Positions 1 through 64,000 of a DNA stretch of 64,000 nucleotides are shown one piece after another; within the stretch, counting starts at the first letter, position 1; every line of letters begins with the position of its first letter. The notes under the pieces are model-generated. The model had not been told where the DNA came from and did no database searches. It saw only the letters and a program-made list of their open reading frames with translations. The translations under genes were made by a program, and so were the position numbers. The DNA is from Euzebya pacifica (GTDB taxonomy: Bacteria > Actinomycetota > Nitriliruptoria > Euzebyales > Euzebyaceae), in assembly GCF_003344865.1 (NCBI RefSeq), contig NZ_CP031165.1, positions 1,927,910-1,991,909 of the forward strand, given 5' to 3'.

Positions 1-1880
1 GGGAGGTTGTGGCCCCACGAGTTGTTGGACCGCAGGTGGCGGCGGCCGACCAGCAGCAGCCCGTCGGTCGGTGCCTGCATGGACTCGCGGAGCCTGACGA
101 GGTCGTCCAGCAGCATCTCCGGCGCCACCTCGACGGTGCCGCTGACCGTCCGCAGGACCTCCGGCAGCCGGGGCTCGAGGGGGCCGAGGTCGATCCCGTG
201 CGGGGCGGCCTTCACCCGCTCCAGCGTCAACCCGTCGGGGCGGGCACCGAAGCCGTCGCCGAACGGCCCCACGCGGATGAGGAAGTCGACCATGCGCTCG
301 GGGCCGGGAACCGATCCCAGCTCGGCCACCAGCTCGTCGACGTCACGGCCGGCGACGATCGACTCGGGCGCGGTGACCTCGCGCTGGACGACGGTGGACA
401 GCACGAAGGCGTCCACGGCCGCTGGGTCGACGTCGGGCCCCATGCCCTGGGCGATGCCGGCCAGCCGAGCGTGGATCTCCCATTCCTGGGGCTGCTCGGT
501 GTCGAACAACGCATCGGACCACTTGGCCACGTTCCGGATGGCCAGCTGCATGAAGGCCAGGTCGTAGTGCGGCCGCTCCAGCACCGACGGGACGGGCAGC
601 ACGACGTCGGCGTGCCGGGTCGTCTCGTTGAGGTAGCAGTCGACGGAGATCATGACGTCGAGGGACTCCAGCGCCCGCTGGACCCGGCGCGAGTCGGGGA
701 TCGACAGCGCCGGGTTGCCGGCCACCGTGATCAGCCCGCGGATGGGACCGTCGAGGATCTCCTCGGCGAACGCCGCTGACGGTAACTCGCTGAACCGTTC
801 CGGCAGCCCGCTGACCGCTGTGTGGTATCGCCCGAAGCGGGTCTCGCGTGCCCCCACCGCCGCCGAGCTGTTCTTCTGGCCGGCGGCCGCCGTGGTGAAC
901 AACGCCCCACCCGGACGGTCGAGGTTGCCGGTCAGCACGTTGATGACGTCGACCAGCCACGAGGTCGTCGTCCCGAACGCCACCGTGCAGGTCCCGATGC
1001 GGCCGTACACCGCCGCGGAGGGGGCGGCCGCCAGGTCACGGGCCAGCCCCCGGATCGTCTCCGCCGGCAGGCGGGTCGCCGCCTCGACGGCCTCGGGGGT
1101 GAAGGGGGACAGGGCAGCCGGCAGCGCCTCGACACCCGAGACGTGGGGCGAGGGCGTGGCCAGGTCCTCGGCCAGCAGGACGTTGGCGATGGCGGCCAGC
1201 AACAACGCGTCGGTGCCCGGCCTGATCGGCAGGTGCAGGTCAGCCATGCGGGCGGTGGTGGAGGTGCGAGGGTCCACGACGACCAGCCGACCGCCGCGCT
1301 TCTTCAGCGCGCGAAGCCGACCGGGCATGTCCGGGGCGGTCATCAGCGACCCGTTGGACGACATCGGGTCGGCCCCGAGGATCATCAGGAAGTCGGTGCG
1401 ATCCACGTCGGGGATCGGGATGCTCAGCTTCTCGCCGAACATCAACGCCGCGGACACGTGCTTGGGCTGCTGGTCCACCGTCGAGGCGGTGAAGATGTGG
1501 CGCGTTCCCAGCGCCTTGGCCAGTGCCGGCACGTACAGCTGGCCGGCGAGGTTGTGGATGTTGGGGTTCCCGAGGTACATCGCCATCGAGTCGCGGCCCC
1601 GGTCCTCGAGGTGGCCGCCGAGGCGTTCGGCCACGACCTGCCAGGCCCGCTCCCACGACACCTCCTCGCCATCGACCAGCGGCGCCCGCAGCCGGTCGGG
1701 GTCGGCGTGCAGCTCGTTGATCGCCAGGCCCTTGGGGCAGGCGTACCCCGCGGAGAACACGTCCTCGTCGTCGCCGCGAACCTTGTTGACGATCGGCAGG
1801 CCCTGCGGCCCGTCGACCACCTCGATCGCGAGGCCGCACGTCGCCTCGCACAGCGGACAGGTGTGGAAGTGGGTGCTCAT
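1..1880 (-). CDS. Molybdopterin-dependent oxidoreductase (partial, C-terminus off the window)
   Basis: About 626 residues are visible; the gene runs off the left edge. The start is ATG at 1880, preceded by a good ribosome site (GGAGGA). The N-terminus carries the 4Fe-4S motif CPLCEATCGL followed about 40 residues later by ACPKG, as in the FdhF/DMSO-reductase family. A central ILGADPMSSNGS segment and, near the edge, GRRHLRSNNSWGHN match cofactor-binding regions of the family. It would carry a bis-MGD molybdenum centre and one Fe-S cluster and do two-electron redox chemistry in the cytoplasm. No Tat signal is seen. The substrate cannot be told from sequence; formate dehydrogenase-like or an orphan mycobacterial-type enzyme are both possible. 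It is transcribed divergently from the iron enzyme at 2093. Confidence 0.88.
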   Translation of the reverse strand, partial: MSTHFHTCPLCEATCGLAIEVVDGPQGLPIVNKVRGDDEDVFSAGYACPKGLAINELHADPDRLRAPLVDGEEVSWERAWQVVAERLGGHLEDRGRDSMAMYLGNPNIHNLAGQLYVPALAKALGTRHIFTASTVDQQPKHVSAALMFGEKLSIPIPDVDRTDFLMILGADPMSSNGSLMTAPDMPGRLRALKKRGGRLVVVDPRTSTTARMADLHLPIRPGTDALLLAAIANVLLAEDLATPSPHVSGVEALPAALSPFTPEAVEAATRLPAETIRGLARDLAAAPSAAVYGRIGTCTVAFGTTTSWLVDVINVLTGNLDRPGGALFTTAAAGQKNSSAAVGARETRFGRYHTAVSGLPERFSELPSAAFAEEILDGPIRGLITVAGNPALSIPDSRRVQRALESLDVMISVDCYLNETTRHADVVLPVPSVLERPHYDLAFMQLAIRNVAKWSDALFDTEQPQEWEIHARLAGIAQGMGPDVDPAAVDAFVLSTVVQREVTAPESIVAGRDVDELVAELGSVPGPERMVDFLIRVGPFGDGFGARPDGLTLERVKAAPHGIDLGPLEPRLPEVLRTVSGTVEVAPEMLLDDLVRLRESMQAPTDGLLLVGRRHLRSNNSWGHNL

Positions 1881-1912
1881 CTCGGGGTCCTCCGGCTCGA
1901 CCAACGGCTGAC

Positions 1913-1926
1913 GTGACTGTAGTCAC
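1913..1926. promoter_or_regulatory. CRP/GlxR-like palindrome GTGA-N6-TCAC
   Basis: GTGACT-GT-AGTCAC is a perfect palindrome that fits the CRP/FNR-family core GTGA-N6-TCAC, known for actinobacterial GlxR/Crp sites. It lies 33 nt upstream of the molybdopterin oxidoreductase start in a divergent intergenic region. The assignment to a CRP-type protein is inference from the motif and position. Confidence 0.5.
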
Positions 1927-1950
1927 CTTCGCGGATCGGCGACACGAACG

Positions 1951-1971
1951 CCATGACCCTCGAGGTCATGG
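1951..1971. promoter_or_regulatory. 8-bp inverted repeat (CCATGACC-N5-GGTCATGG)
   Basis: Perfect 8-bp arms flank the 5-nt spacer CTCGA. It sits mid-way between the divergent molybdopterin oxidoreductase and haem-oxygenase-like genes, so it is a candidate operator or a hairpin in the 5' leader of the gene at 2093. Confidence 0.4.
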
Positions 1972-2092
1972 GAGGGGTGAACCACGCCGGTCCGGGGAAC
2001 ACCCAAGACGTCGCACACCCACCCGGCCTGCGACCAACGGCCCCGACCCCCGGCCGCCCCGCCCTCCAACAAGACCCGACAGGAGCGCCGCC

Positions 2093-3157
2093 GTGACGAC
2101 CGCCACCAGCCCGACCCGCCCGACCATCATCGATCAGGGTCGCCCGAGCCCGCTGCCCGAGCCCCGCGGCGAGGCCAGCCAGGCCCTGCTCAAGCAGCTC
2201 CGCGAACGGCCGGGCGCGATGGTCGACCTGCCGCTGCCGACCGACGACCCCCTGACCGGTGAGGACGCCCCGCTGGCCCTGTACCTGTGCTACGAGCTGC
2301 ACTACCGGGGCCTGGAGGACATCGACGACACCTGGGAGTGGGACCCGGCGCTGCTGGCCCACCGCGCGCAGCTGGAGCGGGCCTTCGAGGAACGGGTCCG
2401 CGACGAGGTCGGTCGCCTGCCCGCCGGGTTCGACCTGGCCGACGAGCTGTGGGCGCTGGCCCCGCAGGAACCCGACCCGGGGATGCTGGCGGTGCGCATG
2501 GCGACGGAGGGCACATGGCCGCAGCTGGTCGAGCTGACCGTCCAGCGCTCGGCCTACCAGCGCAAGGAAGCCGACCCCCACACCTGGGCGCTGCCGCGGC
2601 TGGCGGGCGATCCCAAGGCCCGGCTGGTGCACATCCAGGCCGACGAGTACGGCGAGGGGGTGACCGCGGACATGCACGCCGGCCTGTTCGGCATGTCGAT
2701 GCAGCGCATGGGCCTGGACCCCACCTACGGTGCCTACCTGGACCACATCCCCGGCGTCACCCTGTCCACGGTCAACCTGATCTCCCTCTTCGGGCTGCAC
2801 CGGCGACACCGCGGGGCGCTGATCGGCCACCTGTCCGGCTTCGAGATGGCGTCGGTCATCCCGATGACGCAGTACGCCAAGGCCCTGCGACGCCTCGGCG
2901 CCGACGACTGGGTCTGCTTGTTCTACGACACCCACGTGGTCGCCGATGCCAGCCACCAGTTCGAGGCGCTGGAGATGGCCCAGAGCCTGGTCGACCAGGA
3001 CCCGTCGCTTGCCCCCGACGTGTTGTTCGGCGCACGGGCACTCGCCGCGGTGGAGGGGGAGTTCAGCAGCCACATCCGAGCGGCCTTCGACGCCGGACGC
3101 ACCAGCCTGCGGCGCGAGATCGACCTGCCCCCGCAGCCCGACCGCATCCAGGGCTGA
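2093..3157 (+). CDS. Iron-containing redox enzyme, haem-oxygenase-like fold
   Basis: 354 residues from GTG 2093, which has AGGAG 7 nt upstream; the reading frame is open further 5' but that part is Arg/Pro-rich and looks non-coding. The protein resembles the haem-oxygenase-like diiron oxidase/oxygenase superfamily. Helices carry candidate metal ligands in LCYELHYRG (Glu, His), QADEYGEG (Asp/Glu) and DTHVVADASHQFEALE (His, Asp, His, Glu). Such enzymes bind two irons and oxidise small amines or acids; the substrate here is unknown. It stands alone, divergent from a molybdenum enzyme, with an 80-nt gap before the next operon. Confidence 0.75.
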   Translation: MTTATSPTRPTIIDQGRPSPLPEPRGEASQALLKQLRERPGAMVDLPLPTDDPLTGEDAPLALYLCYELHYRGLEDIDDTWEWDPALLAHRAQLERAFEERVRDEVGRLPAGFDLADELWALAPQEPDPGMLAVRMATEGTWPQLVELTVQRSAYQRKEADPHTWALPRLAGDPKARLVHIQADEYGEGVTADMHAGLFGMSMQRMGLDPTYGAYLDHIPGVTLSTVNLISLFGLHRRHRGALIGHLSGFEMASVIPMTQYAKALRRLGADDWVCLFYDTHVVADASHQFEALEMAQSLVDQDPSLAPDVLFGARALAAVEGEFSSHIRAAFDAGRTSLRREIDLPPQPDRIQG

Positions 3158-3237
3158 CGGTCGGATTCCGCCGCTGGGACGGATCGGTCTAGGCTCACCT
3201 GACCCCGGTCACCCCAGCAGCCGAGAGGACCGACCGC

Positions 3238-4905
3238 ATGTCCGATCCCGTGTCCGACAACGCCCAGCCCGAGCAGCCCATCGCCAGCGGTGCGCTGGCG
3301 ATGCACGCGCTCAAGGCCGCAGGGGTGGACAACCTCTTCACCCTCTCCGGCGGGCACATCTTCCCGCTGTACGACGGCTGCCGGCAGGCCGACGTCGCCC
3401 TGTGGGACTTCCGCCACGAACAGTCCGCCACCTTCGCCGCCGAGGGCCTGGCCAAGCTGACCCGTCGCCCGCAGGTTGCCGCCCTGACCGCCGGACCCGG
3501 AGTCACCAACAGCGTGTCCGCCGTCGCCAGCGCCCGGTTCGGCGGCTCGCCGATCCTCGTCATCGGCGGCCGTGCACCTGCCGCGACCTGGGGGACCGGC
3601 AGCCTGCAGGAGATCGACCACACCGCGTTCATGGGGCCGCTGACCAAGCAAGCGGTGACCGCCATGACCCCCGACGAGGTCGCCCCGACGGTCGCCGAGG
3701 CCCTGCGTGTCGCCGGGTCCACCCATCGTGGCCCGACGTTCGTCGACATCCCCATGGACGTCGTGTTCACCCCGGGCAGCAGCAACACCATCGCCGACCC
3801 GACGGCGCCCGACACCGTCGACCACGATCCCGACGACGTCGCCCGCATCGCCCGCCGGCTGGCCGCCGCCAGCCATCCCGTCCTCATCGGCGGCACCGAC
3901 GTGTGGCTCGACGGGGCGGTCGAGGCGTTCACCGCGCTCGCGGAGACCACCGGCGCCGCCGTGATCCAGAACGGCATGGGCCGCGGCTGCATGCCGGCGG
4001 ACCACCCCCAGGTGCTGTCCCGGGCCCGAGGCGCGGCGTTCAAGACCGCCGACCTCGTCGTGGTCATCGGCACGCCGCTGGACTTCCGCCTCGGCTTCGG
4101 CACCTTCGGCGCCGCCGACACCGTGCACATCGCCGACCACCCGGCCCAGCTGTCCACCCACGCCGACCCGGCCGCCACCGCCGCCGGATCGCTCGCACCG
4201 CTCCTCACCGCGCTCGCCCAGCAGACGGGTGGGCCCGCTGGCGACACGGCCGACGAACGGCGCAGCTGGCTGTCCAGCATGGCCGACATCGAACAGGCCA
4301 AGCGCGACGAGGACACCGACCTGCTGACCGGCGACGGCGAGACCATCCACCCGGCTCGCGTCTACGGGGCGCTGCAGGAGGTCCTCGACCGCGACGCCGT
4401 CGTCATCGGCGACGGCGGCGACTTCGTGTCCTACGCCGGCCGCTACGTGCAGTCCTACCAGCCCGGACGGTGGCTGGACCCCGGCCCCTACGGCTGCCTC
4501 GGCACCGGCATGGGCTACTCCGCGGCAGCCCGCATCGCCCACCCCGACAGCCAGGTCGTGCTGATGCTCGGCGACGGGGCCGCGGGCTTCAGCCTGATGG
4601 ACGTCGAGTCGTTGGTCCGCCAGAAGCTGCCCGTCGTCATGGTCGTCGGCAACAACGGCATGTGGGCGCTGGAGAAGTACCCGATGCAGGCCATGTACAA
4701 CGGCTGGGACGCGGCCGCGGACCTGCAGCCCAACCTGCCCTACCACCAGGTCGTGGAGGCCATGAACGGGGCCGGCGAGGTCGTCACCAAGCCCCAGGAC
4801 ATCGCCCAGGCGATCCGTCGTGGCTTCGACGCCGGCGTGCCGTACATGGTCAACGTCATGACCGACCCATCGGTCGCCTACCCCCGATCGACCGCCCTTG
4901 TCTGA
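3238..4905 (+). CDS. Thiamine-diphosphate enzyme, acetolactate synthase-like (IlvG type)
   Basis: 555 residues, the usual length of acetolactate synthase large subunits and relatives. The N-terminal domain holds the catalytic Glu in FRHEQSATFAAEG. The C-terminal ThDP domain holds VIGDGGDF and the metal-binding MLGDGAAGFSLM...NNGMW motif. It resembles the mycobacterial IlvG paralogue rather than IlvB. No regulatory small subunit (ilvN) is nearby, so a role in a decarboxylation or carboligation other than valine/isoleucine synthesis is possible. ATG 3238 has GAGAGGA upstream, and a TAGGCT hexamer at 3190-3195 is a plausible -10. It begins an overlapping operon with an acetyltransferase and the AtuA pair. 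Confidence 0.85.
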   Translation: MSDPVSDNAQPEQPIASGALAMHALKAAGVDNLFTLSGGHIFPLYDGCRQADVALWDFRHEQSATFAAEGLAKLTRRPQVAALTAGPGVTNSVSAVASARFGGSPILVIGGRAPAATWGTGSLQEIDHTAFMGPLTKQAVTAMTPDEVAPTVAEALRVAGSTHRGPTFVDIPMDVVFTPGSSNTIADPTAPDTVDHDPDDVARIARRLAAASHPVLIGGTDVWLDGAVEAFTALAETTGAAVIQNGMGRGCMPADHPQVLSRARGAAFKTADLVVVIGTPLDFRLGFGTFGAADTVHIADHPAQLSTHADPAATAAGSLAPLLTALAQQTGGPAGDTADERRSWLSSMADIEQAKRDEDTDLLTGDGETIHPARVYGALQEVLDRDAVVIGDGGDFVSYAGRYVQSYQPGRWLDPGPYGCLGTGMGYSAAARIAHPDSQVVLMLGDGAAGFSLMDVESLVRQKLPVVMVVGNNGMWALEKYPMQAMYNGWDAAADLQPNLPYHQVVEAMNGAGEVVTKPQDIAQAIRRGFDAGVPYMVNVMTDPSVAYPRSTALV

Positions 4906-4942
4906 GGGGCCGCTGCCTGGGGAACCCTCGTCCGAGGGGCCA

Positions 4943-5530
4943 ATGCACGAGGAACGCGCGACCGGGGTCGCGCCCGACCACCACCTGATCGCCCCCACCC
5001 TCCGCACCGATCGCCTTCGCATGGTCGCGTTCGACGAGCGCCACCTGGAGGCCTTCACACGGATCCAGTACGACCCGAGGGTGGCGGAGTGGTACGGCGG
5101 CCTGCCCGACCCGCCACACGAGTGGTCGACCCAGCTGGAGCAGACGTGGCGGGTCATGGCGATGTTCGCCGGCCACTGGGTCCTGCGCGGCTTCGGGCAG
5201 TGGGCGGTGGAGGACGCCGAGACCGGCGACCTCCTCGGGCGCGTCGGCCTGTGGCAGCCCGAGGGCTGGCCCGGCATCGAGGTCGGGTGGTTGGTCCACC
5301 CCGACCGCTGGGGGAGGGGCTACGCCACGGAAGCCGCGCGAGCGGCTGTCGAGTGGGGGTTCACCACCCTCGGCCTCGACCGGATCATCAGCGTCACCGT
5401 CCCGCACAACACCCGAAGCCAGCAGGTGATGCGCAAGGTGGGCCTCACCGACACCGGCACCACCGTCGAGGTGGGCGGACACGAGCAGGTGCTGTTCGCA
5501 GTCACCCACCAGGAATGGAGCACGAGATGA
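4943..5530 (+). CDS. GNAT family N-acetyltransferase (RimJ/RimL-like)
   Basis: 195 residues from ATG 4943 (GAGGGG upstream). A TTG at 4898 in the same frame would overlap the previous gene by 8 nt and is the alternative. The core reads LRTDRLRMVAFDERHLEAF, then EVGWLVHPDRWGRGYATEAA, the acetyl-CoA pyrophosphate-binding motif (R/Q-x-x-G-x-G/A variant), then NTRSQQVMRKVGL, typical of the Acetyltransf_3 class. It transfers an acetyl group to an amine; the acceptor is unknown. Its stop overlaps the start of the next gene by 4 nt (ATGA), so the two are probably translationally coupled. Confidence 0.82.
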   Translation: MHEERATGVAPDHHLIAPTLRTDRLRMVAFDERHLEAFTRIQYDPRVAEWYGGLPDPPHEWSTQLEQTWRVMAMFAGHWVLRGFGQWAVEDAETGDLLGRVGLWQPEGWPGIEVGWLVHPDRWGRGYATEAARAAVEWGFTTLGLDRIISVTVPHNTRSQQVMRKVGLTDTGTTVEVGGHEQVLFAVTHQEWSTR

Positions 5531-6897
5531 GACCGCGCCCTGATGGAGCCGTCCGCGTCGCGGGCGGCCAGGGGTTCTACGGCGACGATCCGTCCGGGGT
5601 CACCGACCTGCTGACCGAGCAGCCCGACTACGTCTGCCTCGAGGCGCTCGCCGAGCTGACCCTCGCCATCCTCGCCAAGGACCGCCAGCGCGACGAGGCG
5701 CTGGGCTACACCCGGGACCTGCCGCTGTACCTGATGCACCTGCTCCCCGCGGTGCTGGCCGGTGGCACCAAGGTCATCACCAACGCCGGCGGCATCAACC
5801 CGCTGGGGGCGCTGAAGCTGCTGCAGGCGTCGGCCGAGCAGTTCGGCCTCTCGGGCCTGAAGGTCGCCGTCGTCCTGGGTGACGACATCCTCGGCCAGCC
5901 GGAGCTGCTGCCGCAGGACTTCCCCCCACCGGCCGACCTGCAGTTCGCCAACGCCTACCTGGGTGTGGCCGGAATCGTGGAGGGACTCCAGCAGGGCGCC
6001 GACGTGGTCATCACCGGCCGCGTCGCCGACGCCGCACTGTTCCTCGCGCCGCTGGTCCACGAACACGGCTGGGCGCTCGACACCCCCGACGGGCCGCCCA
6101 TGAGCCAGGCGGACTGGGACCGGCTGGCCGCCGGCACCGTCGTCGGCCACCTCCTGGAGTGCTCGGGCCAGTCCACCGGTGGCAACAACGCCGGGGAGTG
6201 GTGGACCACCCCCGACCCGTGGCGCTACGCCTTCCCGCTGGCCGACGTGACCGCAGACGGAACCGCCCACGTGTTCACCCCCGAGGTCGCCGGCGGCCGC
6301 TGCGACTTCGACACCGTCCGCCAGCAGCTGCTCTACGAGGTGGGCGACCCGACCAGCTACCTGACCCCCGACGTCGTGGTCGACATGACGTCGGTGCGCC
6401 TGACCGACCTCGGGGAGGATCGTGTCCGCGTCGACGAGGTCGTCGGACGCGCCGCCACCGGGTCCTACAAGGTCGTCGGCGCCAGCCGCAACGGGTACGC
6501 CGCCGACGCCTCCTTCGCCTTCGGCTGGCCCGACGCCCCCGCCAAGGCACGCTCCGCGGCACGCATCGCTCGCAAGCGGATCGCCGAGGCCGGCATCGAC
6601 CTGCTCGACTGGCACGTCGAGCTGTTCGGCGTCGACGCGCTGCACGGCCCTGCCGCACCGGCCGACCCCGATCCTGCCGAGGTCGTGCTGCGCCTGGCGT
6701 GGAAGACCGCCGACGCCGACGCCGCGATGCGCGCCGCCCGCCAGATCATCCCCATGGCGCTGTCGGCCCCCATGCCGGGCCTGACCCCTGCCAACCGGGC
6801 CCGACCGAAGCCCTCGTCCCTGCTCCGCATCCACACCGGCCTGGTCGATGCCGCCGCGGTTGAGTCCGGCCGTCGAGTCGTCCTGGAGACCCTGTGA
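5527..6897 (+). CDS. AtuA family protein (DUF1446, acyclic terpene utilisation)
   Basis: 456 residues from ATG 5527 inside an ATGA overlap. It begins VRVAGGQGFYGDDPSG and contains ITNAGGINPLG, VITGRVADAALFL and ECSGQSTGGN, hallmarks of the AtuA/DUF1446 family. AtuA is required for growth of Pseudomonas on acyclic terpenes, but its biochemical activity is not known. Here it sits with a ThDP enzyme rather than acyl-CoA carboxylases, so the pathway may differ. The small AtuA-like C-terminal partner follows as a separate gene, again with a 4-nt overlap. Confidence 0.83.
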   Translation: MRPRPDGAVRVAGGQGFYGDDPSGVTDLLTEQPDYVCLEALAELTLAILAKDRQRDEALGYTRDLPLYLMHLLPAVLAGGTKVITNAGGINPLGALKLLQASAEQFGLSGLKVAVVLGDDILGQPELLPQDFPPPADLQFANAYLGVAGIVEGLQQGADVVITGRVADAALFLAPLVHEHGWALDTPDGPPMSQADWDRLAAGTVVGHLLECSGQSTGGNNAGEWWTTPDPWRYAFPLADVTADGTAHVFTPEVAGGRCDFDTVRQQLLYEVGDPTSYLTPDVVVDMTSVRLTDLGEDRVRVDEVVGRAATGSYKVVGASRNGYAADASFAFGWPDAPAKARSAARIARKRIAEAGIDLLDWHVELFGVDALHGPAAPADPDPAEVVLRLAWKTADADAAMRAARQIIPMALSAPMPGLTPANRARPKPSSLLRIHTGLVDAAAVESGRRVVLETL

Positions 6898-7292
6898 CCG
6901 ACACCACGATCCTGATCGACCGCCTCGCCTTCGCCCGCCCCGGCGACAAGGGCAACGACTCCGACATCACGGTCTTCGCGCGCTCGCAGGCGGCCTACGA
7001 CCACCTCGTGGAGGTCCTGACCGCCGACGTGGTCAAGGCGCACTACGGGCCGCTCGTGCAGGGCGAGGTGACCCGGTGGGAGGTCCCCAAGGTTCGTGCC
7101 CTGAAGTTCCTCGCCCGCGACGCGCTGGCCGGGGGTGGCCCCTCCAGTCTCAGGGCGGACAACCTCGGCAAGGCACTGGCGGGGGCGGTGCTGCGGCTGG
7201 AGGTGCCCGCCCCCCACGCGCTCGCCGACGCCCACCCGCCTCGTCGTTCGCCAGCGGACCCGTGGTCCGACAACGCGTGGAACATCACCTGA
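6894..7292 (+). CDS. AtuA-related small protein (AtuA C-terminal-like domain)
   Basis: 132 residues from GTG 6894, overlapping the stop of the AtuA gene (GTGA). The opening IDRLAFARPGDKGNDSDITVFARS is the signature of the AtuA-like C-terminal domain, which in many bacteria is fused to AtuA and here is a separate polypeptide. GGPSSLRADNLGKAL is also family-typical. It probably forms a complex with the AtuA protein. It closes the 3238-7292 operon. Confidence 0.8.
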   Translation: MTDTTILIDRLAFARPGDKGNDSDITVFARSQAAYDHLVEVLTADVVKAHYGPLVQGEVTRWEVPKVRALKFLARDALAGGGPSSLRADNLGKALAGAVLRLEVPAPHALADAHPPRRSPADPWSDNAWNIT

Positions 7293-7387
7293 TCCCTGTT
7301 CACTTTGGTAGCCTCGACCACACGGATGGTCACGGACTGTCCTCTGTGCGAGGCTGCTGGTCGTGCCATGCGGAAGGCGGACACGGC

Positions 7388-8458
7388 GTGGTGGAACGGG
7401 ACACGAGTCAAAGAGTGGGGGCGTTGCTGGTCGTCGGCGCACCATCGCTCGTCGGCCTGTCGATCGCCGCGGACTTCTGGTACCTGACGCTTGGCTACGC
7501 CGTGGGCGCCGTGCTCCTGGTCGGCCTCCTGGTGGCCCTCCACCGCGGCCGCACGACCTCCAGGGACATCCTGCGGGTGCTCGTCGGCCTCGGGCTGTTC
7601 CTCTTCGCGCTGGTGTCGTGGTCCATCGTCGAGCAGCAGGCGACGCCGCTCGAGACCGGCTACTTCGTCTTCCGCTCCGTCGTGCTCGTCTCGGGCGTGG
7701 CCTTCGTGGCGTTCCGTCCCAGGACGGCGGTACTCATCTCGTTGGGGCTCATCGCCTGCGGCGGGGCGTTGCTCGCCGTCCGAGGGGTGACGCTCATCGG
7801 TGGATCCGACCTGCGGGTGGGGGTCGTGGAGACCCTCGCCCTGCTGCTGGCCATGGTCGCCATCCACCGCAGCATGTCGGTGGAGGCCGAACGCATGGAA
7901 CAGTCCGCCGAGGCGGCGACCATCAGCGCGGAGCTGGCGTTCGTCGACGAGCTGACCGGGTTGCCCAACCGGCGGCAGATGCAGTCCTTGCTTGCCGCTG
8001 GACTCGCCCGCACCGCCGCCGGCGCGCATCCCGATGCGGTGCTGATGTTCGACCTCGACCACTTCAAGCGGATCAACGACTCGCTCGGGCACGACGTGGG
8101 CGACGAGGTGCTGCAGCGAACCGCGGCCGTCGCGTCGGCAGCCATCCGCGATGGCGACGTCGTCGGCCGGTGGGGCGGGGAGGAGTTCGTCGCGTTGCTC
8201 CTCGAGGCAGACGAGTCGCAGGCCCGGGCGGTTGCCGAACGATGTCGGCGCGCCCTCGAGGCGGTCGGGGGTGCGGTCGGGGTGACCGCCAGCTTCGGCG
8301 TGACCGTGCTGCAGGCCGGCGACACCGTCAGCACGTGCCTGCGTCGGGCGGACCTGGCGCTGTACGACGCCAAGCAGGCCGGTCGCAACCGCGTCGTCGT
8401 CCGCAGCGAGCAGGCCGGTCCCGCACAACCGAAGGGGCTGCACGGCCAGCCTCGTTGA
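7388..8458 (+). CDS. Membrane-bound diguanylate cyclase (GGDEF domain)
   Basis: About 356 residues. The first 190 are six or so hydrophobic membrane segments; a short linker leads to a C-terminal GGDEF domain (from FVDELTGLPNRR). The active site reads GGEEF, and the substrate Asp is in FDLDHFKRINDSLGHDVGD. An RxxD inhibitory site (RDGD) sits exactly five residues before GGEEF, so product inhibition is expected. No EAL domain is present, so it should make c-di-GMP. The start is uncertain: GTG 7388 or 7391, with GGAAGG upstream. It stands alone after a 95-nt gap. Confidence 0.85.
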   Translation: MVERDTSQRVGALLVVGAPSLVGLSIAADFWYLTLGYAVGAVLLVGLLVALHRGRTTSRDILRVLVGLGLFLFALVSWSIVEQQATPLETGYFVFRSVVLVSGVAFVAFRPRTAVLISLGLIACGGALLAVRGVTLIGGSDLRVGVVETLALLLAMVAIHRSMSVEAERMEQSAEAATISAELAFVDELTGLPNRRQMQSLLAAGLARTAAGAHPDAVLMFDLDHFKRINDSLGHDVGDEVLQRTAAVASAAIRDGDVVGRWGGEEFVALLLEADESQARAVAERCRRALEAVGGAVGVTASFGVTVLQAGDTVSTCLRRADLALYDAKQAGRNRVVVRSEQAGPAQPKGLHGQPR

Positions 8459-8473
8459 CCCATCCGGTCGCCC

Positions 8474-9010
8474 CTAGGCGTCTTCCTCGACCTCGATGCC
8501 GCCACGGTCGCAGGTCGTGGAGGAGGAGTCGAACCGCCAGGTCACCGCGGTCTCGGTGTAGCTGCCGATGGTCAAGCCGCTCCACCACACCGGGTCCAGC
8601 ACGACCTCGCCGCTGCCGTCGTTGTAGGCCACGAACTCCGTCACGTACTCCACCCCGTCTGCGTCGATGCCCTCCACGACCACGACCCGGCCGTTGCGCA
8701 GCGGCCCGACATCGGGAGCCGCGACCACGCAGACGACCTGTGGTCCCTCGCCCGGCACCGCATGGCCGAAGTCCACGATCGAGTCCCTGCAGGTCGACGC
8801 GTCCTCGGGGGCCAGCTCGCAGAGCTGGTCGAGCTCACCGCTGACGGCAAGGCCGACGGCGGTCGTCAGCAGGGCCCGAGCGTCCTCGGTCGCCACCGAC
8901 GGGCGAACCCCGAGGGCGCTGCAGGCCGTCGAGGCGAGGGCCACCAGCACAACGGCCGGCCACGAGGGCCAGCGGGGAAGGGAAACAGCGGCGGCAGGGC
9001 GGGACGTCAC
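8474..9010 (-). CDS. Small secreted, possibly lipid-anchored protein of unknown function
   Basis: 178 residues, not recognised. A basic start and a hydrophobic stretch end in VALASTACSALG; the Cys could be lipidated but Ser at -3 is a weak lipobox. The mature part has Cys residues in DQLCELAPEDASTCRDS and STTCDRGG, and a Trp-rich LDPVWWSGL segment, suggesting a small disulphide-bonded extracytoplasmic domain. It is convergent with the diguanylate cyclase (15-nt gap) and divergent from phoH. Confidence 0.6.
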   Translation of the reverse strand: MTSRPAAAVSLPRWPSWPAVVLVALASTACSALGVRPSVATEDARALLTTAVGLAVSGELDQLCELAPEDASTCRDSIVDFGHAVPGEGPQVVCVVAAPDVGPLRNGRVVVVEGIDADGVEYVTEFVAYNDGSGEVVLDPVWWSGLTIGSYTETAVTWRFDSSSTTCDRGGIEVEEDA

Positions 9011-9128
9011 GGACGCCGGAGAGTACCGGCCATCCGGCCGTCAACAGACCTCCGTTGGCCAGCGGTGCGCGGGTGGCTGGACATCTAGACTCGATGGGGT
9101 CCGTCGACGTTCGTTCCACGAGAGCTTC

Positions 9129-10196
9129 TTGACCACCAGCACAGAGTCTTCCAGCACGGTCCTGACCACCACCATCCCGGCACAGCACTCCATGGTCGCC
9201 CTCCTGGGCACCCGTGACGAGCTGCTGAAGCTGGTCGAGGACGCCTTCGAGGTGGACATCCTGGTGCGGGGAAGCGACGTCACCGTGACCGGTGAGGGCG
9301 ACATCGCCGGTCAGGTCATCCAGGTCTTCGACGAGCTGGTGGCCCTGCTCGACGTGGACCAGGCCCTCGACCCCGGCACGGTCCAGAGCACCATCGACAT
9401 GGTGCGCGAGGCCGATCACCCACACCCCGCCGAGGTCCTCTCCGACGAGGCGCTGACCCACCGTGGTCGCTCGATCCGTCCCAAGACCTTCGGTCAGAAG
9501 CTCTACCTCGACGCGATCCGAACCAACACCGTCACGTTCGGCATCGGGCCCGCCGGTACCGGCAAGACCTACCTCGCCATGGCCATGGCCGTCCTCGCGC
9601 TGCGACGCAAGGAGGTCAACCGGATCATCCTGACCCGTCCGGCGGTCGAGGCCGGCGAACGGCTCGGCTTCCTGCCCGGCACGTTGTTCGAGAAGATCGA
9701 CCCGTACCTGCGGCCCCTCTTCGACGCCCTCCACGACATGATGGACGCCGAGAACCTCTCCACCCTGATGGAGCGGGGGATCATCGAGGTCGCCCCGCTG
9801 GCCTACATGCGCGGGCGCACGCTCAACGACGCCTTCATCGTCCTCGACGAGGCGCAGAACACCAGCCCCGCCCAGATGAAGATGTTCCTGACCCGCATCG
9901 GGTTCGGATCACGCGCCGTGGTCACCGGCGACGTCACCCAGGTCGACCTGCCCGGCGGCACCCGCTCGGGGCTGCAGGTGGTCCGCAGCATCCTCACCGG
10001 CATCGACGGCATCGGCTTCGCCGAGCTGTCGGGCCGCGACGTCGTCCGCCACCGCATCGTCCAGGAGATCGTGGCTGCCTACGACCGCTGGGACGCGCCC
10101 GCCGACGACGGGGCCGCCCCGACGTCGGGGGATCGGCCGTCCTCGGCCACCGGCGGTGGGTCCAAGGGCCCGAGCCACCCGACCAGGGGTCGATGA
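9129..10196 (+). CDS. phoH: PhoH-like ATPase
   Basis: 355 residues from TTG 9129, the only start before the conserved region apart from an internal ATG; a TAGACT -10-like hexamer lies at 9086-9091. The Walker A is GIGPAGTGKTYLA and the Walker B is FIVLDEAQN, followed by MKMFLTRIGFGSRAVVTGD (sensor). An N-terminal KH-like portion (residues 20-80) precedes the P-loop. PhoH proteins are ATPases linked to RNA processing. It overlaps ybeY by 4 nt, the usual actinobacterial pairing, which supports a shared role in rRNA maturation. The last 35 residues are low-complexity. Confidence 0.92.
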   Translation: MTTSTESSSTVLTTTIPAQHSMVALLGTRDELLKLVEDAFEVDILVRGSDVTVTGEGDIAGQVIQVFDELVALLDVDQALDPGTVQSTIDMVREADHPHPAEVLSDEALTHRGRSIRPKTFGQKLYLDAIRTNTVTFGIGPAGTGKTYLAMAMAVLALRRKEVNRIILTRPAVEAGERLGFLPGTLFEKIDPYLRPLFDALHDMMDAENLSTLMERGIIEVAPLAYMRGRTLNDAFIVLDEAQNTSPAQMKMFLTRIGFGSRAVVTGDVTQVDLPGGTRSGLQVVRSILTGIDGIGFAELSGRDVVRHRIVQEIVAAYDRWDAPADDGAAPTSGDRPSSATGGGSKGPSHPTRGR

Positions 10197-10657
10197 TGGC
10201 CGTCTTCGTCGCTGACGAACAGTCCGACGTCCCGGTCGACACCGATCGGCTCTCCAGCCTGACCAGCTTCGTGCTGGCCGAACAGCGAGTGCCGTCCTCC
10301 ATGGAGGTGTCGGTCATGGCCGTCGACACCGCAACCATCCACGAGCTGAACCGCACCCACATGGACAGCGACAAACCCACCGACGTCCTCGCCTTCCCGC
10401 TGGACGCCCCGGGCGAGGCCACCGACGCCCCCTCGATCCTCGGGGATGTCGTGCTCTGTCCGGCTGTTGCCGAGGCGCAGGCCGCCGAGCACGGCAAGAC
10501 CACGCAGGCCGAGATGGACCTGCTGGTCGTCCACGGGCTGCTGCACCTCCTCGGCCACGACCACGCCGAGGACGAGGAACGCCGCATCATGTTTGGCCTC
10601 ACCGACGAGCTGCTGGCCGGGTTCGCCGCCGCCGGCGTCACCGAGGGATCGTCGTGA
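10193..10657 (+). CDS. ybeY: Endoribonuclease YbeY (16S rRNA 3'-end maturation)
   Basis: 154 residues. The zinc-binding motif HGLLHLLGHDH (H3xH5xH) and the upstream MDSDKPTDVLAFPLD are diagnostic. YbeY is a metal-dependent RNase in 16S rRNA maturation and ribosome quality control. ATG 10193 overlaps the phoH stop, and its own stop overlaps the next gene start, so phoH-ybeY-CNNM protein-cdd form one operon. Confidence 0.95.
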   Translation: MMAVFVADEQSDVPVDTDRLSSLTSFVLAEQRVPSSMEVSVMAVDTATIHELNRTHMDSDKPTDVLAFPLDAPGEATDAPSILGDVVLCPAVAEAQAAEHGKTTQAEMDLLVVHGLLHLLGHDHAEDEERRIMFGLTDELLAGFAAAGVTEGSS

Positions 10658-11961
10658 CCGCGCAGGGATGGCAGGCAGTCGCCGTCATCGCCCTGGTCCT
10701 CGTCAGCGGCTGGTACGCCACCGCCCGTGCTGCCCTCGACCGCATGACCGTCGCACGCGCCGCCCGCCTGGTCGAGGAGGACCGGGCCAGCGCGTCCCGC
10801 GTCGCGGCCCTGCTGGAGGACTCCGCGCGCACCTGGGCAGCGCTCACCCTCCTGGTCGTCGTCCCCCTCGTGACCGCGGTCGCCATGATGACCGCCATCC
10901 TCGGGACCTGGTTGAACACCGTCGGGTCGATCGCGGTCGCCGCCCTCGTCATGACGATCCTCGGCTACGTCGGCATGGAGCTCGTGCCCCGATCGGTCGC
11001 CCTGCGTCGGGCCGAGGACGTCGCCTGCCGCATGGCACGCAGCGTCACCCTCGCCTCCACCCTCCTGCGTCCCGTCACCACCGTGCTCGTGTGGCTCGGG
11101 GCGCGGATCGTGCCGGGTGCCGAGGACGGCGCCGAGGCCTTCGTGACCGAGGAGGCCATCCGCGACCTGATCGACGAGGCCGAGGGCCAGTCCATCGAAC
11201 CCGCCGAACGCGCGATGATCCACTCGATCTTCGAGCTGTCCGACACGCTGGTCCGCGAGATCATGGTGCCCCGCCCCGACGTGGTCATGGTGTCGGAGCT
11301 GCTGCCGCTCGGTTCGGTCGTCGAGGTCATCCTGGCCAACGGCTACTCCCGGATCCCGGTGCACCGCGGCGAGGACCGCGACGACGTCTCCGGTGTCCTG
11401 TACGCCAAGGACGTCCTGCAACGGATCCACACCAAGGGCACCGAGGACGGCGACTGGACCGACCTGATCCGCGACCCCTACGTCGTGCCCGAGCTGAAAT
11501 CCGTCGACGGGCTGCTGCGCGAGCTGCAGGCCGAGCAGGTGCACATGGCCGTCGTCGTCGACGAGTACGGCGCGCTGGCCGGCATCGTCACCATCGAGGA
11601 CGTGCTGGAGGAGATCGTCGGGGAGATCATCGACGAGTACGACTCCGAGGAACCCCTCGTGGAGATGCTGGAAGAGGGACGCTGGCGCGTCGACGCCCGC
11701 CTGCAGATCGGCGAGCTGTCCGACCTCGCCGGCACCACGCTGCCAGCCGAGGAGTGGGACACCGTCGGGGGACTGCTGTTCGGGACGCTCGGCCACGTGC
11801 CCCGTCCCGGCGAGGCCGTCGAGGTCGACGGCCTGCGCCTGACCGCCGATCGTGTCCGCGGACGCCGCATCGCAGAGGTCACCGTCGAGCGGATCATGGA
11901 CCCCGAGGCCGTGGAGGCCGCCGAGGGCATGGCCACCGCGGGCCGCGACAACGATGGCTGA
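10654..11961 (+). CDS. Hemolysin-family membrane protein (CNNM/DUF21, two CBS, CorC_HlyC)
   Basis: 435 residues from GTG 10654. Residues 1-150 contain four hydrophobic segments (CNNM/DUF21 domain). Two CBS domains follow; the first starts with VREIMVPRPDVVMVSE and the second contains MAVVVDEYGALAGIVTIEDVLEEIVGEI. A C-terminal CorC_HlyC domain (AEEWDTVGGLLFGTLGHVP) ends the protein. Family members are Mg2+/Co2+ transport or efflux related. It sits in the phoH-ybeY operon, a conserved position for this family, and overlaps cdd by 8 nt. Confidence 0.9.
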   Translation: MTAQGWQAVAVIALVLVSGWYATARAALDRMTVARAARLVEEDRASASRVAALLEDSARTWAALTLLVVVPLVTAVAMMTAILGTWLNTVGSIAVAALVMTILGYVGMELVPRSVALRRAEDVACRMARSVTLASTLLRPVTTVLVWLGARIVPGAEDGAEAFVTEEAIRDLIDEAEGQSIEPAERAMIHSIFELSDTLVREIMVPRPDVVMVSELLPLGSVVEVILANGYSRIPVHRGEDRDDVSGVLYAKDVLQRIHTKGTEDGDWTDLIRDPYVVPELKSVDGLLRELQAEQVHMAVVVDEYGALAGIVTIEDVLEEIVGEIIDEYDSEEPLVEMLEEGRWRVDARLQIGELSDLAGTTLPAEEWDTVGGLLFGTLGHVPRPGEAVEVDGLRLTADRVRGRRIAEVTVERIMDPEAVEAAEGMATAGRDNDG

Positions 11962-12388
11962 GGCGGTGGAGCCGACCAGCACGCTCGACGACGCTGATCG
12001 GGCGCTGCTCGAGGACGCGCGCACCTTCCAGGCCAGGGCCTACGCGCCGTACTCCCGGTTCCGCGTCGGTGCGGCGCTCCGGGTGGTCGACGGCCCGATC
12101 GTGGGCGGCTGCAACGTCGAGAACGCCGCGTACCCGGCCACCATCTGTGCCGAACGGGCCGCCGTCGTCGCGGCGGTTGCCGCCGGCCACCAGCAGTTCG
12201 AGGCCATCGCCGTCATCGGGTCCGGTGACGGACCGACCACACCGTGCGGGACCTGCCGGCAGGTGCTGTTCGAGTTCGCGCCGGACCTTCGGGTCATCGC
12301 TGCTGGTGAGTCCGGCGACGTGGCCGTCCACCGCTTGGCCGACCTGCTGCCCCACGGGTTCGGACCCAGCCGCCTCGACCACGGCTGA
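11954..12388 (+). CDS. cdd: Cytidine deaminase
   Basis: 144 residues from ATG 11954, which lies inside the 3' end of the previous gene (8-nt overlap). Zinc ligands and the catalytic Glu are visible in CAERAA and PCGTCRQVL; YAPYSRFRVGAAL and GGCNVENAAYPATICAE are typical. It converts cytidine or deoxycytidine to uridine in pyrimidine salvage. Last gene of the phoH operon. Confidence 0.94.
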   Translation: MAEAVEPTSTLDDADRALLEDARTFQARAYAPYSRFRVGAALRVVDGPIVGGCNVENAAYPATICAERAAVVAAVAAGHQQFEAIAVIGSGDGPTTPCGTCRQVLFEFAPDLRVIAAGESGDVAVHRLADLLPHGFGPSRLDHG

Positions 12389-12525
12389 TCCGTTCGACCG
12401 GGCAGGGGGCTCGACGGCGATGCCCGTGAGCCGGCCCTACGATCGGGCCTCGCCGCTGTCGTGCAGCGGCACCAACCCCACCGGGTCCCGCACCCGGACC
12501 GACCGTCCACAGACTGGCACCCCGA

Positions 12526-13563
12526 ATGCTCGCCGAGCTGTCCTGGCCCATCATCGAGCGCATCCACATCCTGGGTGACTTCGCCGTCTCGCCCCACGGG
12601 TTGTTCGTGGCGGTCGGCTTCCTCCTCGGCGCCCAGCTGATGCTGAAGCGGGCCGAGGTCCGCGGCGTCGCCCGTCGGCCCGTGAAGCACGTGCCCGACG
12701 TCATCTCCGCGATCGTCACCCGCGCCGCGATCGGCGGGATCATCGGCGCACGACTGTTCTTCGTCGCCACCCGCCCCAGCGAGTTCGACCTGGTGGAGGT
12801 CCTCCAGGTGTGGAACGGCGGGCTGTCACTGCTCGGCGGGATCGCCGGCGGGGTGATCCTGGCGGTGCCCTACATCGTCAAGCACCGCCTGTCGTTGCCG
12901 CTGCTGCTGGACTCCCTCGCGCCGGGCCTGGCGCTGGGCATCTTCGTCGGCCGCATCGGCGACCTCATCATCGGCGAACACCTCGGCGATGCGACCGATT
13001 CACCGCTCGGCTGGCGCTGCACCCAGCAGTACGTGCGGGACGTCGGCTGGGTCGGCCCCGACCCGTTCACCGGCCCACAGGTCCAGGGCTGCTTCGACAC
13101 CGCCGTCCACCAGACCGCGCTGTATGACTTCCTGACCGGGTTGGTCGTCCTGCTGCTGATCCTGGCGCTGGAGCGGCGCAGCCGGTTCGACGGGTTCTTC
13201 GGCATGACGTTCGGCCTGGCCTACGGCGGCGGCCGCATCATCACCGACTTCGCTCGCGCCGCCGACAAGGACCTCATCGGGCCGTTCACCGGCACCCAGC
13301 TGACCGGGATCGGGCTGGTCACCACGGCGATCGTCTGGCTGCTCGTGACCAAGCCATGGACGGTGACCCCGTGGGCCTGGGTACCGGGCGAACGAGCACC
13401 GTGGACCCGCCCCGAGGCCTTCGCCGCCGCCGACGCGGCGAAGAAGGCTGCCGAGGATCGACAGCCGGGACACGAGGACCACGACACCGATGTGCTCGTG
13501 TCCTCCACGGACACCACGGGCGAGGACCACCCGACTGACGGCGACCTCGGCGAGCGGGACTGA
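12526..13563 (+). CDS. lgt: Prolipoprotein diacylglyceryl transferase
   Basis: 345 residues with about seven membrane segments. The Lgt signature appears as GRIGDLIIGEHLG, close to the consensus GRxGNFxNxExxG with Asp replacing Asn. A catalytic-region HGL motif is in SPHGLFVAVGF. It transfers diacylglycerol from phosphatidylglycerol to the lipobox Cys of lipoproteins, and at least four lipoproteins are encoded in this window. The C-terminal 60 residues are charged and low-complexity, as in other actinobacteria. A TACGAT hexamer near 12439 may be its -10. Confidence 0.93.
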   Translation: MLAELSWPIIERIHILGDFAVSPHGLFVAVGFLLGAQLMLKRAEVRGVARRPVKHVPDVISAIVTRAAIGGIIGARLFFVATRPSEFDLVEVLQVWNGGLSLLGGIAGGVILAVPYIVKHRLSLPLLLDSLAPGLALGIFVGRIGDLIIGEHLGDATDSPLGWRCTQQYVRDVGWVGPDPFTGPQVQGCFDTAVHQTALYDFLTGLVVLLLILALERRSRFDGFFGMTFGLAYGGGRIITDFARAADKDLIGPFTGTQLTGIGLVTTAIVWLLVTKPWTVTPWAWVPGERAPWTRPEAFAAADAAKKAAEDRQPGHEDHDTDVLVSSTDTTGEDHPTDGDLGERD

Positions 13564-13631
13564 CCACCCACCCGATCGGGTCGAATTTCCGTCGCCCGCG
13601 GGGGACGGCGATGGGTATCCTGCCAATCAGG

Positions 13632-14342
13632 ATGCCGGGCGACCACGATCAGCACAGGCCCTTCGAGGACCTTGCGGTCAGGCACGTCATGGGATCCCTG
13701 GATCCGGGAGAGGCCAGCACCTTCCGTTCCCACCTGTTGGACTGCGGCGAGTGCCGTGCGCGGGTGGGCGAGCTGCGCTCCATCGCCTCGGACCTCGCCG
13801 ACGTCGAGCGTGCCGAACGGCGCGAACGGGCCGCCCAGCGGGTGGAGATCAAGGAACGCGAGGACGACGAGGGCGAGACGGTCGAACCAGACCTCCCGCC
13901 ACGCGCGGGGCGGGGCGTCATGATCGCCGTGGTCCTCCTCGTGGTCGTCCTCAGCATCTGGAACTTCGTGCTCCGCGGCCAGAACGACAGCCTGCAGGCC
14001 ACGCTCGTGGCCGAGCAGCAGTCCGCGGCCGTCATCAACTTCGGCGAACCGTGGACGGTCGTCGAACAGGCGGCCGGGGTGGAGGGCGTCGCCCGGGTCG
14101 AGCAGGGATCGTTGGCCGTCATGGTGCGGGGCACCGATGACCGGGCGCCGTACGTCATCACCCTCTACGACGCGTCCGGCACGAGGATCCACACCGAGGC
14201 ACACGCCTCTGTCAACCAGCAGGTCAGCTGGTTCCGCGGCCCCGTCTCGGCTCGGGCCGCCCGCATCGACGTGTCGCTGGACCGCGACACCGGGCAGACC
14301 GTCGTGTTCCGAGCCGAGGACCCGGCGCTCGCCGACAGCTGA
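13632..14342 (+). CDS. Anti-sigma factor-like protein with ZAS zinc motif and one membrane segment
   Basis: About 236 residues. The N-terminus has the zinc anti-sigma motif H-x3-C-x2-C (SHLLDCGECRARV) after LAVRHVMGSLDPGEA. A single transmembrane helix (VMIAVVLLVVVLSIWNFVL) leads to a C-terminal extracytoplasmic domain resembling the anti-sigma-K C-terminal fold. It would hold an ECF sigma factor at the membrane. No sigma factor gene is adjacent, which is unusual. ATG 13632 follows a TATCCT hexamer by 10 nt; ATG 13611 is the alternative start. Confidence 0.72.
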   Translation: MPGDHDQHRPFEDLAVRHVMGSLDPGEASTFRSHLLDCGECRARVGELRSIASDLADVERAERRERAAQRVEIKEREDDEGETVEPDLPPRAGRGVMIAVVLLVVVLSIWNFVLRGQNDSLQATLVAEQQSAAVINFGEPWTVVEQAAGVEGVARVEQGSLAVMVRGTDDRAPYVITLYDASGTRIHTEAHASVNQQVSWFRGPVSARAARIDVSLDRDTGQTVVFRAEDPALADS

Positions 14343-14431
14343 TCGGACTGCGGCAACACGGCCTCCGCCGTCACGGTCCCCTCCGACACGGCCTCCTCCG
14401 ACACGGGCGTCGACGCTGGCATGGTGTCGGG

Positions 14432-16588
14432 GTGCGCACGGTGTCCGCTGATCGTCCCCCCGTCCCCTCCACAGGGGTGGTGGAGCGCGGCGTGCCCGCT
14501 GCACGACGACCACTGGTGGCGACGCTGGCCCTGGCGCTGCTGCTGCCCTTCCTCGCGATCGCCGTCCCGCCGCCAGCCACGTCACAGACGTCGCTCGCGG
14601 ACCAGCCTGCCGTGCTGCCGGCCCGCGTCAGCGACCCGGTGCCGGCCCCGAACGCCGTGGTTGCCGCCGGACCGGTCGTGGTGGCGGCGGCCGTCGACGG
14701 GATCGAACCCGACCGCGTCCGGTTCCTCGTGGACGGCGAGCGGGCAGCGGGGCCCTTCGTCGACCCCGACGGTCCCCTCAGCCCACGTCGTGGCGTGGAG
14801 ACGACGTTGACCGCCGGGACCCACGAGATCGCCGTCGAGGTCGACGACCGCGTGCTGCGCCGGTGGACCGTCGACGTGTCCGGCCTGGCGGTCGAGTCCG
14901 CCGCCCCGGATCCCGCTGCGCTGGCTGGCCGGATCACCGGGGACGCCCGCACCGTCGTCCTGGTCAACGCCGACCACCCTGCTGCCGTAGCCGCCATGCC
15001 CCTCGTGGTCGCCATGGACGCCCGGGTGCTGCCCGTGCCACGGCTCGAGGTCCCCGGGGAGGTGTGGACGGCCCTTCGCGACATGGGGGAGGACGTTCGG
15101 GTGCTCGTGGCGGGGGACGAGGCGGCGATCGGCGAGGTCGTGGTCGGCGCGCTGCGCGACGCGGGGTTCGCGCCGGTCAGGCTGGACGCCGGGACGCTGG
15201 AGTCGATGTCGTTGGCCGCCGCCGACCAGCTGGCGGCGCTGCCCGAGGCAAACCCCACCCGTGCGGGGCTTGACGCCGTCGTGGTCGCGCCGGCCGAACC
15301 GATGGTGGGGGCGGTGCGGGCGGCCGAGACCGCAGCCCGGCTGGGTGCCTCCGTCCTGCTGGTCGACGGTGCCGTGCCGTCACCGGTGGCGCTGGCCCGC
15401 ATCGGCGCGGCACGGACGGTGCTGGCGTCCGCTGACCTGTCGACCGAGGCGCGGACCGCCGTCGTCGAGGCCCTCGGCGAGGATGCGGAGTTCAGCGACG
15501 ACCAGCTGGCCTCCCGCCGCGCCGGCGAGGCCCTCGTCGTCGTCGATCCGGCACGAACCGACCTGGCCGTCGTTGCCCTGCGGGCAGCAGCGGACAACCG
15601 CGCGGTGCTGCTGGGCCTGGACGAGGGTCGGTCGTGGGTGGCCGCGCACCGGCCCGACCGCGTGGTCCTGATCGGCGGCACCACGGCCGAGGTCGAGTCC
15701 CTCCACGGCGAGTGGATCGACGGCGACGAGCAGGTGCGCCTCGACCCGTTGATCGACGCGACGGATGGCCTGGAGATCACGTTGTCGTCGTCGGTCCCGC
15801 TGGCGCACGCGGAGGTCCACGTGGACCTGCTCGGCTTCGAGTGGCCCGGGGACGTGGTCGTCGAGGACGGCCGGGCCGTGTGGACCGGAGGCCAGCGCCC
15901 GCGGCTGCCCGAGTCCCTGGAGCCGCCCGAACCGGGCACACCGGCACGGGTCGACGTCACTGCGGTGGTCGGCGCCGACACGGCGACCAGGCACCTGCGG
16001 TTCGTCGGGGAAGTGGTCCTGGACCCCCTGACCAGCGTCTCCCGGGACGGGTTCCTCGTCGCCGGGGGCAGCAGCACGGTGGTCGGTGCCGGGCCGCTGC
16101 GCACCTTCAGCGTCGAGGTCGAGCGATCGACGGGCCTGGACGTCGACGAGGTGGCAGCGGAGGTCACCGAGATCCTGCTCGATCCACGCGGCTGGACTGC
16201 CGATGGCACCCGGTCGTTGCAGCGCATCGGCAGCTCGGTCGCCGCCGACCTGCGGGTCGTCGTCGCCCGTCCCGAGACGGTGGACTACTACTGCGGCCGC
16301 GTCGGGCTGCGCACCGGCGGCCGGGTGTCGTGCTGGGACGGGTTCCGCGCCATGCTCAACCTCGACCGCTGGAACACCGGGGTGGCACCGTTCCACAGCG
16401 ACGTCACCGTGTACCGGCAGTACCTGGTCAGCCACGAGTTCGGCCACGGGTTGGGGTACGGCCACGAGTTCTGCCTGCGACCGGGCACGCTGGCCCCGGT
16501 GATGATGCAGCAGACCGGCGGCATCGGCGCGTGCCTGGCCAACGGGTGGCCCCACCCGACGGTCGGCAACATCGTCGCCGTCGGCTGA
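14432..16588 (+). CDS. Secreted protein with CWB2-like region and C-terminal DUF3152 (zinc-metalloprotease-like) domain
   Basis: 718 residues with a signal sequence (LVATLALALLLPFLAIAVPPPATSQ). The middle (residues 160-430) is a series of alternating LVAGD/VVVAPAE/VVLIGGTTAEV segments like degenerate cell-wall-binding repeats. The last 180 residues match DUF3152: VVVARPETVDYYCG, HEFGHGLGYGHEFC and PVMMQQTGGIGAC. The HExxH-x5-H pattern implies a zinc-binding peptidase-like site. The cell-wall role is inferred. Start GTG 14432 is plausible but has a weak ribosome site. Confidence 0.78.
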   Translation: MRTVSADRPPVPSTGVVERGVPAARRPLVATLALALLLPFLAIAVPPPATSQTSLADQPAVLPARVSDPVPAPNAVVAAGPVVVAAAVDGIEPDRVRFLVDGERAAGPFVDPDGPLSPRRGVETTLTAGTHEIAVEVDDRVLRRWTVDVSGLAVESAAPDPAALAGRITGDARTVVLVNADHPAAVAAMPLVVAMDARVLPVPRLEVPGEVWTALRDMGEDVRVLVAGDEAAIGEVVVGALRDAGFAPVRLDAGTLESMSLAAADQLAALPEANPTRAGLDAVVVAPAEPMVGAVRAAETAARLGASVLLVDGAVPSPVALARIGAARTVLASADLSTEARTAVVEALGEDAEFSDDQLASRRAGEALVVVDPARTDLAVVALRAAADNRAVLLGLDEGRSWVAAHRPDRVVLIGGTTAEVESLHGEWIDGDEQVRLDPLIDATDGLEITLSSSVPLAHAEVHVDLLGFEWPGDVVVEDGRAVWTGGQRPRLPESLEPPEPGTPARVDVTAVVGADTATRHLRFVGEVVLDPLTSVSRDGFLVAGGSSTVVGAGPLRTFSVEVERSTGLDVDEVAAEVTEILLDPRGWTADGTRSLQRIGSSVAADLRVVVARPETVDYYCGRVGLRTGGRVSCWDGFRAMLNLDRWNTGVAPFHSDVTVYRQYLVSHEFGHGLGYGHEFCLRPGTLAPVMMQQTGGIGACLANGWPHPTVGNIVAVG

Positions 16589-16677
16589 CCCGACTGGATC
16601 CAGCACGCAGGGACCGGAACGCACGAACGCCGACGTGCGGTGCACATCGGCGTCTTTGCTTGGCGTCGGAACGCCTC

Positions 16678-16753
16678 TGGTGGGCCCGGCTGGGATCGAA
16701 CCAGCGACCTCTCCGGTGTGAGCGGAGCGCTCGTCCCACTGAGCTACGAGCCC
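16678..16753 (-). tRNA. tRNA-Val(CAC)
   Basis: Reading the minus strand, the acceptor arm GGGCTCG pairs with CGGGCCC with one G-U pair. The D-arm is GCTC/GAGC. The anticodon stem is CTCCG/CGGAG with loop CTCACAC, giving anticodon CAC. The T-arm is GCTGG-TTCGATC-CCAGC. The discriminator A and an encoded CCA are present. A TATAGT hexamer on the minus strand (16793-16788) is a plausible -10 about 35 nt upstream. Confidence 0.95.
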
Positions 16754-16849
16754 GTAGTTCATCGACCAGCGGTCGGTGGGACGGGAAACTATAGCGGCCC
16801 GGACAGGCGATCGCCTACTCCTCCCGACCGCTCGTGCAGGGCCGTCGGG

Positions 16850-17539
16850 TCAGCGGCCGCGAGCGGCGTCGGCGCGGGTGCGCAGGTCGGTGACGCCCTC
16901 GGCGAAGCTGTCGTACTTCCACAGCGCGCTGCCGGAGATGAAGACGTTGGCGCCCGCCCCCGCGGCGCCCGCGATCGTGGCCGCGCTGATGCCGCCGTCG
17001 ACCTCGAGGTCGATCTCGCGACCGCTGGCGGCGATCATCTCCGCGGTCATGCGGATCTTCGGCTCCATCGACGCGATGTAGGCCTGTCCGCCGAACCCGG
17101 GGTTGACCGTCATCAGGACGATCTCGTCGACCAGGTCGATGGCGTGCTCGACGTGGGTCAGCGGGGTGGCGGGGGACAGGGCGATCCCGAGCTTGGCGCC
17201 CATCTGCTTGACCTGCTGGTAGACGCGGTGGGGCTGCCCGAGGGTCTCGGGGTGCAGGATGATCATCTCGCAGCCCGCCTCCTCGATGTAGCGGGGCAGC
17301 ATCTCCTCGGGTCGCTCGGCCATGATGTGCGCCTCGAACGGCACGTCCACCAACGGGCGACAGGCCGCGATGACGTCGGGCCCGAAGGTCAGGTTCGGCA
17401 CGAAGACGCCGTCCATGACATCCCACTGGATGCGGTCCACGCCGGCCTCCTCGAGCGCCACGCAGTCCCTCCCGAGGTTGGCGAAGTCAGCCGGCAGCAC
17501 GGACGGCACGATCAGGGTGGGGCGAGGCGTGGAAGTCAT
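16850..17539 (-). CDS. rpe: Ribulose-phosphate 3-epimerase
   Basis: 229 residues, standard length. Metal and substrate motifs are WDVMDGVFVPNLTFGP, EAHIMAERP, LMTVNPGFGGQ and LEVDGGIS. It interconverts ribulose-5-phosphate and xylulose-5-phosphate in the pentose phosphate pathway. Start ATG 17539. It is divergent from the MerR-type gene, with 84 nt between them, and its end lies about 100 nt from the tRNA gene. Confidence 0.95.
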   Translation of the reverse strand: MTSTPRPTLIVPSVLPADFANLGRDCVALEEAGVDRIQWDVMDGVFVPNLTFGPDVIAACRPLVDVPFEAHIMAERPEEMLPRYIEEAGCEMIILHPETLGQPHRVYQQVKQMGAKLGIALSPATPLTHVEHAIDLVDEIVLMTVNPGFGGQAYIASMEPKIRMTAEMIAASGREIDLEVDGGISAATIAGAAGAGANVFISGSALWKYDSFAEGVTDLRTRADAARGR

Positions 17540-17585
17540 CGCCGCTGGAGGGTAACCGGCTCAGGAGATCGTCCGAACCGTCCCC

Positions 17586-17616
17586 TTGACCCTCCCACGA
17601 TGGGAGACTCCATCCT
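17586..17616 (+). promoter_or_regulatory. MerR-type promoter: TTGACC, 19-bp spacer with CTCCCA-CGA-TGGGAG, CATCCT
   Basis: A -35-like TTGACC (17586-17591) and a -10-like CATCCT (17611-17616) are separated by exactly 19 bp, the overlong spacer known for MerR-regulated promoters. Inside the spacer is a perfect 6-bp inverted repeat with a 3-nt centre (17592-17606). The downstream gene at 17624 is itself a MerR regulator, so autoregulation is likely. Confidence 0.65.
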
Positions 17617-17623
17617 CGACGTC

Positions 17624-18445
17624 ATGGAACAGCTGGTACCGATCGGGCGGTTCTCCCGAATGACCCGCCTGTCGATCAAGGCCCTGCGGCACTACGACCG
17701 CATCGGCCTGCTGCAACCCGCGGAGGTCGACCCCTCGTCCGGCTACCGGTACTACCGGTTGACCCAGACGAGGACCGCCGAGGCGATCCGTTTGCTGCGC
17801 GGTGTCGACATGTCGCTGGACGACATCGCCACCGTGCTCGCCGACGACACCGCCCCGGACGTGGTCGACAAGCTCCTGGACCGCCACCGCGAACGCCTCG
17901 CGGAATCGGTGCGGGTGCAGCAAAGACGCCTGACGACGGTCCAGCGCCTCATCACCGGAAAGGAACCGCTCGTGCCCTACGACGTCACGACCAAGACCAT
18001 CGACCCCATCACCGTGGTCAGCATCCGCCGCCACACCGACAAGGCCGGCATCAGCACGGCCATCGGGGAGTCCATGCACGCCCTGTACGCCACCGTCATG
18101 GGATCGGCCGCCGAGCTCGCCGGCGCACCCACCGTGCTGTACCACGACGTCATCGACGAGGAGCAGTCGGGTGACCTCGAGGTCGCGCTGCCCATCGCCG
18201 AGCCGGCCGGCCCCATCGCCGTCGACGGCGACATGGTGCGCCGCACCGTCGACGGAGGGATGGTGGCCACCACCCACCACCACGGCGCCTACGACGAGAT
18301 CGACGGCGCCTACCACGTCCTCGCCGGGTGGATCGCCGAACACGGCCACACCCCGGGCTTCCCGGCCCGCGAGCTGTACCTCAACGACCCCAGCGAGGTG
18401 CCCGAGGGCGAACAGCTCACCGAGGTGCAGTGGCCGTTCGGGTGA
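17624..18445 (+). CDS. MerR family regulator with GyrI-like effector domain (BmrR/BltR type)
   Basis: 273 residues. The N-terminal winged helix reads IGRFSRMTRLSIKALRHYDRIGLLQPA then SGYRYYRLTQ, the MerR DNA-binding signature. A coiled-coil dimer helix spans residues 80-115, followed by a GyrI-like ligand domain (residues 120-273). Such proteins sense drugs or other lipophilic cations and untwist a 19-bp-spacer promoter. I chose ATG 17624, not ATG 17600, because 17600 lies inside the promoter palindrome; the mRNA would then be leaderless. It is convergent with the DJ-1 gene (1-nt gap). Confidence 0.87.
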   Translation: MEQLVPIGRFSRMTRLSIKALRHYDRIGLLQPAEVDPSSGYRYYRLTQTRTAEAIRLLRGVDMSLDDIATVLADDTAPDVVDKLLDRHRERLAESVRVQQRRLTTVQRLITGKEPLVPYDVTTKTIDPITVVSIRRHTDKAGISTAIGESMHALYATVMGSAAELAGAPTVLYHDVIDEEQSGDLEVALPIAEPAGPIAVDGDMVRRTVDGGMVATTHHHGAYDEIDGAYHVLAGWIAEHGHTPGFPARELYLNDPSEVPEGEQLTEVQWPFG

Positions 18446-18446
18446 G

Positions 18447-19052
18447 CTACCCCCGCTCGAGGGTCCAGACGTAGTCGATCTGGGCCGCGGTCGCCTCCGC
18501 CAGGGGCCGACCGGCGACCTGCTCGACCAGGTGCAGGGCCATCGCGATGCCCGACGACAGCCCGCCGGAGGTGATGACGTCGCCGTCGATGGCCCAGCGC
18601 ACGTCGTCACGGGTGACGCCCCGCCCGCGCAGCTCGGCGAGGGCAGGGGCGTCCTCCCAATGGGTGGTCGCCTCGCCGTCGCCGAGCAGGCCGGCGGCCT
18701 CCAGCAGGAACGCGCCGGTGCACACCGAGGCCACCCGGTCGATGTGCGCACCGGCCCGAGCGATCCCGTCCACGAGCACGCGGTCTGCCATCCCGGCGTC
18801 GAGGTCGATCAGGCCGGGCACCACGAGCTGGTGGGCGTCGTGGTTGTCGTGCAGGGCGCCATGGGACGGGGTCAGCCCCAGCCCCCCGTAGGCGACGACG
18901 GCCCGCCCGTCGAGGCTGACGGTTCGCACCTCGAAGGGCAGGTCGACGACCCAGCGCGAGGCCAGCCGGTTGGCGGTCAGCAACACCTCGTAGGGCCCGG
19001 TGACGTCCATGACGTCGCAGCCCTCGAACAGCAGCAGCGCCACGACCGTCAC
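18447..19052 (-). CDS. DJ-1/PfpI family protein
   Basis: 201 residues. The nucleophile-elbow Cys is in ASVCTGAFLLEAAGLL, with a conserved Glu in GPYEVLL near the start and TTHWED after the elbow, as in the isonitrile hydratase/GlxA-like branch of the DJ-1 superfamily. The exact reaction is unknown. GTG 19052 overlaps the stop of the rhodanese gene, so both are one operon. The regulator across the intergenic space (19572) also has a DJ-1 domain. Confidence 0.85.
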   Translation of the reverse strand: MTVVALLLFEGCDVMDVTGPYEVLLTANRLASRWVVDLPFEVRTVSLDGRAVVAYGGLGLTPSHGALHDNHDAHQLVVPGLIDLDAGMADRVLVDGIARAGAHIDRVASVCTGAFLLEAAGLLGDGEATTHWEDAPALAELRGRGVTRDDVRWAIDGDVITSGGLSSGIAMALHLVEQVAGRPLAEATAAQIDYVWTLERG

Positions 19053-19459
19053 GAGGCCACCGCGTCCTGCGGGGCGCCGACGAGCGTGAACCCCTCCATC
19101 TCCCAGCCCCAGACCCCGCCGAGCATCTCCTTGACGGGGAACCCGAGCTCGGCGATGCGGGCGGCGCCCTTCGTCGCGCCGTTGCAGTGCGGCCCCCAGC
19201 AGTAGGTGACGAACAGCACGTCGCCGTGGGCGGCGAGCGCGGCGGCGTCCATCGTGGCCGGCGGGATGTTGACAGCGCCGGGGACGTGTCCGGCGGCGAA
19301 CGCCTCGGGGGACCGGGTGTCGACGACGACGATCGCGTCGGGGCGCGCCTGCAGCGTGGCGTGCACGTCGCTGCAGTCGGTCTCCGCGGCCAGGCGGGCA
19401 CGGAAGTGGCGGGCGAGCTCGGCTGCCGGTGGGGCAGGGATGTCGGTGGCGTGTGGCAT
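19049..19459 (-). CDS. Rhodanese-domain protein
   Basis: 136 residues from ATG 19459; an upstream in-frame start at 19510 would run through the operator-like repeat at 19496-19531. The rhodanese fold is shown by VVDTRSPEAFAAGHVPGAVNIP and the TYCWGPHCNGATKGA loop, which provides candidate active-site Cys residues in a longer loop than classical rhodaneses. It may transfer sulfane sulphur or act as a redox/arsenate-type phosphatase relative. First gene of the two-gene operon with the DJ-1 protein. Confidence 0.82.
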   Translation of the reverse strand: MPHATDIPAPPAAELARHFRARLAAETDCSDVHATLQARPDAIVVVDTRSPEAFAAGHVPGAVNIPPATMDAAALAAHGDVLFVTYCWGPHCNGATKGAARIAELGFPVKEMLGGVWGWEMEGFTLVGAPQDAVAS

Positions 19460-19495
19460 GGCGCCATTGTCAGCGGAGGTTCGGTCGCGCACCAT

Positions 19496-19531
19496 GTGGC
19501 GTGATGTCAACTATCGACAACATCACGCCAC
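19496..19531. promoter_or_regulatory. AdpA-like operator: perfect 12-bp inverted repeat, 12-nt spacer
   Basis: Arms are GTGGCGTGATGT (19496-19507) and ACATCACGCCAC (19520-19531). Each arm contains TGGCGTGAT, which fits the first nine positions of the AdpA consensus TGGCSNGWWY as I know it. The two 10-bp sites face each other with 14 bp between, like the paired AdpA site. It lies between the divergent rhodanese/DJ-1 operon and a gene for an AdpA-like DJ-1 plus AraC regulator. Confidence 0.65.
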
Positions 19532-19571
19532 CTTCGGCGGGTGGGACCGGCCCGGACCCGGCGGCGGGCTG

Positions 19572-20525
19572 ATGCGCGACAGGCCCAACGACCGGCTGGC
19601 GATCCTGGCCTACGACCACCTCAAGACCTTCGAGTTCGGGATCGCCGTGGAGCTGTTCGCCCTCGACCGTCCGGAGGTCGGCTGCTTCTACGACGTCACC
19701 GTGGCCGCCGTCACCCCGGGCCCGCTGCAGGCCACCGGTGGGTTCGTCGTGACCGCCGAACACGGCCTCGACGACGCCCGGGGCGCCGGGACCCTCGTCG
19801 TGCCGGGCTGGCCGATGGACAACGGCCCGCTCGCCGACCCCGTCCGACAACTGCTGCGCGACACCGTTGCCGCCGGAGGGCGGGTCGTGGGGATCTGCTC
19901 GGGCACCTGGGCCGTGGCTGCCGCAGGTCTCCTGGACGGGCGTCGTGCCACGACCCACTGGTTGTTCGCCGAGGGCCTCGCCCGTCGGTTCCCCCGCGTG
20001 CAGGTGGACCCCGACGTGCTGTTCGTCGACGAAGGCGACGTGCTGACCTCGGCAGGATCGGCTGCGGGAATCGATGCCGGCCTGCACCTGATCCGCCACG
20101 ACTGGGGCGGACACGTCGCCGCCACCATCGCCCGGCGGATGGTGATGCCCCCGCACCGTGACGGCGGCCAGGCCCAGTACGTCTCCCCGCCACCGAGACA
20201 GGCCGAGGACTGGCTCGCCGGCCTCCAGGACTGGGTGGTCGGCAACCTCGACCGTCCGCTGGCGCTGACGGACCTCGCCGGTCGTGTCGGCGTCAGCCCA
20301 CGCACCCTGACCCGCCGGTTCGAGCAGTCGCTGGGCACGAGCCCCGGACGGTGGCTGGTGCAGCAGCGGCTGGCCCGGGCGCAGGAGCTGCTGCTGGTCG
20401 ACGACGCCTCGGTCGAGCAGGTTGCCCGTTCGGTCGGCTTCGGCGCTGCCGTGACCCTCCGGCATCACTTCCGACGTCAGCTCGGCACGACGCCAACCGC
20501 GTACCGCTCCCGCTTCGGCACCTGA
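19572..20525 (+). CDS. GlxA/AdpA-type transcriptional regulator (DJ-1 domain plus AraC HTH)
   Basis: 317 residues from ATG 19572. Residues 8-180 form a DJ-1/PfpI-like domain with Cys in VVGICSGTWAVAAAGLL and the TTHWLFAEGL segment. Residues 215-317 form an AraC/XylS double helix-turn-helix: LALTDLAGRVGVSPRTLTRRFEQ and VEQVARSVGFGAAVTLRHHFRR. It probably binds the inverted repeat 40 nt upstream and controls the divergent DJ-1/rhodanese operon and itself. Confidence 0.9.
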   Translation: MRDRPNDRLAILAYDHLKTFEFGIAVELFALDRPEVGCFYDVTVAAVTPGPLQATGGFVVTAEHGLDDARGAGTLVVPGWPMDNGPLADPVRQLLRDTVAAGGRVVGICSGTWAVAAAGLLDGRRATTHWLFAEGLARRFPRVQVDPDVLFVDEGDVLTSAGSAAGIDAGLHLIRHDWGGHVAATIARRMVMPPHRDGGQAQYVSPPPRQAEDWLAGLQDWVVGNLDRPLALTDLAGRVGVSPRTLTRRFEQSLGTSPGRWLVQQRLARAQELLLVDDASVEQVARSVGFGAAVTLRHHFRRQLGTTPTAYRSRFGT

Positions 20526-20555
20526 CGGGGTCAGACCTCCCGGGAGCGACACGCA

Positions 20556-20583
20556 GAACGGGCCCCCTGGTGGAGGCCCGTTC
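20556..20583. terminator. Hairpin between convergent genes
   Basis: Perfect 9-bp arms GAACGGGCC and GGCCCGTTC with a 10-nt loop sit between the convergent regulator (ends 20525) and thiolase (ends 20608). There is no T-run, as is common for actinobacterial terminators. Confidence 0.6.
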
Positions 20584-20607
20584 GACGCGATGTGGCTGGC
20601 CCGAGGA

Positions 20608-21813
20608 TCAGCGCAGGCGCTCCACGACGATGGCCATGCCCTGGCCACCGCCGACGCACATGGTCTCCAGGCCGATCGTCTTGTCGGCGGTCTGCAGACC
20701 GTTGAGCAGCGTGTTCATGATGCGCGCGCCGGTCATGCCGAACGGGTGGCCGACGGCGATGGACCCGCCGTTGACGTTCAGCTTGTCCCAGTCGATGCCG
20801 AGGTCGTCGGCGGAGGGGATGACCTGGGCAGCGAACGCCTCGTTGATCTCCACGAGGTCGACGTCGTCGATGGTCATGCCCGCCCGGGCCAGCGCCTGCT
20901 TGGACGACTCGACCGGCCCGAGGCCCATGATCTCGGGGTTCAGGGCCGTGACGCCGGTGGAGATGATCCGGGCCAGCGGCTGGATCCCGAGCTCGGCGGC
21001 GCGGGTGTCGGACATCACGACCACCGCGGCGGCGCCGTCGTTGAGGGGACAGGCGTTGCCGGCGGTGATCCGGCCGTCGGGACGGAAGACGGGCTTGAGC
21101 TCCGACAGCTTCTCCGCCGTCGTCCCCGGCCGGGGGCCGTCGTCCTGGGTCATCGTCGTGCCGTTGGGCAGGTCGACCGGGGTGATCTCGCGCTCGAAGA
21201 AGCCGTTCTTCTGCGATTCCACGGCCCGCTGCTGGGACAGGGCGGCGAACTCGTCCATCCGCTCGCGCGACACGCCCTTCAGCAGCGCCACGTTCTCGGC
21301 GGTCTGCCCCATGGGGATGTAGATGTCGGGCAGGCCCTCCGGCGGGGCCCACGAGTCAGCACCCTCCTCGGCCATCGACGCGGTCCGCGCCTCGGCGTCG
21401 GCGAACTTCTCGTTGTGCGGCCCGGTGTCGGAGGAGCCGTTGACGAACCGGCTGACGGTCTCGACACCCGCGGTGACGAACACGTCGCCCTCGCCGGCCT
21501 TGATGGCGTGGGCGGCCATGCGCATGGTCTGCACGGAGGAGGAGCAGTACCGGGTGATCGTGGCGCCGGGGACGGTCTCCCAGCCGAGCAGCGTCGCGAC
21601 GACACGGCCCATGTTGAAGCCCTGCTCGCCACCGGGAAGGCCACAGCCCAGCAGCAGGTCCTCGACCTCGGTGTGGTCCAGCTCGGGCACCTTGTCCATG
21701 GCGGCCTGGACGGCGATCGCGGCCAGGTCGTCGGGCCGCATGTCGACGAGCGAACCCTTTCCGGCACGTCCGATCGGAGTGCGGGCAACGGCGACGATGA
21801 CTGGTTCGGGCAT
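20608..21813 (-). CDS. Thiolase family protein (acetyl-CoA C-acyltransferase)
   Basis: 401 residues. The acyl-accepting Cys is in RYCSSSVQTMRMA; the catalytic NEAFA, GHPFGMTGAR and CVGGGQGMA motifs are all intact. It cleaves 3-ketoacyl-CoA in beta-oxidation or condenses acetyl-CoA; the direction cannot be told. No fadB-like partner is adjacent, so it is a stand-alone gene. ATG 21813 has GAGGAACCC upstream. Confidence 0.93.
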   Translation of the reverse strand: MPEPVIVAVARTPIGRAGKGSLVDMRPDDLAAIAVQAAMDKVPELDHTEVEDLLLGCGLPGGEQGFNMGRVVATLLGWETVPGATITRYCSSSVQTMRMAAHAIKAGEGDVFVTAGVETVSRFVNGSSDTGPHNEKFADAEARTASMAEEGADSWAPPEGLPDIYIPMGQTAENVALLKGVSRERMDEFAALSQQRAVESQKNGFFEREITPVDLPNGTTMTQDDGPRPGTTAEKLSELKPVFRPDGRITAGNACPLNDGAAAVVVMSDTRAAELGIQPLARIISTGVTALNPEIMGLGPVESSKQALARAGMTIDDVDLVEINEAFAAQVIPSADDLGIDWDKLNVNGGSIAVGHPFGMTGARIMNTLLNGLQTADKTIGLETMCVGGGQGMAIVVERLR

Positions 21814-21987
21814 CCGGGTTCCTCCTGTGGGGCCGGTGGGGGGCTCGTTGATCCGGCCCGTACAGCGTAGGCCGCAGCCGCCCCACGCTGCGACTCCGAC
21901 CCGCGTCCGTGGTCCGCATCACCGCCCTCCGTTGGTCCTCGGGTACGCTGTGCAGTCTTTGTCGACATCAACTGAACGGGGATCACT

Positions 21988-22914
21988 TTGCGAGAACTGC
22001 GTGTCGTGCTGGCCCTCCTGCTGGTCGTGGTGCTGAGCGCCTGTGGCGGGGGAGACACCGCTGCCATCAGCGCCGACGACCCATCGGAGGCCGAAGCCAC
22101 CATCGAGGAGGCCACCGCCGAGGACGAGCCGGAAGAGCCCGGTGACGAGCTCGACCTCGTCGTGGCGGGTGTCGACGACGACGTGTTCTGTCCGGCGCTG
22201 GACCGCGTGACCAACCTGCTGATCGCGGCGGACGGCCTCGACGTCGACGAGCAGGTCGACGCCCAGGTCGAGCTGTTCGACGACGTGCAGACGATCCTCG
22301 TCGAGCTGGGCGAGGACCACGAGGTGCTCAGCGACGGACTGGAGCTACTGGCCACCGACGCCCTGGTGTTCACCGAGGACGCCGCGGTGGACCAGGAGGC
22401 GGTCGAGGCAGCCAGCCAGCTCGCGATCGAGACGTGGAACGTCAACTGCGCCGACCACGTCGAGCAGTCCGTGGACGACGGCGCCGGCGACCCCGACCCG
22501 AGCGCCTTCGGGGCCGACGGGCAGGAGGACGAGTTCGACGCCGAGTGTCCCTCACCCGAAACGCTGGAGGCCGAGGGGCTGGAGTGCGACGAGTTCGGCA
22601 ACCTCTACCCGGCCGAGGAGTACTCCGACGGCCACGGTGACGGTCCCGAGTACGACCCGGGCGCAGAAGAGTCCTACGACGCCGAGTGCCCGTCGCCGGA
22701 AACCCTCGAGGCCGAGGGCCTGGCGTGTGACGAGTACGGCAACACCTTCCCCGCGGAGGAGTACTCCGACGGGCACGGCGACAGCCCCGAGTACGACCCC
22801 GACTTCGGCGGCGACGGCTGCGAGGGCGAGGACTGCTACGGCGACGAGGGGTACGGCGACGAGCCCGACCCCGAAGCCTTCGGTGCCGACGGCTGCGAGG
22901 GCGACGACTGCTGA
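21988..22914 (+). CDS. Acidic lipoprotein with a 47-residue tandem repeat
   Basis: 308 residues from TTG 21988. A short basic start, hydrophobic core and lipobox VLSACG predict lipidation. A very acidic linker follows. Residues 184-225 and 231-272 are two near-identical copies opening DAECPSPETLEAEGL and ending SDGHGD-PEYDP, period 47 residues. The tail has CEGEDC and CEGDDC. The family is unknown. The Asp/Glu-rich, Cys-paired repeats suggest calcium binding or a surface spacer, which is inference. Stronger nucleotide similarity within the repeat suggests recent duplication. Confidence 0.75.
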   Translation: MRELRVVLALLLVVVLSACGGGDTAAISADDPSEAEATIEEATAEDEPEEPGDELDLVVAGVDDDVFCPALDRVTNLLIAADGLDVDEQVDAQVELFDDVQTILVELGEDHEVLSDGLELLATDALVFTEDAAVDQEAVEAASQLAIETWNVNCADHVEQSVDDGAGDPDPSAFGADGQEDEFDAECPSPETLEAEGLECDEFGNLYPAEEYSDGHGDGPEYDPGAEESYDAECPSPETLEAEGLACDEYGNTFPAEEYSDGHGDSPEYDPDFGGDGCEGEDCYGDEGYGDEPDPEAFGADGCEGDDC

Positions 22915-22943
22915 GCCCGGACGACGGCTGTTCGGCCGGATCG

Positions 22944-22974
22944 AGAACGGCCCCGACATCGTCGGGGCCGTTCT
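22944..22974. terminator. Strong bidirectional hairpin
   Basis: Perfect 14-bp arms AGAACGGCCCCGAC and GTCGGGGCCGTTCT enclose the 3-nt loop ATC. It sits between the convergent lipoprotein and TSP-C/CWB2 genes. Confidence 0.8.
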
Positions 22975-22989
22975 GCTCTGGGTGCCGGG

Positions 22990-24735
22990 TCAGCCCCCGA
23001 CGGACCCCTCGACCTGCGTGGCCACGTCCTCGCTGATGAAGCCGAGGTCGCCCAGCAGCACCACCGAGGGCAGGCTGCTCAGGCCCAGGCCCTCCAGGTA
23101 GTCCTCGGTCTCCGTCGGGTAGCTGTCGGCTCGCAGGCCCAGCTCCGGCCCGCCGATCCGGGCGGCCAGCGGCGCGGCCGCCAGCGCGAGCGTCCAGGCG
23201 TCCGGCCGTTCGAGGTTGGCGAAGACGAAGTCCTCGCCGGTCGAGGGGACCGCGGGCCAGAGGTCCTCGGCCACCGCGACCGCCGTGGCCATCCGGTTGT
23301 CCCCGGCGATGCGCAGGGGGTTGGTCACCGCAGCCTCCACCGCCGGACCGACGACGCTCTCGCCACCGACCAGCACGACCTCGGCCGCGGGGTTGGCGGC
23401 CTGCACCGTGTCGATGACGCGCTCGGCCGCCGGGTGCAGGCTGTCGGTGCCGGTCAGCACGACCGGGGTGATCGTCGCCCGGGCGTAGGCACCCGCGGTG
23501 ACCGCATCGGCCCAGTCCCCACCGAACGCCACGATGACCCGATCCCGCGCCAGCGCCACCTCCGCCATCGCGGCGTTGGCGACCTCCTCTGCGGTCTCGA
23601 ACCGGGTCGGTCCGGCGAGTCGGCCGATGGTGTGACCGTCGTCGGTCAGGGCCTGCGCAGCCGCGGCGCTGACGGCGTTCTCGCCACCGAGGACGAACAC
23701 GTTGCCGCCTGCGGGGCCGAACGCACGGGCGATCTCGGCCCGGGTGTCGGCGTTGATCGGGGCGTCGGGGCCGCCTTCGGTGAACAGGATGCAGTCGGCC
23801 GGCAGGGCCGATCCGGCCATCGCGTCGGCGAAGTCGTCGACGCGGGCCAGCGCGATCAGCTCGGCCGTCCCGTCAGCGGGCACCAGGAACTGGCAGATCT
23901 CGATGGCCGCGTCGATGGGGTCCCCCGAGCCACCGTCGACTCGGCTGACCCCGGGCTCGCCCGGGACGGCGTCGGGTTCGGTCGGGACCGCCCGGAAGCC
24001 GGAGTACCGGACGTCGGACTGGGAGTAGTTGTAGAAGCCGAACGCCCCCTCGGGGAACGTGCCGCTGGCCGACACCACCTCGACGCCGTCGATCAGGACC
24101 CGCACGGCGGTGGGCGAGTACTCGAGGGTGAAGGTGTACTCGGTGTTGTCCGCCCATCCCTCATCGGGGCCCCAGCTCGTGTCCAGCACATCGACGTCGA
24201 TGTCGTAGGCCCCGTCGGTGCGGGACTCGTGGCACCACAGGGCGGGGTGGGCGGTCCCTCCGGGGGTGTAGTCGGCAGCGGGGTCCTCGGTTCCCCGGAC
24301 CCGCAGCAGCGAGGCACCTTCCTCTGCCTGGCATCCACCGAAGTCCTGGGCGCCCTGCTTCCAGTTGAAGACGAGGAAGTCGTAGCCGGTCGTGTCCGGC
24401 GTCCGCGGGCCGGCATAGCCCATCACGAACCCGATGTAGTCGTCGTCGCCGGACGTCTCGACCTCGAAGACCCCCTCGATCGATGCGGACGCGAAGGTCT
24501 CGGGGCTGACGTAGAAGGTCGGCGAGTCGTTGATGGTCTGCCGGACCGTCGCCCCCTCGTCGCTGACGGTCCACGACCCCCAGTCGGGCACGCCCTCCTG
24601 GCTCCAGGTGCGCAGGTCGAAGTCGATCGGTGTGCCCTCCGGCGGTTGGGCCAGGGCTGCGGGAGCGGCCATCGACGCGACGACCAGCAACACGGCCGTC
24701 GCTGCGGACAGGAGACTGAGGGTGCGGGTAACCAT
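22990..24735 (-). CDS. Secreted thrombospondin-C-terminal-like protein with CWB2 cell-wall-binding repeats
   Basis: 581 residues from ATG 24735 (AAGG upstream), with a signal peptide ending near PAALAQ. Residues 35-265 resemble the lectin-like thrombospondin C-terminal domain: NDSPTFYVSPETFASASIEG, DDDYIGFVMGYAG, FLVFNWKQGAQDFGG and FPEGAFGFYNYSQSDVRYSGF. Residues 280-581 contain about three putative cell-wall-binding repeats of the PF04122 type (RLAGPTRFETAEEVANAA, PVVLTGTDSLHPAAERVID, VVLVGGESVVG). The likely role is surface adhesion or glycan binding. It is monocistronic. Confidence 0.8.
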   Translation of the reverse strand: MVTRTLSLLSAATAVLLVVASMAAPAALAQPPEGTPIDFDLRTWSQEGVPDWGSWTVSDEGATVRQTINDSPTFYVSPETFASASIEGVFEVETSGDDDYIGFVMGYAGPRTPDTTGYDFLVFNWKQGAQDFGGCQAEEGASLLRVRGTEDPAADYTPGGTAHPALWCHESRTDGAYDIDVDVLDTSWGPDEGWADNTEYTFTLEYSPTAVRVLIDGVEVVSASGTFPEGAFGFYNYSQSDVRYSGFRAVPTEPDAVPGEPGVSRVDGGSGDPIDAAIEICQFLVPADGTAELIALARVDDFADAMAGSALPADCILFTEGGPDAPINADTRAEIARAFGPAGGNVFVLGGENAVSAAAAQALTDDGHTIGRLAGPTRFETAEEVANAAMAEVALARDRVIVAFGGDWADAVTAGAYARATITPVVLTGTDSLHPAAERVIDTVQAANPAAEVVLVGGESVVGPAVEAAVTNPLRIAGDNRMATAVAVAEDLWPAVPSTGEDFVFANLERPDAWTLALAAAPLAARIGGPELGLRADSYPTETEDYLEGLGLSSLPSVVLLGDLGFISEDVATQVEGSVGG

Positions 24736-24859
24736 GGCTGGCACCTTAGTCCAGCCGCTCCGTTGCCCGGTGCGGTCGTGCGCGTTCCGTAACCTCACGA
24801 GTGCCGAACGACGTCAACGTGCTCTGTTCCGTCACGGCCCCATTGGTTACCGTGCGAGC

Positions 24860-26035
24860 ATGTTCAAGGCCATCCGGACCATCCGGCAGTACCTCCGGGC
24901 CACGCAGACCCCGGAGTACCGCGCGCACGTCCGGGCCGAACGGGAGAAGTGGGAGGGCGTCGCCCGGCAGCAGGCCGCCACCCCGATGACCCTGTCGGAG
25001 GACGACATGGACGCCGCCGCCGCGACGGTCCGTCGCGCGATGGGGTCGATGGACATGACGGCGCTGCTCCCACCGCCCAGCGAGTTCGTCAAGCGCACGA
25101 GCTGCGCAGCCTGTGGTGGCGTGAAGGAGCTGCCCTCGGTCCGGCCGACCCTCTACTGCGACTTCTGCGGGCAGGTCACCGACTACGACCTCAAGCAGGC
25201 GATGGCGGAGGCCTACAGCCACCCCGACGTCATCGACTTCGCCAGGATCGGCAACAGGCTTCGGCCCGCGGCGATGGCAGCGGGGCGAGCCGGCGATGTC
25301 GACCGGTTCAGGTCGTTGACCCGGACGCTGGTCGAGGCGCAGACCGCCTACACGCCCTGGACGGTGCCGCCGCGGGCCTACAACGACGAGGGGTATCGGC
25401 GGGACTGGATTCGCTACCAGACCGAGCTGCAGGTGCTGACCACCTTCGACCCCACCCATGCGGCCCTCGAGAACCGCATGGTCACCCTGACCCAGCAGCT
25501 GCGATGGACTGGGGGGAACCTGGCGGCGATGGGCATGCAGGCGCTGATAGGCCGCACCCCGGGGGAGCGCACCCGCCCCCGAGTCGTGGCCGAGACCTTC
25601 TGGCCGCTGGTCGACGTCCTGCTCGCGCAGGCCGAACGGACACGGAACCTGCTGGACGGCTCGCCGGTCAAGGACCTCGACCCCGACCGGATGCCCGGCG
25701 TGGTCGCCGACCGCCTGTTCCGCTCGGGCCTCGCCCAGGGCTGGCTGCCGTCGCTGGAGCCCGACGAGGGCGAGCGGTTCGTCCGCCTCCTCCAGCTGGA
25801 CATGTCCTACACGCGGCCGACGGCCAGCGGCGACCACCGGCACTGCACCGGCTGCGCGCACGACCTGACGGTCCTCGAGGGGGCGACAACCGTCGTGTGC
25901 GATCGCTGCGGGCGGCGGGTCGACGTGGCGGGTCCGGCCATCACCTGCACGGGCTGCAACGACCGGGTCGCCCTGCCCGAGGGCGTGCAGGAGGCCAGCT
26001 GTCCGTCGTGCAACGCCCTGATCCGGCGGGTGTAG
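24860..26035 (+). CDS. Zinc-ribbon protein of unknown function
   Basis: 391 residues, not recognised. It has a CxxC pair set at residues 80-110 (CAACGG and CDFCGQ) and a C-terminal cluster of CxxC pairs (CTGCAHD, CDRCGRR, CTGCNDR, CPSCNAL), so at least three zinc ribbons are likely. The centre is helical and without membrane segments. ATG 24860 follows TACCGT by 6 nt, suggesting a leaderless transcript. It precedes thrS by 55 nt but thrS seems to have its own promoter. Confidence 0.65.
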   Translation: MFKAIRTIRQYLRATQTPEYRAHVRAEREKWEGVARQQAATPMTLSEDDMDAAAATVRRAMGSMDMTALLPPPSEFVKRTSCAACGGVKELPSVRPTLYCDFCGQVTDYDLKQAMAEAYSHPDVIDFARIGNRLRPAAMAAGRAGDVDRFRSLTRTLVEAQTAYTPWTVPPRAYNDEGYRRDWIRYQTELQVLTTFDPTHAALENRMVTLTQQLRWTGGNLAAMGMQALIGRTPGERTRPRVVAETFWPLVDVLLAQAERTRNLLDGSPVKDLDPDRMPGVVADRLFRSGLAQGWLPSLEPDEGERFVRLLQLDMSYTRPTASGDHRHCTGCAHDLTVLEGATTVVCDRCGRRVDVAGPAITCTGCNDRVALPEGVQEASCPSCNALIRRV

Positions 26036-26090
26036 GCCGTTCGCTATCCTTGGCCGCTCCCGACCATCCACAGGAACCCAAGGAGCTGAC

Positions 26091-28094
26091 GTGTCGGACG
26101 TGATGAAGGTGTACGGACCGGGTGATGCCACCGCGGAGGTCCCCACCGGCACGACGGCGCAGGATGCCCTGAAGGCCCTCGGTGCGATCCGTGGCATGGT
26201 CGTGGCGGCCCGCGTCGACGGTGCCATGGTCGACCTCGACCGGGTGCTGGAGGACGGCGAGTCCGTCGAGCCGATCAACGCCGACTCCGACGACGGCCGG
26301 TTCATCATCCGCCACTCCACCGCCCACGTGATGGCGCAGGCCGTCACCGACCTGTGGCCCGGCACCAACTTCGGCATCGGCCCGCCCGTCGAGAACGGCT
26401 TCTACTACGACTTCGATCCCGAGGTTCCCTTCACCGAGGACGACCTCAAGAAGATCGAGGGCCGCATGGTCCAGATCGTCAGGGAGGACCAGCCGTTCGT
26501 GCGCGTGGAGGTCTCCACCGACGAGGCGCTCGCGGCGTTCGAGGGCAACCCCTACAAGGTCGAGATCATCACCGACGGCGAGGCCGCTGCGGACGACCCG
26601 ACCGCCCCGGCCGGCGACTCCGGCATCACGATCTACCGCAACGACAAGCCCGACGGCGGCCACTGGCAGGACCTCTGCCGCGGCCCCCACGTGCCGACCA
26701 CCAAGTGGATCCCGGCGTTCACCCTCCAGCGGGTTGCCGGTGCGTACTGGCGCGGCAGCGAGAAGAACAAGATGCTGCAGCGCGTCTACGGCACCGCGTG
26801 GGAGTCCAAGAAGGCCCTCAAGGCGTTCCTGCACCAGCAGGAGGAGGCCCGGAAGCGCGACCACCGCAAGGTCGGTCGCGACCTGGACCTGTTCAGCTTC
26901 CCCGAGGAGCTCGGCCAGGGGCTCGCGGTGTGGCACCCCAACGGCGCGATCGTCCGCCAGGAGATGGAGGACTACATCCGCGCGGAGGTCCGTCGTCGCG
27001 GCTACCAGCCCGTCTACACCCCGCACATCGGCAAGTCGACCCTGTGGGAGACCTCGGGCCACCTCGACTTCTACGCCGACGGCATGTACCCGCCGATGGA
27101 GATGGACCCCTCCGGTGACGGCGCGGGGACCAACTACTACCCCAAGCCGATGAACTGCCCGTTCCACGTGCTGGTCTACCGGTCCCAGCAGCGGTCCTAC
27201 CGTGACCTGCCGCTGCGCCTGGCCGAGCTGGGGACGGTCTACCGCTACGAGAAGTCCGGCACCGTGCACGGCCTGATGCGCGCCCGCGGGTTCACCCAGG
27301 ACGACTCCCACATCTTCTGCACCGCCGAGCAGGTCGTCGCCGAGGCGCGGGGCTGCATGGAGTTCGCCCTCGACGTGCTGCGCGCGTTCGGGTTCGACAC
27401 CCCCTCCCGCATCGCCCTGTCGACCCGGCCGGCGAAGGCCGAGACCGTCGGCACCGACGAGGGCTGGGCCCACGCGGAGAAGGCGCTCGAGCAGGCGCTG
27501 GAGGAGATCGGCCTGGACTACGTGGTCGACGAGGGCGAAGGCGCCTTCTACGGCCCCAAGATCGACGTGCAGGTCACCGACGCCATCGGCCGGGCCTGGC
27601 AGCTGTCGACCATCCAGATCGACTTCAACCTGCCCGAGCGGTTCGACCTCGGTTACACCACCGACACCGGCGAGTCCGAGCGACCGTTCATGGTCCACCG
27701 CGCGCTCTACGGCTCGCTCGACCGCTTCTTCGGCGTCCTCACCGAGCACTACAACGGCGCGTTCCCGACCTGGCTGGCGCCCACCCAGGCCGTGGTCATC
27801 CCGATCAGCGACGCCCACCTGCACTACGCCGCCGAGGTCGAGGCCTACCTGAACGGCACCGGCCGTCGGGCGACGGTCGACACCAGCGACGAGACGATGG
27901 GCGCCAAGATCCGCAAGCACCAGGCGAACAAGGTGCCCTACATGCTGATCGTCGGTGAGCAGGAGGCGGCCGACCGGACGGTCGCCATCCGCCCGCGCTA
28001 CGGTGACCAGCGCAAGGGCGTGCCCCTCGACGACTTCGCCGAGGAGCTGTCGCTGGAGGTCGCCGAGAAGCGCGTGGGCCCGCAGCCGGAGTAG
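26091..28094 (+). CDS. thrS: Threonyl-tRNA synthetase
   Basis: 667 residues from GTG 26091 with AAGGAG 7 nt upstream and TATCCT at about 26045-26050 as -10. Domains: TGS (1-65), the editing/SAD domain starting HSTAHVMAQAV (HxxxH), the class II catalytic core, and a C-terminal anticodon domain. The active-site zinc ligands are visible as Cys in MNCPFH, His in DDSHIF and His in MVHRALYGS. It charges tRNA-Thr. The 55-nt leader is too short for a T-box. It opens the conserved thrS-HIT-pgsA-patA-pimA gene order. Confidence 0.97.
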   Translation: MSDVMKVYGPGDATAEVPTGTTAQDALKALGAIRGMVVAARVDGAMVDLDRVLEDGESVEPINADSDDGRFIIRHSTAHVMAQAVTDLWPGTNFGIGPPVENGFYYDFDPEVPFTEDDLKKIEGRMVQIVREDQPFVRVEVSTDEALAAFEGNPYKVEIITDGEAAADDPTAPAGDSGITIYRNDKPDGGHWQDLCRGPHVPTTKWIPAFTLQRVAGAYWRGSEKNKMLQRVYGTAWESKKALKAFLHQQEEARKRDHRKVGRDLDLFSFPEELGQGLAVWHPNGAIVRQEMEDYIRAEVRRRGYQPVYTPHIGKSTLWETSGHLDFYADGMYPPMEMDPSGDGAGTNYYPKPMNCPFHVLVYRSQQRSYRDLPLRLAELGTVYRYEKSGTVHGLMRARGFTQDDSHIFCTAEQVVAEARGCMEFALDVLRAFGFDTPSRIALSTRPAKAETVGTDEGWAHAEKALEQALEEIGLDYVVDEGEGAFYGPKIDVQVTDAIGRAWQLSTIQIDFNLPERFDLGYTTDTGESERPFMVHRALYGSLDRFFGVLTEHYNGAFPTWLAPTQAVVIPISDAHLHYAAEVEAYLNGTGRRATVDTSDETMGAKIRKHQANKVPYMLIVGEQEAADRTVAIRPRYGDQRKGVPLDDFAEELSLEVAEKRVGPQPE

Positions 28095-28128
28095 GTCTGC
28101 CGTCCCGCGCAGGGGGTTGTCGACGCAC

Positions 28129-29109
28129 ATGCAGTCACGACACATCGGCCTCGGCCTCCTGCTGTGCCTGACCGTGGTCGCTGCCGCGTGTTCGGGTGGC
28201 GGAGGGGCCAGCGAAGGCGCGGCGGGTTCGTGGGAGGCACGGCTCGCGCTGCTGCCGTTCGTCGATCCGGCCGAGGGGTCGGTCCAGGTCTCCATGGGTG
28301 ACCTGGCGACGGCCGCCGAGCTGGCCGATGTCCTGTGGCCGGCCACCGATGCCGACCCGCTCGACAGCTTGGTGCGCCTCGCCGGCGTCGGGGGCAGCCC
28401 CGTTGCTGTCCCGTTCCCCAGCTTCGTGCAGTCCATCGGCGGGGACGGCGTGATGGAGGAGCTCCGGGCGACGGCCGGCTGGGGGCTGGAGGACCTGGAC
28501 TGGCTGGCCACGGCCACTGTCCCTCCCGTCGAGACCACGGTCGGCGGCGGGCGCATCGACGCCGACGCCATGGCCGATGCGCTGGGCAGTGACGGCCCTC
28601 CGTGGCGGCTCGGCGACGGCGACGACCTCGAACCGTCGCTGGAGTCCCCCAACCCCCTGGACCCGCTGGGCCGCACGATCACCATCACCGTGGTCGACGG
28701 CACGCTCGGGTTCAGCACCGTCACCGAGGGCCTCGACGCCCTGGAGGGGGAGGGCCGCTCCATGGCCGAGGTCGAGCCGATCCGGCGCCTGGTCGCGCTC
28801 GCCGACGAGGAGGGCTGCTACGCGCTGACCATCCACGCCTCGGAGGAGGCCGCCCAGCTGGCGTGCAACCTGGCGGAGGTGGCCGAGGGACCACAGTTCC
28901 TGCTGGCGGCGACCGGCGTCGACGACCCCGCCGCTGAGGTGGCGCGCATCAGCGAGATCGACACCGCCGGCCGAGCCGACTCCGTCACCGTCCTGGCCGA
29001 CGGTGACCTGGTCCGCGTCGAGATCGACGCCACCGACGAGGTCCCCGGCCGCTTCGCCGCCGACCTGCTGCTCCGCCTGGACCCGCTGGTCCCCGGCTTC
29101 GGCGGCTGA
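28129..29109 (+). CDS. Lipoprotein of unknown function
   Basis: 326 residues from ATG 28129. The signal sequence ends in a lipobox, VVAAACSGGG. The mature domain is mixed alpha/beta with no known motif; segments such as IDADAMADALGSDGPPWRLGDGD and TITVVDGTLGFSTVTEGLDALEG hint at a soluble binding domain. One possible disulphide (Cys in EEGCYAL and LACNLAE). It follows thrS by 34 nt. It has no counterpart in the Mycobacterium thrS-HIT order that I can recall. Confidence 0.68.
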   Translation: MQSRHIGLGLLLCLTVVAAACSGGGGASEGAAGSWEARLALLPFVDPAEGSVQVSMGDLATAAELADVLWPATDADPLDSLVRLAGVGGSPVAVPFPSFVQSIGGDGVMEELRATAGWGLEDLDWLATATVPPVETTVGGGRIDADAMADALGSDGPPWRLGDGDDLEPSLESPNPLDPLGRTITITVVDGTLGFSTVTEGLDALEGEGRSMAEVEPIRRLVALADEEGCYALTIHASEEAAQLACNLAEVAEGPQFLLAATGVDDPAAEVARISEIDTAGRADSVTVLADGDLVRVEIDATDEVPGRFAADLLLRLDPLVPGFGG

Positions 29110-29146
29110 CCCCGACCACGCCCGCCCCACCGTCCACCCCGCCCAG

Positions 29147-29339
29147 CCGGATGGATTCGCCTCCACCCCCGGACGGAATCGCCTCCACCGATCCGGCCAC
29201 ATCCTCCGGGCCGGGCCGCGCAACCACGCCTCAACCGGCGGAATCGTCCCCAGCGTGGGACGGATCTGTCCCCAGGTGGGAGGGGCCGACGGCCGTTTCC
29301 GCAGGTCAGGGCGTCCACCACGGACGGAATGGTCCCCGC
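29147..29339. repeat. Cluster of short GGANGGAATCG-type dyads
   Basis: Five imperfect copies of a GGA(C/T)GGA(A/T)TCG(C/T)C-like word lie at about 29147-29165, 29169-29187, 29235-29251, 29257-29274 and 29320-29337. No gene is seen in 29110-29408. Two related copies occur beyond the IS element (30776-30836). Function unknown. Confidence 0.5.
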
Positions 29340-29408
29340 TCCGCCGACGCAGGGGGTCGGGGTGGGTCAAGATCCGCCGACGGGAGGACCGGGGGTGAGT
29401 CTCACCAC

Positions 29409-30746
29409 GTGGTGTAGGAGCAGGTCCGCCGTGTAGGCGGGCCACCGTGCGAACTTCCAAAGCTCCTACGCAAAGAAGGCACGCACGATGACCCATAGCC
29501 AGTCTGCCCTGTCCGAGCTCGCTGACGCCCTGATCGGGACCGACGCGACGCTCACCACGTCCATCGCCGAGATCCTCGGCACCGCCTTGCAGGAACTGAT
29601 CGAGGCCGAGGTGTCGGCCAAGATCGGCGCCGACCACGGTGAACGAACCCCAGCCCGCAGCAACCTGCGGAACGGGCATCGGCCCAAACTGCTGTCCACC
29701 CCCGCCGGTGATGTCGAGGTCGGCATCCCCAAGCTCCGCAAAGGGTCGTTCTTCCCTGAGCTGCTCGAGCCACGCCGCCGGATCGACAAGGCGCTGTGGG
29801 CGGTGATCATGCGGGCCTACATCACCGGCACCTCCACCCGGAAAGTCGATGACCTGGTCAAAGCGCTCGGCGTCGACTCGGGCGTGTCCAAGTCAACGGT
29901 GTCGCGAATCTGCAAGCTCATCGATGACGACGTCGCCATCCTTCGAGGCCGCCGGCTTGATCATCAGCCGTTCCCCTACATCTGGCTGGACGCCACCTAC
30001 GTCCACGTCCGCGAGCACGGCCAGGTCGTCTCCAAAGCCGTCGTGATCGCCACCGGCGTCCGCGCCGACGGGCACCGCGAGGTCCTCGGTGTCGACATCG
30101 GCAACAGCGAGAACGAGACGTTTTGGACCGAGTTCCTCCGCGACCTCGTCGACCGCGGCCTGAACGGGGTCCAACTGGTGATCTCCGACGCCCACGCCGG
30201 CCTGCGCGCCGCGATCCGACGGGTCCTCCAGGGCTCCGGATGGCAACGATGTCGCGTGCATGCCAAGCGCAACCTGCTCGCCGTCGCCAACCACAGCCAG
30301 CGGCAGCTCATCAGCGCGTTGATCTCCACCATCTTCGCCCAGCCCGACGGCGATGCCGCACGCGCCCAGCTCCGCACCGTCTGTCAACAACTCGAGACCG
30401 TGGCGCCCAAGGTGGCCAAGCGGCTTGAGGCGATGGAGGATGACCTGCTCGCCTACGCGGCGTTCCCACCCGTGCACTGGTCAAAGATCTGGTCCAACAA
30501 TCCGATCGAGCGGCTCAACCGTGAGCTCAAGCGCCGCACCGATGTCGTGCAGATCTTCCCCGACCCCGAATCAGTCATCCGGCTCGTCGGCGCGTTGCTG
30601 GTGGAGGTCAACGAAGAACTGATCGCCGCTCCGCGGCGCTACATGGCCGCCGTCACCCTCGAACCCCTCCTCGATCGCTCCGACGATCAGATACCGTCAA
30701 TCCCCGCAGTGACCAACTGAATCAAGCGCACGGGCTTCTACACCAC
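29409..30746 (+). mobile_element. IS256-family insertion sequence
   Basis: A 1338-bp element bounded by 20-bp imperfect terminal inverted repeats (29409-29428 and 30727-30746, 16 of 20 matching, both starting GTGGTGTAG inward). It contains one intact transposase gene. No clear 8-9 bp target duplication flanks it, so it may be old or the ends rearranged. It lies in the gap between the thrS-linked lipoprotein and the HIT gene. Confidence 0.85.
29488..30720 (+). CDS. IS256-family transposase
   Basis: 410 residues, full length for a mutator-type transposase. The DDE residues are visible as D in YIWLDATYV, D in LVISDAHAGL and E in NNPIERLNRELKRRT. The RNLRNGHRPK and VDDLVKALGVDSGVSKSTVSRI segments are family-typical. 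The frame is intact, so it may be active. The ATG is preceded by AAAGAAGG. Confidence 0.95.
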   Translation: MTHSQSALSELADALIGTDATLTTSIAEILGTALQELIEAEVSAKIGADHGERTPARSNLRNGHRPKLLSTPAGDVEVGIPKLRKGSFFPELLEPRRRIDKALWAVIMRAYITGTSTRKVDDLVKALGVDSGVSKSTVSRICKLIDDDVAILRGRRLDHQPFPYIWLDATYVHVREHGQVVSKAVVIATGVRADGHREVLGVDIGNSENETFWTEFLRDLVDRGLNGVQLVISDAHAGLRAAIRRVLQGSGWQRCRVHAKRNLLAVANHSQRQLISALISTIFAQPDGDAARAQLRTVCQQLETVAPKVAKRLEAMEDDLLAYAAFPPVHWSKIWSNNPIERLNRELKRRTDVVQIFPDPESVIRLVGALLVEVNEELIAAPRRYMAAVTLEPLLDRSDDQIPSIPAVTN

Positions 30747-30775
30747 CGGCCGGGACGTGATCAGGACCGGTCGCG

Positions 30776-30836
30776 CCGATGGAATCGACTCCACCTGTCG
30801 AGGATGACGTGGGTTTCGGAGTCGAATCCATCCGGG
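30776..30836. repeat. Two GGAATCGACTCC-type dyads right of the IS
   Basis: GGAATCGACTCC (about 30781-30792) and GGAGTCGAATCC (about 30818-30829) are near-palindromes in opposite orientation, related to the words at 29147-29339. The IS256 element thus appears to sit within a patch of such repeats. Confidence 0.45.
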
Positions 30837-30888
30837 GTCGGCGGTGACCACCCACCGGCCCGACGCGACGATCAGTAGGCTCTGTTCC

Positions 30889-31452
30889 GTGACGAGCGAT
30901 TCCCACGGCACCCCGCCCGGCCGGCCCGATCCCGACGCCGACCCGCTGGACCCGCGCATCGACCGGTTCGACCGGCTCTGGACCCCGTGGCGGCTGGAGT
31001 ACGTAACCGACCCCGACAGCTCCAGCAACGGCTGCCCGTTCTGCCTGGCCGACGAGCACGGCGACGACGAGCGGGTCATCCACCGGGGGGAGCACGCCTT
31101 CGTGCTGCTCAACGCCTACCCCTACAACCCCGGCCACGCCATGGTCATCCCCTACACCCACACCGATGACTACGCCGCGCTCAGCCACGACGAGGTGACG
31201 GAGATCGCCGCCCTCACCCAGCGGACCATCCGGGCGCTCAAGGCCGCCGCCGGGCCCCACGCGTTCAACGTCGGCATGAACCTGGGGACCGTCGCCGGGG
31301 CAGGGATCGCCGACCACCTCCACCAGCACGTCGTCCCCCGCTGGGGTGGTGACACCAACTTCATGCCGGTCATCGGGCAGACCCGCGTGCTGCCCCAGCT
31401 GATGGCCGACACCTACGCGATGCTCAAGCCCGCCTTCGACGCCGCCGAGTAG
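30889..31452 (+). CDS. HIT family protein (AP4A phosphorylase-like)
   Basis: About 187 residues from GTG 30889, 7 nt behind TAGGCT (30876-30881), so probably leaderless; GTG 30844 is the longer alternative. The histidine triad is ADHLHQHVVPRW. A zinc-type Cys pair is in CPFC. LLNAYPYNPGHAMVIPY and FNVGMNLGTVAGAG match mycobacterial HIT proteins encoded between thrS and pgsA, which are reported as AP4A phosphorylases. The product cleaves dinucleoside polyphosphates or related nucleotides. Its 3' end overlaps galM on the other strand by 40 nt. Confidence 0.9.
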   Translation: MTSDSHGTPPGRPDPDADPLDPRIDRFDRLWTPWRLEYVTDPDSSSNGCPFCLADEHGDDERVIHRGEHAFVLLNAYPYNPGHAMVIPYTHTDDYAALSHDEVTEIAALTQRTIRALKAAAGPHAFNVGMNLGTVAGAGIADHLHQHVVPRWGGDTNFMPVIGQTRVLPQLMADTYAMLKPAFDAAE

Positions 31453-32261
31453 CGCAGGGTCGCGCTGCAGGCGAACGTCTCCCCGGCATCGACGACCCGG
31501 GGGGCGGTGTGGTTCAGCTCGTCCGGCGGGCCCGACTGGGGTTCCACGCACACGCCCTCGGGGTGTTCGGTGAAGACCACGACGTGCTCGAGGTCGCTGG
31601 CCACCTCCACCTGGCCCAGGTCGGGCCACACGACCGCCGGCGTGGCCGCCAGGTCGGTGAAGCAGTCGTCCCACGGCTCGGGGGAGGGACTGGTCCACCG
31701 GTGGGTCGGCAGCCCCTCGGCGTCGCGCTCGAGCATTCGTCCCCCTTCGAGCCGGACGACGGCCTCGACCCCGTCGAGGTGGCGGACGAACCACGGGTGC
31801 CAGCCGACCGTGACCGGCATCGCCCGGTCGTCGGCCGTCACCGCCATCGACAGCGCCACCCCGTCCTCGAGCGCCGCCACCTCCTGCTCGACGACACCAC
31901 CGAACGGCCAGCCCTCCTCACCGGCAGGGGAGCGGGGCAGGTCCAGCCGCAGCCGCACCCGATCGACGTCCTGGTCGACCACCGACCAGGCCGACAGGTA
32001 GCCAACCCCGTGGAGGGCATGCTCGCCGAAGGGGTGGGGCAGCCGGACCTCCGCGCCATCCCAGGTCAGGACCGCGTCGCGCACACGGCCGGCCCACGGG
32101 ACCATCGGATAACACCCCCAGTGGATCGGGCTGCGCGACGGGTCCGCCCCGAGCAGCAGCTCGTGTCCATCGACCGACCAGGACGCCAGCCGCCCACCGG
32201 CCGCCGGGTCGACCACGACCCGGGTGCGGCCCGCCACGAGGGCGAGGGAGGGGCCGCTCAC
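31413..32261 (-). CDS. galM: Aldose 1-epimerase (galactose mutarotase)
   Basis: 282 residues. Family motifs include NP-like WGCYPMVPWAGRV, FGEHALHGVGY (catalytic His), VGWHPWF (second His) and CVEPQSGPPDELN (catalytic Glu). It converts beta- to alpha-galactose for galactokinase. GTG 32261 overlaps the galK stop by 4 nt, so it is the second gene of a galK-galM operon. Confidence 0.88.
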   Translation of the reverse strand: MSGPSLALVAGRTRVVVDPAAGGRLASWSVDGHELLLGADPSRSPIHWGCYPMVPWAGRVRDAVLTWDGAEVRLPHPFGEHALHGVGYLSAWSVVDQDVDRVRLRLDLPRSPAGEEGWPFGGVVEQEVAALEDGVALSMAVTADDRAMPVTVGWHPWFVRHLDGVEAVVRLEGGRMLERDAEGLPTHRWTSPSPEPWDDCFTDLAATPAVVWPDLGQVEVASDLEHVVVFTEHPEGVCVEPQSGPPDELNHTAPRVVDAGETFACSATLRYSAASKAGLSIA

Positions 32262-33361
32262 GACGTCAGGACGTCGGCTGCGTGTTCGGCAGCCCCGGCG
32301 CCCGGCCGGGTCAGGACGGTGCGGGCAGCCAGGTCCGGCCAGGCCCGCCGGTACGCCGCGAGGGTGGCGTCGGCCACGTCGCTGGCCTCCTCGGCTCGAA
32401 CCAACCCGATCACCGCGCCACCGAAGCCGCCGCCCGTCATGCGGCTGGCCAGGGCACCGTGCTCGCGCAGCAGCTCGACCAGCCGGTCGGTCTGGGGCAC
32501 CGTGACCTCGAAATCGTCGCGAAGGCTGTCGTGGCTGGCCTCGAACAGCGTCGCCACGGCATCGATGTCGTCAGCCGCGAACGCCCGGACAGTGGCCCGT
32601 ACCCGCGCGTTCTCCGTCACCACGTGGCGCAACCGGCGGGCCGGGACCTCGTCCAGGGCGTCCAGCAGCCCGGGCAGCTCGTCGGGGGGCACGTCCGCAG
32701 GTCGCCGGCCGTCGAGGACGGGCAGCGCTGCAGCCAGCTCGCGGGTGCGGGTGGCGTACCCGGACCCCTCCAGCTGCCGGGTGACGCCCGAGTCGATGAT
32801 CAGCACCTCCACGCCCTCGGGCAGCGCCACGTCCTCGTGGGCCAGGTCGGCGCAGTCCAGCAGCAGCGCAGCGCCCGATCGCGACAGCACCGACGCGGCC
32901 TGGTCCAGCACGCCCGAGGGAACACCGACGGCCGCGTGCTCGGCCCGACGGCACGCGCGGACGACCTCCACGGCCGGAAGGGCATGATCGGCCGCCCGAA
33001 GCAGCGCAACCGCAACCGCAACCTCCAACGCCGCCGATGACGACAGGCCGATCCCCTGGGGGAGCGTGGAGGAGAACTCGCCGGTCAGCCCCACCGGCGG
33101 ACGGCCGCATGCGTGCAGCTCGGCCGCGACGGCAGCGACGTAGCGGCCCCATCCCGCCGTGGGCGAGGACGAACCGTCCGCCGGCAGGTCCACCTCGAGC
33201 GCCGCGTCGGCAGACGTGACCCGGATGCGATCCCCACCCCCCTCGCCGTGGAACGCAACGCCGACGTCGAGGGCCATCGGCAGCGCCAGCCCGTCGGTGT
33301 GGTCGGTGTGTTCCCCGATCAGGTTGACCCGACCGGGAGCGCGGGCCGTCACCGGTCGCAC
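32258..33361 (-). CDS. galK: Galactokinase
   Basis: 367 residues. The galactokinase signature GRVNLIGEHTDH is followed by the GHMP ATP loop LPQGIGLSSSAAL and the C-terminal MTGGGFGG. The catalytic Asp lies in PSGVLDQAASV. It phosphorylates alpha-D-galactose at C1. GTG 33361 has GAAAGGA upstream. Divergent from the DeoR regulator (108-nt gap), which likely controls both arms. Confidence 0.95.
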   Translation of the reverse strand: MRPVTARAPGRVNLIGEHTDHTDGLALPMALDVGVAFHGEGGGDRIRVTSADAALEVDLPADGSSSPTAGWGRYVAAVAAELHACGRPPVGLTGEFSSTLPQGIGLSSSAALEVAVAVALLRAADHALPAVEVVRACRRAEHAAVGVPSGVLDQAASVLSRSGAALLLDCADLAHEDVALPEGVEVLIIDSGVTRQLEGSGYATRTRELAAALPVLDGRRPADVPPDELPGLLDALDEVPARRLRHVVTENARVRATVRAFAADDIDAVATLFEASHDSLRDDFEVTVPQTDRLVELLREHGALASRMTGGGFGGAVIGLVRAEEASDVADATLAAYRRAWPDLAARTVLTRPGAGAAEHAADVLTS

Positions 33362-33403
33362 GTTTCACGTCCTTTCGTGGGGGCGCGTAACGTAAGGTTT
33401 CAC
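33362..33403. promoter_or_regulatory. Possible DeoR operator words in the galK/deoR divergent region
   Basis: GTTTCAC occurs at 33362-33368 and 33397-33403 (35 bp apart) and CTTTCG at 33372-33377. DeoR-family sugar regulators often bind CTTTC-type direct repeats. Caution: CTTTCG here overlaps the galK ribosome site on the other strand, so part of this may be coincidence. Confidence 0.35.
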
Positions 33404-33469
33404 AACCCGCTCCACAAGCGTGCAGGCAACCCCTCGAGCACGAGTCAACCACGAATCCAGGAGGCGACC

Positions 33470-34327
33470 ATGGGTGCACGCGACGTCGCGCAGCCCGACG
33501 ACGACGAACCCACACCCGCCCGGATCCGTCGCGATCGGACCGTGGGGTTGCTGCGCGAACGCGAGTTCGTCCGGGTCGCCGACCTGGCGGAGGCGTTCAA
33601 GGTCAGCGAGGTCACCGTCCGCGGCGACCTCGACCACCTGGAGGACCGAGGCCTGCTCAAGCGCGTCAGGGGCGGTGCGGTTCCGCGTCCCATGGCCGAA
33701 CCCGAGCGCACCTTCGAGGAGACCGCCACCACCGCGCAGCTGCAGAAGCGTGCGATCGCCGCCCGAGCGGTCGACATGGTCGAACCCGGTGACTCGATCA
33801 TCCTCGACGTGGGGACCACCACGACGGCGATCGCCCACGAGCTCGCCACGCGGGAGGACCTGGTCGACGTCAGCGTCTTCACCTCCTCCATCACCATCGC
33901 GCTGGCGCTGGAGGCCGCCCACCCCCGCATCAGCGTGGTGGTGACCGGCGGCACCCTGCGTCCCAAGCAGCACTCGCTGGTCGAACCCCTCGCCGGCCTC
34001 ATCCTCGAACACATCAACGCCCGGCTCGCCTTCATCGGCTGCAACGGCGTGGACGTCACCGCAGGGGTCACCAACGTCAACCTGCCCGAGAGCACCGTGA
34101 AACGACGGATGATCCGCGCCGCTGCCCGCCGGGTCATCGTCGCCGACGCCTCCAAGCTCGGGCAGGTCGCCCTGGCGAAGGTCTGCGACCTCGACCACGT
34201 CGACCTGCTCATCACCGACGACCAGGCCCCGGAGGGCGTGGTCGCCGATCTCCGCACAACGGGACTGGCCGTCGAGACCGTCGACGTCCGCGGGTCCCTG
34301 ACCGCCGAAGGACGAGCCCACCGATGA
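33470..34327 (+). CDS. DeoR family transcriptional regulator of galactoside use
   Basis: 285 residues from ATG 33470 with a strong AGGAGG. The N-terminal HTH reads VGLLREREFVRVADLAEAFKVSEVTVRGDLDHLEDRGLLKRVRGG. The C-terminal DeoRC sugar-phosphate domain shows DVGTTTTAIAHEL and IGCNGVDVTAGVTN. It likely represses the galactose genes until a phosphorylated sugar binds. Its stop overlaps the alpha-galactosidase start (ATGA). Confidence 0.9.
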   Translation: MGARDVAQPDDDEPTPARIRRDRTVGLLREREFVRVADLAEAFKVSEVTVRGDLDHLEDRGLLKRVRGGAVPRPMAEPERTFEETATTAQLQKRAIAARAVDMVEPGDSIILDVGTTTTAIAHELATREDLVDVSVFTSSITIALALEAAHPRISVVVTGGTLRPKQHSLVEPLAGLILEHINARLAFIGCNGVDVTAGVTNVNLPESTVKRRMIRAAARRVIVADASKLGQVALAKVCDLDHVDLLITDDQAPEGVVADLRTTGLAVETVDVRGSLTAEGRAHR

Positions 34328-35745
34328 CCGCGACATCTCCCACGGCCCCCGGATTCACGGAGGTCCTGGACCTCCCCTGCGACCCGGAGCAGGCCCTGGC
34401 CTACGAGCACGGCTGGCAGTCGTGGAGCCCCGCCGGCGTCCACCGGCTCGGCCGCACCAGCCCGCGGCCAGCGATCGAGCGCTGGCAGACCATGGCCTAT
34501 CGCCCCGAGACCCCCGCCCCGGCGACGGGGATCCAGGGGGAGGGGCTGATCGCCCTCCGTCCACACACCGACGGGCCGACGACGATCGTGGCGACCCCGG
34601 ATCCGCATCGGACGATGCCATCGATCCGTGCCGACCTGGTCGACGGTCGCATCGTCGTCACCGCCAACGGCGACGTCACGGTCACCCAGCACGTGGGCGA
34701 CATCCCCGACGCGCTGGCCGCTTGGGGCGACACCCTCGCCACAGCCAAGGACGTCCGCTTGCGGGCACAGGCACCCGGGTGGTGCTCCTGGTACTGCCAC
34801 GGACCCGGTGTCACCGCTGCCGACGTGGCCACGGCGGTCGACGCCGTCACCGCCCAGGACCTCGATGTCCGCGTCATCCAGATCGACGACGGCTACCAGG
34901 CCGACATCGGTGACTGGCTGGACCGCAACACCACCGCCTTCCCCACGCCCCTCACCGAGCTGACCGGCCGCATCGCCGATGCCGGCATGGAGGCCGGGCT
35001 GTGGACCGCACCCTTCTGCGTGGGCGCGGACTCCGCGCTCGCCCGTGCCCACCCGGAGTGGCTGGTCGACGGGGCGCTGGCGAGCGACGCGCACTGGGGC
35101 CAGCCCATCCGCGTCCTCGACGTCACCCATCCGGGTGCCGCCGACCACCTCCACGGACTCTTCGCGACCCTCCGGAGCTGGGGTTTCGCCTACCACAAGG
35201 TCGACTTCGTGTACGCCGGCGCCCTGCCCGGCGGACGGCACGGCGACGCCAGCCCGCTGGATGCCTACGGCGAGGGGCTGCGGATCATCCGCGACGCCAT
35301 CGGTGAGGACGCCACGCTGCTCGGCTGCGGTGCCCCGCTGCTCCCGTCGGTCGGCCGCGTGGACGCCATGCGGGTCTCCCCGGACATCGACCCCGTCTTC
35401 GAGCCCCCCAAGGGCGACGTGTCACAGCCCTCGATGCAGGGAGCGCTGCAGGCCGGCCGCGCCCGCGCCTGGCAGCACGGGCGCCTGTGGGTCAACGACC
35501 CCGACTGCATCCTCGTCCGCGAGGAGGTCGGCCGCCGTGAGGAGTGGGCCGGCTACCTCGACACCCTCGACGGGCTGGCGGTCTCCAGCGATCCCCTCGA
35601 CCGACTCGACCCCCGCGGCCTCGAGCTCACCCGCCACCTGCTGCGCACCAGCGAACCCAGCCCGGCGCCGACCTGGCGGCCGGACCCCGATGACCACGAC
35701 GCCGACCGACTGGTGGGCGAACCCGACGGGGCGGTGACCGCGTGA
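34324..35745 (+). CDS. Alpha-galactosidase, GH36 family
   Basis: 473 residues, shorter than classical GH36 enzymes (about 700), with a reduced N-terminal beta-domain. Clan GH-D motifs are clear: APGWCSWYCHGP, VIQIDDGYQADIGDW, the nucleophile Asp in YHKVDFVYAGAL, and the acid/base Asp in RVSPDIDPVF. It releases alpha-linked galactose from melibiose- or raffinose-type sugars. No signal peptide, so it acts on imported oligosaccharides. Overlaps both neighbours by 4 nt. Confidence 0.85.
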   Translation: MTATSPTAPGFTEVLDLPCDPEQALAYEHGWQSWSPAGVHRLGRTSPRPAIERWQTMAYRPETPAPATGIQGEGLIALRPHTDGPTTIVATPDPHRTMPSIRADLVDGRIVVTANGDVTVTQHVGDIPDALAAWGDTLATAKDVRLRAQAPGWCSWYCHGPGVTAADVATAVDAVTAQDLDVRVIQIDDGYQADIGDWLDRNTTAFPTPLTELTGRIADAGMEAGLWTAPFCVGADSALARAHPEWLVDGALASDAHWGQPIRVLDVTHPGAADHLHGLFATLRSWGFAYHKVDFVYAGALPGGRHGDASPLDAYGEGLRIIRDAIGEDATLLGCGAPLLPSVGRVDAMRVSPDIDPVFEPPKGDVSQPSMQGALQAGRARAWQHGRLWVNDPDCILVREEVGRREEWAGYLDTLDGLAVSSDPLDRLDPRGLELTRHLLRTSEPSPAPTWRPDPDDHDADRLVGEPDGAVTA

Positions 35746-37517
35746 GGATCGGGGTCTGCTGGTATCCCGAGCAGTGGCCCGAGACGGACTGGGCGGACGA
35801 CGTCGCGCGCATGGCCGATCTCGGCCTGCAGGTCGTGCGCATCGGCGAGTTCGCCTGGGCCCGCATGGAACCCCAGCGGGACCGTTGGGACCTCGGCTGG
35901 ATGGATCGTGCCGTGCAGGCCATCGCCGATGCCGGCATGCGGGTGGTCATCGGCACGCCGACGGCCACACCGCCCGTGTGGCTGATGCGCGAACGTCCCG
36001 ACGTCCGCATCGTCGGCACCGACGGCCGCCCCCGCCCCTGGGGAAGCCGCCGCCACACCTGCCCCACGTCGCCGGCCTACCGGGAGGAGTCCGCACGGGT
36101 GACCGCGGTGCTGGCCGACCGCTACGGCGACCACGCGGCCCTGGACGCCTGGCAGATCGACAACGAACCGGGGAACCACGACTCCGCCCGCTGCTGGTGC
36201 CGGGCATGCCAGGACGCGTTCCGCGCCTGGCTCGCCGACCGGTACGGCGACATCGACACCCTCAACGACGCCTGGGGCCAGGCTTTCTGGTCGATGACCT
36301 ACCCCGACTTCGACGCCGTCGAGCTGCCGGCCCCCACCATGACGGTGCACAACCCCAGCCTGGAGCTCGCCCACCGACGGTTCGCCAGCCGGCAGGTGTG
36401 CGAGGGCTTGGCGGTCCAGCGCGACGTGCTCGCCGAGCGGTCGCCCGGCGTGCCGACCTTCACCAACCTCTACATGGGCGACCTCGACATCGATGCCCGC
36501 GCGGTCCACCGCCTCAACGGGATCGGCGCCATCGACAGCTACCCCCACGGCGTGGCCGGCCCCGACGAGGTCGCGTTCAACCTGGACCTGGCCCGCGGCA
36601 GCGCGCTCCAGCCGGGCCAGGGCGTCGAGGCACTGGGTGGACGCGCCTGGGTCGTCGAGCAGCAACCCGGTCCGGTCAACTGGACGGGCGACAACCCTGC
36701 CGTGCCGCCCGGGCAGGTGGGGGAGTGGATCGCCGACGCCGCACGCCAGGGGATCGACACGTTGCTGGTGTTCCGGTGGCGCATGGCCCGCGCCGGGCAG
36801 GAGCAACACCACGCGGCGCTGCTCACCCACGACCGACGCGAGGCCCCCGCCTACGAGGAGGTGCGCGCCGCCGTCGCATCGTTGCCGCGTGACGCCGCGC
36901 CACGGGAGCGCGCCACCGCTGCCGTCGTCGCGGACTACACCGACGCGTGGATCCTCGACATCATCCCGCAGACCCACGGGGCGTCCCACCGCACCCTCGC
37001 CGTCGCCGCCCATCGGGCGCTGCGCGACGCCGGGCACGTCGTCGACGTCGTCGGCGACGACGCCGACCTGACCCGGTACGACATCGTCGCGCTGCCGGCG
37101 TTCCACCGTGTCACCGACGCCAGGTCGGTCACCGTCCAGGCCGCCCTGGACGCCGGCGTCACGGTCGTCGTCGGTCCGCGCAGCCTCGTCCGCGACGACG
37201 AGGCCGTCTGGGTCGACACGGCCACGCCGGCCGGACTCAGCGAACGCCTGGGCGCCCGGGTGGATCGGGCGGGCAGCCCGGGTGGATGGCCGCGCGACAC
37301 GGCACCGTCTGCGGTCCGAACGGCCGACGGCGCAGTCCACGACGCCGGCCCGTGGCTGGAGGCCTACGAGGTGCTCGCCGGCGACGTCGAGGTGCTGGCC
37401 CGAGCCGAGGGCGGGCCCCTCCACGGCCTGCCGGTCGTCGTGCGCCGGGGGTCGCTCGTCGCCATGGGCGCCTCGTCGGCCGCCGCATGGCAGTCCGTGC
37501 TCGAACGGCTGCGCTGA
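35742..37517 (+). CDS. Beta-galactosidase, GH42 family
   Basis: 591 residues from GTG 35742 inside the previous stop (GTGA). It begins IGVCWYPEQWPETDWADDVARM, typical of GH42. The acid/base Glu is in AWQIDNEPGNH and the nucleophile Glu in VVEQQPGPVNW. Three Cys in ARCWCRACQ may bind the structural zinc. C-terminal residues 390-591 form the trimerisation (class-I glutaminase-like) and beta domains, slightly shortened. Cytoplasmic hydrolysis of beta-galactosides, probably plant galactan fragments. Confidence 0.92.
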   Translation: MRIGVCWYPEQWPETDWADDVARMADLGLQVVRIGEFAWARMEPQRDRWDLGWMDRAVQAIADAGMRVVIGTPTATPPVWLMRERPDVRIVGTDGRPRPWGSRRHTCPTSPAYREESARVTAVLADRYGDHAALDAWQIDNEPGNHDSARCWCRACQDAFRAWLADRYGDIDTLNDAWGQAFWSMTYPDFDAVELPAPTMTVHNPSLELAHRRFASRQVCEGLAVQRDVLAERSPGVPTFTNLYMGDLDIDARAVHRLNGIGAIDSYPHGVAGPDEVAFNLDLARGSALQPGQGVEALGGRAWVVEQQPGPVNWTGDNPAVPPGQVGEWIADAARQGIDTLLVFRWRMARAGQEQHHAALLTHDRREAPAYEEVRAAVASLPRDAAPRERATAAVVADYTDAWILDIIPQTHGASHRTLAVAAHRALRDAGHVVDVVGDDADLTRYDIVALPAFHRVTDARSVTVQAALDAGVTVVVGPRSLVRDDEAVWVDTATPAGLSERLGARVDRAGSPGGWPRDTAPSAVRTADGAVHDAGPWLEAYEVLAGDVEVLARAEGGPLHGLPVVVRRGSLVAMGASSAAAWQSVLERLR

Positions 37518-37520
37518 GTC

Positions 37521-37578
37521 GCTTTCGGAAGCGAAAGCTACGACGGTCTTGACAAGCAAACGAAAGTGGCTGTACACC
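37521..37578 (+). promoter_or_regulatory. galT promoter with CTTTCG/CGAAAG operator
   Basis: TTGACA (37549-37554) and TACACC (37573-37578) are 18 bp apart. Just upstream is GCTTTCG-GAAG-CGAAAGC, a perfect 7-bp inverted repeat (37521-37538), and a further CGAAAG lies in the spacer (37561-37566), 29 bp from the previous copy. Position suggests repression by the DeoR protein encoded at 33470. Confidence 0.62.
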
Positions 37579-37588
37579 TGCTCGTCAC

Positions 37589-38776
37589 ATGGCGGACATG
37601 ATCGAGCGACGCAACTTCCAGCATGCCGATGGGCGCTGGTTGTACCTCTACGGCGATGCTGACGGCAGTTCACTTCCGGCGACGCTGCCCGATGACGAGG
37701 TTGCGGTTGCGGAACCCCCCGCCATCCACCAGCGGTACAACGCCCTGCGCGACAGCTGGGTCGCGGTCTCGCCAGCCCGCAACACCCGGCCACACGCGCC
37801 ATCGGCCCGCGCCGCCGCATCCGGCTGCCCGCTGTGCCCGGGTGGGCCCGAGGTGCCCGTCGACTACGCCGCCGCCGTCTTCGACAACCGGTTCCCCTCC
37901 TTCGTGCCCGAGCCACCGGCCGCCCCCGCCGGACCGTCGCTGCCGACCCTGCCCGCGCTGACCGCACCCTCGCGCGGTCGGTGCGAAGTGGTGCTGTACA
38001 CCCCGACCCACACGGGCTCCCTCGCCACCCTCACCGACGCCGAGCTGGCAAGGGTCATCGCCATCTGGGCAGACCGCTCCAGCGCCCTGTGGGCCGATCC
38101 GGCCAACCGCGTCGTGATGGTCTTCGAGAACCGGGGTGAAGCGGTCGGTGCCACGCTGTCCCACCCCCACGGCCAGATCTACGCGCTGGACCGCATCCCC
38201 CCGGCCGTCGCCCATCGCACCGCCGCCCTGGCCACGCACCGCGCCCGCACCGGCGCGTCGCTGTCACAGGCCGTCGTGGACGTCGACGCCGCCAGCGACC
38301 GCTGCCTGTTCCTCGACGACGCCTTCGTGGCAGCCGTGCCCTTCGCACCCGACTGGCCCTTCGAGGTGCACGTCCGAGCACGCCGCGAGGGCGCCCGCCG
38401 ACTGCAGGACCTGACCGCGGAGGAACGGGTGTCCCTCGCCCTCGCGCTGCGCACCGTCGTCACCGCCTACGACCGGGTCTGGGACGAACCGATGGCCTAC
38501 CTGATGGTCTGCCACGAGGCACCCGCCGATGCCGAGGGCCTGCCCGTCGCGGACCATCGCCTGGCCTTCGAGTTCCTCCCGCCCCACCGTTCGCCCGCCA
38601 AGCTCAAGGTCCGCGCCAGCGTCGAGACCGCGCTGGGTGTCTTCATCAACGACACCCTGCCCGAGGACTCCGCTGCCCTGCTGCGCGCCGCCGCCCCCCA
38701 GCCGGGGCCGGAGCAGCGCGCGGCCATCCCCCGCCTGGAGATCGCTGCAGACCGACCGGCTGCACCGACCGGGTGA
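37589..38776 (+). CDS. galT: Galactose-1-phosphate uridylyltransferase
   Basis: 395 residues. The catalytic HPHGQIYAL (HxHxQ) is intact; the zinc-ligand region shows CPLCPGG. RYNALRDSWVAVSPAR and FENRGEAVGATLSHPHGQ are typical of class I GalT. It swaps galactose-1-phosphate with UDP-glucose. ATG 37589 is only 10 nt beyond the -10, so the mRNA is leaderless or nearly so; ATG 37598 is an alternative. No galE is present in the window. Confidence 0.93.
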   Translation: MADMIERRNFQHADGRWLYLYGDADGSSLPATLPDDEVAVAEPPAIHQRYNALRDSWVAVSPARNTRPHAPSARAAASGCPLCPGGPEVPVDYAAAVFDNRFPSFVPEPPAAPAGPSLPTLPALTAPSRGRCEVVLYTPTHTGSLATLTDAELARVIAIWADRSSALWADPANRVVMVFENRGEAVGATLSHPHGQIYALDRIPPAVAHRTAALATHRARTGASLSQAVVDVDAASDRCLFLDDAFVAAVPFAPDWPFEVHVRARREGARRLQDLTAEERVSLALALRTVVTAYDRVWDEPMAYLMVCHEAPADAEGLPVADHRLAFEFLPPHRSPAKLKVRASVETALGVFINDTLPEDSAALLRAAAPQPGPEQRAAIPRLEIAADRPAAPTG

Positions 38777-38838
38777 CCACAGATCTGCGTCATGCGACGC
38801 CGGCCACCCGGCCTGCGTCCGACACGAAGGGGAGAGAC

Positions 38839-40266
38839 ATGAGCCGATATCGCTGGCTGGGACTCGTGATGGTCCTGGCAATGCTTGCCGCCGCGTGCGG
38901 CAGCGAGGTCAGCACCGACGAGGACGCCGAGGACACCACGGCCGACACCGCCGAGACCGCTGACGACGCTGCCGAGGAGGACGCTGCCGAGGAAGAGCCT
39001 GCCGAGGAGGCACCCGTCGAGGAGGAGCCTGCCGACGACGACGGCGCGTCCGATGGCGAGGTCGCCCTCCGCTGGCGCACCCGGCCCGACAACCAGGCCG
39101 AGATCGACGTCTACTCCGAGGTCAGCGAGACCGTGGACGGCGAATGGGACGGCGTGACGCTGGCCTACGAGCCCGGCGGCTCCGAGACCTCCTCCTACCA
39201 GGACGTGCTGCGCACCGAGATCGCCGCAGGCACCGCCCCCGACGTCTTCTGGATCCCCGGCACCGACGTGGCCGACTTCGCCACCCGTGGCCTGATCCTC
39301 GACCTTCGCGAGCTGGCCGAGTCCTCCGATGCCTACGCCGGCGACGACGCCTACTACAGCCAGGTCATGGACCTGCTGACGGTGTCGCCCGACGCCGGCG
39401 ACAACTCCTCGCTGTGGGGCCTTCCCCGCGACGTGTCGGCCTTCGCCCTGTACCTCAACATGGACCTGATCGAGGAGGCCGGCGCCGCCGACCCCCGCGA
39501 GCTCGCCGCCAGCGGTGAGTGGGACTGGGACGCCTTCCGGGAGGTCGCCGACGCCGTCGCCGCCCTCGACCCGCAGATCAACGGCTTCGGCATGAACAAC
39601 TGGTGGGCCAACCCCGGCTACTGGATCAACGCGGCCGGCGGCTCCTTCTTCACCGACGACCGAACCGGCTGCGCGGTCAACACCGACGAGTCCATCCAGG
39701 GCCTGGAGTTCATGACCGGCCTGTACCAGGACGGCATCGCGGTTCCCTACGGCGAGGACGCCGAACCCCCGTTCCTGGCCGGCCAGGTCGGCATGTTCAT
39801 GAACGGGCGCTGGGCCACCCCGGGCACCCGCGCCTCCGCCACCTTCGACTGGGACGTCGTCAAGCTCCCCGACGGCCCCGGTGGCCCCTCCAACTGGCTG
39901 TTCTGGGGTGCCTACGTCGTCAACGCCAACACCGAGCACCCCGAGGAGGCCTTCGAGCTGGTCACCCGCCTGACCGACGGCGCCGTCCAGGGCACCATCG
40001 CCGAGCTGGGGGCCAACATCCCCTCGCGCATCGACGACCCGGCCGTGATCGAGACCTTCCTCGGCTTCACCCCGCCGGAGAACAACCAGGCGTTCGTCGA
40101 CGGGATCAGCGAGAACCCGGTCGCCGAGGGTCCGCTGTGGCAGGGCGACTGGCCGGCGTTCGACTCGGCCCTGGCCCCGCAGATCGAGGCGCTCGTCGCG
40201 GGCGACACCTCGCTGGAGGACTTCCAGGCCACGGCCTGCGACGCGCTGGACGCCACCTTCCAGTAG
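38839..40266 (+). CDS. Sugar ABC transporter substrate-binding lipoprotein
   Basis: 475 residues from ATG 38839 (GGGGAG upstream). The lipobox is MLAAACGS, followed by a 50-residue Glu/Ala-rich linker. The fold is the extracellular solute-binding family 1: LRTEIAAGTAPDVFWIPGTD, LWGLPRDVSAFALYLNMDLIEEAG, FLAGQVGMFMNGRWATPG. It likely captures galactosides outside the membrane. Second gene of the galT transcript, separated from the permeases by a strong hairpin. Confidence 0.92.
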   Translation: MSRYRWLGLVMVLAMLAAACGSEVSTDEDAEDTTADTAETADDAAEEDAAEEEPAEEAPVEEEPADDDGASDGEVALRWRTRPDNQAEIDVYSEVSETVDGEWDGVTLAYEPGGSETSSYQDVLRTEIAAGTAPDVFWIPGTDVADFATRGLILDLRELAESSDAYAGDDAYYSQVMDLLTVSPDAGDNSSLWGLPRDVSAFALYLNMDLIEEAGAADPRELAASGEWDWDAFREVADAVAALDPQINGFGMNNWWANPGYWINAAGGSFFTDDRTGCAVNTDESIQGLEFMTGLYQDGIAVPYGEDAEPPFLAGQVGMFMNGRWATPGTRASATFDWDVVKLPDGPGGPSNWLFWGAYVVNANTEHPEEAFELVTRLTDGAVQGTIAELGANIPSRIDDPAVIETFLGFTPPENNQAFVDGISENPVAEGPLWQGDWPAFDSALAPQIEALVAGDTSLEDFQATACDALDATFQ

Positions 40267-40281
40267 GTCCCCAGTCCAGCC

Positions 40282-40322
40282 CCGCCGGGGTGCGTTCGCC
40301 ATCGCGCTGCGCACCCCGGCGG
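40282..40322 (+). terminator. Intra-operon hairpin after the binding-protein gene
   Basis: Perfect 13-bp arms CCGCCGGGGTGCG and CGCACCCCGGCGG with a 15-nt loop lie between the binding protein and first permease. It probably terminates partly or protects the upstream mRNA, giving more binding protein than permease. Confidence 0.65.
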
Positions 40323-40341
40323 CATCACCACCGGAGCCACC

Positions 40342-41985
40342 ATGACCGCCACGACCACCTCCCCCAAGGGACGGATCGGCGACGTGTCCGCAACCGCGTG
40401 GACCGCGGCCCTGACGGGCTGGCACACCGTCCACCTCGTGGGTGCGGTCGTGGCGGCCCTCGTGCTCCTCGGCAGCGACGAACCCAGCGGCGCGGTCGCG
40501 ATCGGGTTGCTCGTCACCGCGATCGCCGCTGCCGTCGCTGACCTCGTCACCATCGTCGGTCTCCGTCGTCGACGTCCCGCCGGCCTGCTCGGCACCGTCG
40601 TCATCGGCTACCTGACCGCTGTGGGCGCGGCCGCCGTGCTGCTGCAACGGCTGGGTGTCTTCACCGGCATGGATGCCCTCGGCGACACCTTCGTCCGAGG
40701 CGTGCCGTTCCTGCTGCTCGCCGTGGCCGCCTACGCCGCGACCGCGTCGACGCGGCTGGCCCGGGTGGCCCGCTGGGTCGCCATCGCCTCCCTGGCCGCC
40801 ATGCTGATCGCCGTCGGGCTCCTGCCCGGCCTGCTGACCTTCGTCGGCCGCCTCGCCGGGGGCACCGAGCTGGCCCTGCTCGTCATCGCGGTCACGGGCG
40901 CGGTCGTGGCCTTCCGAAGCCGACGCAGCGACGTGGTCCAGCACCTTCGCGCCACCCGCGCAACGAGCGCCACCCTCGACGGCCTGCTGTTCGTCAGCCC
41001 CAACGCCCTGGGCTTCCTCGCCTTCTTCGCCGGCCCGCTGCTGTTCAGCCTGTGGGTCAGCCTCAACGACTGGGACGCCTTCGGCACCCCGGACTTCATC
41101 GGGCTGGCCAACTACGTGCGCATCGTGTCGCTCAGCGTGGCCACCGCCGAGGCCGGGCAGCTGGGCAACGAGGTCCTGCTGTCGGGGTACACCGAGGTCC
41201 TGCGCCTCGGCAACATCGTCATCGGCGCCCAGGACCCGGTCTTCTGGAAGTCGATCGTCAACATCGTGGTGTTCGCCGCCCTCGCCATCCCGCTGTCGGT
41301 GATCCCGGCGCTCGGGCTGGCCTCGCTGCTCAACAGCGACGCGCCGGGCATCAAGGCCTTCCGCGCCATCTACTTCGTCCCCTCCATCGCGGGCGTGGTG
41401 GCCGTCGCGCTGATCTGGCGACAGCTGTTCAACGCGACCGTCGGCTGGGTCAACTACCTGCTCGACCGGCTCGCGGTGGCCTGGTCCGCCCTGCCGTTCA
41501 CCCCCGAGCTGGTCGCGGGCCAACCGCAGTGGCTCAGCGACGACGGCCTCGCGCTGATCTCCCTCGTCATCGTGTTCGCCTGGCAGTACGTCGGCTTCAA
41601 CACCGTCCTGTTCCTCGCCGGCCTGCAGTCCATCGACCCGACCCTGACGGAGGCGGCCATGATCGACGGCGCCAACCGTTGGCAGCGGTTCCGCTACATC
41701 ACCCTGCCGCAGCTGGCCCCGACCACCTTCTTCGTGGTCGCCTCCACCGGCATCCTCGCGCTGCAGCTGTTCGGCGAGGCCGTCGTGTTGTTCCCGACCT
41801 ACACCCCGGTCGGCTCCGGCCCGCAGGGGTCGACCCTCACCCCCGTGGTCTACCTCTACGACCAGGGCTTCCGACGGTTCGCCCAGGGCTACGCCTCGGC
41901 CGTCGCCTGGGTCCTGTTCCTCCTGATCTTCGCGTTCACCTTCGTGCAGTTCCGCCGCCAGCGGGCTGACGTGGAAGGGGTCTGA
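40342..41985 (+). CDS. Sugar ABC transporter permease with extra N-terminal membrane region
   Basis: 547 residues, much longer than the usual 300 for MalF/UgpA-type permeases. Residues 1-200 hold about six extra hydrophobic segments with no recognised domain. The permease proper (from DGLLFVSPNALGFLAFFAGPLLFS) contains the EAA loop EAAMIDGANRWQRFRYITLPQL for ATPase contact. It pairs with the next gene. No ATPase gene is present, so a shared MsmK-type ATPase elsewhere must drive uptake. Confidence 0.88.
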   Translation: MTATTTSPKGRIGDVSATAWTAALTGWHTVHLVGAVVAALVLLGSDEPSGAVAIGLLVTAIAAAVADLVTIVGLRRRRPAGLLGTVVIGYLTAVGAAAVLLQRLGVFTGMDALGDTFVRGVPFLLLAVAAYAATASTRLARVARWVAIASLAAMLIAVGLLPGLLTFVGRLAGGTELALLVIAVTGAVVAFRSRRSDVVQHLRATRATSATLDGLLFVSPNALGFLAFFAGPLLFSLWVSLNDWDAFGTPDFIGLANYVRIVSLSVATAEAGQLGNEVLLSGYTEVLRLGNIVIGAQDPVFWKSIVNIVVFAALAIPLSVIPALGLASLLNSDAPGIKAFRAIYFVPSIAGVVAVALIWRQLFNATVGWVNYLLDRLAVAWSALPFTPELVAGQPQWLSDDGLALISLVIVFAWQYVGFNTVLFLAGLQSIDPTLTEAAMIDGANRWQRFRYITLPQLAPTTFFVVASTGILALQLFGEAVVLFPTYTPVGSGPQGSTLTPVVYLYDQGFRRFAQGYASAVAWVLFLLIFAFTFVQFRRQRADVEGV

Positions 41986-41987
41986 CC

Positions 41988-43067
41988 ATGGCCGACACCA
42001 CCACCCACCGGACGGCGACGGCCTCCGGAGCCGCGCTGTCGGACAGCGAACGCCGCGGACGCCGGCGCGAACGCCTGCGTCGCGCCGGGCTCTACACCGT
42101 CCTGACCGTCGTCGGGCTGGGACTGCTGTTCCCCTTCCTCGTGGTCGCCGGCGCCTCGCTGAAGGCACGCGACGACATCTTCCGCTACCCGCCCCGCCTG
42201 CTGCCCTACAGCCAGGACGTCGCCCAGGTCGCCGGCCAGGACGAGGCGCTGCCCCTCTACGACATCGACGGGGAGGAACGAGTCCTGCTGGAGGGCGTCG
42301 GCGGCGGCGACGGGGCGTTCGCGCTGCCGGAGGACCCGACCGACGTGGTCGAGGCGAACATCCGCACCGCGACGACGGTCGACAGCGTGACCGCACGGAC
42401 CGAGAACTTCGGCGAGGTCCTGGACCAGCAGAACCTCGGCCGGTCGCTCACCAACACGATCCTCGTGACCGTGCTCGTCGTCGGCGGGACGGTCCTGACC
42501 TCGCTGATGGGTGGCTACGCGTTCGCCCGCATCAGCTTCCCCGGCCGCGATGCGCTGTTCCTCGTCTACATCGGTTCGATCATGGTGCCGTTCGTCATCC
42601 TGATCGTGCCGCTCTACCAGGTGATGGTCGGGCTCGGCTGGGTCGATTCACTGGCGGCGCTGGTGTTCCCGTTCGTGTTCAACGCCTACGGGACGTTCCT
42701 CATCCGCCAGTTCTTCGTCTCCATCCCCAAGGAGCTGGAGGAAGCCGCCGTGCTCGACGGCGCCAGCCGCTGGACCATCCTGTGGCGCATCTTCGTGCCC
42801 CTGTCGGCACCGGCCATCGCGACCCTGTCGACCTTCATGTTCCTGTACGCGTGGAACAGCTTCGTGTGGCCCTTCATCGTCATCAACGCCGGCAACACCG
42901 ACAACCACGTGCTGACCCTGTCGCTGCAGCAGCTCGGTGGCCGTGCAGCCGACACGCCCAACCTCATCTTCGCCGCCGTCATCATCGCGATCGCCGTCCC
43001 CGTCACGGTGTTCGTCCTGGCCCAGCGGTACTTCGTGGAGAACCTCGCGAGCAGCGGGATCAAGTAG
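41988..43067 (+). CDS. Sugar ABC transporter permease (MalG type)
   Basis: 359 residues, starting 2 nt after the previous stop. One membrane segment (VLTVVGLGLLFPFLVVAGASL) is followed by a periplasmic-side insert of about 100 residues, then five segments with the EAA loop EEAAVLDGASRWTILWRIFVPLSAP. The end YFVENLASSGIK is typical (GAVKG-like terminus). Confidence 0.9.
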   Translation: MADTTTHRTATASGAALSDSERRGRRRERLRRAGLYTVLTVVGLGLLFPFLVVAGASLKARDDIFRYPPRLLPYSQDVAQVAGQDEALPLYDIDGEERVLLEGVGGGDGAFALPEDPTDVVEANIRTATTVDSVTARTENFGEVLDQQNLGRSLTNTILVTVLVVGGTVLTSLMGGYAFARISFPGRDALFLVYIGSIMVPFVILIVPLYQVMVGLGWVDSLAALVFPFVFNAYGTFLIRQFFVSIPKELEEAAVLDGASRWTILWRIFVPLSAPAIATLSTFMFLYAWNSFVWPFIVINAGNTDNHVLTLSLQQLGGRAADTPNLIFAAVIIAIAVPVTVFVLAQRYFVENLASSGIK

Positions 43068-43078
43068 GAGCAGTCATC

Positions 43079-45730
43079 GTGATCAACGTCCGCGCCCTCG
43101 TGGCGCTCCTCGCCCTGTCCGCCATGACGATGTCCGTCGTCCCCCTCGTGTCGGCGGAGGCCGGTACCGAGGGCCCCGTGGAGGAGGTGGCCATCGACCT
43201 CGAGGGGGCCTGGCGCTTCTCCACCGGTGACGAGGACGCCTGGGCCGATCCCGACTTCGACGACTCCGCCTGGGAGGAGGTGCAGGTCCCCACCGACGGT
43301 GGCCAGGACGTCTTCGACGACTACGACGGCTTCGCGTGGTTCCGCCTCGCCTTCGACCTCCCGGCCGGGATCGACGGGGTCAACCTCGCCGCCTCGCTGG
43401 GCTTCATCGACGACGCCGACATCGCCTACCTCAACGGGGTGGAGATCGGCCGAACCGGCGTGATGCCACCGGACTCCGACAGCCAGTGGTTCGAACGGCG
43501 CCTCTACCCCGTGCCAGCCGAGGCGCCGGTGGTCGGTGGCCGCAACGTGCTGGCGGTTCGCATCAACGACTTCACCGGCGGCGGGGGCTGGTACCGCGGA
43601 CCGGTCGGCCTGTTCTCCAAGACCTCCCTGCGCGAGGTCGTGTACGGCATCACGGGTTCGCCGGCCGACGCGGCGACGACCGCGACGGTCACCGAGCTGT
43701 TGGCCACCCAGGCCGACGCGCTCGCCGACGGGGACCTCGACGCGTTCGAGGCCACCCTGACCGACGGCTACGTGCACGACGGCCGCGACACCGACCGTCG
43801 GCGCCGTGAGCTGGCCGGCTGGCTGGCGGAGTCCGACGGCACGCTCGTGCTCACCGACGCCGAGGTCGAAATCATCCGGGCTGACGACGGGCGCCTGCTG
43901 GTGGACACCAACCGGTCGATCACCGGCACCCGCGACGGCGAGCCGTTCGCCTTCCAGCCGGTCACGCAGGAGTTCCTCGTGATCGACCCCGTGACGGGAC
44001 TCGAGGCCGGCAACCACTCCCGCTTCTTCCGCGACCTCGTCGAACCCGGTGTGGAGGGCAAACGGCGGGAGTACGTGGTGTACCTGCCGCCGTCCTACTA
44101 CGAGGCACCCGACCACCGGTTCCCGACGGTGTACCTGCTGCACGGCATCAACGGTGGCTCGCGCGAGTGGGAACCCCGCGACTTCCAGGCGCGGCTGGAC
44201 GAGCTGTTCACCACCGGCGGGCTGGCGGAGTCCATCGTGGTCATGCCCGACGGCGAGTCGCTGTGGTACATCGACTCCTCCGTGACCCCGTGGCGGTCGA
44301 TGTTCATCGACGAGATGCTCCCGCAGGTCGACGCGGAGTACCGCACCTTGCCGGAGCGGGCGTTCCGGGGGCTGTCGGGGGTGTCGATGGGTGGCCACGG
44401 TGCCTTCACCGTCGGCTGGTCCAACCCAGACCTGTTCAGCTCGATCGCCAGCCACATGGGCGCCCTCAGCCTGCCGCCGCTGGTCGGTGACGCCGACGAG
44501 ATGGCCGCCAACGCCGACGAGGCCCCGCTGGTCCAGGTCACCGGCCACACTCCGGCCTTCCTGTCGAGCTTCGCCTACTTCTTCGACGCCTGCGCCGACG
44601 ACGACTTCCGCTTTGGCGAGGCGGTGGAGGCCATGGACGGACAGCTGACCGCCAAGATGGTCGAGCACACCGCGATCGTCTATCCCGAGGGACGCCACAA
44701 CGACGACTGCTGGTTGCCGCGCATCGACGCGTCGTTCGGCCTGCACTCCGACAGCTTCCGGGCCGCCGGCCTGGTCGAGCCGCCGCCGGTGGAGGGGCTC
44801 GACGTGCGACGGCTGGCCGGTCCGGACCGCATCGCCACGTCGGTGGCGATGTCGGTCGAGGGCTGGGAGGCCGCCGACGCCGCCGTGCTGGCCAGCGCCG
44901 CGGACTTCCCCGACGCCCTGACGGCCGGCCCGCTGGCGATGGCCGTCGACGGGCCGCTGCTGCTCAGCGCCCCCGACGCCCTGTCGACCCCGGTGGCCGA
45001 CGAGCTGGCCCGGCTGGACGTTGCGACCGTCTACCTCGCCGGTGGACAGCAGGCGCTGTCGGCTGCGGTCGAGGTCGAGCTGACCGCCCGCGGGTACGAG
45101 GTCGTGCGGCTGGCAGGGGAGGAGCGGACCGCCACCGCCCGTGCCATCGCCGAACGGATCGTGGCGTTGCGGGGCGACGCCGAGACGGTGGTCCTTGCCC
45201 GCAGCGACGCGTTCGCCGACGCTTTGGCCGCATCGTCGGTCGCCGCGACGGGCGTGGTCCCGGTGCTGCTGACCGGCTCCGACGCCCTGTCGGAGACGAC
45301 CGGCCAGGCGCTGGCCGACCTGCTGCCCGAGGGCGCGACGGTCGTCCTCGCCGGTGGCGACGCCGCGTTGTCGCCCGCGGTCGAGCAGGCCGTGACCGAC
45401 GCCGGGTTCGTCGCCGACCGACGGGGCGGCGATGACCGCTGGGCCACCGCTGCCGCGCTGCGAGCAGCCGCTGGCGAACGAGGTGGCGGGGGGCTGGACC
45501 CGCTGGTCCTCGCGTCCGGCACGGCCTTCCCCGACGCCCTGGGCGCCGGCGTGCTGGCCGCTCGCCTCGGTGGCGGCCTGCTGCTGGTCGACCCGAGTGA
45601 CCTGGACGCGAGCCCCGCCAGCGCGGCAGCGCTCGACGGTGCCGCCCCCGACCGGGTCCTCGTCGCCGGTGGACCGGCAGCGATCAGCGACCGGGTGCTG
45701 GAGCAGGTCCGAGCGGCCCTTGCTGGTTGA
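43079..45730 (+). CDS. Secreted multidomain esterase with CWB2 cell-wall anchor
   Basis: 883 residues from GTG 43079, with AGGAG upstream, 11 nt after the permease gene. A signal sequence ends near SAEAG. Residues 35-180 are a galactose-binding-like jelly roll (AWRFSTGDEDAWADPDFDDSAWEEV, AYLNGVEIGRTG). Residues 190-300 look like an NTF2/SnoaL fold. Residues 320-570 are an esterase D/feruloyl-esterase-like alpha/beta hydrolase with nucleophile Ser in LSGVSMGGHGAF and a candidate His in EGRHNDDCW. Residues 574-883 are three CWB2 repeats (RLAGPDRIATSVAMS, RLAGEERTATARAIAE). Placement in the galactoside operon suggests removal of ester groups from a galactan at the cell surface. Confidence 0.82.
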   Translation: MINVRALVALLALSAMTMSVVPLVSAEAGTEGPVEEVAIDLEGAWRFSTGDEDAWADPDFDDSAWEEVQVPTDGGQDVFDDYDGFAWFRLAFDLPAGIDGVNLAASLGFIDDADIAYLNGVEIGRTGVMPPDSDSQWFERRLYPVPAEAPVVGGRNVLAVRINDFTGGGGWYRGPVGLFSKTSLREVVYGITGSPADAATTATVTELLATQADALADGDLDAFEATLTDGYVHDGRDTDRRRRELAGWLAESDGTLVLTDAEVEIIRADDGRLLVDTNRSITGTRDGEPFAFQPVTQEFLVIDPVTGLEAGNHSRFFRDLVEPGVEGKRREYVVYLPPSYYEAPDHRFPTVYLLHGINGGSREWEPRDFQARLDELFTTGGLAESIVVMPDGESLWYIDSSVTPWRSMFIDEMLPQVDAEYRTLPERAFRGLSGVSMGGHGAFTVGWSNPDLFSSIASHMGALSLPPLVGDADEMAANADEAPLVQVTGHTPAFLSSFAYFFDACADDDFRFGEAVEAMDGQLTAKMVEHTAIVYPEGRHNDDCWLPRIDASFGLHSDSFRAAGLVEPPPVEGLDVRRLAGPDRIATSVAMSVEGWEAADAAVLASAADFPDALTAGPLAMAVDGPLLLSAPDALSTPVADELARLDVATVYLAGGQQALSAAVEVELTARGYEVVRLAGEERTATARAIAERIVALRGDAETVVLARSDAFADALAASSVAATGVVPVLLTGSDALSETTGQALADLLPEGATVVLAGGDAALSPAVEQAVTDAGFVADRRGGDDRWATAAALRAAAGERGGGGLDPLVLASGTAFPDALGAGVLAARLGGGLLLVDPSDLDASPASAAALDGAAPDRVLVAGGPAAISDRVLEQVRAALAG

Positions 45731-45736
45731 CGGCCG

Positions 45737-47047
45737 CTAGACGGCCTGGCGACGGCGGGCGCTGGTGGCGATCGACACCAGCGCTGCCGCCGTGATCGTC
45801 AGCGCCAGCAGGCCGGCGAGGTGGCTCAGGTCGGCGTAGCTGCTGAGCTGGTAGATCACGCCGGCCGACAGGCTGGCCAGCGCGCCCGAACCGCTCATCA
45901 GCAGGTCGGCCGCACCCTGCACGCCGACCCGTTCCAGCGGCGGGAACGCGGCGGTCAACATCGTGCTGCCGGCGACCAGACCGCAGCTCCAGCCGATGCC
46001 GATGAGGAACAGGCCGACGAAGACGCCCATGGAGTCCTCGGCACGGGTGTGTGAGGCCATCTCGCCACCCACGAACAGCGCCACCCCGCCGAGGGCCAGC
46101 ACCGCCCGTGGGCCGATCCGGTCCACCGCCCACCCCACCACGGGGGCGAAGACGTACATCCCGATGATGTGGACGCTGATGACGAACCCGACGACCTGCA
46201 GCTCGTGGGCGCCGGAGCGCATGTGCAGCGGGGTGGCGGTCATCACCCCGGTCATCACCGCCTGGCCGACGACCATGCCGCCGGCCGCCAGCCGGGCGGC
46301 GGGGTTGGCCGCGATCGCCCGCACCGGCCCGGCGGCTTCACTGATCCGCTCCTTCAACGCCTGGAGCGCGCCGGTCGTCGGTGCGGCGGGTCGCAGGGCC
46401 CCCAGCACCTCCAGCGGGTCGGGGCGCAGCCACCGGTGAACCAGCCCGGCTGCCCCGACGAACACCACGGCCGACAGGAGGTTCGGGCCGGCCAGCGCCG
46501 GCAGCCCGGCCGCCTCGGCAGCCTGACCGACCGCCCCCAGGCCCACAGTGGGGCCGAGCACCGCCCCCAGGCTGCTGGCCCACACCAGCAGGCCGATCGC
46601 CCGTGCCCGGCCAGCGTCGTCAGCAAGGTCCGCGGCCGCGAACCGGGCGGCCAGCCCCGATGCCTGGCCCACGCCGACGCCGAGCGAACCCAGCAGCAGC
46701 AACGGATACAGCCCGGTGATCGCCGCGACCGCCGCCAGCGCGCTGCCGGCCGCCCCGATCGACCAGCCCCGGACGAGCCCGGCACGCCGGCCCGTGCGGG
46801 CCATCCGCTGGGCCAGCGGCACGGTCGAGAGGGCACCGCCGATGGTCACGCACGACGCGGCGAGGGTGCCCAGCGCCGCCGCACCCGTCAGGTCCTCGCC
46901 CAGCAGGGCGGCGGAGGAGAAGCTGCCCGTCACGCCGATCCCGGCGGGCACCACGGCCAGCATGAGCAGGCGCAGCGTCCGACGCTGCACGTCGGCGTGG
47001 TCGGCAGCCCTGCGGTCGTGCATGGTCACCGATCGTGCCGTGGCCAT
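45737..47047 (-). CDS. Major facilitator superfamily transporter
   Basis: About 436 residues with twelve hydrophobic segments. Start ATG 47047 is the first good codon; ATG 47023 or GTG 47029 are alternatives. Motifs include LAQRMARTGRRAGLVRGW between early helices and VVGWAVDRIGPRAVLALGG (loop 8-9). It resembles drug/metabolite efflux MFS proteins; substrate unknown. Convergent with the esterase (6-nt gap) and divergent from pgsA (64 nt). Confidence 0.82.
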   Translation of the reverse strand: MATARSVTMHDRRAADHADVQRRTLRLLMLAVVPAGIGVTGSFSSAALLGEDLTGAAALGTLAASCVTIGGALSTVPLAQRMARTGRRAGLVRGWSIGAAGSALAAVAAITGLYPLLLLGSLGVGVGQASGLAARFAAADLADDAGRARAIGLLVWASSLGAVLGPTVGLGAVGQAAEAAGLPALAGPNLLSAVVFVGAAGLVHRWLRPDPLEVLGALRPAAPTTGALQALKERISEAAGPVRAIAANPAARLAAGGMVVGQAVMTGVMTATPLHMRSGAHELQVVGFVISVHIIGMYVFAPVVGWAVDRIGPRAVLALGGVALFVGGEMASHTRAEDSMGVFVGLFLIGIGWSCGLVAGSTMLTAAFPPLERVGVQGAADLLMSGSGALASLSAGVIYQLSSYADLSHLAGLLALTITAAALVSIATSARRRQAV

Positions 47048-47111
47048 CGGGACCACTTCGGTGTCCACCCGGCCCGCCGCGTCGGCCCGATCGGTGCGTA
47101 CCCTTGCAGCA

Positions 47112-47708
47112 ATGGCCGTCAACGCCCACTTCCGTTCCATCACCGATCGCGCCGTCGTGCCGATGGGGCGCGGCATGGTGCGCCTCGGCCTGACCGCCAA
47201 CACGCTGACCACCCTCGGCCTGCTCGGGGTCGTCGTCGGCATGGGCGTCCTGCTGTCCGGCCGCCCCGTGCTCGGGGGCTGGATCGCGGCACTGTCCACG
47301 GCGCTGGACGCCTTCGACGGCACGGTGGCCCGCCTCACCAACACCCAGAGCGAGCTCGGGGCGTTCTACGACTCCGTGGCCGACCGCGTGGCCGACGCCA
47401 CCATCTTCGGAGCGTGCCTGTGGCTGGCCCGGGGCGAACCGCTGACCTTCACCCTCGTCATGGTCGCCCTGGCCGCCGCGCTGATCACCAGCTACGTGCG
47501 GGCCAAGGCCGAGTCGCTTGGCTGGGACGCCACCGTCGGCCTGATCGAGCGGCCCGAACGGGTCGTCATCATCCTCCTCGCCGTCGGCTACGGCTTCCTC
47601 GTCTGGGGCGCCGGCATCCTCGCGGTCGGCGGCGTCATCACCATCGTCCAGCGGCTCCACGCCGTCTACGGCCAGGCCACCGCAGTGGTCCAGCCCTCCG
47701 ACCGGTAG
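47112..47708 (+). CDS. pgsA: CDP-alcohol phosphatidyltransferase (phosphatidylinositol-phosphate synthase type)
   Basis: 198 residues, six hydrophobic segments. The family motif DGx2ARx8Gx3Dx3D reads DGTVARLTNTQSELGAFYDSVAD. Next to patA and pimA it is expected to join CDP-diacylglycerol with inositol phosphate, as mycobacterial PgsA1 does, rather than make phosphatidylglycerol phosphate. ATG 47112 follows TACCCT (47099-47104) by 7 nt, suggesting a leaderless mRNA. Confidence 0.9.
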   Translation: MAVNAHFRSITDRAVVPMGRGMVRLGLTANTLTTLGLLGVVVGMGVLLSGRPVLGGWIAALSTALDAFDGTVARLTNTQSELGAFYDSVADRVADATIFGACLWLARGEPLTFTLVMVALAAALITSYVRAKAESLGWDATVGLIERPERVVIILLAVGYGFLVWGAGILAVGGVITIVQRLHAVYGQATAVVQPSDR

Positions 47709-47712
47709 GGCC

Positions 47713-47928
47713 CATCGGCCGACCGGGCTGGCCGACCCGGTCCAGCCGGCCGGGGCACACCACGCGTGTCGGGTTTCGGGCCGCCCGTCGCAAGGATCCA
47801 ACACGCGACGGGGTTGGCCGGGGGCCACGACCGGACGCGTGTCGGGTTCAGGGCCGCCCGTCGCAGGAACCCGACAAGCGACAGGTCAGGCGTGACAGGA
47901 TGCGGACATCGGCCGACCGGGCTGGCCG
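47713..47928. repeat. Nested direct repeats in the pgsA-patA gap
   Basis: A 22-bp word beginning CATCGGCCGACC occurs at 47713-47734 and 47907-47928. Between them a roughly 48-bp unit beginning ACGCGTGTCGGGTT occurs at 47762-47809 and 47835-47882 (73-bp period). The second unit contains a 10-bp inverted repeat, TGTCGGGTTC/GAACCCGACA. No coding sequence is seen here. Confidence 0.65.
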
Positions 47929-47962
47929 GGTGGTGCGGCGCGCCGCGTAGGCTTCCGTCGCG

Positions 47963-49036
47963 GTGGCCGACCTCGAACAACACGCTGGCGACCCGACACC
48001 GATGGTGCCGGGTCTTCCTCCTGCGCCCAGGGCGGACTTCGGTCCCCGGGCCGACGGCAGCCATGCCTACCGCGGGTCGGGACATCCCGGCGCACCGGTG
48101 GACCGCAACCACGGTGCGGTCGACCGGGTTCCGCCGCCCCGTACCCCCGAGTCGCTGACCCAGCGCCTGACCGGCTACGCCTGGGACGCCGCGTGGGAGA
48201 CGGTGCGTGTCCTGCCGAGCCGGCCCGTCTTCGGGATGGCCGGGGTCGGCGCCGGGGTCGCCCGCCGCGTGGCCGACGATGCGATGATCCGCCGGAACCT
48301 GTCCCGTGTCGTCCCGGCCGAAGAGCTGGACGACGCCGTGGAGGGGGCCTACGCCTCCTACGCCCGCTACTACGCCGAGGCGTTCCGGGCCGACGTCATG
48401 GACCCCGTGTGGCTGGACGAACGCACCACCACGAGCGGGTTCGAGCACCTCGACGGCGTCCTCGACCAGGGACGCGGCGCGATCATCCTGCTGGCCCACC
48501 ACGGGTCGTGGGACGTCGCCGCCCGCTGGGCGGAATCCCACGGCTACCACCTGGCCTGCGTCGCGGAGGTCCTGCGACCCCGCCGGGTCTTCCACAAGTT
48601 CGTCACCATGCGCGAGCGGCTGGGCCTGGAGATCGTGCCGCTGCGCCGGGGCGACGACCTGACCGGTCGGCTGGCACGCGTGCTCGAGCAGAACCACCTG
48701 GCCGGCCTGCTCAGCGACCGGGACCTGTCGGGCAAGGCCCCGCTGGTCCAGCTGTTCGGCGAACCCGCCCGCATCCCGGCCGGCCCCGCCCTGCTGAACC
48801 GCCGGACCGGCGCACCCATCGTCCCCATCACGATGATGCACCGCCCCGGCACCCGCTATCACCTGCAGGTCCTCCCGCCGCTGGAGACCGAGGGGGCCGA
48901 CCTCCGCGAGGCCGTCCAGGTGACCGCGCGCGGCATCGAGGATCTCATCCGGCTGGCGCCCGAGCAGTGGCATGCCTTCCAGCCGATCTTCGAGGCCGAC
49001 CGCCCCATCACCGCCAGACGAGAGGGAACGTCGTGA
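47963..49036 (+). CDS. patA: Phosphatidylinositol mannoside acyltransferase
   Basis: 357 residues from GTG 47963, 9 nt after TAGGCT. The first 60 residues are Pro-rich and divergent. The LpxL/HtrB-type lysophospholipid acyltransferase core has the catalytic HHGSWD (H-x4-D), ARRVFHKF-like RPRRVFHKFVTMRERLGLEIVPLRRG, and LSDRDLSGKAPLVQLFG. By synteny with mycobacterial PatA it acylates the mannose of PIM1/PIM2 on the inner membrane face. Overlaps pimA by 4 nt. Confidence 0.88.
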   Translation: MADLEQHAGDPTPMVPGLPPAPRADFGPRADGSHAYRGSGHPGAPVDRNHGAVDRVPPPRTPESLTQRLTGYAWDAAWETVRVLPSRPVFGMAGVGAGVARRVADDAMIRRNLSRVVPAEELDDAVEGAYASYARYYAEAFRADVMDPVWLDERTTTSGFEHLDGVLDQGRGAIILLAHHGSWDVAARWAESHGYHLACVAEVLRPRRVFHKFVTMRERLGLEIVPLRRGDDLTGRLARVLEQNHLAGLLSDRDLSGKAPLVQLFGEPARIPAGPALLNRRTGAPIVPITMMHRPGTRYHLQVLPPLETEGADLREAVQVTARGIEDLIRLAPEQWHAFQPIFEADRPITARREGTS

Positions 49037-50172
49037 AGATCGCCTTGGTGTGCCCTTACGACTGGAGCATGCCTGGGGGTGTGAAGGCCCACGTCGGCAA
49101 CCTGGCGGAGTTCCTGCTGGACCGCCACGACGTGCGCATCTACGCACCCGCCAGCAAGCGGCTCCGCGGCGAGGGCCTGGACAAGCTCGTCCAGGTCGTC
49201 GGTCGCCCGGTGCCCATCCGCTACAACGACTCCGTCGCACCCGTCGGGCTGAACCCCCGGATCATCTACCGGATGAAGCGCCAGCTGAACGACTGGGGCC
49301 CCCACGTCACCCACATCCACGAGCCGTTGGCGCCGTGGGTGTCGATGGCGGCGACCGTCGCCGGTCCGATGCCGAAGATCGGCACGTTCCACGCATGGTC
49401 GACCGGCGACCGGGTCTACCGGGCCACCGCCCCGTTCATCCGCAAGATCGTCGGTGACCTCAAGGTCCGGGTGGCCGTCTCCCCGTCGGCGCAGAGCTTC
49501 GCCTCCCAGGCGCTGGGGGTCCCCACCGGCCAGTTCAGGATCCTTCCCAACGGTGTGGACGACACCCGGTTCGCCGAAGCCGAGCCACTGCACGACCTCG
49601 TCGACGAGAGCCGACCGCTGCTGCTGTTCGTCGGTCGGCTGGAGAAGCGCAAGGGCCTGGAGACGCTCATCAAGGCGTTCCTGCGCCTGCGGGCACAGGG
49701 CCACCACCTGCGGCTGGTCGTGGTGGGGGAGGGGCCCGAACGCGAACGCTGCCAGTCCCTCGTCCCGCCGAGCCTGCGGACCGAGGTGCTGTTCGTCGGC
49801 GCGGTCAGTCACAACGACCTGCCGCGCTACCACGCCTCCGCCGACGTGTTCGTGTCACCCGCGATGGGCGGGGAGTCCTTCGGCATCGTCCTGCTGGAGG
49901 GCATGGCCGCCGGGCTGCCGGTCGTCGCCTCCAACATCCCCGGCTACCGCACCGTGATGACCGATGGGGTGCAGGGCCGAATGGTCCCACCGGGCAACGC
50001 CGTCGCGCTGGCCGACGCCCTCGAGGCGCTGCTCGCCAACGACAAGCTGCGCAAGGCCATGGCGGCCGAGGGGCTGCGGACCAGCGCGGAGTACGCGTGG
50101 CCGGTCGTGGGTGCCGAGGTGGAGGAGATGTATCGGGAGGTCCATCGCGCCCATGTCAGCGACCTCCAGTGA
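49033..50172 (+). CDS. pimA: GT4 phosphatidylinositol mannosyltransferase
   Basis: 379 residues from GTG 49033 inside the patA stop. The N-terminal Gly loop is WSMPGGVKAHVGNLAE, HIHEPLAPWVS contains the conserved catalytic His region, and the C-terminal GDP-mannose site is ESFGIVLLEGMAAGLPVV (E-x7-E). It adds the first mannose to phosphatidylinositol in PIM biosynthesis. Confidence 0.92.
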   Translation: MKIALVCPYDWSMPGGVKAHVGNLAEFLLDRHDVRIYAPASKRLRGEGLDKLVQVVGRPVPIRYNDSVAPVGLNPRIIYRMKRQLNDWGPHVTHIHEPLAPWVSMAATVAGPMPKIGTFHAWSTGDRVYRATAPFIRKIVGDLKVRVAVSPSAQSFASQALGVPTGQFRILPNGVDDTRFAEAEPLHDLVDESRPLLLFVGRLEKRKGLETLIKAFLRLRAQGHHLRLVVVGEGPERERCQSLVPPSLRTEVLFVGAVSHNDLPRYHASADVFVSPAMGGESFGIVLLEGMAAGLPVVASNIPGYRTVMTDGVQGRMVPPGNAVALADALEALLANDKLRKAMAAEGLRTSAEYAWPVVGAEVEEMYREVHRAHVSDLQ

Positions 50173-50192
50173 CGACATAGAATCGCGCATTC

Positions 50193-51296
50193 GTGACTAC
50201 CGCCCGTAACACCCTGCTCCTGTTCTGTGTGCTCGCCCTGCTGACCGCTGCGTGCGGCGGCGACGAGCCCGAACCCGTCGTGTCGGCCACCCCCACGGTG
50301 ACCGCGGTTCCCGTGCCGGCGTTCACGCCCACGCCGACCCCGACACCCACCCCCAGCGAGGACGGCCCGGCCTATCCGCTGACCGGTGAGGAGGTCACCG
50401 ACGAGACGCGGCTGGCGCTCCCGGCACTGGGGATCAAGGTCGACAACGCCCCCCAGGCCCGCCCCCAGCTCGGCCTGCAGGATGCCGACGTGGTGTTCGA
50501 GGAGCTCGTCGAGGGTGGCGTCACCCGGTTCCTGGCGATCTTCCACTCCACCGACCCCGGCGAGGTCGGCCCCGTCCGCTCGGGTCGTGACGTCGACGCA
50601 GACCTGTTCCCGCCCTTCGACGGGGTGCTGGCGATCTCCGGTGCGGCAGCCCCCACCTACAACGTGCTGTTCTCCGCCGGACTGACGGTGTTCGAGGAGG
50701 GCCAGGCCGGCGGAGCGATCCACCGTGTCGCCGACCGGTCGGCACCCCACAACCTCAACGCCACCGCCACCCAGCTGTGGGACGCCGGCGACGACCAGCC
50801 CGCCGCTGCCGAACCGTGGCCCTTCGACGCGACGATCCCCACCGGGGGTGCGCCGGTCGAGACGATCCTCGCGCCGTTCTCCGACGACTACCGCCACTCG
50901 TGGGCGTGGCGCGAGAGCAAGGGCGTGTTCGAGCGCGGCCAGAACGGCACCCGCCACCTGACCGCCGACGGCACCCAGATCTCGGCCGCCAACATCGTCT
51001 ACGCCGAGGTCGAGACCGGCTCGGGCGGCGGCGTGGACGTGTCCGGATCGGCCACGGTCTCCATCGAGCTCATCGGTGGCGGCGAGGCGACGTTCTACCG
51101 GGACGGCCAGCGGTTCGAGGGCACCTGGCGCAAGACCGCCCGTGACGCCCAGTTCGAGTGGCTCGACGCCCGCGGACAGCCGTTCCCCCTCGCACCGGGC
51201 GCCACCTGGGTCGAGCTGCAGCCCGTCGGCCTGGGCCAGCAGGTCGACGTCGCTGACGTGTCGGCCGATGCCCCGACCGAGGAACCCACGGAGTAG
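50193..51296 (+). CDS. DUF3048 lipoprotein
   Basis: 367 residues from GTG 50193, 9 nt after TAGAAT (50178-50183). The lipobox is LLTAACGG, followed by a Thr/Pro linker. The DUF3048 (YerB-like) domain shows [42 protein letters not shown] and [13 protein letters not shown]. The function of this family is not established; proteins with this domain are exported or lipid-anchored. Monocistronic, between pimA and pdxS. Confidence 0.88.
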
Positions 51297-51299
51297 GGC

Positions 51300-51351
51300 A
51301 GTGGAGCCCGAAGTGGCTCGAGAAAGTGGCCTCGATTTCGATGGGTACAGT
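51300..51351 (+). promoter_or_regulatory. PdxR-like direct repeats and -10 upstream of pdxS
   Basis: AGTGG occurs at 51300, 51312 and 51325 within GCAGTGGAGCCCGA, CGAAGTGGCTCGA and GAAAGTGGCCTCGA, and again at 51349 overlapping the -10. The -10 TACAGT (51346-51351) lies 6 nt before the pdxS ATG. The repeats resemble the corynebacterial PdxR operator AAAGTGGW(T)CTA, which also occurs as three direct repeats, as I recall. Confidence 0.62.
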
Positions 51352-51357
51352 GGCGCC

Positions 51358-52257
51358 ATGAGCGAGCCCACCACCGAGACGACCGGCACCCGTCGCGTGA
51401 AGCGCGGCCTGGCCGACATGCTGAAGGGCGGCGTCATCATGGACGTCGTCAACGCCGAGCAGGCGAAGATCGCCGAGGAGGCCGGCGCGGTTGCCGTCAT
51501 GGCCCTCGAGCGCGTGCCAGCCGACATCCGCCGCGACGGCGGCGTGGCCCGCATGTCCGACCCGGACATGATCGACGGCATCATCGACGCCGTGTCCATC
51601 CCCGTGATGGCCAAGGCGCGGATCGGCCACTTCGTCGAGGCGCAGATCCTGCAGTCCCTCGGCGTGGACTACATCGACGAGTCGGAGGTCCTGACCCCGG
51701 CCGACGAGGCCCACCACATCGACAAGCACGCGTTCACCGTGCCGTTCGTGTGCGGTGCCACCAACCTGGGCGAGGCCCTGCGGCGCATCGCCGAGGGGGC
51801 GGCCATGATCCGCTCCAAGGGCGAGGCCGGCACCGGCAACGTGGTCGAGGCGACCCGCCACATGCGGTCCATCGCCGGCGAGATCCGCAAGCTGTCCACG
51901 ATGGACGAGACCGAGCTGTACACGGCCGCCAAGAACCTCCAGGCGCCCGTCGAGCTGGTCCGCGAGGTCGCCGAGACCGGTTCGCTTCCCGTCGTGCTGT
52001 TCACCGCCGGTGGCCTGGCCACCCCGGCCGACGCGGCGATGATGATGCAGCTGGGTGCCGACGGCGTGTTCGTCGGCTCGGGCATCTTCAAGTCCGGCAA
52101 CCCCGAGCAGCGTGCCCGCGCCATCGTGCAGGCCACCACCTACTTCGAGGACGCCGACATGCTGGCCAAGGTCAGCCGCAACCTCGGTGAGGCCATGGTC
52201 GGGATCAACCTCGACGAGCTGTCGGAGGACCAGAAGCTGGCCAAGCGCGGCTGGTGA
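51358..52257 (+). CDS. pdxS: Pyridoxal 5'-phosphate synthase lyase subunit
   Basis: 299 residues. The (beta/alpha)8 PdxS/Snz fold is shown by [17 protein letters not shown], catalytic Lys in [10 protein letters not shown], the second Lys in [11 protein letters not shown], and [16 protein letters not shown]. It builds PLP from ribose-5-phosphate, glyceraldehyde-3-phosphate and ammonia from PdxT. The partner pdxT is 10 kb downstream, separated by an accessory region. The mRNA is probably leaderless. Confidence 0.97.
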
Positions 52258-52275
52258 CCCTTCAGGACTGAACAT

Positions 52276-52304
52276 CAACGGCCGCTCCGAAGGAGCGGCC
52301 GTTG
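52276..52304. terminator. Strong hairpin after pdxS
   Basis: Perfect 13-bp arms CAACGGCCGCTCC and GGAGCGGCCGTTG with loop GAA lie between the convergent pdxS and phospholipase D genes. Confidence 0.85.
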
Positions 52305-52342
52305 GTCTGTCTCCGGGGTGTGCCGGTACGCGTCGCGCTGGC

Positions 52343-53485
52343 CTACAACCAGTCCTCGAAGGGGTCGAGGACGGCTTCGGCCCACTTCTTCCAGATCGGA
52401 CGGTCGCGCCAGCGCTCGAGGTCGATGACCTCGGCCTTGGTGATGTCCTCCTCGTAGTGGGCGTCGAGGATGGCGACCAGGTCGGGGTCGAAGGCCACGA
52501 TCGACAGCTCCTCGTTGTGGCGCATGCTGCGCTCGTCGACGTTGGCCGACCCGAACATCGCGAGCTCGCCGTCGATGGTGAGGACCTTGGCGTGCAGCAT
52601 CGTCTGCTCGTAGTGGCGGATGGTGACCCCGCACTCCAGCATCCGCTCGTATTCGTCGGCGCTGGCCAGGTGGGTGACCCGGTTGTCCAGGTGGGTGCCC
52701 GGCAGCAGCAGCTCGACCTCCACGCCTCTGGCCGGGGCGGCGCACATCAGCTCCAGCATCCGCTCGCCGGGGACGAAGTAGGCCGTGGTGATCCGGATCC
52801 GCCGTTCGGCGCTGCGCAGCATGGCGTCCATGGCCAGGCCGACGTCGTGCCAGAACGGTCCGGAGGACCCCCGGAGCATCAGCAGATCGGTGTCGCCCTC
52901 CTTGGGGAGGTCGGGGAAGGTGTCCCCGTCGCAGACCGACGGGTGGCCGCACTCGACCCAGTGCTCGACGAACGCCGCACCCATCTGCCGCACGATCGGG
53001 CCGCGGAGCCGGAAGTGGGTGTCGCGCCACTCGTCGGGATTGCGGGCGTCGCCCTGCCACTCCTCGGCGATGCCGACGCCACCGGTCATCGCGACCCGCT
53101 CGTCGACGATCAGCAGCTTGCGGTGGGTGCGATGGTGCATGCGGCTGGGCCGGTCGTTGGCGGCCCGGAACAACTCGACCTCACAGCCGGCGTCCTTCAT
53201 CTCGTCGACCAGGTCGCTGTCCATGGCCATGCTGCCGACGGCGTCGAGAATGACGCGGACGCGCACGCCATCACGGGCGCGATCGGCCAGCGTGTGGGCC
53301 ATGCGCTGGGCGATGTCGCCGGTCCAGTACACGTAGGTGACCAGGTCGATCCGCCGCTCGGCCGACGCGATCGTCTCCATCATGGCCGGGAAGATCTCGT
53401 CGCCGTTGCGGAACACCTCCACAGCGTTGTCATGCGTGACCGATCCCCCGGTCACGCCCTCCAGTACAGCCCGGGCTCGTTCCAT
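52343..53485 (-). CDS. Phospholipase D-domain protein (cardiolipin synthase-like)
   Basis: 380 residues with two HKD motifs: HRKLLIVDE (first, in a THRKLLIVD context) and MLHAKVLTIDG (second), each followed by GSANVD- or GG-type residues. YVYWTGDIAQ and TAYFVPGERML match cardiolipin synthase relatives. No transmembrane helix, unlike ClsA, so it is a soluble ClsB/ClsC-like or other PLD enzyme. ATG 53485. It diverges from the RHS gene. Confidence 0.88.
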   Translation of the reverse strand: MERARAVLEGVTGGSVTHDNAVEVFRNGDEIFPAMMETIASAERRIDLVTYVYWTGDIAQRMAHTLADRARDGVRVRVILDAVGSMAMDSDLVDEMKDAGCEVELFRAANDRPSRMHHRTHRKLLIVDERVAMTGGVGIAEEWQGDARNPDEWRDTHFRLRGPIVRQMGAAFVEHWVECGHPSVCDGDTFPDLPKEGDTDLLMLRGSSGPFWHDVGLAMDAMLRSAERRIRITTAYFVPGERMLELMCAAPARGVEVELLLPGTHLDNRVTHLASADEYERMLECGVTIRHYEQTMLHAKVLTIDGELAMFGSANVDERSMRHNEELSIVAFDPDLVAILDAHYEEDITKAEVIDLERWRDRPIWKKWAEAVLDPFEDWL

Positions 53486-53594
53486 GTCACCCTGAGTGCC
53501 CCGTGGACGGTGCCGCCAAACGGATCCTCGAGCCGGCGCAGTGGCAAGGTCGTGTTGCGTTGAGTGGCGGTTGGGTGAACTGGCGGGTGTGAGG

Positions 53595-53624
53595 TTGACG
53601 GGGGCGGGTGGGTTGTCCTAGAAC
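53595..53624 (+). promoter_or_regulatory. Near-consensus promoter of the RHS gene
   Basis: TTGACG (53595-53600), an 18-bp spacer and TAGAAC (53619-53624) give one of the most consensus-like promoters in the window. The leader would be about 70 nt before ATG 53704. Confidence 0.55.
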
Positions 53625-53703
53625 CGTCGGTATCGGTGGCCTGTTTGTTGGTCATCGCCCGTGAGTTGCGCCGCCTGACCCCTGCGTCGCTGTCTTCGGG
53701 GGG

Positions 53704-56700
53704 ATGTCAGCGTCGGTGTGCCTGCGTGTGCGTGGGCTGGGGAAAGGGTGCGTGGTGGTCGCTCGGTTCGGTCGTGGTCGTGTCGTGGTGTGGGTGGGGG
53801 CGTTGCTGGCGGTGGTGTTGGCGGTGGGAGGGGTTCCGGTGTCGGCTCAGCCGGTGGCTGAGGTTGGGTCAGCGGGGTGGGTGCCGGGGGAGGTGGTGCG
53901 TGGGGGTGCGGGGGCGCCTGCGTCGTCGGTGGATTCCCCTGGCCGGTGGGGGCCGGTGGCGGAGGGGTTGGCTGAGCCGGTGGTTGAGGTGGTGGCTGAG
54001 CGGGGTGAGTTCTCCAAGGTGTGGGAGATGTCGGATGGGTCGCAGGCGGTGCAGGTCACCCAGGTCCCGTTGCATGTCCGTACGGGGGAGGGGTGGGTGG
54101 ATGTCGATGCGTCGGTGACGGCCCGGCCGGATGGGTCGTTTGTGGCTGCGGGGTTGCCGGTGGGGGTCGAGTTGCCGGCGGAGGCGAGGGGGCCGGTGCG
54201 TGTGGTTGATGGGGAGGTGTCGGTGGCGTTTGCGTTGACCGCCGCCGGTGGGCCCGGTCGGGCCGAACGGGCGGTGGCGGCCTCGCAGGGACGGGCGGAG
54301 GCTGATCGGGGCGGGGTGGCCTATGCGGGTGTGGCTGCGGGGGTGTCGTTGGTCTACCGGCCGTTCGTGGGTGGGGTGAAGGAGGCGATCGTGTTGGAGG
54401 GCCCGGACGCGCCGACGTCGTTTGTCTTCGACGTGGCCACGGTCGGGTTGGAGCTGGTTGCAGACGAGCGGGGGGTGCGGCTGGTCGATGCCGATGGGCA
54501 GGTTCGGTTCATTGTGGCGCCGCCGTTCATGGAGGACGCTGCGGGGGTCCGCTCTGATGGGGTGGAGCTTCGGCTGGACGGGCGGGGCCGGGTGGTGCAG
54601 ACCATCACTGACACCGATTGGTTGGCTGATCCTGGGCGGGTGTGGCCGGTGACGGTTGATCCGACGGTGTCCTCGACGGCGTGGACCACGGACTGTCAGC
54701 TGCACGAGGATGCGCCGTCGTTGACCGATTGTGGGTCGGCGACCGGGGTGATCGGTGATGACGGCACCGGTGAGCATCGGATGATCTACCACTTCGGTCT
54801 CCATGGAGTGTTCGATGAGCCGGTCCAGGTGATCCAGAACGCTGCGATCCGTCTGACCCGTACCACTGTCAGTCCGGGGTCGGCCACTGATGCGTTGGAG
54901 GCCTTTGCCTTGACCGCACCGTTCGATCCGGGCTGGGTGTCGTGGAACAACCGGGAGAACGGGCAGGCGTGGGGCAGCCCCGGCGGCGATTTTGGGCCGC
55001 GCGAGTACGGCACCGCAGTGTCCAACCCGGGGGAGGAGGTCGGGATCAGCGTGGACCGTCATGTCCAGCAGTGGCTGGACGGCCCGGCGACGGACAACTA
55101 CGGGATCCTGCTGAAGACCGACGACAGCGACTACTACCGGGTCCACACCGAGGAGGCCACCGACCCCGCGGTGTGGCCGTCGTTGTGGATCCGCTACAAC
55201 CCGCTGTTCGGCATCAAGGACCAGTACGGCCTGGAGTCCTTCACCCTGTCAGAGCGTCGTGATGCCCATGTCAACCTGGCATCGGGCAACCTGACGGTCC
55301 GTGAGACCGATGTGGACCTGGTGGGGGTTGCCGGCCATGATGCACGGGTGGTGCGCCAGTACGACTCGCGGTTCGACACCCGCACCCATGCTGCCGGTGG
55401 GACGTTCGGGCCGTGGTGGAACGCCGGGTGGAACTGGCAGGTCCTGCCCTCTGACGGGGTGCGGCTGGAGGCCGGGGAGTCTGGTGACCGGTGGCTTGTC
55501 GCCGGCGCGCAGTGGCACTTCCCCTACAACTCGGTGTCGGGCGGCTGGGACAGCCCTGAGGGATCAGACCTTGCGCTGCACCAGCTGGGATCCGGCGAGT
55601 TCTTGCTGACGTTCGTCCGCTCCGGCGAGGTGTGGACGTTCTCTGCCGGTGGGATCCTTGACACCATGGTCGATCGGCACGGCAACGCCATCACGATGGG
55701 GTATGCCACCTCGGGGTATGACCGGCCGACCACGATGACTGACAGCCGTGGGCAGACCACCAGCTTCGACTACTCCTCCAACACCTGGAATGAGGACCTG
55801 ACCGGCTACACCGACCCGGCCGGCCGGTCCTACGGGTTCACCTACACCGGCGATGCCGAGATCGAGACGTTCACCGACCCTGACGGAAACGTCACGACCT
55901 ACACCTACGACAACGACCACAACCTGACCGGCATCGAGGATGCCGAGGGCAACCACACCCTGTTCGACTACGACACCGACGGGCGGGTGGTGGAGCTTGT
56001 CCGGGTGGATGACCCGGTGGGCATGACCGGTCCGACGTGGCTGTTTGACTACTCCACCGCCTGGGAGACGGTGGTGACCGACCCGAACGGGCACGACACC
56101 ACCTACGCCTTTGATCGGCAGGGTCGGATCACCGAGGTGGAAGACGCGCTGGGACGGGACCGCCAGACCTCCTGGACTGCGTCGGCGTCGGTGGCCTCCT
56201 TCTCCGACCTTGATGGCAACGCCACGATCAACACCTACTCAACCGACGCCCGGTACAACCTGGAATCGGTCGAGTTGCCCACCGGCGCGCAGACGGCGTT
56301 TGCCTACACCGACACCGACAACCCCTATGCCCCGTCGGCGGTCACCAGCCCGCAGGGCAACACCACCAGCATCGACTACGACAGCCTGGGCCGGCCGGTC
56401 ACGATCACCGACCCGACCACCGCCTGCTCAGGTGCCGCCTGCACCCAGACGATCAGCTACAACGCCGACGGGACCATCGACAGCGTGACCGATCCCAACG
56501 GCAACGTCACCGACTACACCTACAACAGCGACGGCGAGCTGATCCGTATCGACCATCCGGCACCGCGAGCGGATGTGTCGTTGACCTATGACAGCATCGG
56601 CCGGCCGGTCACGGTCACCGACGGCAACGGCATCACCACCACCTACGGCTATGACAGACATGATCGGGTGGTGAGCGTGGACCATCCCACCGACCCGGAT

Positions 56701-58071
56701 CTGACCTACACCTACGATGATGTGGGCAACCGGACGGGCCGGACCGATGCCACCGGCACCACCACCACGACCTATGACGACATCTACCGGATCATCGGGG
56801 AGACCTCCCCAGGGTCGGTGACAACCAGCTACGCCTATGACGATGCCGGCAACCTGACCTCGCTCACGGACCTGGCCGGCACCGTGTCCTACACCTACAA
56901 CGACGCCAACGAGGTGGTCAGCGTGACCGAGCCGGGCAGCGTGACGACCACGATCAGCTACACCACCAACGGCCAGCCTGACCAGACCAGCCTGCCCAAC
57001 GGCTGGACGATCGACCGGGACTACGACACCTCCGGCAGGCTGGTGGGCGTCACCGCTGGCGATGGGACGGCTGTTGAGGTCGATCGGTCCTATGACTATC
57101 ACGACGGGACCGGTGACACGGCGTTGGTGCATGCAGAGACCGATGGGGTGGCGGGGCAGACCTTCTACTACACCTATGACCAGCTGGAACGGCTCGATGG
57201 GATGTACACCAGCTCGGCGACGGTGCACCACTACAGCTATGACCCGGCGGGGAATCGGCTGACCCACAACGATGGCGGGTCGACCACCATCTTCTCCTAC
57301 AACGCCGCCAACCAGCTCACCAACGCCGGTGGGGTCACGGTGTCCCATGACGGGCAGGGCAACCTGACCGCCACCTCCGCCGGGGACGCCTACACCTATG
57401 ACGAGGCCAACCGGCCTGTCAGCATCACCGCTGGTGGGACCGGTCCGCTGGCGGCGACCTACTGGGGCGACACCGCCGTCGGCCGGGCCACGCTCGGGTC
57501 GACCAGCTACGTCACCAGCCTGTTGGGCGTGACGGCCCAGACGACGGGGAGTACGACGGTTGGCTACACGCGACTCCCTGATGGCCAGGTGCTGTCCCGT
57601 CGTGAGGGGACTGACATCCACTACCTGCTGCCCGATCGGCTGGGGTCCACCCAGGCGCTGGTCGACGATGGCGGCACGGTGACCACCAGGTATGCCTACA
57701 GCCCCTACGGGCAGACGTCGGTGACGGCGGTGACGGCAGGCCACGTCGACCAGCCGTTCAGGTTCGCCGGGCAGCATCAGGACCCCACCGGCCTGTACAA
57801 GATGGGCCTGCGCTACTACAACCCCGACCAGGCCCGCTGGACCCAACCCGACCCCGCCCTCTCCCTGACCGCACTGCCGTTCGCCAACACCTACACCTAC
57901 GTCGGCAACAACCCCATCAACGGCATCGACCCGACGGGAGCAGCTTGTAGCGGACTCGAGTGGGCCGGCATCGTCTTCGGGGTCGCTGGCATTCTTGCCA
58001 CAGGAGGTTATGGGGCGACGCTACTTGCTGGTGCATACGCGGGCTATGGCACGGGGTACTGCACGGCATGA
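53704..58071 (+). CDS. Secreted RHS/YD-repeat protein with short hydrophobic C-terminal tip
   Basis: 1455 residues. A signal sequence (VVVWVGALLAVVLAVGGVPVSAQP) is followed by an N-terminal domain (50-315). A DNRLRE-type domain (316-500: MIYHFGLHGVFDEP, SVDRHVQQWLDG) comes next, then a DUF6531-like segment (VNLASGNLTVRETDVDLVG). YD repeats (660-1330: YDSLGRPVTITD, GNVTDYTYNSDGEL) lead to the conserved RHS core (1352-1414: RFAGQHQDPTGLYKMGLRYY, NNPINGIDPTG). Only about 41 residues follow, rich in Gly/Ala and hydrophobic. RHS shells usually deliver a C-terminal toxin. The first kilobase is unusually rich in G and in GGG/GTG codons, hinting at transfer. Confidence 0.88.
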   Translation: MSASVCLRVRGLGKGCVVVARFGRGRVVVWVGALLAVVLAVGGVPVSAQPVAEVGSAGWVPGEVVRGGAGAPASSVDSPGRWGPVAEGLAEPVVEVVAERGEFSKVWEMSDGSQAVQVTQVPLHVRTGEGWVDVDASVTARPDGSFVAAGLPVGVELPAEARGPVRVVDGEVSVAFALTAAGGPGRAERAVAASQGRAEADRGGVAYAGVAAGVSLVYRPFVGGVKEAIVLEGPDAPTSFVFDVATVGLELVADERGVRLVDADGQVRFIVAPPFMEDAAGVRSDGVELRLDGRGRVVQTITDTDWLADPGRVWPVTVDPTVSSTAWTTDCQLHEDAPSLTDCGSATGVIGDDGTGEHRMIYHFGLHGVFDEPVQVIQNAAIRLTRTTVSPGSATDALEAFALTAPFDPGWVSWNNRENGQAWGSPGGDFGPREYGTAVSNPGEEVGISVDRHVQQWLDGPATDNYGILLKTDDSDYYRVHTEEATDPAVWPSLWIRYNPLFGIKDQYGLESFTLSERRDAHVNLASGNLTVRETDVDLVGVAGHDARVVRQYDSRFDTRTHAAGGTFGPWWNAGWNWQVLPSDGVRLEAGESGDRWLVAGAQWHFPYNSVSGGWDSPEGSDLALHQLGSGEFLLTFVRSGEVWTFSAGGILDTMVDRHGNAITMGYATSGYDRPTTMTDSRGQTTSFDYSSNTWNEDLTGYTDPAGRSYGFTYTGDAEIETFTDPDGNVTTYTYDNDHNLTGIEDAEGNHTLFDYDTDGRVVELVRVDDPVGMTGPTWLFDYSTAWETVVTDPNGHDTTYAFDRQGRITEVEDALGRDRQTSWTASASVASFSDLDGNATINTYSTDARYNLESVELPTGAQTAFAYTDTDNPYAPSAVTSPQGNTTSIDYDSLGRPVTITDPTTACSGAACTQTISYNADGTIDSVTDPNGNVTDYTYNSDGELIRIDHPAPRADVSLTYDSIGRPVTVTDGNGITTTYGYDRHDRVVSVDHPTDPDLTYTYDDVGNRTGRTDATGTTTTTYDDIYRIIGETSPGSVTTSYAYDDAGNLTSLTDLAGTVSYTYNDANEVVSVTEPGSVTTTISYTTNGQPDQTSLPNGWTIDRDYDTSGRLVGVTAGDGTAVEVDRSYDYHDGTGDTALVHAETDGVAGQTFYYTYDQLERLDGMYTSSATVHHYSYDPAGNRLTHNDGGSTTIFSYNAANQLTNAGGVTVSHDGQGNLTATSAGDAYTYDEANRPVSITAGGTGPLAATYWGDTAVGRATLGSTSYVTSLLGVTAQTTGSTTVGYTRLPDGQVLSRREGTDIHYLLPDRLGSTQALVDDGGTVTTRYAYSPYGQTSVTAVTAGHVDQPFRFAGQHQDPTGLYKMGLRYYNPDQARWTQPDPALSLTALPFANTYTYVGNNPINGIDPTGAACSGLEWAGIVFGVAGILATGGYGATLLAGAYAGYGTGYCTA

Positions 58072-58307
58072 GTGGCCTACAAGTAGCTCGGGTCCTTGCG
58101 GTAATTGCCATCGCTGCATTCGCGTTCTTGCTCGGCCGACTCGCTTCCCCGGGATTTCCTCGACCGCTCCTCGTTGCAGGAGTCCTCCTAGTTCTTGGTG
58201 CCTTCTTGCTGCCCATCAACGTTTCGTACGTTCCCGAACGGTTCCTTCGGTTAGCGCTGTTGGTGGCGGGCGTGGTTGCATTGGTAGGTGCGGCCGCAAC
58301 CTATTGA
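58068..58307 (+). CDS. Small membrane protein coupled to the RHS gene (possible immunity protein)
   Basis: 79 residues from ATG 58068, overlapping the RHS stop by 4 nt (ATGA). Three hydrophobic helices are visible (VLAVIAIAAFAFLLG, LLVAGVLLVLGAFLL, LALLVAGVVALVGAA). No family recognised. In RHS loci the gene right after the variable tip usually encodes the immunity protein; a membrane immunity protein would fit a membrane-active tip. This is inference. It is too small to exclude a chance frame, but the overlap and composition argue for a real gene. Confidence 0.62.
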   Translation: MSGLQVARVLAVIAIAAFAFLLGRLASPGFPRPLLVAGVLLVLGAFLLPINVSYVPERFLRLALLVAGVVALVGAAATY

Positions 58308-58334
58308 TTGGTACTGACGTGGCGGTGCGAGTCA

Positions 58335-58448
58335 TGCCCAAGAAGATTGATCCGACGGTCAAGGAGCGCTATGTGCGCTAGGTCCTTGACCAGCTGCAGG
58401 AGTACCCCTCGCTGCCCGCTGCGGCCGTAGCGGTCGCCCGGCGCGAGA
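58335..58448 (+). pseudogene. IS3-family orfA fragment with in-frame stop
   Basis: Reading from ATG 58335 gives MPKKIDPTVKERYVR, then a TAG stop, then VLDQLQEYPSLPAAAVAVARRE, which matches the start of IS3-type OrfA proteins. The similarity stops at about 58448, where an IS30 remnant on the other strand begins. Non-functional. Confidence 0.7.
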
Positions 58449-59256
58449 TTCCCAGTGCCCGGGCACCGCGCGGTCCTTCACCTCTGCCGGCCGTGCGGAG
58501 ATCATCACCTGGTCTGTCACGAACTTCTTGCCCCGGTTGGCCGGGCGGGCTCGCGGCACGCGCAGCGCACGACCAGTCCGAAGACATGCGACGAGTTCGC
58601 GCTTCAGCGCGCCGCGGCCCTGGATGTCCAGCGCCTGGTAGATCGGCCTCGTGTGAGGTCCGCATCGACTCATCATCGGGGAAGTCGAGCTTCAACCGGT
58701 TGGCGATCTGCTCCGGACTCCACGCGGTGGCCCACCGCCGGTCCTTGCGACGGCCGTGCCGGCGACCCTTGAACGCCACCGATGGCCCCACGATCGTGGT
58801 GCCGTCCGCCGCGTTGATGTTGCCGGCCAGCCGGTCCTGCACGTACTCGCGCAGCCGGTCGTTGGCGACCAGCTTCGCGGGTTTGGCTCGTCGTGCCATC
58901 AGCTCGGCCTTCCACTGCGCCACCGAGGCCCGGTACTCAAGCTTGCCGCTACGGGTTGCCGCGTTGCGACGCACCTCCCGAGAGATCGTCGACGGTGATC
59001 GGTCCAGCTCTCGGGCGATGTGGCGGATCGACTTGCCGTCGCGAAGCAGCAGCGCGATGTCCTCCCGTTTAACGAAGGACTGGAACCGGTCAGTGCCGGA
59101 GGTCAGCTGGATCGATGGCATGCCGCCACGATCGCGGAACCACCGCGATCCGACGGGACCCGACACACCCACCGCGACCGCGGCCTCCTCGCTGGTCAGT
59201 TCCTCGGCGATCTTGCCCCAAGAACGCCCGCTCCACGTCCCGACGAATCGGCGGAC
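58449..59256 (-). pseudogene. IS30-family transposase remnant (frameshifted, 3'-truncated)
   Basis: The N-terminal part reads AAVAVGVSGPVGSRWFRDRGGMPS, IRHIARELDRSPSTISREVRRN and TAWSPEQIANRLKLDFPDD, diagnostic of IS30. After MRTSHEA an extra base near 58644 shifts the frame; the other frame continues IYQALDIQGRGALKRELVACL through VTDQVMISARPAEVKDRAVPGHWE. It then ends abruptly at about 58449, lacking the catalytic C-terminal half. Confidence 0.8.
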
Positions 59257-59261
59257 GCCCC

Positions 59262-59680
59262 GGTCAGAATGACAACCAGCAGTCGGGCCATCGTCGCGAC
59301 GGCGTGCTCGGCCTGATTCGCCGTCATGAACGCGAAGGCTTTCGGGGCGTCGCGTCGGTCTCCGCAGCGAACCAGGCCGCGGCCTTTCACAGGGTCTCGC
59401 GTTCCTCGCGAAGGATCTTGTTCTCCCGACGGAGTCTGGCGAGCTCCTCGCGCTCGGCGCGGCCCAGATGAGCCGGGTCGTCCTCTGCGACATCGGCGGC
59501 GATCCAGTTGCGGATCGTCTGCGCGGTCTGCCCGTAGTCAGGCGACAGCTCCTCCGGCGAGCGACCTGCCTTGACCAGTGCGATCAGCTGCTCACGCAGC
59601 TCGAGCCGATACGGGGGCTTGTTCTTCGGCATCGTGGCTCCAGTCTCCCAAGCGGGAGCCTGTCCACCAAACAGGGGTCA
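59262..59680 (-). mobile_element. IS3-family element remnant (orfA and start of orfB)
   Basis: Left portion of an IS3 element in reverse: a terminal repeat-like end (59661-59680, inward TGACCCCTGTTTGGTGGACA), orfA (59387-59632), then an orfB beginning AFAFMTANQAEHAVATMARLL that is cut off near 59262 by the IS30 remnant. The element has lost its other end. Confidence 0.7.
59387..59632 (-). CDS. IS3-family transposase OrfA (element truncated)
   Basis: 81 residues from ATG 59632: MPKNKPPYRLELREQL, an HTH (AQTIRNWIAADV), and a leucine-zipper-like ARLRRENKILREERETL typical of OrfA. The stop is followed by KAAAWFAAETDAT in the same frame, as in elements using frameshifting to OrfB. OrfB is broken, so transposition is not expected. 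Confidence 0.72.
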   Translation of the reverse strand: MPKNKPPYRLELREQLIALVKAGRSPEELSPDYGQTAQTIRNWIAADVAEDDPAHLGRAEREELARLRRENKILREERETL

Positions 59681-59687
59681 CTCCAAC

Positions 59688-59748
59688 GACAGGATAGCCG
59701 GCCGGTCACGGCAACCGGCGGCAGCGGCATCACCACCACCTACGGGTA
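59688..59748 (+). pseudogene. RHS gene fragment
   Basis: The sequence translates to RPVTATGGSGITTTYG and closely matches the RHS gene at about 56588-56648 (RPVTVTDGNGITTTYGY). An exact match covers GGCATCACCACCACCTACGG. It sits directly outside the IS3 end, so it is a scrap of another RHS copy or cassette that the IS pieces interrupted. Confidence 0.72.
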
Positions 59749-59776
59749 GGTGCCGTGCCCCCTCGTGGGCGCGGTC

Positions 59777-60274
59777 TCAGGCTGCGGCGCCCACGAGTTG
59801 GGCACCGAGCAGCAGGCAGGCCAGCCCCAGGAGCAGGATCCACGGGGCGATGGAGCGCACCAGCGTCACCGAGTCGGCCGAACCGACGATCGTCTTGCCC
59901 TTCTTCACCGCCATGTCGATGACGGCATCGACGTCGTCGGCAGCGGTCAGCTGTACGTTGGGTCCCTCGATGACCTTCAGGACCGGGTTGATCCGCCACC
60001 ACGTCGAGTTCGGCATGATCACCGCGTCGATGGCCTTCCAGCTGATCTCGCGTGCGGGGCCGATGCCGGGCCGCTCGTGCATGCCCTTGGCGGTGACCTC
60101 GAGCCGCCACAGGAACTCACGGGCGGTCTGCAGGCCGATGATGGCCGGATAGGCCACGACCCCGAAGTCGCTCGTGTCGCCCGACAGGGCCGCCCACGCG
60201 ATGATCACCACCAGGGTGGACGCGGCGACGACGCGCATGGCGAGCGGACGGGTGAGGACGACGACGTTGTTCAT
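59777..60274 (-). CDS. PH-domain-like membrane protein
   Basis: 165 residues from ATG 60274. Two N-terminal hydrophobic segments (MRVVAASTLVVIIAWAALS; FGVVAYPAIIG) precede a small domain (LEVTAKGMHERPGIGPAREISWKAIDAVIMPNSTWWRINPVL) that resembles bacterial PH domains, and a final membrane segment (IAPWILLLGLACLLLGAQLVGAAA). Function unknown. Divergent from the PTS operon. Confidence 0.65.
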   Translation of the reverse strand: MNNVVVLTRPLAMRVVAASTLVVIIAWAALSGDTSDFGVVAYPAIIGLQTAREFLWRLEVTAKGMHERPGIGPAREISWKAIDAVIMPNSTWWRINPVLKVIEGPNVQLTAADDVDAVIDMAVKKGKTIVGSADSVTLVRSIAPWILLLGLACLLLGAQLVGAAA

Positions 60275-60359
60275 GGCCGCACCGATCCTGCCCGGTCGAG
60301 GACGCTCCGGCCAGCACGCGCCCCCGGCCGACCGGCTTCTGTCCCTTGGGCTGGCGTGC

Positions 60360-60369
60360 AACCGCGGTT
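60360..60369. promoter_or_regulatory. Palindrome AACCGCGGTT upstream of the PTS operon
   Basis: A perfect 10-bp palindrome 70 nt before the EIIC start in the divergent gap. It could be an operator; a single short palindrome is weak evidence in GC-rich DNA. Confidence 0.25.
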
Positions 60370-60438
60370 CCAACGACACTGGGGGAGAGCCGTTCGATTC
60401 GAGCGAGGCGGACGGGCCGGCCGAGGAGGGCTCTCCGG

Positions 60439-61569
60439 ATGAACGATGCAGGCGCTGCCCCAGAGGGGACCTGGGTTCGCCTGCGCACCTGGTTGCAGCG
60501 CGTCGGCGGGAACCTGGCCGGCATGGTCATGCCCAACATCGGCGCGTTCATCGCCTGGGGCCTGCTCAGCGCCCTGTTCCTGCCCGCCGGGTGGATCCCC
60601 AACGAGGGACTGGCGTCGTTGAGCGAACCGATGGTCACGACGCTGCTGCCCGTCCTCATCGGGCTGACCGGCGGACGTGTGGTGCACGACCAGCGGGGAG
60701 GGGTCATCGGCGCGATCGCGACGATGGGCATCGTCGTCGGCTCTGACGTTCCCCAGCTGCTCGGCGCGATGGTCGCCGGTCCCCTGGCTGCCCTCGCCCT
60801 GCGACAGGTCGACCGGAGCCTGCGACCCCGCGTGCGCGCGGGGTTCGAGATGCTCGTCGACAACTTCTCCCTCGGCCTGCTCGGCCTGGCCATGGCCGTG
60901 CTCGGCTACGTGGCGATCGGCCCGGTCGTGTCGGTGGTCACCGTGACCCTCGGCGACGGGGTCGACTGGATGGTGGCCAATCACCTGCTGCCTGTGGTGT
61001 CGGTCATCGTCGAGCCGGCCAAGGTCCTGTTCCTCAACAACGCCGTCAACCACGGGGTCCTCGCCCCCCTGGGGGCGGTCGAGGCCGAACGGATCGGCCA
61101 GTCGCTCGTGTTCATGATCGAGACCAACCCGGGCCCAGGGCTCGGCATCCTGCTGGCCTTCTGGCTGGCGGGGCCGCGAGACGTCCGGCCGACGGTGCCG
61201 GGTGCCGTGATCATCCACTTCCTTGGCGGCATCCACGAGATCTCCTTTCCCTACGTGCTGATGAAGCCACGCCTGCTGATCGCCGCCATCGCCGGCGGGG
61301 CGACCGGCGTGGCCACCTTCATGCTGACCGGCGCAGGCCTGGTCGCGACACCGTCTCCCGGGTCGATCTTCGCGTGGCTGGCCGTGATGCCGCGGGGTGG
61401 CTACGTCGGCCCCCTGCTCGGCATCCTGCTGTCCACCCTGGTCTCGGCCGGCGTCGGTACGCTCCTGCTCAAGGCCGAGCGCCGCAAGGACACCGCTGGG
61501 GACCTGGCCGACGCGCGGACGAGGTCATCGGCCAACAAGTGGTCGGCATCGCAGGCACGGGAGGCGTGA
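60439..61569 (+). CDS. mtlA: PTS mannitol-type transporter EIIC
   Basis: 376 residues from ATG 60439 with GAGGAGGG upstream. MtlA-type motifs: VGGNLAGMVMPNIGAFIAWGL, FLNNAVNHGVLAPLG, MIETNPGPGLGILLAFW and FLGGIHEISFPYVLMKPRL. Membrane pore of a phosphotransferase system that phosphorylates the sugar alcohol on entry. The EIIB and EIIA parts, fused in E. coli MtlA, are separate genes here. Sugar assignment rests on family resemblance; no mtlD is nearby. Confidence 0.88.
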   Translation: MNDAGAAPEGTWVRLRTWLQRVGGNLAGMVMPNIGAFIAWGLLSALFLPAGWIPNEGLASLSEPMVTTLLPVLIGLTGGRVVHDQRGGVIGAIATMGIVVGSDVPQLLGAMVAGPLAALALRQVDRSLRPRVRAGFEMLVDNFSLGLLGLAMAVLGYVAIGPVVSVVTVTLGDGVDWMVANHLLPVVSVIVEPAKVLFLNNAVNHGVLAPLGAVEAERIGQSLVFMIETNPGPGLGILLAFWLAGPRDVRPTVPGAVIIHFLGGIHEISFPYVLMKPRLLIAAIAGGATGVATFMLTGAGLVATPSPGSIFAWLAVMPRGGYVGPLLGILLSTLVSAGVGTLLLKAERRKDTAGDLADARTRSSANKWSASQAREA

Positions 61570-61571
61570 AC

Positions 61572-61883
61572 ATGCCAACGATCGACGGGGGGGCAGTACG
61601 GCGGGTGCTGGTGGCCTGCGAGGCCGGGATGGGCTCCAGCGTCCTGCTGACCTCGCAGCTGTCGACGCGCCTTGCGCCCTACGGCGTGCCGGTGACCCAT
61701 GCGGCCGTCAACCGGCTGGAGGCAGGCGAGGGCGACGTGGTGCTGTGTCACGCGGCGCTGGCCGGCCGGGCCCGGCAGGCCGCCCCCGGTGTGGTCGTCC
61801 TGCCGTTCCAGCTGTTCATGGGCGACCCGGCGTTCGACCGGCTCGAGGCCGCCATCCGCGACGGGGACCCGCTGGGTGGATGA
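61572..61883 (+). CDS. PTS mannitol-type EIIB
   Basis: 103 residues from ATG 61572 (GGGAGG 7 nt upstream; GTG 61566 is the alternative). The phospho-accepting Cys is in VLVACEAGMGSSVL, the EIIB-mannitol signature. VLPFQLFMGDPAFDRLEAAI closes the small Rossmann-like domain. It passes phosphate from EIIA to the sugar at EIIC. Overlaps the next gene by 8 nt. Confidence 0.88.
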   Translation: MPTIDGGAVRRVLVACEAGMGSSVLLTSQLSTRLAPYGVPVTHAAVNRLEAGEGDVVLCHAALAGRARQAAPGVVVLPFQLFMGDPAFDRLEAAIRDGDPLGG

Positions 61884-62622
61884 CCACGAGGTCCTGCCCC
61901 TCGGCGGCATTCGCATGGGCGCGGTCGTGCAGTCGAGGGAGGAGGCCATCGACCTCGTCGGTGGGCTGCTGGTCGAGGCCGGCGCGGTGGCCGCCGCCTA
62001 CGGCGAGGCGATGCACGAACGCGAGGCCATCGTGTCCTCCGTCGTGGGTCCTGGGGTGGCCATGCCGCACGGCACCGACGCCTCGCGGTCACTGGTGCAC
62101 CGCGCCATGGTGGCCGTCGCGCAACTCGCCGAACCAATCGACTGGGGTGGCCAGCCCGTGCGGGTCGTCATCGGCCTGGCCTCGGCCTCGGCGGACCACC
62201 TGCCGCTGATGGCTCGGCTGGCCGGGGTCCTGCGGGACCGGGCGCGGCTGTCGCGGCTGTCGACCACCGACGACGCGGAGGAAGTGCGGACCCTGCTGCT
62301 CGGGTCCGACCCCGACCCGGCGCCCGACCCCGACCCGGCGCCCGAGGCCGTCGACGAGCCAGAGGAGGTGGTCGTACCGGTCGAGGTGGGGGCCGACGTC
62401 GGGTTGCATGCCCGCCCCGCAGCGGCGGTCGTGCGGATCGCGGCCGCCCAGGACGTGGCGGTCACCGTGGGACGTCCCGGCGGCACGCCGGTCGACGCGA
62501 CATCGATGCTGTCGTTGCTGGCGCTCGGTGTGGATCACGGCGAGGTGGTGGAGGTTCGCGCCAGCGGCCCGGGTGCCCGAGCTGCGGTGGAGGCGGTCGT
62601 GGCGGTCATCGCGGCACCCTGA
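61876..62622 (+). CDS. PTS EIIA-HPr fusion protein
   Basis: 248 residues from GTG 61876. Residues 1-145 are an EIIA domain of the mannitol/fructose class with active His in VAMPHGTDASR. A linker of DPDPAP repeats leads to an HPr domain (165-248) with active His in VGLHARPAAAVV and the regulatory-Ser position in ATSMLSLLALGVDHG. It resembles diphosphoryl transfer proteins but lacks enzyme I. It lets EI feed phosphate straight into this PTS. Confidence 0.88.
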   Translation: MDDHEVLPLGGIRMGAVVQSREEAIDLVGGLLVEAGAVAAAYGEAMHEREAIVSSVVGPGVAMPHGTDASRSLVHRAMVAVAQLAEPIDWGGQPVRVVIGLASASADHLPLMARLAGVLRDRARLSRLSTTDDAEEVRTLLLGSDPDPAPDPDPAPEAVDEPEEVVVPVEVGADVGLHARPAAAVVRIAAAQDVAVTVGRPGGTPVDATSMLSLLALGVDHGEVVEVRASGPGARAAVEAVVAVIAAP

Positions 62623-62673
62623 GCCCCGAGTGGCTGCCGAGAGGCCTGCGGACGGCCGCTACCCTGCGGCCCG

Positions 62674-63261
62674 ATGACGACCACAGTTGGAGTGCTGGCC
62701 CTGCAGGGCGACGTCGCGGAGCACCTGCGGGTGCTCGACGAGCTCGGGGTGCGCACCATGCCGGTGAAGCACGCCCACCAGCTCGAGGCGATCGACGGAC
62801 TGGTCATCCCCGGCGGAGAGTCCACGACCATCGGCAAGCTGCTGGGCCTGTTCGACCTGCTCGAGCCGCTTCGCGCCCGCATCGCCGACGGGCTGGGGGT
62901 CTTCGGGACCTGTGCCGGGGCGATCCTGCTGGCCAGCGAGGCGGTGCACCACGACGGTCGTCCGGCCGACCAGCCGCTGCTGGAAGCCATGGACACCAGC
63001 GTCCGTCGCAACGCCTTCGGACGGCAGCTCGACAGCTTCGAGACCGACCTCGACGTCGCCGGGATCACCGGCGGACCGATGAAGGCGGTCTTCATCCGTG
63101 CCCCCGCGATCGAGCGGGCCGGAGTAGCGGTGGACGTACTTGCCACGGTGGGCGATACCATCGTCGTCTGCCGTCAGGGTCGACTGCTGGCCAGCTCGTT
63201 TCATCCCGAGCTGACCGACGACTCCCGGTTGCACGAACTCTTCGTCGATTTGATCAGGTGA
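62674..63261 (+). CDS. pdxT: Pyridoxal 5'-phosphate synthase glutaminase subunit
   Basis: 195 residues. VGVLALQGDVAEHLRVL, IPGGESTTIGKLL (oxyanion loop), the nucleophile Cys in FGTCAGAILLA, and the His/Glu pair in SSFHPELTDD are all intact. It makes ammonia from glutamine for PdxS. ATG 62674 follows TACCCT (62660-62665) by 8 nt, so it has its own leaderless promoter rather than depending on the PTS genes. Confidence 0.96.
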   Translation: MTTTVGVLALQGDVAEHLRVLDELGVRTMPVKHAHQLEAIDGLVIPGGESTTIGKLLGLFDLLEPLRARIADGLGVFGTCAGAILLASEAVHHDGRPADQPLLEAMDTSVRRNAFGRQLDSFETDLDVAGITGGPMKAVFIRAPAIERAGVAVDVLATVGDTIVVCRQGRLLASSFHPELTDDSRLHELFVDLIR

Positions 63262-63268
63262 GAGCGAG

Positions 63269-64000
63269 ATGTCGGGTCACAGCAAATGGGCAACGATCAA
63301 GCGCAAGAAGGGCGCGAACGACGCGGCCCGCGGGCGCCTGTTCGGAAAGCTGATCAAGGCCATCGAGGCTGCGGCCCGTGACGGGGGCGCAGACCCCGAC
63401 ATGAACCCGACCCTGGCCACGATGGTGCAGAAGGCCAAGGACGCCTCGGTCCCCAAGGACAACATCGAGCGTGCCCTGGCCCGTGCGGCCGGTCGTGACG
63501 GCGGTGGGGCGGACTGGAAGACCGTCTACTACGAGGGCTATGCGCCCGGTGGTGTGGCCGTCTACGTGCAGTGCCTGACCGACAACACCAACCGTGCTGC
63601 GGCTGACGTGCGCACCGCGTTCAACAAGAACGGCGGCTCGCTGGCCGAGCCCGGCGCGGTCAACTACCTGTTCACCCGCACCGGCGTCGTGACCGTCCCG
63701 ACCGACGGCACCGACGAGGACGAGGTCATGATGGCGGCGCTGGAAGCCGGCGGCGAGGACGTCAGCAACGACGGCGACGTCTACACCATCACCTGCCAGC
63801 CGACGGACGTGAACGACGTCCGCAAGGCCCTGACCGAGGCCGGCATCCCCGTGTCGTCCTCCGACACCACGATGCTGCCCAGCGTCAACGTCCCGATCAC
63901 CGACGAGGAGAGCGCGAAGAAGGTCATGCGCGTCATCGATGCCCTCGAGGACTCCGACGACGTGCAGGATGTGTTCGCGAACTACGACATCTCCGACGAG
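63269..64000 (+). CDS. YebC/PmpR family regulatory protein (partial, runs off the window)
   Basis: 244 residues visible, near full length. It begins MSGHSKWATIKRKKGANDAARG and contains NPTLATMVQKAKDASVPKDNIERALARA and YYEGYAPGGVAVYVQCLTDN, diagnostic of the YebC family, members of which bind DNA or help translate difficult sequences. It starts 7 nt after pdxT, so the two share a transcript, as in Mycobacterium. Confidence 0.95.
   Translation, partial: MSGHSKWATIKRKKGANDAARGRLFGKLIKAIEAAARDGGADPDMNPTLATMVQKAKDASVPKDNIERALARAAGRDGGGADWKTVYYEGYAPGGVAVYVQCLTDNTNRAAADVRTAFNKNGGSLAEPGAVNYLFTRTGVVTVPTDGTDEDEVMMAALEAGGEDVSNDGDVYTITCQPTDVNDVRKALTEAGIPVSSSDTTMLPSVNVPITDEESAKKVMRVIDALEDSDDVQDVFANYDISDE

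What the first reader, a model, noticed from the sequence alone, without database searches (positions are those of the whole stretch)
53704..58307. RHS shell with a 41-residue hydrophobic tip and a coupled membrane protein
The tip after the RHS core (DPTG) is far shorter than most RHS toxins and is Gly/Ala-rich and hydrophobic, like a membrane-active peptide. A 79-residue, three-helix membrane protein starts inside the RHS stop codon (ATGA), the position where immunity genes sit. This could be an undescribed membrane-acting RHS toxin-immunity pair. The alternative is a toxin cut short by the IS events just downstream.
Basis: partly seen in the sequence, partly recalled or inferred. Interest (0 to 1): 0.7.

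Follow-up and report, generated by a model that had tools for sequence, protein, structure and literature searches.

The report
RHS membrane toxin with small immunity protein
A bacterium carries what looks like a secreted protein shell that ends in a tiny, greasy, two-cysteine peptide, probably a membrane-attacking toxin, with a small membrane protein beside it that probably protects the producer; the same arrangement, with ever-changing sequences, recurs across Streptomyces and other actinobacteria.

Summary
RHS ORF 53704-58071 (1455 aa) ends 43 residues after the DPTG of its core. A 79-aa, three-helix membrane protein (58068-58307) starts in the ATGA overlapping the RHS stop. Tip and small ORF form one compositional cassette: GC3 falls from about 0.9 to 0.57 at the DPTG boundary. 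They lie in an accessory islet (53485-59776) missing from the syntenic genome of the nearest relative.
Neither tip nor small protein has a detectable homologue, so the pair cannot be confirmed by conservation of its own sequence. The architecture recurs, however. In 88 actinobacterial and 64 Streptomycetaceae RHS ends, a small protein with at least two TM segments follows about 60% of hydrophobic tips, against 1-3% of background positions. In tip families these ORFs are under purifying selection and diverge along with the tip. Hydrophobic Streptomycetaceae tips hold an even number of cysteines (35/35 non-redundant); the window tip has two.
Best reading: a Sec-exported RHS shell carrying a disulfide-stapled membrane-active tip, with its immunity protein. 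It works like Tse5/Tsi5 and CDI ionophores but is smaller, with no homology of tip or immunity protein. New variant of a known kind. Truncation by IS elements is unlikely but not excluded.

The parts
53485..59776 (.). Accessory islet holding the RHS gene, the small ORF and IS debris; absent from the nearest relative
   Evidence: G002 aligns at 50014-53484 (90%) and 59777-64000 (86%) with only a 68-bp gap on its side; in G001 the two flanking genes are also adjacent
53704..58071 (+). RHS/YD-repeat protein, 1455 aa
   Evidence: PF05593 E=6.7e-50, TIGR01643, TIGR03696; matches solved Rhs cages, bacterial teneurin-like proteins and Tse5
53704..53847 (+). Probable N-terminal Sec signal peptide (aa 1-48): Arg-rich start, hydrophobic stretch, VSA-Q
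   Evidence: read directly from the sequence; no signal-peptide program was available
57697..57939 (+). RHS-associated core / C-terminal plug (aa 1332-1412) with Asp1383 (57850-57852) and Asp1409 of DPTG (57928-57930), the positions of the two autoprotease aspartates
   Evidence: motif compared with PMC9637101 (D1141/D1164 in Tse5) and PMC8636562
57940..58068 (+). 43-aa hydrophobic, Gly/Ala-rich tip with two cysteines (tip residues 3 and 41): proposed membrane-active toxin
   Evidence: GC3 falls from 0.90-0.95 to 0.50-0.65 at its start
58068..58307 (+). 79-aa three-TM protein, ATGA overlap with the RHS stop: proposed immunity protein
   Evidence: no family in Pfam or NCBIfam
58334..59650 (.). 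IS debris: start of an IS3-like orfA (58334-58380, + strand), IS30-like HTH ORF and IS3 orfA-like ORF on the - strand
   Evidence: HTH_38 E=1.6e-15; HTH_Tnp_1 below its cut-off; the + strand start is read by eye
59688..59748 (+). 62-bp remnant of a second RHS copy, 87% identical to RHS 56590-56651
   Evidence: E=5.6e-16

Best explanation
This is a polymorphic-toxin locus. The RHS protein is exported by Sec (inferred) and folds into a YD-repeat cage (by homology). The core protease with its two aspartates cleaves after DPTG and frees the 43-aa tip (inferred from Tse5 and Rhs1). The tip is a hydrophobic, Gly/Ala-rich peptide, probably stapled by a Cys3-Cys41 disulfide once outside the cell, that inserts into the membrane of a competing cell, oligomerises and dissipates its membrane potential (inferred). 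The 79-aa three-TM protein, translationally coupled through the ATGA overlap, sits in the producer's membrane and blocks insertion or pore assembly by this particular tip (inferred). Tip and immunity gene move as one cassette between RHS shells (supported by the composition break).
For: (1) Exact ATGA coupling to one of only two ORFs of 40-170 aa with two or more TM segments in 64 kb. (2) Tip and small ORF share a foreign composition that begins at the core/tip boundary: GC3 0.57, against 0.75-0.93 for any 122-codon stretch of the RHS shell; PMC8636562 states that Rhs CTs differ in GC content and codon bias from shells. (3) Recurrence: mixed Actinomycetota, small ORF with two or more TM segments after 18/31 hydrophobic tips, 13/57 other tips, 18/1349 background windows; Streptomycetaceae with a tip-free query, 29/43 tips with a TM segment, 5/21 without, 30/1054 background; combined non-redundant 36/59 against 16/58, p=0.0004. 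(4) Within tip families the small ORFs are under purifying selection (dN/dS 0.13-0.53) and their identity tracks tip identity. (5) Streptomycetaceae hydrophobic tips have 0, 2 or 4 Cys and never an odd number in 35/35 non-redundant tips (33 of them 2 or 4), and 7/7 at 30% clustering; the core just upstream (0-1) and the small ORFs (0-4, mixed parity) do not. The window tip has two. (6) Arthrobacter plasmid pYA7-1b carries three orphan RHS cassettes in a row, each followed by one or two small TM ORFs mostly absent from the listed gene table.
Against: No homologue of this tip or this small protein anywhere searched, so neither selection on the small ORF nor co-occurrence can be tested for this pair. 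Codon usage of the small ORF is poor against host and shell, though the tip's is too. The Gly-zipper pattern in the tip is no more than its composition gives (P=0.36). A 43-aa tip is short for a pore-former. About 40% of hydrophobic tips in the surveys had no small TM ORF in the scanned interval. No functional data.
Confidence: 0.72

Rival explanations
1. The tip is what is left of a longer RHS toxin (the hydrophobic pre-toxin segment) after IS-mediated deletion; the 79-aa ORF is incidental.
For: IS debris starts about 30 bp downstream of the small ORF and an RHS remnant lies at the right end of the islet. Hydrophobic stretches also open longer RHS tips, for example L042 and L003. The tip is shorter than any other surveyed tip with a partner.
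Against: Tips that look truncated, L104 and L177, lack a small TM partner. Here a three-TM ORF overlaps the stop exactly; the RHS frame beyond the stop is full of stops and shows no toxin remnant. Both tip cysteines are present, one next to the C-terminus. The IS debris lies beyond the small ORF, not between tip and ORF.
Confidence: 0.13
2. Tip and 79-aa ORF were (or are, by frameshifting) one longer membrane toxin of about 120 aa; the ATGA marks an indel, and the immunity gene is lost or elsewhere.
For: Both stretches are hydrophobic and share the same low GC3; a one-base shift would join them.
Against: In the surveys tip and small TM ORF are separate genes, at overlaps of a few nt or gaps up to about 120 nt. 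No slippery site is evident. ATGA is a usual coupling arrangement.
Confidence: 0.07
3. The hydrophobic C-terminus anchors the RHS shell in the producer's own envelope (adhesin-like use), and the small protein has another role.
For: A Sec signal plus a hydrophobic C-terminus would also fit a membrane-anchored surface protein (read from the sequence).
Against: In solved Rhs cages the C-terminus lies inside the shell (PMC10684867). Tip polymorphism with a co-diverging partner gene and orphan cassette arrays is the signature of toxin-immunity systems, not of anchors.
Confidence: 0.06

Closest known systems
Tse5/Tsi5 of Pseudomonas aeruginosa (PMC9637101, PMC10684867)
   Same: RHS cage, C-terminal toxin that enters membranes and depolarises cells, adjacent small integral-membrane immunity protein (two predicted TM regions), two-aspartate autoprotease at the boundary
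   Different: Tse5-CT has 149 residues and several TM helices, and Tse5 is delivered by T6SS with a PAAR-like N-terminus. Here the tip is 43 aa with two cysteines and the N-terminus looks like a Sec signal. The shell is homologous; no relation of tip or immunity protein was found.
CDI ionophore CdiA-CT/CdiI pairs (PMC11630599)
   Same: Membrane-dissipating, highly polymorphic tips with very hydrophobic 72-100-residue immunity proteins encoded immediately downstream, in some instances unannotated
   Different: CdiA rather than RHS cage; separate entry domain plus five-helix ionophore domain; Gram-negative delivery
LXG toxins EsxX and TelE with C-terminal glycine zippers (PMC12744356, PMC10434224)
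   Same: Gram-positive exported membrane-acting C-terminus; EsxX is membrane-depolarising and has immunity proteins
   Different: T7SS/LXG delivery, no RHS cage; the zipper pattern in this tip is not above chance
Tox-WTIP predicted pore-forming domain of polymorphic toxins (PMC3482391)
   Same: RHS-linked domain with membrane-spanning helices
   Different: Defined by RxxR and Wx[ST]IP motifs, neither present here; recorded from proteobacteria
Class II bacteriocins (small hydrophobic peptides, some disulfide-bonded, with small dedicated immunity proteins; from general knowledge)
   Same: Size of the tip (about 40-50 aa), paired cysteines, dedicated small immunity protein
   Different: Bacteriocins are made with leader peptides and exported by dedicated transporters; here the peptide is the tail of a 150-kDa RHS cage

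Membership tests
RHS polymorphic toxin | YD/RHS repeats and RHS-associated core domain | tested here: met
   PF05593 E=6.7e-50, TIGR03696 E=3.6e-22
RHS polymorphic toxin | DPxGL-(17/18)-DPxGL autoprotease motif at the end of the shell | tested here: inconclusive
   Both aspartates are present (Asp1383, Asp1409), but the motifs read DPAL and DPTGA with 22 residues between them; cleavage was not tested (PMC9637101)
RHS polymorphic toxin | C-terminal tip of different composition from the shell, followed by an immunity gene | tested here: met
   GC3 0.57 against 0.75-0.93; ATGA-coupled ORF; the immunity function itself is inferred
Tse5/Tsi5-type membrane-acting RHS pair | Hydrophobic tip with predicted TM segment and small multi-TM immunity protein next door | tested here: met
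Tse5/Tsi5-type membrane-acting RHS pair | Sequence homology of tip or immunity protein to Tse5-CT/Tsi5 | tested here: not met
   The best PDB stretch against Tse5 covers shell residues 732-1078; no family found for tip or small protein
Tse5/Tsi5-type membrane-acting RHS pair | Depolarises target membranes; immunity rescues | not testable with these tools
   needs expression experiments
Tox-WTIP domain | RxxR in helix 1 and Wx[ST]IP in helix 2 | tested here: not met
   The tip has no Arg and no Wx[ST]IP (sequence)
Glycine-zipper membrane toxins | GxxxGxxxG motif beyond composition | tested here: inconclusive
   One GAYAGYGTG present, but 36% of shuffles also have such a motif
Actinobacterial short-tip RHS pairs (class defined here) | Hydrophobic tip of about 40-130 aa with an even number of Cys, followed by a small TM ORF | tested here: met
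   43 aa, mean hydropathy 0.95, two Cys, three-TM ORF at -4; no sequence homology to other members

The most novel reading that the evidence does not exclude
Actinobacterial RHS shells are carriers for a large, previously unrecognised arsenal of disulfide-stapled, class-II-bacteriocin-like membrane peptides, each paired with a tiny and often unannotated two- or three-TM immunity protein. The window pair, at 43 aa, is the smallest example seen.
Probability: 0.45. Interest if true: 0.75.

Novelty: new variant of a known kind. Interest (0 to 1): 0.6.

Why it matters
Few Rhs tips are known to act on membranes; Tse5 is the experimentally studied one found here. If the survey reading is right, membrane-acting tips are commonplace in Actinomycetota RHS proteins, including those on Streptomyces and Arthrobacter plasmids, and their immunity genes are easily missed because they are only 55-100 codons long. 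The even-cysteine signature gives a simple search rule and a testable mechanism (oxidative stapling outside the cell), and suggests that a cage protein can deliver bacteriocin-sized peptides.

Tried and rejected
Wrong frame for the small ORF (58070): discarded and repeated; the apparent hit in G047 lay antisense in an integrase-like gene. Sequence homology of the window tip or small protein with 121 surveyed tips and 64 small ORFs: best shuffle z about 3-4.6, not convincing after that many comparisons, and the alignments are composition-driven. Glycine zipper as evidence: rejected, P=0.36 on shuffles. Codon usage as proof that the small ORF is coding: inconclusive, because the cassette is compositionally foreign. 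Tip length alone as a predictor of a small TM partner: not significant; hydrophobicity or a TM segment in the tip is. The search for related loci with the RHS C-terminus gave only RHS cores from other phyla. Seven literature searches found no description of hydrophobic two-cysteine RHS tips in actinobacteria; the library holds open-licence papers only.

Full report
OBSERVATION. The RHS reading frame runs from 53704 to 58071 (1455 aa). Pfam and NCBIfam place RHS repeats and the RHS-associated core (aa 1332-1412) in it, and by sequence it matches solved Rhs cages, bacterial teneurin-like proteins and the shell of Tse5. After the DPTG that closes the core only 43 residues remain. The stop (58069-58071) overlaps the ATG of a 79-aa ORF (58068-58307). 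That ORF has three strong hydrophobic segments and three helices in a single-sequence AlphaFold2 model (mean pLDDT 73). Only two of 290 ORFs of 40-170 aa in the window have two or more such segments, so a three-TM ORF sitting exactly on the RHS stop is unlikely to be chance.

SURROUNDINGS. The nearest relative held (G002, 90% DNA identity on the left flank) has the two flanks joined with a 68-bp gap, so 53485-59776 is an accessory islet. Beyond the small ORF the islet holds IS debris and, at its right end, a 62-bp remnant of a second RHS copy, 87% identical to this one. The composition changes at the core/tip boundary: GC3 is 0.90-0.95 up to DPTG, then 0.50-0.65 in the tip. Tip plus small ORF together have GC3 0.57, against 0.75-0.93 for every 122-codon stretch of the shell. 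Tip and small ORF therefore look like one imported cassette. PMC8636562 describes such a composition difference between Rhs C-terminal toxin domains and shells.

RELATIVES. Neither the tip nor the small protein has a recognisable homologue: not in Pfam or NCBIfam, not in 199 relatives or the 66 genomes of the class, not in plasmids. The arrangement, however, recurs. I collected RHS C-termini from other Actinomycetota genomes and asked whether an ORF of 40-170 aa with at least two TM segments starts between -60 and +150 of the RHS stop. In 88 mixed Actinomycetota ends this was so for 18 of 31 hydrophobic tips, 13 of 57 others and 18 of 1349 background windows (the window's own end is one of the 31). 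In 64 Streptomycetaceae ends, found with a query that contained no tip, it was so for 29 of 43 tips with a TM segment, 5 of 21 without, and 30 of 1054 background windows. Pooled and made non-redundant: 36 of 59 against 16 of 58, p=0.0004.

SELECTION AND CASSETTES. Where several genomes share a tip family, the small ORF has dN/dS 0.13-0.53 and its identity falls along with that of the tip, so these are real, co-evolving genes. The plasmid pYA7-1b of Arthrobacter sp. YA7-1 carries three orphan RHS cassettes in a row, each followed by one or two small TM ORFs, mostly missing from the listed gene table. Streptomyces plasmids show the same, with larger gaps in one case. The PLSDB gene table is incomplete by its own account, so absence from it is weak evidence of non-annotation.

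CYSTEINES. Of 35 non-redundant hydrophobic Streptomycetaceae tips, 28 have two cysteines, 5 have four, 2 have none and none has an odd number. At 30% clustering it is still 7 of 7 even; in the 11 tips listed at 35% clustering the Cys spacings range from 4 to 47. The 80 core residues just upstream hold 0 or 1, and the small TM ORFs show mixed parity. Mixed Actinomycetota are less strict. This is the signature expected of disulfide bonds formed after export. The window tip has two cysteines, at tip residues 3 and 41, and so fits. The parity was noticed after the fact, not predicted; it should be re-tested on a fresh set.

MECHANISM. Shown here: the anatomy, the composition break, the islet, the recurrence, the selection on partner genes in relatives, and the cysteine parity. 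Inferred: Sec export (Arg-rich start, hydrophobic stretch and VSA-Q, read by eye), cage formation, autoproteolysis by Asp1383/Asp1409 (the motif deviates: DPAL and DPTGA, 22 residues apart), membrane insertion and depolarisation by the tip, and protection by the small protein. The models are Tse5/Tsi5, where an RHS tip forms pores and a membrane protein with two predicted TM regions protects (PMC9637101, PMC10684867), and CDI ionophores, whose immunity proteins are 72-100 residues, very hydrophobic and in some instances unannotated (PMC11630599).

RIVALS. Truncation by IS elements is the main one. Against it: clearly shortened tips in the survey (L104, L177) lack a TM partner, the tip keeps both cysteines, the frame beyond the stop shows no toxin remnant, and the IS debris lies beyond the small ORF. 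A split longer toxin (tip plus 79 aa as one protein) cannot be excluded from one genome but goes against the pattern in relatives. An anchor role does not explain polymorphic tips with co-diverging partners.

VERDICT. The pair is not isolated in kind: it is one of many. And it is isolated in sequence, so it cannot be confirmed by conservation. It is a new variant of a known kind, and the class around it, with its even-cysteine rule, is of more interest than the single locus.

Noticed in passing
L170, L174, L184, L188, L197, L202, L203, L212, L216, L221, L224, L226, L033, L035; L239:6648-7313: A second recurrent RHS tip family of about 95-135 aa, Gly-rich with a GxGSPGxS-like motif and often four Cys (ending CSxxxYTF in many Streptomyces members); some members are followed by a ~70-aa two-TM ORF (L188, L212, L033, L035, L239).
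   Followed up: partly
L239 (NZ_CP110116.1 55793-67978): Arthrobacter plasmid with an array of three orphan RHS tip cassettes between IS3 elements; most of their small TM partner ORFs are not in the listed gene table.
   Followed up: yes
L029 (tip 57 aa) and L030 (tip 71 aa): Short, very cysteine-rich RHS tips followed by larger, apparently soluble ORFs (227-238 aa and 207 aa): perhaps a different peptide-toxin type.
   Followed up: no
window 59688-59748: 62-bp remnant of a second RHS gene (87% identical to 56590-56651) at the right edge of the islet, suggesting an earlier tandem RHS arrangement broken by IS elements.
   Followed up: partly
window 22552-22959 (-): The only other ORF of 40-170 aa with two or more predicted TM segments in the window (135 aa, three segments); not examined.
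   Followed up: no
L104 (G369:C1:5529433-5531800): A Streptomycetaceae RHS end whose tip (LFSFDEFLDTGSSFSEH) appears frameshifted, with a glycine-rich hydrophobic continuation in another frame: a probable decayed cassette.
   Followed up: no
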